DNA of 34,037 nucleotides, from IMG/VR virus record IMGVR_UViG_3300025118_000072, positions 1-34,037 of that record; one strand, given 5' to 3'. Shown piece after piece: positions 1-34,037 of this stretch. The notes under the pieces were generated by a model that ran no database searches, was not told the DNA's origin, and saw only the letters and a list, made by a program, of their open reading frames with translations. A program made the translations under genes and the position numbers. This DNA is from a virus. Each line of letters opens with the position of its first letter. Position 1 is the stretch's first letter.

Positions 1-413
1 CGTTCATCCTCTGACATTTGTAAATATTTATCAACTGCCTTAAGTGCCTTCTGCCTAAACTCCTCAATAGTCACTACATTTATTACTACAAATCTAGTAG
101 TATCAATATTACGACTATCTAAAAGTGCCCTAGTAATGCTATTCTCAGTGTCAAAATAGAGAACATAAGCATCGGGGTTAGTATCAAGAAAGTTCTTAAC
201 AACGGCGAGAGAGAAAAAAGTTTTTCCAGTGCTACTTTCTCCAGCAATGGCAGTGATCTTATTAGAAGACACACCACCATATATACTGCCTGAACACAAC
301 CCATTAAAGATATAACTTCCTGTATCAACGAATTGTTCGACTTCAACAATTTCAGACGCCAGTTTCGTATACTCATCTCCAATTTCTTTTACAATGTCAT
401 TTAAAAAGTCCAT
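1..413 (-). CDS. uvsX: UvsX RecA-like recombinase, N-terminal part (cut by window edge)
   Basis: Reading leftwards from the ATG at 413 the frame stays open to the window edge, giving 137 residues. The protein begins MDFLNDIVKEIGDEY and has a Walker A motif GESSTGKT at residues 58-65, followed by a strand ending in YFDTENS, the RecA-fold pattern of T4 UvsX. UvsX forms filaments on single-stranded DNA and drives strand exchange in recombination-dependent replication, with UvsY as loader; UvsY is also encoded here. Its start codon shares one base with the stop of the upstream 56-aa gene (TGATG), suggesting coupled translation behind the polymerase gene. The C-terminal part, including the DNA-binding loops, lies outside the window. 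Confidence 0.9.
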   Translation of the reverse strand, partial: MDFLNDIVKEIGDEYTKLASEIVEVEQFVDTGSYIFNGLCSGSIYGGVSSNKITAIAGESSTGKTFFSLAVVKNFLDTNPDAYVLYFDTENSITRALLDSRNIDTTRFVVINVVTIEEFRQKALKAVDKYLQMSEDE

Positions 414-583
414 CAACATACCATCCCATACTGTTCACGTAAAATTTTCTTATAGGGTCCATCGGGATTTTCATCCCTAACCTCTTTAATAGTTTTCATT
501 TTTTGATAAAGTGCAGCATCACCACCAAGACGCATTGCACTTACTAATGTTGCTAATTCTTTGTCGTTAATCGGTAAATCCAT
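413..583 (-). CDS. 56-aa hypothetical protein between gp43 and uvsX
   Basis: A 56-residue protein starting MDLPINDKELATLVSAMRLG. The ATG at 583 overlaps the gp43 stop (TAATG) and its stop overlaps the uvsX start (TGATG), so it is tightly packed between two replication genes. The frame also runs upstream into gp43, but the coupled ATG is the natural start. The sequence is helical, charged and soluble, without cysteines except near the end, and has no motif I recognise. Position suggests co-translation with the polymerase and recombinase, but function is unknown. Confidence 0.72.
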   Translation of the reverse strand: MDLPINDKELATLVSAMRLGGDAALYQKMKTIKEVRDENPDGPYKKILREQYGMVC

Positions 584-3078
584 TAGGCAAAAAATGATTC
601 CAGGTTTACTGTTTTTTCTACATTCCAACCGATCGCATCAAGAATAGTCTTAAGGGGCTCAAGGAAAGCTTTGTTGAATTGTAGTTCATAATCGATGTAC
701 TTGTCAACACCTATTTCCCTAGGGAACTCTGAAATAAATGAAATCACGTTCTCTCTGATGGGGTTGGCTTTCTTAAGATAGATGAACTTAATCTTCTCAC
801 CGTTGTTGATATAGGAATACTTGTTCTGTAGTCCCTTCTCTTTAATGTAATAATTATATAGAAGAGCACCACGAACATGAATAGGAGAACCCTTGGCGTA
901 GATAGTTGAATGACTCTTATGTTTCTTCACATCGGATACTGATCTAGGGAATGCAATATCCTCAGGTGGTAAATTATTGAACTCTTGGCGCGAATCCTCA
1001 ATAAACTTAATCACATCATCTTCAGTTCCGTTCATCATTAACTTAAGGGCATCTTTAATCATGGTCCTACATGGTGCAGGAGTCGATGACTTCACAGCCT
1101 CGATACCCATGATCTTCAGTTTAGGTTCTGAATATCTTACCCCTTCACTATCCCACACATTGAGAATGTATCTCTTCTTTGCTGTCCAGATTCCACGGTC
1201 TGCGATGTTCTCGCGTTTCATCTGCATCTTTTGATCGTATGCGTTTACATAAGTCGCCAATTCCTGATACGACGCGTCGATAAATGGTTCCAGTTTTTCT
1301 TCACATATCTTGTTAAGTAAGGATACAACTGCTGTTTTATCACCAGACTTAGAACTAAGGAATTTATCAACAATAGGTCCAAAGTTAATATAGATTGAGT
1401 CAGTGTCAGATGCAATGACATAATCAATGTCTTTAGTTTCTAATAGGTTATTCAGATATCCATTTACCTTATTTTCAATCCAACGAATAGATGTTTGTCC
1501 CGAAAGTGTAATAGCTTCAGCATTTGCAAGTTTAAAGAACCTAAAGTATTGGTTACCAATAGCACCATAACAAGAGTTCAGTGCGATCTTACGAGCCATC
1601 TGAAAGTTATTGTATTTTGCAATATCTTTCTCTAGTTGTTTAGTAGGTGTCTTCTCATACTCCTGTTTGGCCTGGAGCATTTTCTTCTTATAGATCTTAC
1701 GTTCTGCATACATCTTCTCCATGAGTTTAGGTAGGAATCCTTTGATGTCTTTACGGAACATAGCGCCATTGGCGCACACAGCATAGTCCTTATACATCTC
1801 AAAGTCTAGTTCCTTACCCAGGATCTTGTCACAGGTGACAGATGGATGCTTCTCCTCCACCAGTGTCTCCGGAGAAATATTGTACTGCATCATCAGGTGC
1901 GGATACAGGGAGTTAAGGTCAAAAGACACCACCCAGTCATAGACGCCGGGTTCTGGTTGTTTTACGTAGGCACCTTCATACCTCTTATCCTTATCCGATC
2001 GGTCACGGGGAGGGATAACAATATCTCTCTTCTTGAGGTAGTTATAGATGATTGTGTCCCACATACGAACCTGGAACATCACATCAACAAAGTTCACCTT
2101 GGCGTCGTATGCCATGGTCAATGCCAACTCAATCAGTTTCATCTTGTCTTCCATCCGGTCAACAAGTTCCACGTCCTTGATGTTGTAGTCTACAAACTTC
2201 TTCCAGTTACCAGTATAGAAATCTTTGAAGGTATCGAACTCACTGTGGTCCAGTTTCTTCTGACCGAGTTCTACCTCTGCGATATAGTCCAGTCGATAAC
2301 TCTCTCGGTTTGTATAGGTAAACTTCTTATACAGTTCCAGATAATCCAGTGTGGTAACACCAGCAATGTCAAAGATATTAAACTCACGACCCATGATAAC
2401 CACACTTTCTTGGCTAACAATACCCCAAGGGGACATCAGTTTAAGTTTCTTTGTTCCCATGATCCGATCAATACGACCACAAAGATATGGGATATCATAC
2501 AGACGACAATTCCAACCAGTCACAACCTCAGGAGGATTGGTGTTCCACCAATACAAGAATGAATTCAACATTGCAATCTCATCATCAAAATGATAATAAG
2601 TTACGTTATCTTGTGATGGAGTATAAGGCTTTCTGCCCCAGGTCTTGATCTGTTTGGTGGCATAGTCCTGAATGGAAATAGCCAACAACTCCTCAGCACA
2701 ATTTTCCGGATCAGGGAATCCCTCTTCCGATTTAACCTCGATGTCGATTGTTACAAGATTGATCTTCTTGATATCAAACTTAATCTCATCTTCAGGATAT
2801 TTGTCAGAGATGTATTGAAATACATAACGGTCATTACCGTAAATCTTAAAATTATCTACCTCACCATACTTCCTGTAGAAGTCTCTACACTCACGTACTC
2901 CTCCAGGTTGAATAGGTTCTACATTCTCACCCTCAAGAGTTTTATACTTCGACTCTCGCTTTGACTTAACGAATAGTGTGGGGGAATACTCTTCTTTAAA
3001 GTTTACACTTTGTCCATTCTCATAACCACGCACCAGGAAGTTGTTACCAACCACCTGGACATTCGTATAAAACCTCAT
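583..3078 (-). CDS. 43: DNA polymerase, family B (T4 gp43)
   Basis: An 831-residue family B replicative polymerase, somewhat shorter than T4 gp43 (898). The N-terminal part carries the proofreading 3'-5' exonuclease: Exo I is TIDIEV with D112 and E114, and Exo II is around GWNCRLYDIPYL. The polymerase domain shows motif A (FDLNSLYPHLMMQYNIS), motif B (KIALNSCYGAIGN) and motif C (ASDTDSIYI, the catalytic DTD pair). It copies phage DNA together with clamp gp45 and loader gp44/62, encoded upstream in the same direction. The start overlaps the stop of the preceding Sm-like gene as ATGA. Transcription probably begins at the sigma70-like promoter at 3652-3680. No intein or split is seen, and all catalytic motifs are intact. 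Confidence 0.97.
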   Translation of the reverse strand: MRFYTNVQVVGNNFLVRGYENGQSVNFKEEYSPTLFVKSKRESKYKTLEGENVEPIQPGGVRECRDFYRKYGEVDNFKIYGNDRYVFQYISDKYPEDEIKFDIKKINLVTIDIEVKSEEGFPDPENCAEELLAISIQDYATKQIKTWGRKPYTPSQDNVTYYHFDDEIAMLNSFLYWWNTNPPEVVTGWNCRLYDIPYLCGRIDRIMGTKKLKLMSPWGIVSQESVVIMGREFNIFDIAGVTTLDYLELYKKFTYTNRESYRLDYIAEVELGQKKLDHSEFDTFKDFYTGNWKKFVDYNIKDVELVDRMEDKMKLIELALTMAYDAKVNFVDVMFQVRMWDTIIYNYLKKRDIVIPPRDRSDKDKRYEGAYVKQPEPGVYDWVVSFDLNSLYPHLMMQYNISPETLVEEKHPSVTCDKILGKELDFEMYKDYAVCANGAMFRKDIKGFLPKLMEKMYAERKIYKKKMLQAKQEYEKTPTKQLEKDIAKYNNFQMARKIALNSCYGAIGNQYFRFFKLANAEAITLSGQTSIRWIENKVNGYLNNLLETKDIDYVIASDTDSIYINFGPIVDKFLSSKSGDKTAVVSLLNKICEEKLEPFIDASYQELATYVNAYDQKMQMKRENIADRGIWTAKKRYILNVWDSEGVRYSEPKLKIMGIEAVKSSTPAPCRTMIKDALKLMMNGTEDDVIKFIEDSRQEFNNLPPEDIAFPRSVSDVKKHKSHSTIYAKGSPIHVRGALLYNYYIKEKGLQNKYSYINNGEKIKFIYLKKANPIRENVISFISEFPREIGVDKYIDYELQFNKAFLEPLKTILDAIGWNVEKTVNLESFFA

Positions 3079-3332
3079 TCCTTCACCAGAGTCTCGTATT
3101 TGTCAATTAGTTTACCGTTGGGATCCGCAATCGTCAAGATCTTATCTGAGTGGATCATGAATGTGTTTTGACTGGTAATATCTACCAACCATGGTTGCAT
3201 AGTTCCGTCACTCTGTAGAATGAATGGTTCGATCAACCTACAATCAGGTTCACCAAGCTCAGTAGATACTTCTTCAATCTGTGTTATCAGTTTGAAGTTC
3301 GTCTCCAGAACCAGAATTTTTAGGGGTTTCAT
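3075..3332 (-). CDS. Small Sm-like-barrel protein, family copy A
   Basis: An 85-residue protein directly upstream of gp43 (ATGA overlap). It shares a pattern with three other proteins in this window (3274-3627, 5388-5672, 16761-17150): an N-terminal strand (LKILVLETN), an IEP/YP-type turn, a central PW (here MQPWLVD), a hydrophobic strand (DKILTIADP) and a C-terminal helix ending in KYET. Size and predicted five-strand layout resemble an Sm/SH3-like small beta barrel; this is inference from pattern only. Its first 59 bases overlap the end of the upstream paralogue in another frame, which is unusually long for this phage. The start is chosen because the first strand aligns with the paralogues from residue 3. 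Role unknown; an RNA-binding or protein-adaptor role is possible. Confidence 0.75.
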   Translation of the reverse strand: MKPLKILVLETNFKLITQIEEVSTELGEPDCRLIEPFILQSDGTMQPWLVDITSQNTFMIHSDKILTIADPNGKLIDKYETLVKE

Positions 3333-3627
3333 ACTTCTTAACTCCTTCAGTGTACATATTCAATAATTGGTTAACTGGTTCTGTAATAGTCACAATCCAG
3401 TCAGATACAACAGGTATGGTCTTATCTTTAGTCAACGGCATCCAAGGAAGAAGTTGAATTTTAGAAGGAACTCTGGAAGAACCATCGGTAGTCTCTACGG
3501 TAGCAGAAAGATTAACGCGACAAGGGTATTTAAGGTAGTAACCCACAACCTTTTCCTCTACAACCATCTCCGAAACATCTGCTATTACATCTTCACCAGA
3601 CTTCAGCAGCAGCAATTTGATACTCAT
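3274..3627 (-). CDS. Small Sm-like-barrel protein, family copy B
   Basis: A 117-residue protein, first gene after the promoter at 3652-3680. It begins MSIKLLLLKSGEDVIADVSE, has YPCRV in the middle, LLPWMPLT as the PW motif, then SDWIVTITEP and a helix ending KKYETPKN, followed by a polar tail. The same landmarks occur in copies A, C and D, and KSGEDVIADV matches NTGEEVIYTQ of copy C and KCGDEIFAKV of copy D. It sits where T4 has gene 42 (dCMP hydroxymethylase), between regA and 43. The leader between the predicted transcription start and the ATG is about 20 nt and holds AGGAAAA. Function is unknown. Confidence 0.78.
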   Translation of the reverse strand: MSIKLLLLKSGEDVIADVSEMVVEEKVVGYYLKYPCRVNLSATVETTDGSSRVPSKIQLLPWMPLTKDKTIPVVSDWIVTITEPVNQLLNMYTEGVKKYETPKNSGSGDELQTDNTD

Positions 3628-3651
3628 TTGTTTACAAGTTTTCCTAGATTA

Positions 3652-3680
3652 ATTATACCATAAAAAAAACGGGGCGTCAA
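3652..3680 (-). promoter_or_regulatory. Sigma70-type promoter for the gp43 operon
   Basis: On the minus strand TTGACG (plus 3675-3680) is followed after exactly 17 nt by TATAAT (plus 3652-3657), a near-consensus host sigma70 promoter. The -35 hexamer lies inside the 3' arm of the hsp20 terminator hairpin and the T-tract forms part of the spacer. It would start transcription near 3645, upstream of Sm-like copies B and A, gp43 and uvsX. Confidence 0.75.
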
Positions 3681-3702
3681 CTGGATTGTGCCAGTTGCCC
3701 CG
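3662..3702 (-). terminator. Intrinsic terminator after hsp20
   Basis: Minus-strand hairpin with arms at 3691-3702 and 3670-3684: 12 base pairs (CGGGGCAACTGG against CCAGTTG and CCCCG) with a 3-nt bulge and a 6-nt loop, followed by eight T residues (plus 3662-3669). It lies 27 nt after the hsp20 stop. It is the strongest terminator in the window. Confidence 0.88.
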
Positions 3703-3728
3703 CTGGTCGTGCGACGACGATACTCTAT

Positions 3729-4154
3729 TTAGAGGTATTCCCTTCGTTGGTGGTGTTCGGGAACAACTTTAGTGAGGGTGACTGAGAGAAGTCCGTCTTC
3801 AAATACGACGTTGGAGATTTCAGTGTCTTCAGCAAGGGTCCAGGCTCTTGTAAAGTCTCTTTGAGCCAGTCCCTGATGGATAAACGTCTGTTCTTCATTG
3901 GAAACTTTCTTCCCTTCGACATAAAGTTTTCCATACTCGGTGTAAGCATGCACCTCCTCCTTTTTAAATCCTGCTAATGCAATCTCCAAGCGTGTTTCAT
4001 TACCATTCACTTGGATAACATTATATGGAGGATAATTTGTTGTAGTTGCGTTAAATACCTGATCGAAATAGTCTCCCATTCCAATCGAATTCCTGGTCAT
4101 ACGATCCAATAGCTGGTCCAAATTGGCAGCATTGTACTTCGTTAAGTTAGTCAT
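3729..4154 (-). CDS. hsp20: Small heat shock protein Hsp20 (IbpA class)
   Basis: A 141-residue alpha-crystallin protein, an ATP-independent holdase that keeps unfolding proteins soluble. The alpha-crystallin domain runs from YPPYNVIQ (residues 41-48) through LAGFKKEEV and GLAQRDFTRAWTLAED to FEDGLLSVTL (118-127), the usual closing motif. The C-terminus (VPEHHQRREYL) lacks a clear I-x-I motif, so oligomer contacts may differ. The ATG at 4154 is preferred over upstream codons because AAGGAG lies about 8 nt before it. hsp20 is a well-known accessory gene of T4-like cyanophages. It has its own apparent -10 element (4215-4220) and its own terminator, so it behaves as a single-gene unit between regA and the gp43 operon. 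Confidence 0.95.
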   Translation of the reverse strand: MTNLTKYNAANLDQLLDRMTRNSIGMGDYFDQVFNATTTNYPPYNVIQVNGNETRLEIALAGFKKEEVHAYTEYGKLYVEGKKVSNEEQTFIHQGLAQRDFTRAWTLAEDTEISNVVFEDGLLSVTLTKVVPEHHQRREYL

Positions 4155-4214
4155 GTGACTTCTCCTTAGTAAGCGAGAGTGTGTTGTGTGGACCCTTTCG
4201 GCATCCATGTACTA

Positions 4215-4220
4215 ATTATA
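4215..4220 (-). promoter_or_regulatory. Possible -10 element for hsp20
   Basis: A perfect TATAAT lies 60 nt upstream of the hsp20 start and just after the hairpin at 4235-4262. No TTGACA-like hexamer is found at 16-18 nt spacing, so only the -10 is supported. Confidence 0.4.
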
Positions 4221-4386
4221 ATAGATTGCACAAATAAGAGGGTGTGAAAACCCCCTTATTGTTGTTCGGTTTTCTGGGGTCAAAGTCTGGATCGTAATCC
4301 GGTTCCCTTGGATCTATACGGGGATCCCACCAATAAAACTGACATTGGTGTAATCTTAAATGGCACAGTGGCTTACTAAGTTCCAT
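4216..4386 (-). CDS. Putative 56-aa acidic/proline-rich small protein
   Basis: The ATG at 4386 overlaps the regA stop (TAATG) and opens a 56-codon frame starting MELSKPLCHLRLHQCQFYWW. The middle is a run of D-P dipeptides (residues 22-37: DPRIDPREPDYDPDFD), which looks like selected protein sequence rather than noise. The last 15 or so codons run through the terminator-like hairpin at 4235-4262, and the stop lies beyond it. That makes the 3' end doubtful: the message may end before the stop codon, or the hairpin may be inefficient. No family is recognised. Confidence 0.5.
   Translation of the reverse strand: MELSKPLCHLRLHQCQFYWWDPRIDPREPDYDPDFDPRKPNNNKGVFTPSYLCNLL
4235..4262 (-). terminator. 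Hairpin after regA, probable terminator
   Basis: The minus strand has a 10-bp stem, AATAAGGGGG against CCCTCTTATT (one G-T pair), with an 8-nt loop TTTTCACA. The downstream tract is T-rich but short (TTATTTGTG), so termination may be partial. It separates the gp45-regA cluster from hsp20. Confidence 0.55.
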
Positions 4387-4823
4387 TAACCCTCTTCTTC
4401 GGATTTACCTCTCTTACCAATATTATACTTCTGCTCTAACACCCACTCTTGCTTATCCTTATACGACAACACTTTAATCTGGTTGAGGGGTGCGATGTCA
4501 AGAACATCATCTTCTTTGACTATCGTAATGAGTCCCCAATCAGCAAGAAGCTTAGTAATACGATTCCTACGCTGAACATCGTTAATAGTAAGATTAGCGT
4601 ACTTACCATCAAGGGCAAACAACTCTTTGAAGTGAACGATAAAATACTTACCTTGCTTATGAAGGATGTGACAAGACTGATATAGTTTCCTTTCTTTTCT
4701 GGATGCTACACCGATACGTGTAAGGGTTTCTCTCACTTTAAGAAAGTCATCAGGTTCATTAAGTTTGATCTCAACCATCTGGCTCTGAGACCAACTAACC
4801 TGAGGCTCAACAATATTTGTCAT
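4386..4823 (-). CDS. regA: RegA translational repressor
   Basis: A 145-residue homologue of T4 RegA, which binds mRNA near start codons of early genes (including 44, 45 and regA itself in T4) and blocks translation. Diagnostic matches to T4 are EPDDFLKVRETLTRIG, YQSCHILHKQGKYFIVHFKE and LLADWGLITIV, and the end WVLEQKYNIG. The protein carries about 15 extra N-terminal residues; a second ATG at 4778 (MVEIKLNEPDDFL) aligns with the T4 start and could be the true one. The ATG at 4823 overlaps the gp62 stop as ATGA, which favours the longer form. Gene order 45-44-62-regA is as in T4, with insertions. Confidence 0.95.
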   Translation of the reverse strand: MTNIVEPQVSWSQSQMVEIKLNEPDDFLKVRETLTRIGVASRKERKLYQSCHILHKQGKYFIVHFKELFALDGKYANLTINDVQRRNRITKLLADWGLITIVKEDDVLDIAPLNQIKVLSYKDKQEWVLEQKYNIGKRGKSEEEG

Positions 4824-5203
4824 TTAGTACCACCAGTGTCAAGTCGTTGTTTGATAAAATCAATTTGTTCATCAGATAAGATTTTCAGAACTTGAGATGC
4901 TTTCTCATTACTATAACCATAGTATTGTTTGACATACTCTATGTCTGATACCTTCTCCTTACGTAGCCAAGGAGAAAATCTCTTCTTCTTTCTCAATATA
5001 TTTAGATAAAAATTATATTGCATATCCTTATCCAAGAAATGATACTTGTTCATTTCATTAGAGAATAACACACAATCCAAGTGACCTGACAAACATTTAT
5101 TGACAATAAAGGATGGGTACTCCTTGATAAGAGTGGAGTCTTCTTTAATAAGATTCTCCTTATTAAAGTTGATGGAGTTGAGCCAATCCTTAAGTTCTGT
5201 CAT
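4820..5203 (-). CDS. 62: Clamp loader small subunit (T4 gp62)
   Basis: A 127-residue homologue of gp62, the single small subunit that joins four gp44 ATPases to open the gp45 clamp and load it at primer-template junctions. Recognisable stretches are KEYPSFIVNKCLSGHLD, LFSNEMNKYHFLDKDMQY and the basic run RKKKRFSPWLRKE. It is clearly shorter than T4 gp62 (187 aa), the missing part being C-terminal to the conserved block. The start is the ATG at 5203, overlapping the preceding stop (TAATG); the upstream TTG is not needed. It overlaps regA by 4 nt. Confidence 0.92.
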   Translation of the reverse strand: MTELKDWLNSINFNKENLIKEDSTLIKEYPSFIVNKCLSGHLDCVLFSNEMNKYHFLDKDMQYNFYLNILRKKKRFSPWLRKEKVSDIEYVKQYYGYSNEKASQVLKILSDEQIDFIKQRLDTGGTK

Positions 5204-5388
5204 TACCAATGATCAACGTTTGCAATATACTGGTAGATCAAACTCCACCCAAATTCATATGTACTACCAGTCTCATCCTGAAGATAGAAAGGTAGTGTAG
5301 GAAATATTTTCTTTGCTGAATAGAATTGACTGATAACAGTATAGTCATCATCAATACATCTCTCTTTCTCCAACTCTTCTTCACTCAT
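5203..5388 (-). CDS. 61-aa hypothetical protein upstream of gp62
   Basis: A 61-residue acidic, aromatic-rich protein starting MSEEELEKERCIDDDYTVIS and ending in VDHW. Its ATG overlaps the preceding stop (TGATG) and its stop overlaps the gp62 start (TAATG), so it is co-translated with clamp-loader genes. No signal peptide or membrane segment is seen and I do not recognise the family. Location between Sm-like copy C and gp62 suggests a replication-time role, unproven. Confidence 0.75.
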   Translation of the reverse strand: MSEEELEKERCIDDDYTVISQFYSAKKIFPTLPFYLQDETGSTYEFGWSLIYQYIANVDHW

Positions 5389-5672
5389 CACAGAATCAGT
5401 TTCTTACTGGGAGTTTCAATCTTGGAGAAGATCTTCTTGTAGTTATCTACAACCATCTCTCTTGCTTCGATCACATAAACAATATAATCTTTAGAGATTT
5501 TGATTGTCTGACCTTCATCAGAAAGATATGACCAAGGAGAAAAACCAATCTGACCCTGTGCATTAGGTAAAGCGACTAAAGCATTCTCAACTTCAACATA
5601 ATCATCAGTTTCATTTACTTGGGTGTAGATTACCTCTTCACCGGTATTCATTCGTAATACTTTGACTTCCAT
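5388..5672 (-). CDS. Small Sm-like-barrel protein, family copy C
   Basis: A 94-residue protein in the clamp-loader cluster. It starts MEVKVLRMNTGEEVIYTQVN and shows the family pattern: first strand with GEEVI, a central ALPNAQ turn, FSPWSYLS as the PW motif, then ISKDYIVYVIEAR and a C-terminal helix ending KIETPSK. ETP also ends copy B. The ATG at 5672 is preferred to the upstream TTG; no clear Shine-Dalgarno is visible. Its stop overlaps the next start (TGATG). The fold is an inference; no catalytic residues are seen. Confidence 0.75.
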   Translation of the reverse strand: MEVKVLRMNTGEEVIYTQVNETDDYVEVENALVALPNAQGQIGFSPWSYLSDEGQTIKISKDYIVYVIEAREMVVDNYKKIFSKIETPSKKLIL

Positions 5673-5685
5673 AATCAATTCAGTG

Positions 5686-5874
5686 TTAGTGTATGTACTC
5701 TAATGTGATAGACCTACTATTGTCAATAAATTCTGTTATACTCTCTCGTACAATCTTAATCTCATTTTTAACCTCTCGATATCCTGAGCCGACATAAACT
5801 TGCCCTACCACTACTGAGACAGTTGCAATGCCCCAGAATACATAATACCAATTTGATTTAATTTGTTTAATCAT
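5686..5874 (-). CDS. 62-aa single-pass membrane protein
   Basis: A small protein starting MIKQIKSNWYYVFWGIATVS. Residues about 10-31 form one hydrophobic segment, preceded by basic residues, so the N-terminus is probably cytoplasmic; the rest (SGYREVKNEIKIVRE onwards) is an amphipathic helix. The start overlaps the gp44 stop as ATGA. A membrane protein wedged between clamp-loader subunits could tether or signal, but nothing identifies its function. Confidence 0.7.
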   Translation of the reverse strand: MIKQIKSNWYYVFWGIATVSVVVGQVYVGSGYREVKNEIKIVRESITEFIDNSRSITLEYIH

Positions 5875-6818
5875 TTAAAGTTACACTCAATCATAATTTC
5901 AGTTAGACAAGCCAACATATTTATTTCTTGGTCCGCGACGAAAGAACTCTGATACTGATACTTAGCAATAATGAGAACAGCAGCAGCAATCCCTGAACCA
6001 TCCAATTTTGTATATACAGAATCGTATATGCTGCGAAGCAAGACGTTAGGATCGTTGTCAAGATTATCGACCACCCACTTACGTACCTTTGGGAAGTCTT
6101 TTGCTTTGAGTTGTTTGAAGAGTTCATCTGTTTTAACATTAGAGAATGCTGCAAGGATACCGGTGTCAATCTTACCACTGACAGAGTATCGTTGTAACTC
6201 ATTTAGGACACGTCTCCAGTCGGGGAAGTGTTTCTGAATAAGTTCGACCAGGACCTTGTTATCATATTCAACACTTTCTGCAGCCAAGATTTCTTGGAGA
6301 CGTTTGAAGAACTGACCTGCAACTCCCTGTCTCTCTTTTCCCTTAATGGCAAAGTCGATGACTGCACATCGGGAGTGGAGGGGAGCAATGATCTTATTTT
6401 TATAGTTGCAAGTGAAGATGAATCTACAATTACCAATGAACTCCTCAGTAAACGCCCGTAGGCAGAGTTGAACATCCGGGGTTGTGTTGTCAGCTTCGTC
6501 AATGATAATGACTTTGTGTTTAGAATCTGACGAAAGTGAGACGGTCGAAGCAAAGTTTTTCGCATTGTTTCTGACAGTATCAAGGAATCGTCCTTCATCT
6601 GATCCGTTGATAACATAATAATCTACTCCAAGTTCATGACAAAGTGCTTTGGCCACTGTGGTTTTACCACATCCAGGTGGACCAGACAAAAGTAGATTAG
6701 GTACTTCACCCTTATCTACAAATTGTTTAAACATATTCTTGATTCCCTCAGGGAGAATACAATCTTCAATAGTCTGAGGTCGATAAGATTCAACCCAGAC
6801 AAATTCATTACGACTCAT
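5871..6818 (-). CDS. 44: Clamp loader ATPase subunit (T4 gp44)
   Basis: A 315-residue AAA+ ATPase (T4 gp44 is 319) that with gp62 loads the gp45 clamp. It starts MSRNEFVWVESYRPQTIEDC, the typical RFC-like box. Walker A is GPPGCGKT at residues 46-53, Walker B is VIIIDEAD at 103-110, sensor 1 is in FIFTCNYKNKI (134-143), and the SRC motif with the arginine finger is at 149-151. The C-terminal part matches the collar domain. All key residues are present. It lies between the 2OG oxygenase and a small membrane protein gene rather than directly after gp45 as in T4. Confidence 0.97.
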   Translation of the reverse strand: MSRNEFVWVESYRPQTIEDCILPEGIKNMFKQFVDKGEVPNLLLSGPPGCGKTTVAKALCHELGVDYYVINGSDEGRFLDTVRNNAKNFASTVSLSSDSKHKVIIIDEADNTTPDVQLCLRAFTEEFIGNCRFIFTCNYKNKIIAPLHSRCAVIDFAIKGKERQGVAGQFFKRLQEILAAESVEYDNKVLVELIQKHFPDWRRVLNELQRYSVSGKIDTGILAAFSNVKTDELFKQLKAKDFPKVRKWVVDNLDNDPNVLLRSIYDSVYTKLDGSGIAAAVLIIAKYQYQSSFVADQEINMLACLTEIMIECNFK

Positions 6819-6820
6819 AA

Positions 6821-7603
6821 TTAGTTAGTTGATTTTCTTAAAATAGAATGTTTAAGAGATTTAATAATAAAGTGTGGACAGGTTGATGTATCATATAGAG
6901 TATGATATTTTGGTTCATCAATATTGTCAAGGGCATGCGATAATCCCCGATATAGATCCATCATAAAGGGATCCTTTATCTTAGTGCGAGTCCAGAATAC
7001 AATAACATCCCTATGACCTTTCGTCACTTCATTTACCCGATGTGGTGTTCCAGTCCTATAGGTGACTGAACTACCTGCCGGAAGTTTAAATTTTTTCTCT
7101 TTACCATCGAACCATAGACAAAGTTCTCCTCCCTCGTAATCATCATTTAAGAATATCGTTGTACTGTAATCACCCAGGTCAGGATTGTCATGATGGGGAC
7201 GATAGTAACCACCAACAGAAGTTCGGGTTACCATTGGAAGTTCACTAGACTTTGCAGCAGTAAAAATATAGAACTCATTTTTATTATCAACTTGTGTAAA
7301 AACAATGTCCGATAACTGACGTTTTACATCATCATTAATTCTAAGTTGTTGATTTACTTTATTTTCTTTTTCACCAGTATAAGTTACATTTCCATCTTCC
7401 CAGTCTCCAAATCGATCTATCAGACGATAGATACAATCTACATCTTTCTTTGGTAGATTTTCTTCAATGATAAGATAATTACTCACATTTCTTCTCCTTT
7501 CATTTAACCACTCTTGAAACCGTTTTCTCCCCTTTTCTACTTTCCACCAAGGCGCATAGAGGGGACCATCATAATCCTTCTTCTTATCCAAAGGTAAATC
7601 CAT
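6821..7603 (-). CDS. 2OG-Fe(II) oxygenase, prolyl-4-hydroxylase-like
   Basis: A 260-residue non-haem iron dioxygenase that should use 2-oxoglutarate and O2 to hydroxylate a substrate. The double-stranded beta helix core carries the iron ligands H137 and D139 (in YYRPHHDN) and H188 (in GTPHRV), with R198 (in GHRD) as the likely 2OG-binding arginine. FLNDDYEGGELCLW is the strand pair typical of the P4Hc/PiuC group. The first 110 residues are specific to this protein. Such enzymes are frequent in marine T4-like phages; substrates (protein proline, nucleic acid base or other) are not known. It is inserted between the clamp and clamp-loader genes, and its start overlaps the upstream membrane protein gene by 20 nt. 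Confidence 0.9.
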   Translation of the reverse strand: MDLPLDKKKDYDGPLYAPWWKVEKGRKRFQEWLNERRRNVSNYLIIEENLPKKDVDCIYRLIDRFGDWEDGNVTYTGEKENKVNQQLRINDDVKRQLSDIVFTQVDNKNEFYIFTAAKSSELPMVTRTSVGGYYRPHHDNPDLGDYSTTIFLNDDYEGGELCLWFDGKEKKFKLPAGSSVTYRTGTPHRVNEVTKGHRDVIVFWTRTKIKDPFMMDLYRGLSHALDNIDEPKYHTLYDTSTCPHFIIKSLKHSILRKSTN

Positions 7604-7811
7604 ATAAATGTGATAGAGAGATTACTAATAGAAATGATATCATAGTAACAACATCCCAAGATTTTGTCCTTATAAAGTAAGGAATCGATATACAATCTCC
7701 TATCATTTGAGCACCAACACCGATAGTAGTGTTTACATGGAGAATAATAAAATAGGCAATGATTACAAGAAATGATCCTATAATCCTGCCCATAATATCA
7801 ATCTGTCTCAT
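7584..7811 (-). CDS. 75-aa multi-pass membrane protein
   Basis: A hydrophobic protein starting MRQIDIMGRIIGSFLVIIAY. Two clear membrane segments (about residues 9-25 and 55-72) flank a shorter hydrophobic middle with conserved-looking GAQMIGDCISIPYFIRT, possibly a third. Start at the ATG 7811 (an upstream TTG is rejected; an ATG at 7793 is possible), with GAGAGG upstream. It overlaps the preceding gene by 14 nt and the oxygenase gene by 20 nt. Family not recognised; role in the cell envelope is presumed. Confidence 0.7.
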   Translation of the reverse strand: MRQIDIMGRIIGSFLVIIAYFIILHVNTTIGVGAQMIGDCISIPYFIRTKSWDVVTMISFLLVISLSHLYGFTFG

Positions 7812-8088
7812 CAATTGTTACCCTCTCTTCATAAAATACCTCGCCATTTGTGCTTACCATTTGTTGCAACCAGCGAGAATCCATCTCCCTACAATATACC
7901 TCTAAAATCGAATCATGTCCATGTTCTGTTATCCACTTACGTGTCCATCTATCACCTGTAGTGTCACTTAACTCAGCATTATAATAGAAACCTTTATCTA
8001 CAATACCTGCGATAAATGTTTCCTCTGGTGTTGGTAGTTCTGGCGCAGTAATCATAAATGCACTGCGAATTTTATCCAAAATAGTCAT
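7798..8088 (-). CDS. 96-aa hypothetical protein downstream of gp45
   Basis: A soluble acidic protein starting MTILDKIRSAFMITAPELPT and rich in tryptophan and glutamate (DRWTRKWITEHGHDSILEVY). It is the first gene after the double hairpin that follows gp45, preceded by an AGGAGG at an atypically long distance (about 13 nt). No catalytic motif or membrane segment is recognised. It opens the run: unknown, membrane protein, oxygenase, gp44. Confidence 0.72.
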   Translation of the reverse strand: MTILDKIRSAFMITAPELPTPEETFIAGIVDKGFYYNAELSDTTGDRWTRKWITEHGHDSILEVYCREMDSRWLQQMVSTNGEVFYEERVTIDETD

Positions 8089-8123
8089 GGTCTTAAGGAA
8101 TCCTCCTATAATATGTTAAAATG

Positions 8124-8184
8124 AAAAAGGGATTAATCCCCCCCTATTGATTTAGTCCCCTCTATGATATGTATTATGATAGAG
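8124..8184 (-). terminator. Two consecutive hairpins after gp45, probable terminator
   Basis: Minus strand after the gp45 stop: first a 10-bp stem with one mismatch and a 5-nt loop (arms 8175-8184 and 8160-8169), then GGGACTAA (8152-8159) pairing with TTAATCCC (8129-8136) with one mismatch, followed by five T (8124-8128). GGGATTAATCCC at 8129-8140 is also a palindrome by itself. The intergenic gap (8089-8209) holds nothing else that I can support. Confidence 0.5.
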
Positions 8185-8209
8185 ACAACTACTTATTCTC
8201 ATAGGAACA

Positions 8210-8875
8210 TCATCCAAAAGTAGAATCGGGCTCCAAAGCAATGTAATAAGTAACGTCAATATTCTGATTCGAGAAACGAGACAGAAGTTTTTCTGATACA
8301 ACCACATCATAGTTGCCAGGAACAATCTTCAGATTCTCCTCTTTAAAGTTGAAGACAAACTCATTGTCAGTATCGCCAACAATAATAGAGAAATCATTAG
8401 AGGTATCGTTCTTCTTGTCACGAGCAACCAACTTGATTACACCATTATCACCAATAACGGAGATATCGGGAAGTTGATATACAGATGCAGCCTTCTTCAG
8501 TTTCTCCAGTTGCTGACTGGTCAGTTGGAAGCATACATCCTCAGAGGGAAGAGTAATTTCTTTCTCAGGTGGTGCAACAATTACAGATGGGTCTGCAAAG
8601 AAATACTTGGATCGAGAACGACCTTCTTTAATCACAACGAACTGATCATTCTGAAAATCAAGGTCAGGTGAAGAGTGGAGGGACAGACCGTTAAGGAACT
8701 GGTTCAGATCATAGATACCAAAGTCTTTAGGGAATTCTTCAGGCACATTGGCTTCAACCAAGATATTCTTCATGACAGAAATACTCCGGAGCTTCTGACC
8801 TTCCTTGAACAAGATAGATTGGTTGATAGAAGAGAAGTTCTTCAGAAGTAATACAGTGCTGTCTGATAATTTCAT
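8210..8875 (-). CDS. 45: Sliding clamp (T4 gp45)
   Basis: A 221-residue processivity clamp (T4 gp45 is 228). It forms a ring around DNA, tethers gp43, and in T4 also activates late transcription by gp55-containing RNA polymerase. The N-terminus MKLSDSTVLLLKNFSSINQS and the stretch GIYDLNQFLNGLSL match T4 gp45 closely. The second half shows the repeated PCNA-like fold but no catalytic site, as expected. It sits 51 nt after the DUF3310-type gene with no strong ribosome binding site visible. RegA, encoded downstream, is the likely translational regulator by analogy with T4. Confidence 0.96.
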   Translation of the reverse strand: MKLSDSTVLLLKNFSSINQSILFKEGQKLRSISVMKNILVEANVPEEFPKDFGIYDLNQFLNGLSLHSSPDLDFQNDQFVVIKEGRSRSKYFFADPSVIVAPPEKEITLPSEDVCFQLTSQQLEKLKKAASVYQLPDISVIGDNGVIKLVARDKKNDTSNDFSIIVGDTDNEFVFNFKEENLKIVPGNYDVVVSEKLLSRFSNQNIDVTYYIALEPDSTFG

Positions 8876-8926
8876 AATATTGAAGTAGATGAGATGTGTT
8901 GTAAAAGGAAACCAAGTCCTATAGAA

Positions 8927-9337
8927 TCAGTTAAATGTTTCGTAGTCACCCTTTGGTTGCTTAGTGATACCAGAGAAGTGGTACAGGAGAATACAATAAT
9001 GAATGGCTTTGAGAATGTCAAGTCTAGACTTGCCGCCCTTCTTACCAAACCGTGAGAGATACTTGATAGCGGTGGATCGACAGAATGGTTCTGCGTCACC
9101 AATACTATTAATCAAGTCAAGTGTCTGAGTTTTACCGTCTCCTGCATAATGTGCTCTGTACGTGCCGCTCAGATAGTCACGTACTTCTTTGAGGATTACA
9201 TCCTCTTCATATCTCCAAAAACCACTCGTATTACTAATATTCAAATCAATTGCGTCATTGTGGGGAAGAGGGGTATATTCATACCCCTCTTTAGGTAGTT
9301 CATTCATATAATCATACAATAGGGACCATGAGTTCAT
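8927..9337 (-). CDS. DUF3310-type protein
   Basis: A 136-residue protein whose C-terminal half (EPFCRSTAIKYLSRFGKKGG, then DILKAIHYCILLYHF) matches the DUF3310/SaV-like pattern of phage proteins, where a helix with NAIKY..R.G.KG precedes a second amphipathic helix. The family is widespread in phages and often called a nucleotide kinase without direct proof, so I give no activity. It overlaps the AAA ATPase gene as ATGA. An internal ATG (MNELPKEGYEY) could be an alternative start. Confidence 0.7.
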   Translation of the reverse strand: MNSWSLLYDYMNELPKEGYEYTPLPHNDAIDLNISNTSGFWRYEEDVILKEVRDYLSGTYRAHYAGDGKTQTLDLINSIGDAEPFCRSTAIKYLSRFGKKGGKSRLDILKAIHYCILLYHFSGITKQPKGDYETFN

Positions 9338-10404
9338 TTTACCACCGTCGTAGACTCTTTGTCAACCATTTGGAAATCAACATCTACTTTGTCATATAAC
9401 TCCATAAATGCAGACTTGGTTTCTTCATCAAATCGGTTGATACAAACCTCAAGTGCTTTGGCCTTATTACTAAAGATAGAATAAGCACGAACGATATGAA
9501 CCAGACGACGGGTGGAAATTATCTCATCGATACCACCATCATAAAAAGTCTTACGAATGATATCTGCCCAGTCAACCAAGTGCTTACAAAATTCTTGGTC
9601 GCTACAACTTGAAGAAAGAATTTTAATCTCGGTTGAAGAATTCGGATAAGACTGTTCAAAGGTTACACAAAAACGCTCAAGAAATGCTTCGTTGAGAACA
9701 TTAGTACCAATGAACCTACCGTCTTCTGAACCCTTACCTTTGGTATTGGCGGTAGCAATGACATTAAAACCGTCCTTGGGCTGGACAAACTTACCAATCT
9801 TTTTGAGGAAGACACCCTTACCTTCAAGGATAGACTGAAGACAAAGAATCTTATTAGAAGCCAGATCAACCTCATCTAAAAGGAGGACAGCTCCCCTTTC
9901 CAATGCTTCAATAACTGGCCCATTATGCCATACAGTATTACCATCAATAAGGCGAAACCCACCAATAAGGTCGTCTTCGTCGGTTTCGATTGTGATGTTG
10001 ACACGAATTAATTCCCGTTTGAGTGCTGCACAGGCCTGTTCAACCAGGAAGGTCTTACCGTTTCCAGAAAGACCTGTAATAAACGCAGGATAGAATAAAC
10101 GGGACTGAATAATCTTTTTAATATCCGCATAGTTACCAAACTTGACGAAGGTATCATCTTTTGAAGGGATAAGGTTTTGTTCGATTACAGGAAGAGCTGC
10201 TGGTGCTTTATAGTCTTGTTCCAGTTTGTCTTGGACAGTAAAGTTCCACTTACCACGACCGACTTTAAATTCTTCCAGCTTACGAGTGACGGTATTATAT
10301 GTGGTGTCGTTCATGACGCACCATGCACGAATGTCGGCAGTAACAACCTCAGTTCCATACAAGTTACTGAGAGAAGAAGTGATGTATTCTAAGGACAGTG
10401 CCAT
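9334..10404 (-). CDS. cobS: MoxR/CobS-type AAA+ ATPase
   Basis: A 356-residue AAA+ ATPase of the type annotated 'CobS' in cyanophages. Walker A is GLSGNGKT (residues 111-118), Walker B is LLLDEVD (174-180), sensor 1 is in VIATANTKG (215-223), and NEAFLERF carries the arginine finger. The first 70 residues form a separate small helical domain (WCVMNDTTYNTVTRKLEEF). In bacteria CobS/MoxR ATPases work with vWA partners; here the zincin-vWA gene lies immediately upstream, strongly suggesting a pair. A true cobaltochelatase would need a CobN subunit, which is not seen in the window. The ATG at 10404 is used; the upstream in-frame codon at 10428 is TTG. Confidence 0.9.
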   Translation of the reverse strand: MALSLEYITSSLSNLYGTEVVTADIRAWCVMNDTTYNTVTRKLEEFKVGRGKWNFTVQDKLEQDYKAPAALPVIEQNLIPSKDDTFVKFGNYADIKKIIQSRLFYPAFITGLSGNGKTFLVEQACAALKRELIRVNITIETDEDDLIGGFRLIDGNTVWHNGPVIEALERGAVLLLDEVDLASNKILCLQSILEGKGVFLKKIGKFVQPKDGFNVIATANTKGKGSEDGRFIGTNVLNEAFLERFCVTFEQSYPNSSTEIKILSSSCSDQEFCKHLVDWADIIRKTFYDGGIDEIISTRRLVHIVRAYSIFSNKAKALEVCINRFDEETKSAFMELYDKVDVDFQMVDKESTTVVK

Positions 10405-10429
10405 GTGTGTTGTGTGTTTCAATAACAAT

Positions 10430-10435
10430 ATTATA
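10430..10435 (-). promoter_or_regulatory. Possible -10 element before the AAA ATPase gene
   Basis: TATAAT 26 nt upstream of the ATPase start, just after the hairpin at 10443-10461. No -35 hexamer is found at standard spacing. Confidence 0.35.
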
Positions 10436-10442
10436 GGACAAA

Positions 10443-10461
10443 ACCACCCCTGCGTGGTGGT
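10443..10461 (-). terminator. Weak hairpin terminator after the zincin-vWA gene
   Basis: ACCACC pairs with GGTGGT around a 7-nt loop, followed by four T. It may only partly stop transcription between the vWA and ATPase genes. Confidence 0.42.
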
Positions 10462-10484
10462 CGTTGTGACAGTTTCTCAAGTGG

Positions 10485-12611
10485 TCAACTAATAATATCC
10501 ACAAACTGACTCAATACCTTTCTATTTAGAGACTTAGAGTTAAGATTCTTAACAAAGGCAGACTTAATCTGGGCCTTCGTTGAACCAGACTCAACATCAA
10601 AATCAGTATCATTACCAAGTGCAGAGGTCAACATACCAAAGTATGAGGTATATCCAGCGGACTTCAGAGCAACAAACTTCTCCTTTTTAATCTTCTTGTA
10701 AGCATCGTCGGTAATAGTGTCCGAGTAACGACGGACAAATCCTTTGAAGTCGCTATTGTTAGCGATACGGATGCCGATGGTATTAACATCAGGAAAAGTT
10801 TGTTTGAGATTTTTCAAAAGAATCTCAGTAAACCTCCAATAATCGTGGCCAATCTGATAAGTGTGTCCGGTCTTACGATTACGAACAAAGTCACCAGCAT
10901 AGACACGACATGTTCCCATACGATCGTCACCATAATAATTATTCAGTTTGAAGAATGGGAGAACATTTGCTTCACCATCAGTTAGAATAATTGTATTAAC
11001 CTTCTGAACCTTATTCCTCTTTTGAAACTGAGGAATCAATTCATGGAGACAAATAATGGCTTCGTTGAGGGGTGTTCCCGATAGTGAATATTGACTAGGG
11101 AAACTAAAGTCACTCCACTGAGTAATACTAAAGGCCACACGAAAGATGTTCTTCAGTTGGTTGTCAAGAGTTCTCTTGTTCACATCACTCGTAAGGAAGT
11201 GCATGAGACTGAAGTCAGGAGAAATCATAAACTGATTCTCAATACATTCTTGTACTTCAGAGTCTTCCCATTTATCAACATATCTGCATTGATCCTTTAG
11301 GTATCTATTAGTGAAAGTATAGACATCAAATGGAATGTTTACTTTGTCACAAAACCAAACAAGATTAAAGAGTTGTTTGATGGTGTCGAGTAGACTGTCA
11401 CCCATCGAACCTGACCAGTCAAGGATAAAGATAAGACCATGATTCTTACCTTCAGGAATTACATTGACCTTCTTAAATAGATCTTCGTTATACTTGTAGG
11501 TATGAAGTTTAGAACAATCAAGAGTCCCAGTCTTAGAAGTGAATGAACGTGAATATGAATCTGCAGACTTCTTACACTCAAACTCCTTTACAAGATAGTT
11601 AACCTCTTTACTAGCAGACTTCTTAAACTCATTGTAAGTATTGTTAACATTATCGAAGTTTTTGGGTTTAGTGAGTTTTTTCTTCTCACTATAAGGACAA
11701 TAGTATTCTTGAGGATTCTGTTGTTCGTACCAAGAAGTTTCTAGTTCCTCATGAATTTTCTTATTGGTAACAACAATCTGGGGAATATTAATCCTAGGGA
11801 CTTCAACATAATTAGAAAGTCTACTACCTCTAGAGATATCACCATTGAACTCTTGAGCTCCCTGTTCAAAGGCATTATCAGTCTGAACCTCCAATGAATT
11901 GGATGGATCAGTATGTTGAGAATACCCACCAGAAGTGTCGGAGTCACTCTCAATAGACGAACCCTCTTCATTACCATCATCTTGATTAGACTGGGGTTGG
12001 GATTCACCCTCACCAGAACCAGTTTGATTACTACTAGCGGGAATATCAGCAACCTTCTCTTTATCATGCTCATCTTTACAATATTTGTAAAGAGCCTCAG
12101 CAACCATCACGGTATCACTGAAAGTTTCAGACTCTCTCATCATATCGAGAATATCCTGTTCCTTCTTATCATGAACAGGAATATCAACAAACCTACCAAT
12201 CTTAAAGTAAAGATTAGCACGGTCAGCCAGATTCATATTACTAACATCTCTTTCCTCAATATCAAAGAAGTCATCTTCAGCAAGTTCTTCATAACCCTTG
12301 TAGAAGTCTTTTGCTAGACCGGGATACCGACGTTTCATCAGTTTCTCAATCCGTGCATCCTCAACCACATTAACAAACTGTTTGGGAATACGATCTTCCC
12401 AGGTCCAGTCATTAGGAGTATAAAGAGCGTGACCAACTTCGTGACCCACAAGCATATTATATACGTCATTAGATGCCAACTTCCACATAGGAAGTGTCAG
12501 GACACGTCTCTCTACATCAAACTGTGCGGTTTCGACTGTACGGTTCTCCACTACCAGGTCCTCTGTGGCAAGGAGCTTAGCGAGTTGTGACTTGATCTGG
12601 TAGTTGATCAT
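10485..12611 (-). CDS. Zincin-like peptidase/vWA protein (CobT-like partner)
   Basis: A 708-residue protein with three parts. Residues 1-200 look like a zinc metallopeptidase: HEVGHALY (H57, E58, H61) followed by NVVEDARIEK (E84/D85), the helix pair seen in CobT-like predicted peptidases. Residues about 200-265 are a Ser/Gly/Asp/Glu-rich disordered linker. The C-terminal part is a von Willebrand A domain with the metal-binding MIDAS DWSGSMGDS near residue 396, followed by a conserved TDGEAN strand. vWA proteins pair with MoxR-type ATPases, and that ATPase is the next gene. The ATG at 12611 is chosen over an upstream TTG. Usual cyanophage names are 'peptidase' or 'CobT'. Substrate and role are unknown; a chaperone-like or proteolytic remodelling machine is plausible. 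Confidence 0.88.
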   Translation of the reverse strand: MINYQIKSQLAKLLATEDLVVENRTVETAQFDVERRVLTLPMWKLASNDVYNMLVGHEVGHALYTPNDWTWEDRIPKQFVNVVEDARIEKLMKRRYPGLAKDFYKGYEELAEDDFFDIEERDVSNMNLADRANLYFKIGRFVDIPVHDKKEQDILDMMRESETFSDTVMVAEALYKYCKDEHDKEKVADIPASSNQTGSGEGESQPQSNQDDGNEEGSSIESDSDTSGGYSQHTDPSNSLEVQTDNAFEQGAQEFNGDISRGSRLSNYVEVPRINIPQIVVTNKKIHEELETSWYEQQNPQEYYCPYSEKKKLTKPKNFDNVNNTYNEFKKSASKEVNYLVKEFECKKSADSYSRSFTSKTGTLDCSKLHTYKYNEDLFKKVNVIPEGKNHGLIFILDWSGSMGDSLLDTIKQLFNLVWFCDKVNIPFDVYTFTNRYLKDQCRYVDKWEDSEVQECIENQFMISPDFSLMHFLTSDVNKRTLDNQLKNIFRVAFSITQWSDFSFPSQYSLSGTPLNEAIICLHELIPQFQKRNKVQKVNTIILTDGEANVLPFFKLNNYYGDDRMGTCRVYAGDFVRNRKTGHTYQIGHDYWRFTEILLKNLKQTFPDVNTIGIRIANNSDFKGFVRRYSDTITDDAYKKIKKEKFVALKSAGYTSYFGMLTSALGNDTDFDVESGSTKAQIKSAFVKNLNSKSLNRKVLSQFVDIIS

Positions 12612-12693
12612 GTGGTATTCTGGTCTCAATATAGCTATAATACATCCCGTGGGAACGGTTTGGGGGATGGGTCAGCCAGTTTGTCAGCTGTCC

Positions 12694-12699
12694 ATTATA
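12694..12699 (-). promoter_or_regulatory. Possible -10 element before the zincin-vWA gene
   Basis: TATAAT directly after the terminator at 12710-12738 and 83 nt before the vWA start. No -35 hexamer at 16-18 nt. The leader in between (12612-12693) contains a repeated GCTGAC and a small CCGT/ACGG hairpin but no visible coding sequence. Confidence 0.38.
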
Positions 12700-12709
12700 T
12701 AGAAACTAA

Positions 12710-12738
12710 ACCCCCCAAGGCGAGAAGCATTGGGGGGT
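12710..12738 (-). terminator. Intrinsic terminator after the gp46 unit
   Basis: A 9-bp perfect stem, ACCCCCCAA against TTGGGGGGT, with an 11-nt loop, followed on the minus strand by TTTAGTTTC. It separates the small genes behind gp46 from the zincin-vWA gene. The stem is symmetric, so weak action on the other strand is possible. Confidence 0.78.
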
Positions 12739-12769
12739 CTTTAATCAGTTTTCTCCTTGTAGGATTTAC

Positions 12770-12940
12770 TTAAGTATCTGTAAGAATGTGACGGCAAAAC
12801 CTCCTTGCTGTACTATCTATAATCTCACAATCCGAAATGCATTGGAAGTAATCTGTGACTTGATCGGTTGGTTCCTCAGTAGCGGTTTTTTCATCCCACT
12901 TCCAAGATGCTAGTTCGTTCCGTGATAAAAGGTCTTTCAT
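12770..12940 (-). CDS. 56-aa hypothetical protein
   Basis: Starts MKDLLSRNELASWKWDEKTA and ends CRHILTDT; three cysteines occur in the second half (CISDCEII, FCRHI). The ATG at 12940 is preferred to the in-frame ATG at 12952 because GGAG lies 7 nt upstream of it. A TATAAT element ends only about 20 nt before it. The protein is soluble and not recognised. It ends about 30 nt before the terminator at 12710-12738, so it closes the gp46 unit. Confidence 0.62.
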   Translation of the reverse strand: MKDLLSRNELASWKWDEKTATEEPTDQVTDYFQCISDCEIIDSTARRFCRHILTDT

Positions 12941-12960
12941 AATGTTCTCCATATCACTAC

Positions 12961-12966
12961 ATTATA
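12961..12966 (-). promoter_or_regulatory. Possible -10 element before the 56-aa gene
   Basis: TATAAT within CCTATATAATGTAG in the gap between two small genes. No -35 match at the right distance; the leader would be very short. Confidence 0.3.
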
Positions 12967-13009
12967 TAGGGAACTTTGTGTTACTTTACTAACATTTGTA
13001 AAACTGTAA

Positions 13010-13150
13010 TTAATGGAGATGAATAGTACCAGCCTCAGGATGAACGTGAGGGATAGTACTGTTATATGAATGGAACTGACCGTGAATAATTCCTCCACCC
13101 AGAAGAACGAAGAAACTAATCAGACCAATAAATTTTATATACTTAGTCAT
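13010..13150 (-). CDS. 46-aa membrane-anchored histidine-rich micro-protein
   Basis: The ATG at 13150 overlaps the gp46 stop (TAATG). The 46 residues start MTKYIKFIGLISFFVLLGGG: two lysines then a 14-residue hydrophobic stretch, a signal anchor or signal peptide. The remaining 25 residues contain six histidines (GQFHSYNSTIPHVH, then IHLH), a possible metal-binding tail outside the cytoplasm. The coupling to gp46, the clean charge/hydrophobic layout and lack of overlap with other genes make it credible. Function unknown. Confidence 0.68.
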   Translation of the reverse strand: MTKYIKFIGLISFFVLLGGGIIHGQFHSYNSTIPHVHPEAGTIHLH

Positions 13151-14859
13151 TAGAGTTTTCTAGAGAATCCTTTATGCTTTTCAAATTTGACAACATCTTC
13201 AAACTTGTCCTCCATACCAGTCTTGTGACTAATAACGAAGATATTAGCATCTTTTATTATATATCTAATAATTTTAAGGAACTCATCAGTACCAAAACCA
13301 TCTAATGAACTATCAAATACCTCGTCCATAATAAGAAGATTGGTATTGACAGAGTTCTTGACACGAGCAATCTCCCTCCAGGTGAATAGGAGTGACAGGT
13401 CAATCCGCATCTTCTCTCCTTCACTGAAAGATGCGTAGGAGAAATCCTCATGGATAGGAGACTCAACAGTTTCGTTGAACTCCTCATCCAGTTTAAAATT
13501 AATATAGAAGTCCATCTTCTGTAGATACTTATTAACCTGTTGGTTAATCAATGGAAGATACTTCTTGATGATCTTCGACTTTACGCCACCATCCTTAAGA
13601 AGACCATAGATGAAATCGTGGTAAGAAATATCATCTTTACGCTTTACCAGATCATCATAGGTCTGATCTAGACTGGTTCTTAATGTATCTAACTTTTCAT
13701 GTTCAATATTTCTGTTTTTGATCTGGTTGGTAATAGTTTGAATTTCCGATTCAAGTCCACCGATCTGTCGTTGAAAACCAGTAATCTGTACATTGAAAGA
13801 AGAGATGCCATTAAGTGTGTTTGAAATTTGTGAGGACAGTTGTTTAAATTGTGATTCTCTCAACTCTTCCTTTTCAATTGCGGATTGGAGTTGGTTAAAC
13901 CCTTCACGCAATTCTTCTGCTTTATTTTGAGAGTCACTGATTCTATTTAATCGAAAGGATTCTTCAATATCCTGTTCGCAGGTAGGACAAACCGTATTTT
14001 CGGTAAAAAATTTATGTTCTTTAACAATAGTTTGTATACGTTGAGACAATTTACCTTTTATATTACCAAACTCTCTCAATCTTTCTGATGAATTCTCTAC
14101 ATCCTGTAGTTGCTCTCTAAGACCAAGTAGTTTATTTTCTTGTTTTGCACTATCATCAAAACATGTCTGAACATTTGTATTCAGTTTTTCAATCTTATCT
14201 AATTTGTCACTGATATCACCCTTACTTTGCATCTCATTCTTATCAATAAAGTCTTTTTGCATATCAACTTTATCTTTTAGACTCTCTTTCTTAAGTTCTA
14301 GAGTCTTTACCTCTTCACGAATCTTTCTAATCTTACCCTTAATTACATCATTCATGGAAGAGAAGATTTTTATATCCAACAAATCCTCCACAACTTCCCT
14401 ACGTGATGCTACTGGGAGTTGCATAAAGGGTACAAATGTAGACGAACCAAGGATCACAATCTGTGTGAATGACTTATAATTCATCTTAAGAACATTCTGT
14501 TCCAACCACTTCTGTTGATCCAGAGCGGAGTGAGACTGATCTAATTCTTCATCATTACGATACAGTTTGAAAATATTTGGTTTGATTCCACGTTTGATCT
14601 TCCAGTTGACAGAATTTACATCAAATTCTATATCAACTAGACAACCCTTATCATTGGTAGAGTTTATCAACTGCGCCTTGTTAATCTTACGGAATGACTT
14701 ACCGTATAAAACAAAGGTCAAAGCATCAAGAATTGTAGACTTACCCGCACCGTTTGATCCGATGATCAGGGTAGTCTGTTCCTTGTCTAGGTCAACCGTT
14801 GTCATGTGGTTCCCGGTGCTCAAGAAGTTACACCAGGCAATCTTTTTAAAAATTATCAT
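13150..14859 (-). CDS. 46: Recombination endonuclease subunit gp46 (Rad50/SbcC-like)
   Basis: A 569-residue SMC-like ATPase (T4 gp46 is 560). Walker A is GSNGAGKS at residues 34-41; two long coiled-coil arms flank the zinc hook CPTC (C291, C294); near the C-terminus are the ABC signature FSEGEKMRIDLSLL and Walker B LLIMDEVFDSS. With gp47 it resects DNA ends to start recombination-dependent replication and, in T4, degrades host DNA. It overlaps the DUF3110-like gene by 14 nt. A micro-protein gene is coupled to its stop codon. Confidence 0.96.
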   Translation of the reverse strand: MIIFKKIAWCNFLSTGNHMTTVDLDKEQTTLIIGSNGAGKSTILDALTFVLYGKSFRKINKAQLINSTNDKGCLVDIEFDVNSVNWKIKRGIKPNIFKLYRNDEELDQSHSALDQQKWLEQNVLKMNYKSFTQIVILGSSTFVPFMQLPVASRREVVEDLLDIKIFSSMNDVIKGKIRKIREEVKTLELKKESLKDKVDMQKDFIDKNEMQSKGDISDKLDKIEKLNTNVQTCFDDSAKQENKLLGLREQLQDVENSSERLREFGNIKGKLSQRIQTIVKEHKFFTENTVCPTCEQDIEESFRLNRISDSQNKAEELREGFNQLQSAIEKEELRESQFKQLSSQISNTLNGISSFNVQITGFQRQIGGLESEIQTITNQIKNRNIEHEKLDTLRTSLDQTYDDLVKRKDDISYHDFIYGLLKDGGVKSKIIKKYLPLINQQVNKYLQKMDFYINFKLDEEFNETVESPIHEDFSYASFSEGEKMRIDLSLLFTWREIARVKNSVNTNLLIMDEVFDSSLDGFGTDEFLKIIRYIIKDANIFVISHKTGMEDKFEDVVKFEKHKGFSRKL

Positions 14860-15115
14860 CTTGGTCTGGTGGAATCACAATGTCATCAGTTGTAATAACA
14901 GTATACCTATGGTCATGCATCTCACAGGTCTTGATCATTATCTCGTCTTCTACTTCTAACACATTCATCTCTGGATAGTCAAGTTCTTCCAGTTGTAGTG
15001 CGTATCTCTCGGCATCATCCTCTTCACAGAAGATGTATAGAACCTGTTCTCCGTTACCATCAACAACAGAGTATGCTCCCTCCTTTTCCTTTCCCGAAAC
15101 TGTGATGATATACAT
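14846..15115 (-). CDS. DUF3110-like protein between gp47 and gp46
   Basis: An 89-residue acidic protein. The stretch GAYSVVDGNGEQVLYIFCEE followed by DDAERYALQLEELDYPEMNV matches the layout of DUF3110, a small family of cyanobacteria and plastids: a short strand, F.EEDDA.RYA..LE helix, then P..V.E. It occupies the place of T4 46.1, between the two nuclease subunits, and overlaps both neighbours (TGATG with gp47, 14 nt with gp46). A host-derived origin is likely if the family assignment holds. A role as gp46/47 accessory factor is only suggested by position. Confidence 0.7.
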   Translation of the reverse strand: MYIITVSGKEKEGAYSVVDGNGEQVLYIFCEEDDAERYALQLEELDYPEMNVLEVEDEIMIKTCEMHDHRYTVITTDDIVIPPDQDDNF

Positions 15116-16155
15116 CAGACAACCTCACATGCCTCTTGATATATGTCTTTAATCAGAGACTGAATAACTGTTTTATTTAACTCTGTCTCCGTCTCATCAA
15201 TATATCTATTGAGGATAGACATTGTATCTTCCGACTCTTCAGCCTCAAAATCTTCAGTGTCCATCAACTGAAAATTCTCTACAATCTTGAGGTCAGCAAC
15301 ACCAGATGTATAAAGTTTATCAATAAACTTCTCAAACTTCTTAGTGTCAGTCTTTTTCTTTACGATGAGTTTGACAATCTTATTTTCATACTCTGTAGTA
15401 TTGAATGTTTGATGGTCAGTATCCTCGTAGAAGATTTTGTAGAACAATCTGTATGGGTTATTTACTGCTATATGTTCCAGGGACTCAGTATCAAAAATAT
15501 GGAAGCCTCTAACACTTTCAGCATCATTCCAGAACATTTCATAAGGATTGCCAAGATAATAAACTGTCCCATTGTCGGATCTAGAGTGGTAATGGCCCGA
15601 AAACACTTTGGCAAACTTATTGAAGCTTCTTGCATCATGGCCATGCTCCATGATGTGACCTGGAGTTGCAACGAATCCGTTGAGTTCAAGGTGTCCCATT
15701 GCAACTGAACACTTTGTCTTTTGGATGATACTATTTGTTTCTTTCTGGTTTTCCTCATTGATCCAAGGAATGAATAAAATGGGGAGACCACCTACAGATA
15801 CTTCTGTGGGAGAAGAATAAATTTTAACATTATCATATTCTTGCAGAAGAAGATCAACAGCGTTAATAGTGTTTGTGTTTTTATAGTATGCATCATGGTT
15901 ACCAACCATAAGGTGCATAGTGATACCCTTCTCTATAAGAGGATCAAACACAACTTTCTTTGACCACTTCAGTGATTTAAATTCAATACCTTTTCTACTG
16001 TCAAAAACATCGCCCATATGAATGACAGTATCGATACCTTCTCTTTCTATAGTAGGAAAGAAGACATCTTCGTAAAATTGTCGAAAGTAATCATGAAAAA
16101 GTTTAGAACCCTTCCTGGCGCCAAAATGTGTGTCTGCAATTATAGCTACGCGCAT
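15115..16155 (-). CDS. 47: Recombination nuclease subunit gp47 (Mre11/SbcD-like)
   Basis: A 346-residue calcineurin-like phosphoesterase (T4 gp47 is 339). Metal-binding motifs in order: IADTHFG (D8, H10), HMGDVFDSRKG (D49), VGNHDAYY (N86, H87), GHLELNG and FSGHYHSRSDN. This is the complete Mre11 set, so the enzyme should be active. It works with gp46 as the end-processing nuclease. A GGAG lies upstream of the ATG at 16155, 16 nt after the gp55 gene. Confidence 0.96.
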   Translation of the reverse strand: MRVAIIADTHFGARKGSKLFHDYFRQFYEDVFFPTIEREGIDTVIHMGDVFDSRKGIEFKSLKWSKKVVFDPLIEKGITMHLMVGNHDAYYKNTNTINAVDLLLQEYDNVKIYSSPTEVSVGGLPILFIPWINEENQKETNSIIQKTKCSVAMGHLELNGFVATPGHIMEHGHDARSFNKFAKVFSGHYHSRSDNGTVYYLGNPYEMFWNDAESVRGFHIFDTESLEHIAVNNPYRLFYKIFYEDTDHQTFNTTEYENKIVKLIVKKKTDTKKFEKFIDKLYTSGVADLKIVENFQLMDTEDFEAEESEDTMSILNRYIDETETELNKTVIQSLIKDIYQEACEVV

Positions 16156-16171
16156 TCTACTTCTCCAAGTA

Positions 16172-16651
16172 TTAATTACCTCTCAGCTTTTGATGAACTG
16201 CGTCCTTAATTGAGTTATACTCTGAGAAATTACCAATATCAAGATCATTTGCATCAAACACCTCATCAAAGTCAGTTCTCTCAAGGATCTTATTCTTAAT
16301 TTCAAGTTGCTTCTTCTCTTGAGAAATACGCCTCAAGAATGCATAGTAGATAATCTGGGTAAAGTATGCAAATGGATTCTTTGACTTTTCTGGACTAAAA
16401 TTATGAACGTATCTTACACAGTTTTCAATACCATCACAAATCATATCATCTTTGAACATGTAGTTCACAAAGTTTGGTTTATATGATAGGTGGTTTGCAA
16501 TCTTCAAAAAACACTCACCAATATACCTAGGGATCTGTGGTTTAGGCTTATCATTAAGTTTTGCTGTTTCTACTTGTGCAAAATAATTCTCAAGAGCATT
16601 AAGGAACTCTTTGTTATTCACATAGTGTTCAGCATTTCTGGGTTTGGGCAT
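16172..16651 (-). CDS. 55: Late-transcription sigma factor gp55
   Basis: A 159-residue homologue of T4 gp55 (185), the minimal sigma that directs RNA polymerase to TATAAATA late promoters together with gp45. Matches are YVNNKEFLNALENYF, DDMICDGIENCVRYVHNFS and the core helix KNPFAYFTQIIYYAFLRRIS, equivalent to sigma region 2. The true start is MPKPRNAEHY at 16651; the frame stays open further upstream but crosses the promoter at 16674-16702. Having its own host-type promoter fits a switch from early to late expression. Late promoter matches occur upstream of most virion genes in this window. Confidence 0.93.
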   Translation of the reverse strand: MPKPRNAEHYVNNKEFLNALENYFAQVETAKLNDKPKPQIPRYIGECFLKIANHLSYKPNFVNYMFKDDMICDGIENCVRYVHNFSPEKSKNPFAYFTQIIYYAFLRRISQEKKQLEIKNKILERTDFDEVFDANDLDIGNFSEYNSIKDAVHQKLRGN

Positions 16652-16673
16652 AATGGTATTTTTTGTTGTTTTT

Positions 16674-16702
16674 ATTATAACACAAAATTCAATAGTTGAC
16701 AA
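16674..16702 (-). promoter_or_regulatory. Sigma70-type promoter for gp55
   Basis: TTGTCA (plus 16697-16702), exactly 17 nt, then TATAAT (plus 16674-16679). The predicted start lies about 16 nt upstream of the gp55 ATG. It is one of two near-consensus host-type promoters in the window. Confidence 0.75.
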
Positions 16703-16760
16703 GGTATCAAATATCGTATAGACTAGGCTTGTCCCCGAAGATAAGGATACTATAAGGTCT

Positions 16761-17150
16761 TTAAGAAGACTTATAAAGTTTCTCCAGAACCTCCTTGGTG
16801 TCTCTAACATTTCCTAGGTATCCCATCTTCCTATCTAGTTTATGGAAGTTACCTTGATTCGATTTTCTAATATAATCCTGATAGTTCGTAATCATCTCTA
16901 TGTTCTCTGATTCAGACATAGTGAGAACATCATCTAAATTAATTACAAACAAATCTTCTTGAGAAGTCTTTAACCAAGGTTCAAACTTATAACCAGTAAT
17001 TAAACCTCTATTTTTAACAGGTTGTATTTGTATAGGATTTGATATTAAAAGCATTGTTCTATCATCTTCATCAGATGCTGCTACCTTAGCAAAGATTTCA
17101 TCACCACACTTGAGTTTGATTGTTGCATAAAAGTCATCTTCAATTCCCAT
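16761..17150 (-). CDS. Small Sm-like-barrel protein, family copy D
   Basis: The longest family member at 129 residues, upstream of gp55. It starts MGIEDDFYATIKLKCGDEIF and shows KCGDEIFAKV, ISNPIQIQPV, FEPWLKTS (the PW motif), LFVINLDDVLTM and a helix with ITNYQDYI, matching copies A-C in order and spacing. About 30 extra C-terminal residues are unique. A strong AGGAGG, located inside the end of the upstream 48-aa gene, precedes the ATG by 9 nt. Unlike the other copies it lies in the recombination/late-switch region. Function unknown. Confidence 0.75.
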   Translation of the reverse strand: MGIEDDFYATIKLKCGDEIFAKVAASDEDDRTMLLISNPIQIQPVKNRGLITGYKFEPWLKTSQEDLFVINLDDVLTMSESENIEMITNYQDYIRKSNQGNFHKLDRKMGYLGNVRDTKEVLEKLYKSS

Positions 17151-17286
17151 TTAATTGTTCCTCCTTACGTTTCTTCCACCATAACTTTATAACTTCACTT
17201 TTAGGTATCCTAATACCCTTATATGCGTCACTCATATTTTTTCTTTCCTGGCTAGTATGTTTCTTATCAAATTTAGTTTGTCTCAT
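17140..17286 (-). CDS. 48-aa basic protein with NUMOD3-like motif
   Basis: A short basic protein starting MRQTKFDKKHTSQERKNMSD. The segment HTSQERKNMSDAYKGIRI resembles the NUMOD3 DNA-binding motif found in GIY-YIG and HNH homing endonucleases (pattern S-E-x-x-K-x-x-x-S-x-A-x-K-G). It is followed by KLWWKKRKEEQ. There is no nuclease domain, so it is either a stand-alone DNA-binding peptide or a leftover of a homing endonuclease. It lies 11 nt after uvsW and supplies the ribosome binding site of copy D within its own 3' end (11-nt overlap). Confidence 0.55.
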   Translation of the reverse strand: MRQTKFDKKHTSQERKNMSDAYKGIRIPKSEVIKLWWKKRKEEQLNGN

Positions 17287-17297
17287 TTTCTCTTTTA

Positions 17298-18764
17298 TTA
17301 GTCTTTTATATCAATAGTAAAAATATCATAATCAAATTGTTCTGATACATAAATTTTTACACGTTCAATAAAATGATTTAATGTATAGTTTTTTCTTGAC
17401 CCAATGGTAAGGTCATCAGCAATATCATAAAGTTTTGCACTAACCTTATCTTTGCCTTTACGTAGGACTCTACCAATGCTCTGTAAGTTTCTAACTCTAG
17501 ATTTTGATGGAGAGGCAAATATTACGTTATGAAGGTTTTTAATATTAATACCGGTACTGAAGGTTCCGTAAGATGCAACGATGATAGCGTCTGTTTCTTG
17601 TTCAGTAATCTCCCTTACTTGTTCTCTATCCTCGGCATCCACACCACCATGAATAAAGAATACTTTCCGGTTTTCACTTACCTTTTTATTTATTAAGTCG
17701 TAAAGTATAGCACCATGAGCTTCTACTCTGGAGTACAACACTAGACTATTGCCCTTGAGGTCTGTAACCAGATTGGTAATAAAATTGTTCCTCTTCTCAT
17801 GACCAATAAGGAACTGTATCTCATCCTCATAAGTATCAAACTTCTTTGGTTTGTACTTGAGAACTAGACACTGAATATCAAGCGTGGCTAAGTGCCCCTC
17901 ATCTTGTAATTTCTTGGTTTGAGTAACTTTGTATGAAGGTCCAAACAATCCCTCTAACACCCACTTATGGGTCTGTGAGCCGTCTAATGTTCCAGTAAAG
18001 CCATATCTATACTTGGCATGATGTAACTTATCCATGATACCAATAAGGCTGCGGCTCTTAAATAAATGTGCCTCATCCCCTATAACGACATCGTAAGGTT
18101 CAAAAAACTTTCTATCTAATTCGTAAATACTTTGCCATGTAGTTATTGTTACTTCGTTAGTATTTGTTCTATCTCTACCAGCATAAATGCGATGGCAGTG
18201 TTCGGAAGGGTTCCAGGAGTAGTCTTCAAAATCTTTATACATTTGCTCAACCAGTGAGGTAGTTGGCACAACGAGTAAAATCTTTCTACCCTTAGCAACA
18301 TGATATCGCACGACCGAGTAAATCATAAAAGACTTACCAGACCCAGTAGGGGATATCAATAACTTACGATTGTATCTTAATGCATCATAGACACCATCAA
18401 TCTGATAGTCCCGAGGTTTGATACCAGGGGCAATAGCTTCCATGTAATCCTTTACACCACCTTTACTAATCAGTTCATTGACTTCAAAGGGTGGTCCATA
18501 GAATTTATTATTTAAAAACTTATAGCTGTAACCAGCACTTTCTGCAAACGCAACTACCTTGTCTAACAGACCACAGTAGATACGCTTTGTCTTCATATTG
18601 TAGAGATGAATTTCTCCATTCCAATGCCTGCTACGATACTGCGGCATAAACTTCTTGTTCTCGATTTCAAAAGTAAATCGATCACGCAATTCATATTCTA
18701 CATGAGGTTCAGAAGTGATCTTTAGATACACCTCATTTACCTTTTCAATAATCAACTCTGCCAT
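17298..18764 (-). CDS. uvsW: UvsW recombination helicase (superfamily 2)
   Basis: A 488-residue DNA/RNA helicase. KPRDYQIDGV precedes Walker A SPTGSGKS (residues 138-145); then VPTTSLVEQM (motif Ia), GDEAH (229-233, motif II), GFTGTL (255-260, motif III) and QSIGRVLRKGK near 443 (motif VI). The first about 100 residues match the small N-terminal domain of T4 UvsW. UvsW unwinds R-loops and branched DNA, switching T4 from origin-dependent to recombination-dependent replication. A late-promoter octamer (18786-18793) lies 22 nt upstream of its start, consistent with the late expression known for T4 uvsW. Confidence 0.95.
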   Translation of the reverse strand: MAELIIEKVNEVYLKITSEPHVEYELRDRFTFEIENKKFMPQYRSRHWNGEIHLYNMKTKRIYCGLLDKVVAFAESAGYSYKFLNNKFYGPPFEVNELISKGGVKDYMEAIAPGIKPRDYQIDGVYDALRYNRKLLISPTGSGKSFMIYSVVRYHVAKGRKILLVVPTTSLVEQMYKDFEDYSWNPSEHCHRIYAGRDRTNTNEVTITTWQSIYELDRKFFEPYDVVIGDEAHLFKSRSLIGIMDKLHHAKYRYGFTGTLDGSQTHKWVLEGLFGPSYKVTQTKKLQDEGHLATLDIQCLVLKYKPKKFDTYEDEIQFLIGHEKRNNFITNLVTDLKGNSLVLYSRVEAHGAILYDLINKKVSENRKVFFIHGGVDAEDREQVREITEQETDAIIVASYGTFSTGINIKNLHNVIFASPSKSRVRNLQSIGRVLRKGKDKVSAKLYDIADDLTIGSRKNYTLNHFIERVKIYVSEQFDYDIFTIDIKD

Positions 18765-18785
18765 ACATATAGGTTTCCCTACACA

Positions 18786-18793
18786 TATTTATT
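18786..18793 (-). promoter_or_regulatory. Late promoter before uvsW
   Basis: AATAAATA, 7/8 match to the T4 late consensus TATAAATA. Its first bases overlap the stop codon of the preceding 61-aa gene. Confidence 0.5.
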
Positions 18794-18977
18794 ACCTGTT
18801 CTGAAACTTATCTTCTAATACGATTCTATACAAAAAATCCTTCATATATCCAAGTCTGACTTGTTCGTCAGGATGACCTCCTGGCCATTTCTCATAATGA
18901 AATTTGACAGAGTTATAGAGAAGGAAAACATCAGTAATGTCTAGGTCTATCTCTACGTAGGGTCTATCCTCTTGCAT
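18792..18977 (-). CDS. 61-aa hypothetical protein between uvsY and uvsW
   Basis: Starts MQEDRPYVEIDLDITDVFLL, then a helical stretch LYNSVKFHYEKWPGG and LGYMKDFLYRIVLEDKFQNR. It is soluble and mostly helical. The start overlaps the uvsY stop (TAATG), so it is probably made with UvsY. I do not recognise the family; the position between two recombination proteins suggests a partner role. Confidence 0.75.
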   Translation of the reverse strand: MQEDRPYVEIDLDITDVFLLYNSVKFHYEKWPGGHPDEQVRLGYMKDFLYRIVLEDKFQNR

Positions 18978-19411
18978 TATCCTAATCCCGAATTAAACCT
19001 CATAAACTCAATACTATTTTTAATCTGATAAGTCCTATTGGTAATTTGTTTCAAGATTTCTTCTATATATCTCAATATAACATCATAATACTCGATCTTC
19101 ATCGATAAATTGGACAATCTCTCATCCGCATCGAGATACTTATTCATAGTATCTTTATCTCTTATCTTCTTAGGAAAGGGGTTCTCGATATAAACATCCG
19201 GGTCTGCTTTACCCGAATAGTATTCATACCTTTCGTGTCTTACATTTTTCTTTTGTTGTTCTGCCTTCTTTCTCAACAACATAAAGTTGTTGTAGATATC
19301 ATAGTATTTGGCATGGAGAATAGGAATATTTAATGATTCCGTGTGAAGGTTATCAATATCAATCTTAGAATCTTTTTCCCACATCCCCTGTAATGTAGGG
19401 AGGTCAATCAT
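18977..19411 (-). CDS. uvsY: UvsY recombination mediator
   Basis: A 144-residue homologue of T4 UvsY (137), which loads UvsX onto gp32-coated single-stranded DNA. Matching features are the start with W..D..IDIDNLHTES, the basic-helix RKKAEQQKKNVRHERYEYYS followed by G.ADPD, the DADERLS segment and the end IKNSIEFMRFNSG. It starts immediately after the stop of the tube-fold protein gene. Position next to uvsW is as in T4. Confidence 0.88.
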   Translation of the reverse strand: MIDLPTLQGMWEKDSKIDIDNLHTESLNIPILHAKYYDIYNNFMLLRKKAEQQKKNVRHERYEYYSGKADPDVYIENPFPKKIRDKDTMNKYLDADERLSNLSMKIEYYDVILRYIEEILKQITNRTYQIKNSIEFMRFNSGLG

Positions 19412-19969
19412 TTAGCAACAACCAGCGTCAGTTATTCCATATACACTATACTTGAAAACCACTTCTGCTGTCAAGTATTCTACATCAGATTGTTGTGAAT
19501 CAAAATTAAGGTCAGATAGACTATGGGGCCAACAATCTTTAAACCTCACACTAAATACTGGTTTTAATATCCCACTTAAAATTGTTAATGTTGCATCAGA
19601 GTACAATGACTCGATAATGTTTTTCTGTTCATGTTTGACTGGACTAGAATCTTGCCACTCATAAATCTCCTGAAGACTTTCTGGGAATCCAATACCCCTC
19701 ATCCAGTTCTGGATCTCCATATAGTTCTCAAGTCCTGCATCAACTAGAAATCTAATTCTCAAATCATTAAACTCCATGACATCACCAGGTCTTGGAATCA
19801 TCTTGAGGTATGTTGGTTGAATTGCAGCTGGTAATGTGAAACCAGGTACATTAATTGCATTACCATAAAAACCAACAGTAGGAGCTCGGTTTATAGTAAA
19901 ACTGAACCCATTGGCCTGCAGGAAATTCCTGTCAGTAATTTGTGCTGAAAGTGGTTGTATTGCTGACAT
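19412..19969 (-). CDS. Tail-tube-fold structural protein (gp19 paralogue; gp3-like position)
   Basis: A 185-residue virion protein with the gp19/tube fold pattern. Its C-terminus (SVRFKDCWPHSLSDLNFDSQ, then YLTAEVVFKYSVYGI) aligns with the end of gp19 in this window (YKFYDLVPTAITAIELSYEN, then FDVTFDYQYYTIG). The N-terminus has GFSFTINRAPTVGFYGN and a PGF.LP segment like gp19's QLPGST. In related cyanophages a gene at this place is often labelled gp3 (tail completion) or gp19-like; I cannot decide between terminator and initiator roles. It is preceded by a late promoter and a 17-codon mini-ORF. Confidence 0.8.
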   Translation of the reverse strand: MSAIQPLSAQITDRNFLQANGFSFTINRAPTVGFYGNAINVPGFTLPAAIQPTYLKMIPRPGDVMEFNDLRIRFLVDAGLENYMEIQNWMRGIGFPESLQEIYEWQDSSPVKHEQKNIIESLYSDATLTILSGILKPVFSVRFKDCWPHSLSDLNFDSQQSDVEYLTAEVVFKYSVYGITDAGCC

Positions 19970-19970
19970 A

Positions 19971-20024
19971 TCAAGAACCTTCTAGAGCTGCTACTTTTGT
20001 TTCTAGGGTTTCGATCTTAGCCAT
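19971..20024 (-). CDS. Putative 17-aa coiled-coil mini-ORF
   Basis: ATG at 20024 gives MAKIETLETKVAALEGS and a stop one base before the start of the tube-fold gene. The heptad-like spacing I..L...V..L is that of a coiled coil, and the reading continues in frame five residues upstream without a stop (LTIQEA before M). It lies between a perfect late promoter and the structural gene, so it is transcribed; translation is unproven. It may act as a leader peptide coupling translation. Confidence 0.4.
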   Translation of the reverse strand: MAKIETLETKVAALEGS

Positions 20025-20048
20025 TGCTTCTTGAATAGTCAGTGTAGA

Positions 20049-20056
20049 TATTTATA
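20049..20056 (-). promoter_or_regulatory. Late promoter, perfect TATAAATA
   Basis: Exact match to the T4 late promoter octamer, placed just downstream of the gp23 terminator and upstream of the mini-ORF and tube-fold gene. Confidence 0.8.
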
Positions 20057-20059
20057 GAC

Positions 20060-20085
20060 AAAAAAAAGACCCCTGTGAAGGGGCC
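20060..20085 (-). terminator. Intrinsic terminator after gp23
   Basis: Minus-strand stem GGCCCCT against AGGGGTC (7 bp, one G-T pair) with a 4-nt loop, followed by eight T (plus 20060-20067). It lies about 25 nt after the major capsid stop, where strong expression needs a clean stop. Confidence 0.88.
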
Positions 20086-20110
20086 CTTGATAATCTGATG
20101 AAGCCGAGGC

Positions 20111-21541
20111 CTACATAAGGTTTTTGACTGCAACGCGTCTGTAGTAGCGGTTGCTGTTGACTGTAAGAGCGCCAAGACCTGCGGTTGTTCCTTGTGCAAA
20201 GGGGTTCGCAACGATGCCGTAGCGCGTTTTGAAGCCGATTTTTGGTTGGAAAGTATTTTCTCCAACTGCACGAACCATCTGCAGAGGAACGTATGGACAG
20301 TAGAAGAGACCAGCGTCATAAGGTGAAGAACCTTTGTAGCCGATAACATAATACTGATTACCACCGTTGGTAGCAGTGTTGGCAGAAGCCAAGTTAGCCG
20401 AATATGGGTCAATGTAGACTCTGAACTTACCATTGATGGTACCAGCAAACGTGTTGCCAGTGTCGTCAACGTTCAGGTTAGCATTGAGGGCTGGGGTATA
20501 ATCGAGGATACCGGCCATAGTCAGAGCGGATGCTACGTCTGCGGAGCAGAGGAGCATGTTGCCCTTCCCGCGACGAGTTCTTTGAGCGATCGCGTTAGCG
20601 TCTCTCTCAATTTGGAACAGAAGTCCTTTGAACTTCTCAACCGACCAACGACCATTACTGTCGATGTCTAGGTCGAATACACCAGCAGTTGCGGTGTTAG
20701 AAACAGCGCCTTGCTCAGCAGTCTTGTAGATAGTACGAATAACTTCTCTGTTGATTTCCGCAAGGATTTCAGTAGAGAGGATGTTAGCCAGTTCGGCTTC
20801 AGCGTTAAGGCCGTGAATAGCCTTAAGGTCTTGTGCCAGTTCCAGTGAGTACTCAGCTTTCAGAGCTCTGGACTTAGCAGTAACGGTGACTTTCTCAATC
20901 GAGAAGGCCATTTGGTTGAACTGATCGCCAGTACCATTGCCCAGGTTCTCAGAATCACCAGTAACCATACCCTGACCTACGTCATATGACGTGGAGGTGG
21001 CGGTACCAACGGGGTTGAGGATAGAGGGGTTATCACCAGTCTGTGAAGTAGTACCCAGACCAGCGTTGACATCAGACATGCCAGCGGTGAGGTTCATACC
21101 GTCATCCTGACCAGAGAAGGCGGTGTCGGCTTCGTTGTAGAATGCCTCGTCACCAGACTGGTTGGTGTAGCGTGATCTCATTGCGAAGATCAGGCCAGTA
21201 GGACCACTCATGGGTTGAACGCCAGCCAGGTCATATGCGACCAGGTTAGGCATTGCGCGTCTGATCAAGGAGATCAGAACGGGGTCGAAACCAGCAGTAG
21301 GACCAGCGGGTGCAGAGCTACCACCGAAACCACCACTTGCACCAGCCGCATTAGCTGCGTTGGTAGGGGTTTCCATCAGGTTCATACCTGAAGAGAATGC
21401 TGCTTCCTCGCGGAGGAATTTTTCTTGGTTTTCGAGCAGGACTGCGGTTACGCTTCTACGATGTGAATCCTTGATTGGATCAAGACCTTCGTAATCGAGA
21501 AGTGGACTCCACTTTTCCTGCAGATGTTCGGATTGAAACAT
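20111..21541 (-). CDS. 23: Major capsid protein precursor (T4 gp23)
   Basis: A 476-residue HK97-fold capsid protein (T4 gp23 is 521). Clear T4 matches are KWSPLLDYEGL and LLENQEKF in the N-terminal delta region, then LIRRAMPNLVAYDLAGVQPM and SGPTGLIFAMRSRY. The N-terminal about 57 residues are probably removed by protease gp21; LME (55-57) fits the L/I-x-E cleavage rule of T4. Residues 62-85 are a glycine/alanine-rich stretch after that site. It lies after scaffold gp22 with a 41-nt gap and no separate late promoter, and ends at a strong terminator. It is the standard marker gene of T4-like phages. Confidence 0.97.
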   Translation of the reverse strand: MFQSEHLQEKWSPLLDYEGLDPIKDSHRRSVTAVLLENQEKFLREEAAFSSGMNLMETPTNAANAAGASGGFGGSSAPAGPTAGFDPVLISLIRRAMPNLVAYDLAGVQPMSGPTGLIFAMRSRYTNQSGDEAFYNEADTAFSGQDDGMNLTAGMSDVNAGLGTTSQTGDNPSILNPVGTATSTSYDVGQGMVTGDSENLGNGTGDQFNQMAFSIEKVTVTAKSRALKAEYSLELAQDLKAIHGLNAEAELANILSTEILAEINREVIRTIYKTAEQGAVSNTATAGVFDLDIDSNGRWSVEKFKGLLFQIERDANAIAQRTRRGKGNMLLCSADVASALTMAGILDYTPALNANLNVDDTGNTFAGTINGKFRVYIDPYSANLASANTATNGGNQYYVIGYKGSSPYDAGLFYCPYVPLQMVRAVGENTFQPKIGFKTRYGIVANPFAQGTTAGLGALTVNSNRYYRRVAVKNLM

Positions 21542-21582
21542 TTGCTTTACTTAATAGGATTGGGTTTGAATGAATGTTAAGT

Positions 21583-22644
21583 TCACTTTTTGAAGGCACC
21601 CATGCTTCTGAGATATGCTTCCATGTTGGTTGCAACAGGAGCGGGTGTTGAATCAACACTCTCAGACAATGTTTGAGGTGCTTCAGATTTTGCAGCAGGA
21701 GCCTTGGAGAAATACGATTCCCTCAGGGTTTCCAGCTTTTCACGATATTCTTCTTCACTTTCAAACTCCACGCTTTCCGCGAGTGAAGCAAGCTTCTCTT
21801 TCTGAGTCTCGGCGAGACCTTCAGAGATACGATCAAGAATAACATCTGCAGTAGACTCGGCGAGTCTCTTATTCAGACCGATGTTCTTGTCGATTTGCTC
21901 GTTGAGTTTTGTCTCCATATCGTCAAGTTTCTCTACCATGTTCTCAAGTACATCATATTTTTCTTCAGGAATAGTTACATAATGTTCTTCAAAAAGACCC
22001 TTCATACCAGTGAGGAAGGATTCTGTCATTTCAGTCTTAAGACCATGATCGATAGCCAACTCATTCTCAGTCATCCACTCTTGGCAGACATACTCAAGAT
22101 ATGCGTCAACTCTTTCGGTAAGAGTTCCCTTAAGGGCTTCTCTTTCCTCTTCCAGACGCTCGGCGTGCTGGAGTTCCAGGGATTCCTGGATTTCTTTGAT
22201 TTTAGAGGTTAATGCGGCTTCAAAGATGACTCTCGCCTTCTCTTTGAATTCTTCGGAAAGTTCTTCGCCACCGAGAAGAGCATTTACATCCTCTTCAATG
22301 TCGATTTCCTCAGTAACTTCGTCTTCGGAAACAACCTGATCTTCTTCCAGGACTTCCTCTTCGACTTCAGTTCCGGCTTCTTCTTTGGCTAGTTTCTTCA
22401 TAGAATCAGCGGCCTTAGCACCCCTATTAACTATATCATTAACAGTAGCGATCTTAGGCTCTTTGAGCTTTGCAGAATCGTTATCTGGGGCATAATTCTC
22501 AGGGGTAGGACCACCAAGATCCTCATAAGAAGTTGACAGACCATCGCCTGGGCTGGAAAGCTTTGGCATAGGCTCAGCAGCTTTTGCGTTAGCGTTCACA
22601 GCAGTTTTAGATTGCTCCATTTCTTGTAAATCTCCAAGAGACAT
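21583..22644 (-). CDS. 22: Prohead scaffold protein (T4 gp22)
   Basis: A 353-residue acidic, mostly helical protein, longer than T4 gp22 (269). Residues about 1-75 are Ala/Pro-rich and disordered; 90-130 are extremely acidic (VEEEVLEEDQVVSEDEVTEE); 140-310 are coiled coil with a WMTENELAIDHGLKTEMTES segment typical of gp22. It forms the prohead core and is degraded by gp21. The C-terminus ends MEAYLRSMGAFKK. A perfect late promoter (22682-22689) and GGAG precede the ATG at 22644. Position 21-22-23 is as in T4. Confidence 0.92.
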   Translation of the reverse strand: MSLGDLQEMEQSKTAVNANAKAAEPMPKLSSPGDGLSTSYEDLGGPTPENYAPDNDSAKLKEPKIATVNDIVNRGAKAADSMKKLAKEEAGTEVEEEVLEEDQVVSEDEVTEEIDIEEDVNALLGGEELSEEFKEKARVIFEAALTSKIKEIQESLELQHAERLEEEREALKGTLTERVDAYLEYVCQEWMTENELAIDHGLKTEMTESFLTGMKGLFEEHYVTIPEEKYDVLENMVEKLDDMETKLNEQIDKNIGLNKRLAESTADVILDRISEGLAETQKEKLASLAESVEFESEEEYREKLETLRESYFSKAPAAKSEAPQTLSESVDSTPAPVATNMEAYLRSMGAFKK

Positions 22645-22681
22645 TGTTAGTTACTCCGATTAACCTTTTTTAATCTATATT

Positions 22682-22689
22682 TATTTATA
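22682..22689 (-). promoter_or_regulatory. Late promoter before gp22-gp23
   Basis: TATAAATA, exact, 38 nt upstream of the gp22 start, in a gap of 66 nt after gp21. A second overlapping ATAAATA starts four bases further on. Confidence 0.78.
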
Positions 22690-22710
22690 ATTTAGGTATT
22701 TCAACTTTTT

Positions 22711-23361
22711 TCAAAGATTGTTTAAGAAATTGTTAAACAATCCAAGCTTCTGCTCGTCAAGTTGATTTTGATCAACCAAAGTGTTGATAGTTTTGTATGT
22801 CTTGGCAGCTCTTGATTCTCTCAAAATACCACCATCCCAGATCCACTCTTTACCTTCCATGATACCTTCTACGAAAGCATCAGGTGCAGAGGGGTCGGCT
22901 ACAATGTCAGCTGCAGTAGCTAACATAAAGTCAGATCCAACAACATTGACACCTTCTTTGGTTTGCATCAGAGATCCGATACCTCTAGAAGAAACACCCA
23001 GTTTGACTCCTTCGCCAATGAGAGATTCAGCGATCTTACCCATTGGAGTTGAAAGGATTTTTGCCTTACCAATAAAGTTTGTACCACTCTCCTTGAGTGA
23101 CACAATTTTGTGGCTGACGCGATCCAGATTAACAGTTGGACCATCTGGGTGTCCAAGTTCTCCAAGGGCTCTACCCGCTTGAATATGGTTTTCATTATAC
23201 CTTTGGACTTCCTTTCTCAAGGTGTCCATCTGATACATTCTTCCATTTCTATTACAGATATCTCCTTGAAGGAAGATTCCCTCAATGAACATATTCTTCT
23301 TACCGTTTTTTTCTTCAACGATAAAATCAACTGTTTCGATTTCTTCTCTGATTAGTTTCAT
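22711..23361 (-). CDS. 21: Prohead core protease (T4 gp21)
   Basis: A 216-residue serine protease (T4 gp21 is 212) that matures the prohead by cutting scaffold and capsid proteins after L/I-x-E sites. Catalytic candidates are H71 in GELGHPDGP and S124/S125 in LGVSSRGIGS, both with the typical family context. FLQGDICNRNGRMY and ADIVADPSAPDAF are further family motifs. It starts 5 nt after the stop of the beta-rich gene, so it shares that late transcript. Confidence 0.95.
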   Translation of the reverse strand: MKLIREEIETVDFIVEEKNGKKNMFIEGIFLQGDICNRNGRMYQMDTLRKEVQRYNENHIQAGRALGELGHPDGPTVNLDRVSHKIVSLKESGTNFIGKAKILSTPMGKIAESLIGEGVKLGVSSRGIGSLMQTKEGVNVVGSDFMLATAADIVADPSAPDAFVEGIMEGKEWIWDGGILRESRAAKTYKTINTLVDQNQLDEQKLGLFNNFLNNL

Positions 23362-23366
23362 TGTTC

Positions 23367-23915
23367 TCAGGATGCTTGTACTTGTTGGATGTATGCCTTG
23401 CCAGTACCGGATTCAGTCTTAACTGCAACTTTGAAAGACTTTCTCAATGTTGCATTAGAATCAGAGAATGTTCCAGATACTCCAGAGGAGTTATAACTTA
23501 TAGTGATTCTAGTGTCGAAGTATCCTCCAACACCAGCTGATCTATTAACCCCAGTTACTGTTTGATGGGTGAAATCAAATGCAGATTGGCTAGGTGCCGT
23601 CAGTGATACAGTATCACCCACATCAAAAGGACTACCAGTTCCCTCGGGGAAATCAATAATTGTCGATGTACCCTTGGTAACATTTACAACTTTCTGTGCT
23701 GAAACAGGACCCAGAGAGATCTTTGCATCATCCTGTGTTGGGACATAGATGTTTTCATTTGTTGCTGTCGGATTAGCTCCGTAAGTCACATATACACCAG
23801 CAGATTCAGCAACAACTCTCAATGTATCAGATTGCTGCTGAATCGCAGAGGTCTGTACCGAGGATGTAGAAGTGCTTACAGTGCTATTAATTCCAACGGG
23901 TCTGGTAGCGCTCAT
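23367..23915 (-). CDS. Beta-rich putative virion protein in the gene 68 position
   Basis: A 182-residue Ser/Thr/Val-rich protein starting MSATRPVGINSTVSTSTSSV. A 35-residue low-complexity start is followed by repeated short strands (LRVVAESAGVYVTYG, VVNVTKGTSTIIDFP, FDVGDTVSLTAPS, FKVAVKTESGTGKAYIQQV), suggesting one or two beta-sandwich domains. It lies between core gp67 and protease gp21, where T4 has core protein gp68, but the composition is unlike acidic helical gp68. A late promoter overlaps the end of gp67. Head decoration is possible, unproven. The ATG at 23915 is preferred to an upstream TTG. Confidence 0.72.
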   Translation of the reverse strand: MSATRPVGINSTVSTSTSSVQTSAIQQQSDTLRVVAESAGVYVTYGANPTATNENIYVPTQDDAKISLGPVSAQKVVNVTKGTSTIIDFPEGTGSPFDVGDTVSLTAPSQSAFDFTHQTVTGVNRSAGVGGYFDTRITISYNSSGVSGTFSDSNATLRKSFKVAVKTESGTGKAYIQQVQAS

Positions 23916-23939
23916 TATTTTCAATAGTTCTATAATACT

Positions 23940-23947
23940 TATTTATT
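23940..23947 (-). promoter_or_regulatory. Late promoter before the beta-rich gene
   Basis: AATAAATA (7/8), 25 nt upstream of the start; it overlaps the TAA stop of gp67. Confidence 0.55.
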
Positions 23948-24143
23948 ATTCTTCTTCCCCAACCTCATCCTCTACTTCAGTTTCAACCTCAGCAGTGGTC
24001 CCATCGAAAACTGATGCCGCTACATTGGGTCTGATTGCTTCGATGCTTTGAGCACTCTTTGCAAACATCATGTCCTTAATTTTATCACTGATTTGTGAAG
24101 CATTTGCGTCGTCCTTGACGAGCAAATCCATAAGTTCTTCCAT
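23946..24143 (-). CDS. 67: Prohead core protein (gp67-like)
   Basis: A 65-residue protein starting MEELMDLLVKDDANASQISD with a helical first half and a strongly acidic tail (VETEVEDEVGEEE). T4 gp67 has the same design (80 aa, ME.L...., acidic end) and lies between genes 20 and 21, as here. It takes part in core assembly and is cut by gp21. Assignment rests on position and composition more than on sequence identity. Confidence 0.72.
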   Translation of the reverse strand: MEELMDLLVKDDANASQISDKIKDMMFAKSAQSIEAIRPNVAASVFDGTTAEVETEVEDEVGEEE

Positions 24144-24165
24144 AAAAATAGTTATTCTACAAATT

Positions 24166-24173
24166 TATTTAGA
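24166..24173 (-). promoter_or_regulatory. Variant late promoter before gp67
   Basis: TCTAAATA, one mismatch to the consensus, 23 nt upstream of the gp67 start; the TAA inside it is the gp20 stop codon. Confidence 0.42.
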
Positions 24174-25881
24174 TTTCACCACCGGGGGGTTTTGATTTCT
24201 TACCACTAACTCCAGGAGCTTCTGGATCTTTGGGTGATGAAGGAGCCTGCATAGGATCAGATGTTTGGCCTGGTGGTAAAGAGGCTCCATCATCTGGCAA
24301 TGGCATTCCTGCATCTGGCAATGGCATTCCGGTCATAGGATCTACTATTGCATTAGGATCAGGAATTACACCATTCTCAATCTCTTTCTCGATCAATTTA
24401 TCCTGATCAATAATCTCCTCATCAGTCTGACGGAGGATTTGTCTCCTTACATAGTCAGCAGAGTAATACTTACCAACATAAGGATCTGCAAGTTGTGCAA
24501 GGTTCAGTCTCTCAGTTGTGAGTTCTGCATCCTTAAGTTCTGCAAAATGATTGTCATATAGGAAGTCATACTGAATATGATCAGCCATATACTCCCAGTC
24601 TTCAGGAGTGATGACATTCTTAAGAAGTAATTGTGTCTTCAACATGTCGTTAAACATTGCTGAGAACCTTTTTCTCATTCTTCCAACAAACTTGGAGAAC
24701 TTAATCTCGTCTCTCAAGATTTCAGAAGAACGACCCATCGAGAAACCAGTATCTCCTTGAATTCTAGTCTCAGGAACATTCAGTGCTCTATAGAGTTTCT
24801 GTTGGAAGTAATTAATATCGGTGATTTCACCAAGGTTCTGACCACCAGGTAGTGTAGTAATCTCAGTACCACGACCACCTTCACGACGAGGAAGCCAAAA
24901 GTCCTCCATCATAGACATAAACTTCTTGTCATCTCTCATCTCACCAGTGTTTGCGTCATAGACCATCTTGTTTCTATAACGCATCATGACATCACGCAGA
25001 TATTGTTCTGCCTTTACCTTAGGAAGATTACCAACATCGATGTAGAAGATTCTTCTTTCTGGTGCTCTTGACAATCTGTAGATGACCAATGAGTCCTCAA
25101 TCATCATCAACTGATTGATAGGTTTGATTGCTTTGTGCATCCAGGACAATGTAAGTCCTTTATTTCTATCTACCAGACCAGAAGTGCAATAGGTGACAGA
25201 ATCCCTAGTCAATTTGATAGCTTTCTGTGGATTGCCACCATAACCACCGCGAGATGTTCCCATGTCAGGAGTGTACATGAAGAACTCTTCTACTTCAGGG
25301 AAGTTGTATGCATGATTAGACGCACCAAAGTCATCTCTAACAGATTGGATATTATCCTTACCTTCTTTCTTTAACTTACGAACATATCTACACTTGGATG
25401 CATCAATATATCTCAGTTCTTGAATACCCTCATGAGGATTTTTCTGATCAATAACTTTGTTGTAATATAGTCTCCCATCAATATACCAGTTACGGAAAAT
25501 CTCGTGGGCCTTCTTATCAAAATCTAAAAGTTCTAAAATATATTTGAACTCTTCTCTTACAATTTTTTTAATATTGTCACTTGCATTGAGATTGGACAAC
25601 TCAATTGCAACAGGCGAATCATTTGTATCAGCTACAATTGCCTCATTGACAATATCTTCGATAGCGCTATCACACTCAGGATAGAGTGCCATTATTCTAT
25701 ATCTTCTGATCAGATCTGTTTCATTTTTATACAGACCCTCAATGTCTAAATTATAACTACCAAAAAATCCACTACTGGCGAAGGCTTCCGATCCATCATT
25801 GTTAGTGGGTGGGATCGGAGAGACTACTCCAGGTGGATTCTTTTCGTTATCTTCAATTGAAAAACCAAATAATCTGGCCAT
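24169..25881 (-). CDS. 20: Portal vertex protein (T4 gp20)
   Basis: A 570-residue portal protein (T4 gp20 is 524), the dodecameric ring for DNA entry and tail joining. Typical stretches are NETDLIRRYRIMALYPECDS, AIEDIVNEAIV, LTLSWMHKAIKPINQLMMIE, RAPERRIFYIDVGNLPK, and FWLPRREGGRGTEITTLPGG. The last 65 residues are Pro/Gly/Asp-rich, with two copies of GMPLPD. A late promoter (25911-25918) and a perfect 6-bp hairpin lie upstream. The first 30 residues are also low in complexity. Confidence 0.97.
   Translation of the reverse strand: MARLFGFSIEDNEKNPPGVVSPIPPTNNDGSEAFASSGFFGSYNLDIEGLYKNETDLIRRYRIMALYPECDSAIEDIVNEAIVADTNDSPVAIELSNLNASDNIKKIVREEFKYILELLDFDKKAHEIFRNWYIDGRLYYNKVIDQKNPHEGIQELRYIDASKCRYVRKLKKEGKDNIQSVRDDFGASNHAYNFPEVEEFFMYTPDMGTSRGGYGGNPQKAIKLTRDSVTYCTSGLVDRNKGLTLSWMHKAIKPINQLMMIEDSLVIYRLSRAPERRIFYIDVGNLPKVKAEQYLRDVMMRYRNKMVYDANTGEMRDDKKFMSMMEDFWLPRREGGRGTEITTLPGGQNLGEITDINYFQQKLYRALNVPETRIQGDTGFSMGRSSEILRDEIKFSKFVGRMRKRFSAMFNDMLKTQLLLKNVITPEDWEYMADHIQYDFLYDNHFAELKDAELTTERLNLAQLADPYVGKYYSADYVRRQILRQTDEEIIDQDKLIEKEIENGVIPDPNAIVDPMTGMPLPDAGMPLPDDGASLPPGQTSDPMQAPSSPKDPEAPGVSGKKSKPPGGEI
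24291..24330. repeat. 19-bp direct repeat in the gp20 C-terminal tail
   Basis: CATCTGGCAATGGCATTCC occurs twice (24291-24309 and 24312-24330), period 21 nt = 7 codons, coding for the repeated GMPLPDA/GMPLPDD. It is a likely recent duplication inside a disordered tail. Confidence 0.8.
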
Positions 25882-25892
25882 TATGATTAATA

Positions 25893-25909
25893 CTAGACTT
25901 CCTGTCTAG
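25893..25909 (-). other. Perfect hairpin in the gp20 leader
   Basis: CTAGAC, 5-nt loop, GTCTAG, right where the late transcript should begin (promoter octamer ends at 25911). The loop AGGAA resembles a Shine-Dalgarno but is 17 nt from the ATG. Confidence 0.45.
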
Positions 25910-25910
25910 T

Positions 25911-25918
25911 TATTTATC
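25911..25918 (-). promoter_or_regulatory. Late promoter before gp20
   Basis: GATAAATA (7/8), 30 nt upstream of the gp20 start; it includes bases of the gp19 TGA stop. Confidence 0.55.
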
Positions 25919-26549
25919 ATTCGATGAGAACCTGATCAGCGTTACCGCCGGTAGACTCCAGTGAGTTACCGATAGTATAGTACTGATAATCAAAGGTTAC
26001 ATCAAACTGTTCAAGTTGATCTGTGTTTTCATAGCTCAACTCAATTGCCGTAATAGCTGTCGGAACCAGATCATAGAACTTATAAGTTCTAAGTACAGCC
26101 GACCGACCACCCTCATTAGTCTTGGACTCGGCCTCAGCTCCTCTACCGAGTTGTTGAACATAACCATCACACATATAAGATGTGGGGTTAGTTACTCCAG
26201 TAGCATCATCAAGTTTGCTGATGATGTTCATCCACCGCTCGAATGCGGTTCTCATAGAAAAGTCTTCATCGTTGATGATAGAAACTGTCCATGGTTCAAA
26301 TGTTCTGTCTCCAGCAACTTTCAGACTTCTACCTCTGAAAGGAACAGGAACAGCTGCAATTGTAGATCCGGGTAGTTGTGAAGCCTTACACATGAACTTG
26401 AAAGTTCCGTTTTGAGACTGATCGCCACTTCCCCATGCTTCAGTGATTGAAGCTGGGAAAGCCGGAATTGAGACTTCAAATAGATTGGGACGGGCCCCTC
26501 CGCCCGCCAGTCTTGACTTAAATTCCGATAGGGTTTTTGTTACTGCCAT
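25917..26549 (-). CDS. 19: Tail tube protein (T4 gp19)
   Basis: A 210-residue tube subunit (T4 gp19 is 163). T4 matches are RPNLFEVSIPAFP, FKFMCKASQLPGSTIAAVPV, FRGRSLKVAGDRTFEPWTVS with IINDEDF, and the closing strand FDVTFDYQYYTIG. It polymerises into the inner tube below the sheath. A strong AGGAGG precedes the ATG at 26549. The extra C-terminal residues (SLESTGGNADQVLIE) are not in T4. Confidence 0.96.
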   Translation of the reverse strand: MAVTKTLSEFKSRLAGGGARPNLFEVSIPAFPASITEAWGSGDQSQNGTFKFMCKASQLPGSTIAAVPVPFRGRSLKVAGDRTFEPWTVSIINDEDFSMRTAFERWMNIISKLDDATGVTNPTSYMCDGYVQQLGRGAEAESKTNEGGRSAVLRTYKFYDLVPTAITAIELSYENTDQLEQFDVTFDYQYYTIGNSLESTGGNADQVLIE

Positions 26550-26568
26550 TGGTTAATCCTCCTAGTAA

Positions 26569-26576
26569 TATTTAAT
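26569..26576 (-). promoter_or_regulatory. Weak late-promoter-like octamer before gp19
   Basis: ATTAAATA, two mismatches to TATAAATA, 20 nt upstream of gp19. Reported because the spacing fits the other late promoters. Confidence 0.25.
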
Positions 26577-26580
26577 AAAA

Positions 26581-29007
26581 TCAAACAGTTCCAACAACTT
26601 CCTGGAAGTCAACACCTGTTCGGGTGGCGACAAATGTCAGGGTAATGAAGTTGATAGATTTGGTTGGCTTAAGGAAGATGTCAGCTCTGAACTCATTGTT
26701 GTCAATGATATCAGGTGTGTTGTTTGTCTCGTCGCAGACTACGAGGAAATCAAACAATCCTCTCTTAGCTTGAACATCGCGGAGGTAAGGCTCAACAATG
26801 TTAACAAAGTTGGCTCTCGTATTTGCGTCGTTGAGCTCAAAGAGTTGTGAGTTAGCAGCACCCTCAAGTGCTTGTTCCACTGTCAGGAACAATCTTCTAA
26901 CATTGATTCTGTCAAACGCAGATGCATATTCCAGACCTGTCTTATCACCAAAGAGAACAATACCAGTACCCTTTTGGGTGATGATGGAGTTAATTCTTCC
27001 ACCGTAAAGAACGTCTCTCTGTCCCTTAGATGGGTTGTATGCCATCTTAACAGCGTTGTTCAGAATACCTCTTTGTGTACCTGCGGGAGAGAACCATGGA
27101 TAAGCTTCAATAGAAGTTCTGACACAAAGACCAGCAACGTCTCCGTTGGTAGGAATGTATCTAAACGTGTTGTTGAATCTATCGAAGGTGTACTTGTAAC
27201 CCGTATCAAAGATAGCATAAGACGAAGACGATACAGGTGCATAGAACTGAAGTACGTTCTGTGTCTGTGTCGCAGAGCTTGTTACATTAACAACTGATGC
27301 TCTATGAGGGGAGATTGTAGCGATACAATCCTTTCTCTTTTGAGCGAGCGAGATAAGATAATTAGCCTTAGCTTGTGATTGATTTTCTACTTCTAGACCA
27401 GGGCCCATAATCAAGTAGTCAACTGAAATCTCATCTTTGTTTTCAAAGAGAGAATATCCATTTACCAAACTCGAAAGGTCAGCAGACATACCACCGTTGG
27501 TTTGATAATCCGCACCACCTAATAGTGTGTATGTTTTATTGCCAAGGGAAGAGAAGTGATTGTTAAGTGCTGGTTGATCCCAAAGACCTTCGGCTACAGT
27601 GTAAGGTGTAGAGCCAGAAGAGAATCCAGATGCAATAGGAATAGTTCCTTGATAAACGTCTTCTTTCTGTGAAGGGTTATAACCCGCAAAGGTCATATTG
27701 GAGTTCAGTGCAATGAAGTCCTTGTAGAATGTCTTGGTTGGATTGTCACCGTCTGCTTCACAATCGGAAGCCTTAGACAACGAGAGGAAAGTTTCAAGGA
27801 CATTTCCTTGAACACCTGTAACAGAACCAGAATCATCAACAACCACAACATGCATAGCATCGTTACTACCATCTCTGGCGGTTACGTATTGATTATCAAT
27901 AGGCTTAGGAGCAATGTTCTTCCAATATACAGCAGCTGAATCTAGGTTCAATGTCTGTTCATCATACCAATCTACTACAGAATCTGAGTTTACATCGCCA
28001 CTAAAAGGAACTCCTGAAGCAGGAGTTATTATCATCGTATCATTGGCAAGAAACGAGTTAGCCTCATTGTACTGTTGATAGTTGATACTCGTCTCAGTAC
28101 CAGCGGTAGCCACCATGCTCTGATAAGTAACAGCAGTACCTACTGTAGTTATCGAGGATGCGACACCTGCTGCTAATGTAATTGAAGTGGTTCCAAAACC
28201 AACAATCTCAATAGTACCACTACCCTGAACGATAGCATAATTGCCAGTTGTAATACCTGAAGTACTGTTAACGAACACGGAAGTTCCACCAGCTGCAACA
28301 GTTGCAGATGTCGTGGTAAGACCAATTGTCGAGTAGTCGTTAGTAGCAGGAACTTGTCTGCTCAAAATTCTGATGTCAATCGAACTATTGCCGTTTATAG
28401 CATCAGTGGTTACACCAGTGATGATGGCATTCAATTGTCCACTAAAGCTGTTAACAGCACCAGCACCAGGGATTTGAGTAGCAGATCTTTCTACTGAAAC
28501 ACCATATCCAACCGCAAGGTTTTCAGCACCAGGATTAGTCGTGGCAACAGAAACTATTTGGTCTGCAATGTTGTCAATAGTACATACTTTAAGATTATTA
28601 GCCCACTGACCAGGGTTTCTTCCAGCCCAGTAGTAAGAGGTGTCAGTACCGTGATTGAGTTCGTAGTCATCTACGTTCTCGATTGCTACAGTTGTAGATG
28701 CACCACCTACTGCAGCATTAGAATTATTCAGGTTATTACCTGAGATTCTAACGACTTTAAGAATACCACCGTATGAGAGGAAGGAATTCGCAGTCATCCA
28801 GTATTCATACTGTCTGTCAGTTCCGATTGGCTGACCAAAAGTATCCAGGAATTGTTGTTGGGTCTCAATCGTAATTGATTCATTTACGGGTCCAAGTGGA
28901 AATGGTCCTGCAATTGCACCAATGTTGTCAAGCACGTTCTCAGCTCTTCCAACAGTTAAGTCAACTTCCCTGACTAATACTCCTGGAGATAATTGAGGAG
29001 TAGCCAT
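26581..29007 (-). CDS. 18: Tail sheath protein (T4 gp18)
   Basis: An 808-residue contractile sheath subunit, much longer than T4 gp18 (659). The N-terminus LSPGVLVREVDLTVG and the C-terminal half (AYPWFSPAGTQRGILNNAVK, NSIITQKGTGIVLFGDKTGL, FDRINVRRLFLTVEQALEGA) are classic sheath sequence. The surplus lies mainly in residues about 190-320, a Thr/Gly/Val-rich beta segment (TTSATVAAGGTSVFVNSTSG) likely exposed as an outer domain. AGGAGAGAG precedes the start. Contraction drives the tube through the envelope. Confidence 0.96.
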   Translation of the reverse strand: MATPQLSPGVLVREVDLTVGRAENVLDNIGAIAGPFPLGPVNESITIETQQQFLDTFGQPIGTDRQYEYWMTANSFLSYGGILKVVRISGNNLNNSNAAVGGASTTVAIENVDDYELNHGTDTSYYWAGRNPGQWANNLKVCTIDNIADQIVSVATTNPGAENLAVGYGVSVERSATQIPGAGAVNSFSGQLNAIITGVTTDAINGNSSIDIRILSRQVPATNDYSTIGLTTTSATVAAGGTSVFVNSTSGITTGNYAIVQGSGTIEIVGFGTTSITLAAGVASSITTVGTAVTYQSMVATAGTETSINYQQYNEANSFLANDTMIITPASGVPFSGDVNSDSVVDWYDEQTLNLDSAAVYWKNIAPKPIDNQYVTARDGSNDAMHVVVVDDSGSVTGVQGNVLETFLSLSKASDCEADGDNPTKTFYKDFIALNSNMTFAGYNPSQKEDVYQGTIPIASGFSSGSTPYTVAEGLWDQPALNNHFSSLGNKTYTLLGGADYQTNGGMSADLSSLVNGYSLFENKDEISVDYLIMGPGLEVENQSQAKANYLISLAQKRKDCIATISPHRASVVNVTSSATQTQNVLQFYAPVSSSSYAIFDTGYKYTFDRFNNTFRYIPTNGDVAGLCVRTSIEAYPWFSPAGTQRGILNNAVKMAYNPSKGQRDVLYGGRINSIITQKGTGIVLFGDKTGLEYASAFDRINVRRLFLTVEQALEGAANSQLFELNDANTRANFVNIVEPYLRDVQAKRGLFDFLVVCDETNNTPDIIDNNEFRADIFLKPTKSINFITLTFVATRTGVDFQEVVGTV

Positions 29008-29043
29008 GTTTTCTCTCTCCTATGGTCTCAATTTAACTAGTAT

Positions 29044-29051
29044 TATTTAGA
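29044..29051 (-). promoter_or_regulatory. Variant late promoter before gp18
   Basis: TCTAAATA, same variant as before gp67, 37 nt upstream of gp18, in an 80-nt intergenic gap with no other feature seen. Confidence 0.45.
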
Positions 29052-29086
29052 AATCTGACTGTTTTAAGGGGGTAAACATGACGAAA

Positions 29087-29317
29087 CTACCAGTCTGGAT
29101 ACTCCCATCGAGACTTTGGAGACTTATCTTTTCTCTTTTCCCTAACATATACTATAAAACATTCTTTACAGACATAAGAATATGATGATGGAACTGGACC
29201 CCTATCCTTTCTTGTTCTGTAAAATTCATCGACAAGGTTCTTGATATCACCACAACTCTTACATTTCCTATCAGTAAGAAGAAGATGATTTAGTTCAATC
29301 TGTTCATCAAAATCCAT
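29087..29317 (-). CDS. 76-aa zinc-finger protein next to terminase
   Basis: A small basic protein with two CxxC knuckles: C19/C22 in RKCKSCGD and C50/C53 in YVCKECF, separated by EFYRTRKDRG. This spacing is that of a treble-clef zinc finger, like the metal-binding half of endonuclease VII/HNH proteins, but no catalytic histidine follows. The ATG at 29317 overlaps the gp17 stop (TGATG); the TTG further up is rejected. Coupling to the terminase suggests a part in packaging or DNA-end handling; unproven. Confidence 0.75.
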   Translation of the reverse strand: MDFDEQIELNHLLLTDRKCKSCGDIKNLVDEFYRTRKDRGPVPSSYSYVCKECFIVYVREKRKDKSPKSRWEYPDW

Positions 29318-30981
29318 CAATAGTTCCAGAGAGTCCAACCACCAGCATTAGCACCATACTCATCGTAAGGATTTGCTTTACTCCAAACCTCTCCTTCAGT
29401 ATCTACAATTACATCATCATCTACACCATTCACGACAAAACCAAAAGGTGCCATGTCTTGTTCAATCTGGTTCTTCTGATCCTCATACAATCTTTTACGA
29501 ACATCCTGATCAGTCAGTTCTTTGAAGTAGTCCTGTGCAACCAACCAAGCGTAGATAACCAGACACATGGCCAAGTCATCATTACAACCCTCTTCTGCTT
29601 CAAAGGAATTATTCTTCTGGATAAAGGTAGTCAGTTCAGATATGATTTCATAATCATTGAACGTAACTTTATCACCCTCAATCATTGACTTAAGATTAAG
29701 TGACCCTACCTTCTTAACAGTCTTTGACATCTTGACACCTAATTGTGTCTTTGTTCCAGAGAACCCTTGTCCAACCACCTGACCTGCTCTACCTCTCATA
29801 GCACACATCAATAGGTTTTGATACTCTAGGTCATATTGTAGGATAGATGCAACCTGATCACCAACATCATTGACCTCACATAAGACAAAGGCGTTGTTGT
29901 ATTGTTTGACAACCTCCCAGATGACATTGGGGAACAGCATCGGTTTAATTTCATTATTCCTATACTTGGCTACAATCTTATGTGGGAATGTTGTAATATC
30001 TGCAACGATAAACGCCGAGTAGTCATTACCTACACCACGTGCAACGTCAACCGTACAAACATAGTCGTGTTCTTTCTCTGGTGGGACATATACATCTAAT
30101 CCTGCATTACGTTTAAATGGGTTGTCATACACCATAGACTTTAACTTACTAGGTGCAATCAATGTATCAACGGACCCTAAGAACTCACACTCAAACTCAA
30201 TTTTGAACTGTTGGTCAGACGTGTTTGCAATTGTCTGCTCTTTCCATACATCATCCCTACCAGGTACCTCAGACCAATGAACCTCTGTAGGAATATATTC
30301 GTTTTTATTTCTTTCAGCATCATGCCACATACGGTAGAAGTGGTTCATACCGTGTGGCGTGGAGACGATAATTACTTTCGTCGATTGGCCAGATGTAATA
30401 GTAGGATAAACAGATGCAAAGAAGGCATCAGCGATGTGATTAGGGACGAAGGCGAATTCATCGAGGAAGAGGATATTGAAGGACATACCTCGGACAGCAC
30501 TTGCAGATGTAGAAGCAGCCAGAATCTTTGATCCATTTTCTAATTCGATATTACCTTTATTCCATACTAAAACACCCTGTTGCATCCACTTGGGCAAGTT
30601 CTCGTATGCTGTTGCAAGTCTTGCAAGAAGTTCTCTAGCCGTTGTAGCCTTGTTAGCCAGAATACCAATATTTACACTATCATTAAAGATTGCATAATGT
30701 AAGAGATACGATACACATGTGGTAGATTTACCAGTTTGTCTAGGCATCTTACAGATATTGAATCTGTTTTTATGGAACCTTTCAATAAGCTTCTCTTGAA
30801 AATCATATGTCTTGAAAGGTTGTAGACCATGATCCAGAGTCACAATCTGAACATAGTTACGTGCAAAATATATCGGATCTTCCTTACACTTAATATATTC
30901 CTCAATCTGTTCCTTAGTGAACTGGATTGGAGTATTTGCCCGTTTTAGAAGCGGGTTACCCAAATAAACATCATTACTCAT
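29317..30981 (-). CDS. 17: Terminase large subunit (T4 gp17)
   Basis: A 554-residue packaging motor (T4 gp17 is 610). ATPase domain: Walker A is PRQTGKS at residues 80-86 (the variant form usual in terminases), Walker B and catalytic glutamate LFLDE at 171-175, and coupling motif VSTPHG. Nuclease domain: TVDVARGVGNDYSAF, CEVNDVGDQV and GCNDDLAMCL supply the three acidic metal-binding groups of the RNase H fold. It cuts and pumps DNA through portal gp20. It starts only 8 nt after the preceding structural gene and has no obvious late promoter of its own. Confidence 0.97.
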   Translation of the reverse strand: MSNDVYLGNPLLKRANTPIQFTKEQIEEYIKCKEDPIYFARNYVQIVTLDHGLQPFKTYDFQEKLIERFHKNRFNICKMPRQTGKSTTCVSYLLHYAIFNDSVNIGILANKATTARELLARLATAYENLPKWMQQGVLVWNKGNIELENGSKILAASTSASAVRGMSFNILFLDEFAFVPNHIADAFFASVYPTITSGQSTKVIIVSTPHGMNHFYRMWHDAERNKNEYIPTEVHWSEVPGRDDVWKEQTIANTSDQQFKIEFECEFLGSVDTLIAPSKLKSMVYDNPFKRNAGLDVYVPPEKEHDYVCTVDVARGVGNDYSAFIVADITTFPHKIVAKYRNNEIKPMLFPNVIWEVVKQYNNAFVLCEVNDVGDQVASILQYDLEYQNLLMCAMRGRAGQVVGQGFSGTKTQLGVKMSKTVKKVGSLNLKSMIEGDKVTFNDYEIISELTTFIQKNNSFEAEEGCNDDLAMCLVIYAWLVAQDYFKELTDQDVRKRLYEDQKNQIEQDMAPFGFVVNGVDDDVIVDTEGEVWSKANPYDEYGANAGGWTLWNY

Positions 30982-30989
30982 AAATTAAA

Positions 30990-32246
30990 TTAATTAGAAG
31001 TTGAGGCGATACCAACATCTCCGCCACTGAAGAAGTTATCATGAACCTCCGTAAGGTTGAACTTATACTTCTTACCGCTTCTCATATTTATTAGGAAGAG
31101 GTCATCTTCACCCTCTTGAATTGTGTACTGATCCTCCTTCATATCCAACTTGATCTTATTGACCTTAGAGGTCAGTCGTCTATCAATCTCTGTTACCAGG
31201 TTCTTGATGGTATAGACAGAGTGATCTACTCTCTTGATATCCGCATCATAATCCTTTATCTCCGGAAGAGCAATGATCTGCTCTTTGAGAATATCGTAGA
31301 ACTTATTCAGCTGATCGTATTTCTTATCTCCACTCTTAATCGTATCAGTGATAGACTCCTTCAGTTGTGAGTATTGTTTATCGAGCTGTTTTTGAAGTTC
31401 TACGTCATCTTTCTGGTATGCCGTGTTAATGTTCCAGATTCTAAGAGAAGCTTCCTTGAGTTCTTTGTAAATCTTATCTTTGAACTCAACAACATTAGAG
31501 GTGATTTCCTCTTTAGCTTCGGTAAGTTCTTTCTGAGTCTCGTCAATCTTTTTATTTAAATTGACCTTATCAACCTTATCTTCAAATGTAACAGTCTCCA
31601 TGGACTCAACAATGTCAGAGACTTCCATCTCCAACTTACCTTTAACGGTAGCAAGACTAGAGGTAACACTGTCAAAGTTATCATCAATATTACTAAAGGT
31701 AGATCTAATCCAACTATGATCTACATTGGCTCTATCTCTTACATCAAGGACTGTCTCAGTCAGCTCCTTATATTGCTCACCATAGTCAAATTCTCTCTTT
31801 GCCGCTTCTTGTAACTCTCTGATTTCCTCATCATAATATTTTACTTCTGGAACAGAAGGGATACTGTTACGGATATTATTCAGTTCTTCTCTTAATACAT
31901 CCTTATCGTATCCATTAGACTCCATGAGAACAGTCTTCTCAGTCTTGGATTCTTCTACATCATTCTTAAGTTGTTCAATCAGTTTAACGATGTCATATAA
32001 CTCTTGATCGTATGACTTTACCTCAGGGATACTATTTCTTACACTCTCAATCAAACTTACAATAAGGGTTGTGTTATCAGGTTGCTCTCTTATAACCTGA
32101 GTAATACTTTCTTCAGCAATATTATCTTCTTTTTTCTCTACAATAGATTCTTGGACAGGTAAAGCACCCTCAGTAAAAATTTCTACAGAGGGTAAATTAG
32201 ACTTATCTTCAATAAAATCATTTATAGAGGGAAGTTCTTCCGACAT
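30990..32246 (-). CDS. Long coiled-coil putative structural protein with PE[VI]KxYD repeats
   Basis: A 418-residue acidic protein, mostly coiled coil from residue 60 to 370. The motif IPEVKSYD (73-80), VPEVKYYD (132-139) and LPEIKDYD (327-334) recurs, each time preceded by a helix and followed by charged heptads. The C-terminal 40 residues (DLFLINMRSGKKYKFNLTEV) form a small beta element. It is headed by a late promoter that overlaps the end of the preceding gene. Likely a virion or assembly (tape-like or fibre-like) protein; I recognise no named family. Confidence 0.75.
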   Translation of the reverse strand: MSEELPSINDFIEDKSNLPSVEIFTEGALPVQESIVEKKEDNIAEESITQVIREQPDNTTLIVSLIESVRNSIPEVKSYDQELYDIVKLIEQLKNDVEESKTEKTVLMESNGYDKDVLREELNNIRNSIPSVPEVKYYDEEIRELQEAAKREFDYGEQYKELTETVLDVRDRANVDHSWIRSTFSNIDDNFDSVTSSLATVKGKLEMEVSDIVESMETVTFEDKVDKVNLNKKIDETQKELTEAKEEITSNVVEFKDKIYKELKEASLRIWNINTAYQKDDVELQKQLDKQYSQLKESITDTIKSGDKKYDQLNKFYDILKEQIIALPEIKDYDADIKRVDHSVYTIKNLVTEIDRRLTSKVNKIKLDMKEDQYTIQEGEDDLFLINMRSGKKYKFNLTEVHDNFFSGGDVGIASTSN

Positions 32247-32263
32247 TATAATCAGGTTTTTTA

Positions 32264-33031
32264 TTATTTATCTGGGCTTAACACTTCCCCATTCTCTTGA
32301 ATTTCAGTCCCCTCCTGAACACCCATATACAACATAGGCTCACTTGGATTATAAGGAGCTTGATCGAATCTTTGGATCTTAGCACCAGGATAGATCTTAT
32401 CAAGAGCAAATTGTGCTTCCTTTCTAGATGGTCTCTTGACCTCAGGGAAGAATAGTTTGATGATCATATACTTACCAAGCCATACAAATCCAACGATGTA
32501 GATATTACCGTTCTGGGTTACTCTTGCTCTCTCTTCTTCTACATATTCAACATCTTCCTTCTTCAAACGACTCTTACGATAAGCAAGTTCATTCTTCTCA
32601 GCACTACCCAGTTTAGGAGTATGCTCTGGTTTTTCACCTGGTTTGGTGGGTTCCTGACCCACTACCCCACGTCTTGTATATGATGCAGGACCATGCTTCT
32701 CATCACCAGAGATACGCTTACCAGCATCAGAACGACCGGCTTGATAATCTTTCTCAGACTGACCATGACGACCTTTGTGGAGTTCGGCCAGAACTCTTTC
32801 TCTTTCAAAGATTGTTTCCTCTTTTTTCAATTCACTTTGCTTATCAAGCAATCTTTTTCTAGCAGCATCCTGCTCCTTCGTTGGGATAGCTGTTACAGCA
32901 CCAAGTCTCTCTGCTGGTTTGCCAGGAACCGCAGATTCACACTTAACCTTCTTCTCAGAAAGTATTTTTACATCCAATCCAGCAGCAGTGATTGCCTTTA
33001 TTTGAGCTGCACTAAAGTTATTCCCTTGCAT
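32264..33031 (-). CDS. Putative virion structural protein, 255 aa
   Basis: Starts MQGNNFSAAQIKAITAAGLD. Residues 45-150 are very charged and low complexity (KEQDAARKRLLDKQSELKKE; GRHGQSEKDYQAGRSDAGKR), while 165-235 look folded: GNIYIVGFVWLGKYMIIKLF followed by KRPSRKEAQFALDKIYPGAK. The hydrophobic part is a beta hairpin rather than a membrane span. Late promoters before it and after it suggest a virion role. Not a recognised T4 protein; it could be specific to marine phages. Confidence 0.68.
   Translation of the reverse strand: MQGNNFSAAQIKAITAAGLDVKILSEKKVKCESAVPGKPAERLGAVTAIPTKEQDAARKRLLDKQSELKKEETIFERERVLAELHKGRHGQSEKDYQAGRSDAGKRISGDEKHGPASYTRRGVVGQEPTKPGEKPEHTPKLGSAEKNELAYRKSRLKKEDVEYVEEERARVTQNGNIYIVGFVWLGKYMIIKLFFPEVKRPSRKEAQFALDKIYPGAKIQRFDQAPYNPSEPMLYMGVQEGTEIQENGEVLSPDK
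32265..32272 (-). promoter_or_regulatory. Late promoter before the coiled-coil gene
   Basis: GATAAATA (7/8), 19 nt upstream. It is formed by the last codons and stop (GAT AAA TAA) of the preceding gene. Confidence 0.55.
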
Positions 33032-33053
33032 GGATATAAAGAGTTCTTTTACT

Positions 33054-33061
33054 TATTTATA
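33054..33061 (-). promoter_or_regulatory. Late promoter before the 255-aa gene
   Basis: TATAAATA, exact, beginning immediately after the TAA stop of the fibre-like gene, 23 nt upstream of the ATG at 33031. Confidence 0.78.
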
Positions 33062-34037
33062 TTATAATCCTACAACACTGTAAGTATCGAGTTCAAAGGC
33101 GAGTGTCTTCCAACCACCACCTAGGTAGAGCTGGACTTTCTGATCTGATGTGTTGAATATCATTGCACCATTAGTGAATGATATGGTATCTCTTTGTGCA
33201 GTTGTCAGTGTAGGTGGATAGAACTCTGACGTGGCTGTAATGATACCAGCCGTGATGGTACTTGAACTTACATTTTCAGTACCACCAGCACCAGCATTGA
33301 TACCTGTTAGGGATGAACCATCACCATAAAATTTTGTTGCTTGTACTGATGTGGCACCAGTTACAATACCGAGTGTAGAAATACCTGATACGACTAAGGT
33401 ATTGGTAGATACATTTGAGGTGTTAGCAAGACCGGTAATAGTAACTTGACCTTGACCTGAATTGACTGAGATATTAGAACCGGCTATGATGTTTGTGACA
33501 ATACCTGTCATCCCACTACCATCACCTAATAATGTGGTGGCTGTGACAACACCGGCAGTTACGTTTCCATCAAAACCTAAAGAAGTAACAATTCCGAGAG
33601 AAACAATTCCCTTACGAGCCGTTATTATACCAACCGAATCAATATTAGTTACATCTTCATAAGTTACGGTTCCACCGATAGTTACATTTCCAGAAAAGGT
33701 TGCATTACCACCGTTCAGTTGTCCTATAAAAGTAGATACTCCAATAACATTCAGAGTATTGGTAGATACATTATGAGTATTTGCAATACCTGTAAGATTA
33801 GAACCATCACCACTGAATGATGTTGCAGTAAGAACTCCAGTTACTACATCTGTAATGAAACCAGCACCATTTACTAATTGATTAGTATTAGTGAAAGATG
33901 TTGTAATGAAACCAGCACCATTTGTTAGTTCATTATTGTTGGTTGGTATTGTAGGTGTATTGGTAAAATTATTATAATCTAAGTAATGTGATGCAGCTTG
34001 ACTGTTCAACTGAATTGAATTGGTTGCAGTATCTGCA
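33062..34037 (-). CDS. Repetitive tail-fibre-like protein, C-terminal part (cut by window edge)
   Basis: The frame is open to the right edge, so the N-terminus is missing; 324 residues are visible. It is built from short repeats: ELTNGAGFIT/QLVNGAGFIT, FSGDGSNLTGI / LLGDGSGMTGI / FYGDGSSLTGI, and VSTNTLNVIGVST / VSTNTLVVSGIST. These Gly/Thr/Asn-rich beta repeats are typical of fibre or other adhesive virion proteins of marine phages. The C-terminal cap (TTAQRDTISFTNGAMIFNTS, then LGGGWKTLAF) is a common end of such proteins. Probably involved in host contact, by family resemblance. Confidence 0.82.
   Translation of the reverse strand, partial: ADTATNSIQLNSQAASHYLDYNNFTNTPTIPTNNNELTNGAGFITTSFTNTNQLVNGAGFITDVVTGVLTATSFSGDGSNLTGIANTHNVSTNTLNVIGVSTFIGQLNGGNATFSGNVTIGGTVTYEDVTNIDSVGIITARKGIVSLGIVTSLGFDGNVTAGVVTATTLLGDGSGMTGIVTNIIAGSNISVNSGQGQVTITGLANTSNVSTNTLVVSGISTLGIVTGATSVQATKFYGDGSSLTGINAGAGGTENVSSSTITAGIITATSEFYPPTLTTAQRDTISFTNGAMIFNTSDQKVQLYLGGGWKTLAFELDTYSVVGL
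33852..33923. repeat. 21-bp direct repeat in the fibre-like gene
   Basis: GTAATGAAACCAGCACCATT plus one T occurs at 33852-33872 and 33903-33923, period 51 nt = 17 codons, coding for the repeated NGAGFIT units. Confidence 0.75.

Follow-up and report, generated by a model that had tools for sequence, protein, structure and literature searches.

Two adjacent genes form a core pair of the Kyanoviridae and are present in practically every T4-like phage that infects ocean cyanobacteria, including the virus analyzed here (IMG/VR record IMGVR_UViG_3300025118_000072, positions 1 to 34,037, a stretch of 34,037 nucleotides referred to below as the window). The larger gene encodes an HExxH-vWA protein (P2) and the smaller an AAA+ ATPase (P1). 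Sequence motifs and structure models incline us, with modest confidence, to the view that P1 and P2 act together as an AAA+-driven remodeller or protease on replication-recombination or other DNA-bound complexes.

Locus and distribution of the pair

The coordinates and domain features of both genes in the first-pass annotation were confirmed on the sequence (Table 1), and both proteins match their families far beyond chance. The P1 open reading frame spans 9334-10428 on the minus strand, with the ATG at 10404 a likelier start than the TTG at 10428. The pair does lie between gp46 and gp45, but the description of it as an insertion in one phage gives way to that of a core feature of Kyanoviridae: full-length relatives of P2 occur in 463 phage records, and both genes were found together at 150 loci (at most 300 bp apart at 102). 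gp46 is upstream at 89 of 103 loci, an arrangement that is usual and not universal (in S-CREM2 and S-CRM01 the pair is placed apart from gp46), and gp45 is downstream at 62 of 72. The intergenic region between P2 and P1 has a stem of at least 6 pairs in 40/92 cases, versus 2/92 when shuffled, and a TATAAT in 43/92, versus 15 when shuffled; the operator-like motif AAACTGKCAC, which a few promoters share, was not above chance.

Table 1. Features of the P2-P1 locus, in window coordinates.
Feature	Position	Strand	Basis or remark
gp45 sliding clamp, PF09116	8210-8875	-	neighbor of the pair
Small ORF, DUF3310	8927-9337		between gp46 and gp45
P1, CobS/MoxR-class AAA+ ATPase, PHROG_249	9334-10404	-	PHROG match E 3e-136; AAA_5, CbbQ_C
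Walker B of P1, VLLLDE	9871-9888	-	sequence
Walker A of P1, GLSGNGKT	10051-10074	-	sequence
Terminator-like hairpin, then TATAAT, P2/P1 intergenic	10430-10458	-	sequence
P2, 708-aa HExxH-vWA protein, PHROG_459 'peptidase'	10485-12611	-	ORF, ATG at 12611; PHROG match E 6e-251
vWA domain, P2 residues 388-708	10488-11450	-	structural matches
MIDAS motif DWSGS, P2 residues 398-402	11406-11420	-	invariant D398, S400, S402, with T513 and D545
Acidic low-complexity linker, P2 residues ~190-245	11877-12044	-	low pLDDT
Predicted zincin-like domain, P2 residues 1-189	12045-12611	-	AlphaFold2 and structural matches
NVVEDAR, P2 residues 81-87, E84 the proposed third zinc ligand	12351-12371	-	invariant, partly search-selected
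HEVGH, P2 residues 57-61	12429-12443	-	invariant H57, E58, H61
Small ORF, PHROG_665	12770-12952		between gp46 and gp45
gp46, PHROG_77	13150-14859	-	neighbor of the pair

Related pairs lie beside bet-exo on an IncA plasmid, beside exo, bet or toprim at several genome loci, near primase, helicase and polymerase in ICP2, and with ligase and polymerase nearby in Rhizobium phage N1_10, hairong and SSU5, the last representing a type of enterobacterial phage that carries the related pair. No clear replication setting surrounds the related pair in Gordonia phage Kvothe or Roseobacter phage CRP-810. The AAA protein of Staphylococcus Kayvirus was rejected as the same pair, a neighbor with the N-terminal motif and a MIDAS being absent from the stretch read. 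Zero relatives of the OC-phage protein were found in IMG/VR.

Domain architecture and metal sites

The division of P2 into a HEVGH domain, an acidic linker and a vWA domain with an intact MIDAS was borne out by sequence and conservation. At H57, E58, H61, E84 and the MIDAS positions no residue varies among the 166 homologues with coverage, leaving both metal sites unchanged down to ~30% identity; E84, together with N81, D85 and R87, belonged to the search pattern that fetched many of these 166, D398 to a single pattern, and H57, E58 and H61 to none. Frequent loss of HEVGH among homologues had been named as a refutation of the first interpretation, and no loss was found in 166 within the family. 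P1, first described as an intact MoxR/CobS ATPase, has both Walker motifs and passes AAA_5 (PF07728; 71.5 bits, cut-off 22), by which it can be assigned to the MoxR/CobS class of AAA+ proteins; its AAA sequence also matches the AAA repeats of midasin.

AlphaFold2 modeled the N-terminal domain of P2 at a pLDDT of 94.7 (about 28-41 for linker residues 191-240), with helices at 48-64 and 77-95 and E84 on the helix after HEVGH. Motif and model together give P2 the gluzincin pattern, HExxH with a putative glutamate ligand on the next helix. Nearly all of the best 50 structural matches of residues 1-189 are zinc metallopeptidases, headed by jannalysin (Z 7.5), ArdC (7.2) and selecase (7.0), with IrrE/PprI and Wss1 also among them; since every VIA Z is below 8 and the Foldseek E-values are weak (best 0.16), the zincin fold is claimed on the agreement of many matches and on the independent motif. 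The vWA domain best matches the MIDAS domain of MDN1/Rea1 (Z 16.3), and then the vWA of NorD (Z 15.3), both of which partner AAA+ remodellers. Neither P2 nor 16 relatives matched PF13203 or PF09967 (DUF2201 metallopeptidase-vWA) at E 0.1. P2 by itself returned nothing relevant from PDB sequences and the A1 profile gave low-complexity matches only, so bridging sequences were needed for sequence links.

Parts of this plan recur in known systems. Minigluzincins (jannalysin, selecase), ArdC, IrrE/PprI and Wss1 have compact HExxH domains like P2 1-189 (Z 4.7-7.5), but the matched chains have no AAA+ or vWA partner and share 5-15% identity. The AAA-DUF3150-vWA cassette of IncA/C and ICE type likewise combines an AAA+ protein with a protein bearing HExxH, NILEDxRIE and vWA, by recombination genes, and its N-terminal domain aligns with that of P2 at E 4e-27; it differs in the DUF3150 gene between or beside the two, and its vWA is too divergent from that of P2 for hhalign to join. 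Rea1/midasin, in contrast to P2, is one giant eukaryotic polypeptide in which a zincin domain is not described, whereas NorQ-NorD and CbbQ-CbbO, also two-gene AAA+ plus vWA systems, are metalloenzyme activators.

A candidate remodelling protease

A remodelling or proteolytic machine had been put forward as a better guess than cobalamin synthesis, and the invariant metal sites and the predicted zincin-like and vWA folds speak for it. In the order of events that we infer, the P1 ring would supply ATP-driven force and P2, acting as a vWA substrate adaptor, would dock on this ring, its flexible acidic linker tethering a putative zinc-protease domain of gluzincin type. In Rea1/midasin the MIDAS metal binds an acidic residue of the target protein and, by analogy, that of P2 may do the same. 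The P1 ring would then tug at the target or loosen it for cleavage at the zinc site, where H57, H61 and E84 are the presumed ligands and E58 the presumed catalytic base. Least certain is the target, most likely a protein of some phage or host complex, either one for replication-recombination or another that is bound to DNA; this class is suggested, indirectly, by the replication and recombination genes that repeatedly flank related pairs.

A remodeller or activase of the NorQD, CbbQO or Rea1 type, in which the zincin domain binds metal or peptide and does no cutting, is unlikely, though it is the alternative that survives best. NorD and Rea1 as top vWA matches are consistent with it, as is the CbbQ_C cut-off passed by P1 (25.9 bits), and HExxH is dispensable in a working relative, CobT, and missing from the relative in phage hairong too; however, the invariance of the catalytic E58 is hard to explain by a purely structural metal site.

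The cobalamin label and the meaning of the pair

Both genes usually carry a vitamin B12 label. In the view of Liu et al. 2021 (PMC8651126), the larger gene is cobT and its peptidase annotation a mistake; the authors proposed that the phage pair hijacks host CobN. For marine cyanomyoviruses, cobS is counted as core and filed under vitamin B12 synthesis, for example in PMC9983427, which describes its phage function as unknown. In such a hijack, phage CobS and CobT would join host CobN, placing cobalt into corrin and raising B12 during infection, which we consider improbable, and more so than an activase without proteolysis. A partner would be available, since Synechococcus genomes carry CobN/ChlH-family genes (34/34 genomes of the genus, two copies in 30), and a CobT_C domain is present in 0/34. 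Bridging families establish homology between the vWA-AAA pair and CobST, and CobS-CobT (TIGR01650, TIGR01651, PF06213, PF11775) has the same plan of an AAA+ protein plus an N-domain, acidic linker and C-terminal vWA-MIDAS. Profile A2, with bridging phage proteins included, matches CobT chain 9uka_G (E 1e-16), most true CobT keep the positions of P2 E84 and R87, and the MIDAS-bearing vWA of P2 is homologous to that of CobT.

Several observations nonetheless argue against a chelatase role. HExxH is kept in 0/30 bona fide CobT and never lost in the phage family. Both proteins fall below the CobS and CobT family cut-offs: P1 scores 68.6 bits against TIGR01650, where 558.55 are needed, and P2 has no match to TIGR01651 at E 0.1, the sole TIGR match noted for it being TIGR02442 (E 0.0026, 16.3 of 779 bits). 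CobN is absent from all 25 phages and plasmids tested, and a CobN-family gene from 6 of 10 cellular genomes holding related genes; E. coli controls were negative for CobN, yet the SSU5-type phages infect enterobacteria. A B12-independent class I RNR, with both subunits, is encoded in 16/16 kyanoviruses tested. The kyanovirus P2 clade separates from CobT with support 1.0 in a tree whose deep nodes are not resolved, and hhalign links the kyanovirus family to true CobT weakly (probability 27-75%), the connection running through the plasmid/ICE family. The hhalign register, unlike that of MAFFT, sets HEVGH opposite a conserved HHDxxxH of CobT, and HExxH is missing from CobT under both. The CobNST cryo-EM chains are absent from the structural matches, which, with a library ending in April 2026, is uninformative on similarity. 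SAR11 is not known to synthesize B12.

The earlier doubt over the cobalamin label is upheld by the lack of CobN in the tested phages and plasmids and by such pairs in CobN-less genomes. Its supporting remark, that no chelatase subunit is nearby, is true locally but not decisive, since host Synechococcus carries CobN; for the same reason the B12 reading is weakened only. The label 'viral vitamin B12 gene', though widely quoted, is probably wrong.

Least probable is a host-takeover or antirestriction protease aimed at host defence or regulatory proteins and not at replication complexes: ArdC, the second-best zincin-domain match, is an antirestriction protein of plasmid R388 and the carriers of the pair are phages and conjugative elements, but neither P1 nor P2 matched PADLOC (a library of defence, not counter-defence), and a gene pair that nearly the whole family has, sited among genes of replication, looks more like a core function.

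The first interpretation thus holds in its architecture, its cobalamin doubt and its remodeller guess, and fails as to a single-phage insertion. We further speculate, as an unlikely extension, that kyanoviruses, conjugative plasmids and several unrelated phage groups share an ancient AAA+-gluzincin machine, functionally analogous to Cdc48-Wss1/SPRTN, that clears or cuts DNA-bound proteins during replication and recombination, and that CobT is a descendant whose protease site was lost on recruitment to B12 synthesis. If the pair is a remodelling protease, the inference of vitamin B12 synthesis from cyanomyovirus cobS would fall, and the 'peptidase' label called a mistake in PMC8651126 would be right. 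CobT would have a simple account, an adaptor bearing a protease having given rise to this chelatase subunit, and a cyanophage core gene, one of the few without a role, would become testable.

Genomic locus and distribution of the pair

Read in the direction of transcription, the minus strand of this 34-kb viral record carries gp47, one small gene, gp46, another small gene (PHROG_665), P2 (a 708-residue HExxH-vWA protein), P1 (its CobS/MoxR-class AAA+ ATPase partner), a DUF3310 protein and gp45. Re-reading of the sequence confirmed the coordinates of the first-pass annotation, as well as HEVGH at residues 57-61 of P2, the acidic linker, the MIDAS and the AAA motifs; the ATG at 10404 is the probable start codon of P1. 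P2 belongs to PHROG_459 ('peptidase', E 6e-251) and P1 to PHROG_249 ('porphyrin biosynthesis', E 3e-136). Terminator-like hairpins, each followed by a TATAAT-like element, precede both genes. A P2-P1 intergenic stem of at least six pairs is found in 40 of 92 relatives versus 2 of 92 shuffled sequences, and a separate promoter, lying behind an attenuator, may drive P1. The DUF3310 gene lies directly 3' of P1, sharing four bases with the end of that gene; PHROGs related to the DUF3310 protein are labeled nucleotide kinase.

Coordinates of the window features and related loci
Feature	Source	Position	Strand	Remark
P2	window	10485-12611	-	HExxH-vWA protein
P1	window	9334-10404	-	AAA+ ATPase
DUF3310 protein	window	8927-9337	-	30.1 bits, cut-off 24
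Hairpin ahead of P1	window	10430-10458		terminator-like
Hairpin ahead of P2	window	12709-12738		terminator-like
P1 and P2 homologs	Synechococcus phage S-CREM2 (L012)	5995-9249		'MoxR-like ATPase', 'ribosome assembly protein'
CobT-like protein	Pseudomonas phage hairong (L028)	2427-4502		SEIAK replaces HExxH
Pair gene	Nonlabens xiamenensis (L157)	5986-8196		kyanovirus type, 38% identity
CobT	Roseobacter phage CRP-810 (L209)	3693-5645		HEAGH retained

The initial view of the pair as an isolated insertion was not borne out, the pair being a family core: P2 was matched by tblastn in 463 phage records, and 150 fetched loci hold both genes. Records named Synechococcus, Cyanophage and Prochlorococcus gave identical tblastn counts for P1 and P2 (365, 61 and 24, respectively), and P2 is present too in Pelagibacter, Ochrobactrum, Pseudoalteromonas and Stenotrophomonas phages. 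Among the 150 loci, 102 pairs lie on one strand at most 300 bp apart, gp46 lies upstream of the pair in 89 of the 103 loci with room, gp45 lies downstream in 62 of 72 with room, and order or strand deviates in four. The cyanophage core includes cobS (Sullivan et al. 2010, PMC3037559); the gene pair is already known, and the novelty lies in its functional reading and the comparison with CobT. S-CREM2 has been described as lacking cobS (PMC10665884), an annotation artefact: its ATPase is 60% identical to P1, and the HExxH-vWA protein goes under the name 'ribosome assembly protein'. The Nonlabens pair gene sits on a 188-kb contig from the genome of a flavobacterial isolate that has no CobN, and perhaps belongs to a T4-like phage of flavobacteria.

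Putative zinc site, vWA domain and AAA+ motor

In 166 covering homologs, ranging down to ∼30% identity with the window protein, H57, E58, H61, N81, E84, D85 and R87 are invariant, as are D398, S400, S402, T513 and D545 of the MIDAS; one search pattern demanded N..ED.RI, so that N81, E84, D85 and R87 are partly selected, and the HExxH columns were part of no pattern. In a predicted model of residues 1-189 alone, built from 57 sequences (pLDDT 94.7), HEVGH falls within helix 48-64 and helix 77-95 bears E84. Foldseek gave a weak best E-value of 0.16, and nearly all of 50 VIA-align rows were zinc metallopeptidases, with jannalysin at the top (Z 7.5, 2.7 Å rmsd, 98 residues aligned), ArdC (Z 7.2) and selecase (Z 7.0) following, and IrrE/PprI and Wss1 ranking lower. 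Any one Z score below 8 is weak, and the zincin-like fold is proposed because the structural rows agree with the independent motif.

The best structural match of the vWA domain is the MDN1/Rea1 MIDAS domain (Z 16.3, 3.0 Å rmsd, 216 residues), with NorD also among the best (Z 15.3, 4.3 Å rmsd, 244 residues); both serve AAA+ remodellers. P1 scores above cut-off against AAA_5 (71.5 bits, cut-off 22) and CbbQ_C (25.9, cut-off 20.6) and below it against CobS, reaching just 68.6 of 558.55 bits.

Relationship to CobT

A genome scan identified cellular and mobile-element proteins that share the N-terminal motif HExxH ... NILEDIRIEK plus a vWA domain. Because their N-terminal domain aligns with the kyanovirus one (E 4e-27) and several exceed the Pfam CobT cut-off, they bridge the kyanovirus family and CobT. 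None of 30 true CobT proteins (TIGR01651 over cut-off) has HExxH in its N-terminal part; MAFFT places mostly A/S, I/F/L and R/K in these columns, with E84 retained by 27 of the 30 and R87 by 29, whereas hhalign sets HEVGH opposite a conserved HHDxxxH of CobT. In either register the putative catalytic glutamate is absent from CobT, which may still bind metal. In a midpoint-rooted tree of 64 proteins, whose deep nodes lack resolution, the kyanovirus proteins form a separate clade (support 1.0) and CobT forms one clade joined with CRP-810 (support 1.0), whose protein groups with true alphaproteobacterial CobT and is a possible intermediate. Relatives of the hairong protein in SSU5 and Rhizobium phages retain HExxH. 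On the simplest inference, polarity included, HExxH would have been lost at the base of CobT and, a second time, in hairong.

Cobalamin synthesis or DNA-bound complexes

Liu et al. 2021 (PMC8651126) regard the larger gene as a cobT wrongly labeled peptidase and propose that the pair recruits host CobN for B12 synthesis, a reading that we consider unlikely. Such hijacking is possible in exactly the Synechococcus hosts, since CobN/ChlH-family genes are present in every one of the 34 genomes of the genus (30 of them have two), and a CobT_C domain is missing from all. Against it, 25 phage and plasmid records contain no CobN-family gene, and neither do six of ten cellular genomes holding such genes, among them the isolates Nonlabens xiamenensis, Vibrio hepatarius, Methylophilus sp. 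and Desulfacinum hydrothermale; E. coli, a control genome, gave no CobN match. Both subunits of class I RNR are encoded in each of the 16 kyanoviruses tested, so these phages need no B12 for nucleotide reduction of their own.

Related pairs are found in replication or recombination settings. Plasmid pG3216.2 (IncA replicon) has the order AAA ATPase, hypothetical, bet, exo, DUF3150, HExxH-vWA; most of 22 genome loci contain the AAA-DUF3150-vWA cassette as well, and some of them also have exo, bet or toprim genes. In Salmonella phage SSU5 and Rhizobium phage N1_10, CobST- or porphyrin-annotated pairs adjoin DNA ligase and DNA polymerase, the hairong pair adjoins ligase and Pol III alpha, and that of Vibrio phage ICP2 adjoins primase, helicase and polymerase; no clear setting of this kind was found at the Gordonia Kvothe and Roseobacter CRP-810 loci. 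A remodelling protease is the best explanation and slightly more likely than not, its target class being the least certain element: P1 would be the motor and P2 a vWA adaptor with a built-in putative gluzincin, and their substrates would lie in replication-recombination complexes or in other DNA-bound assemblies.
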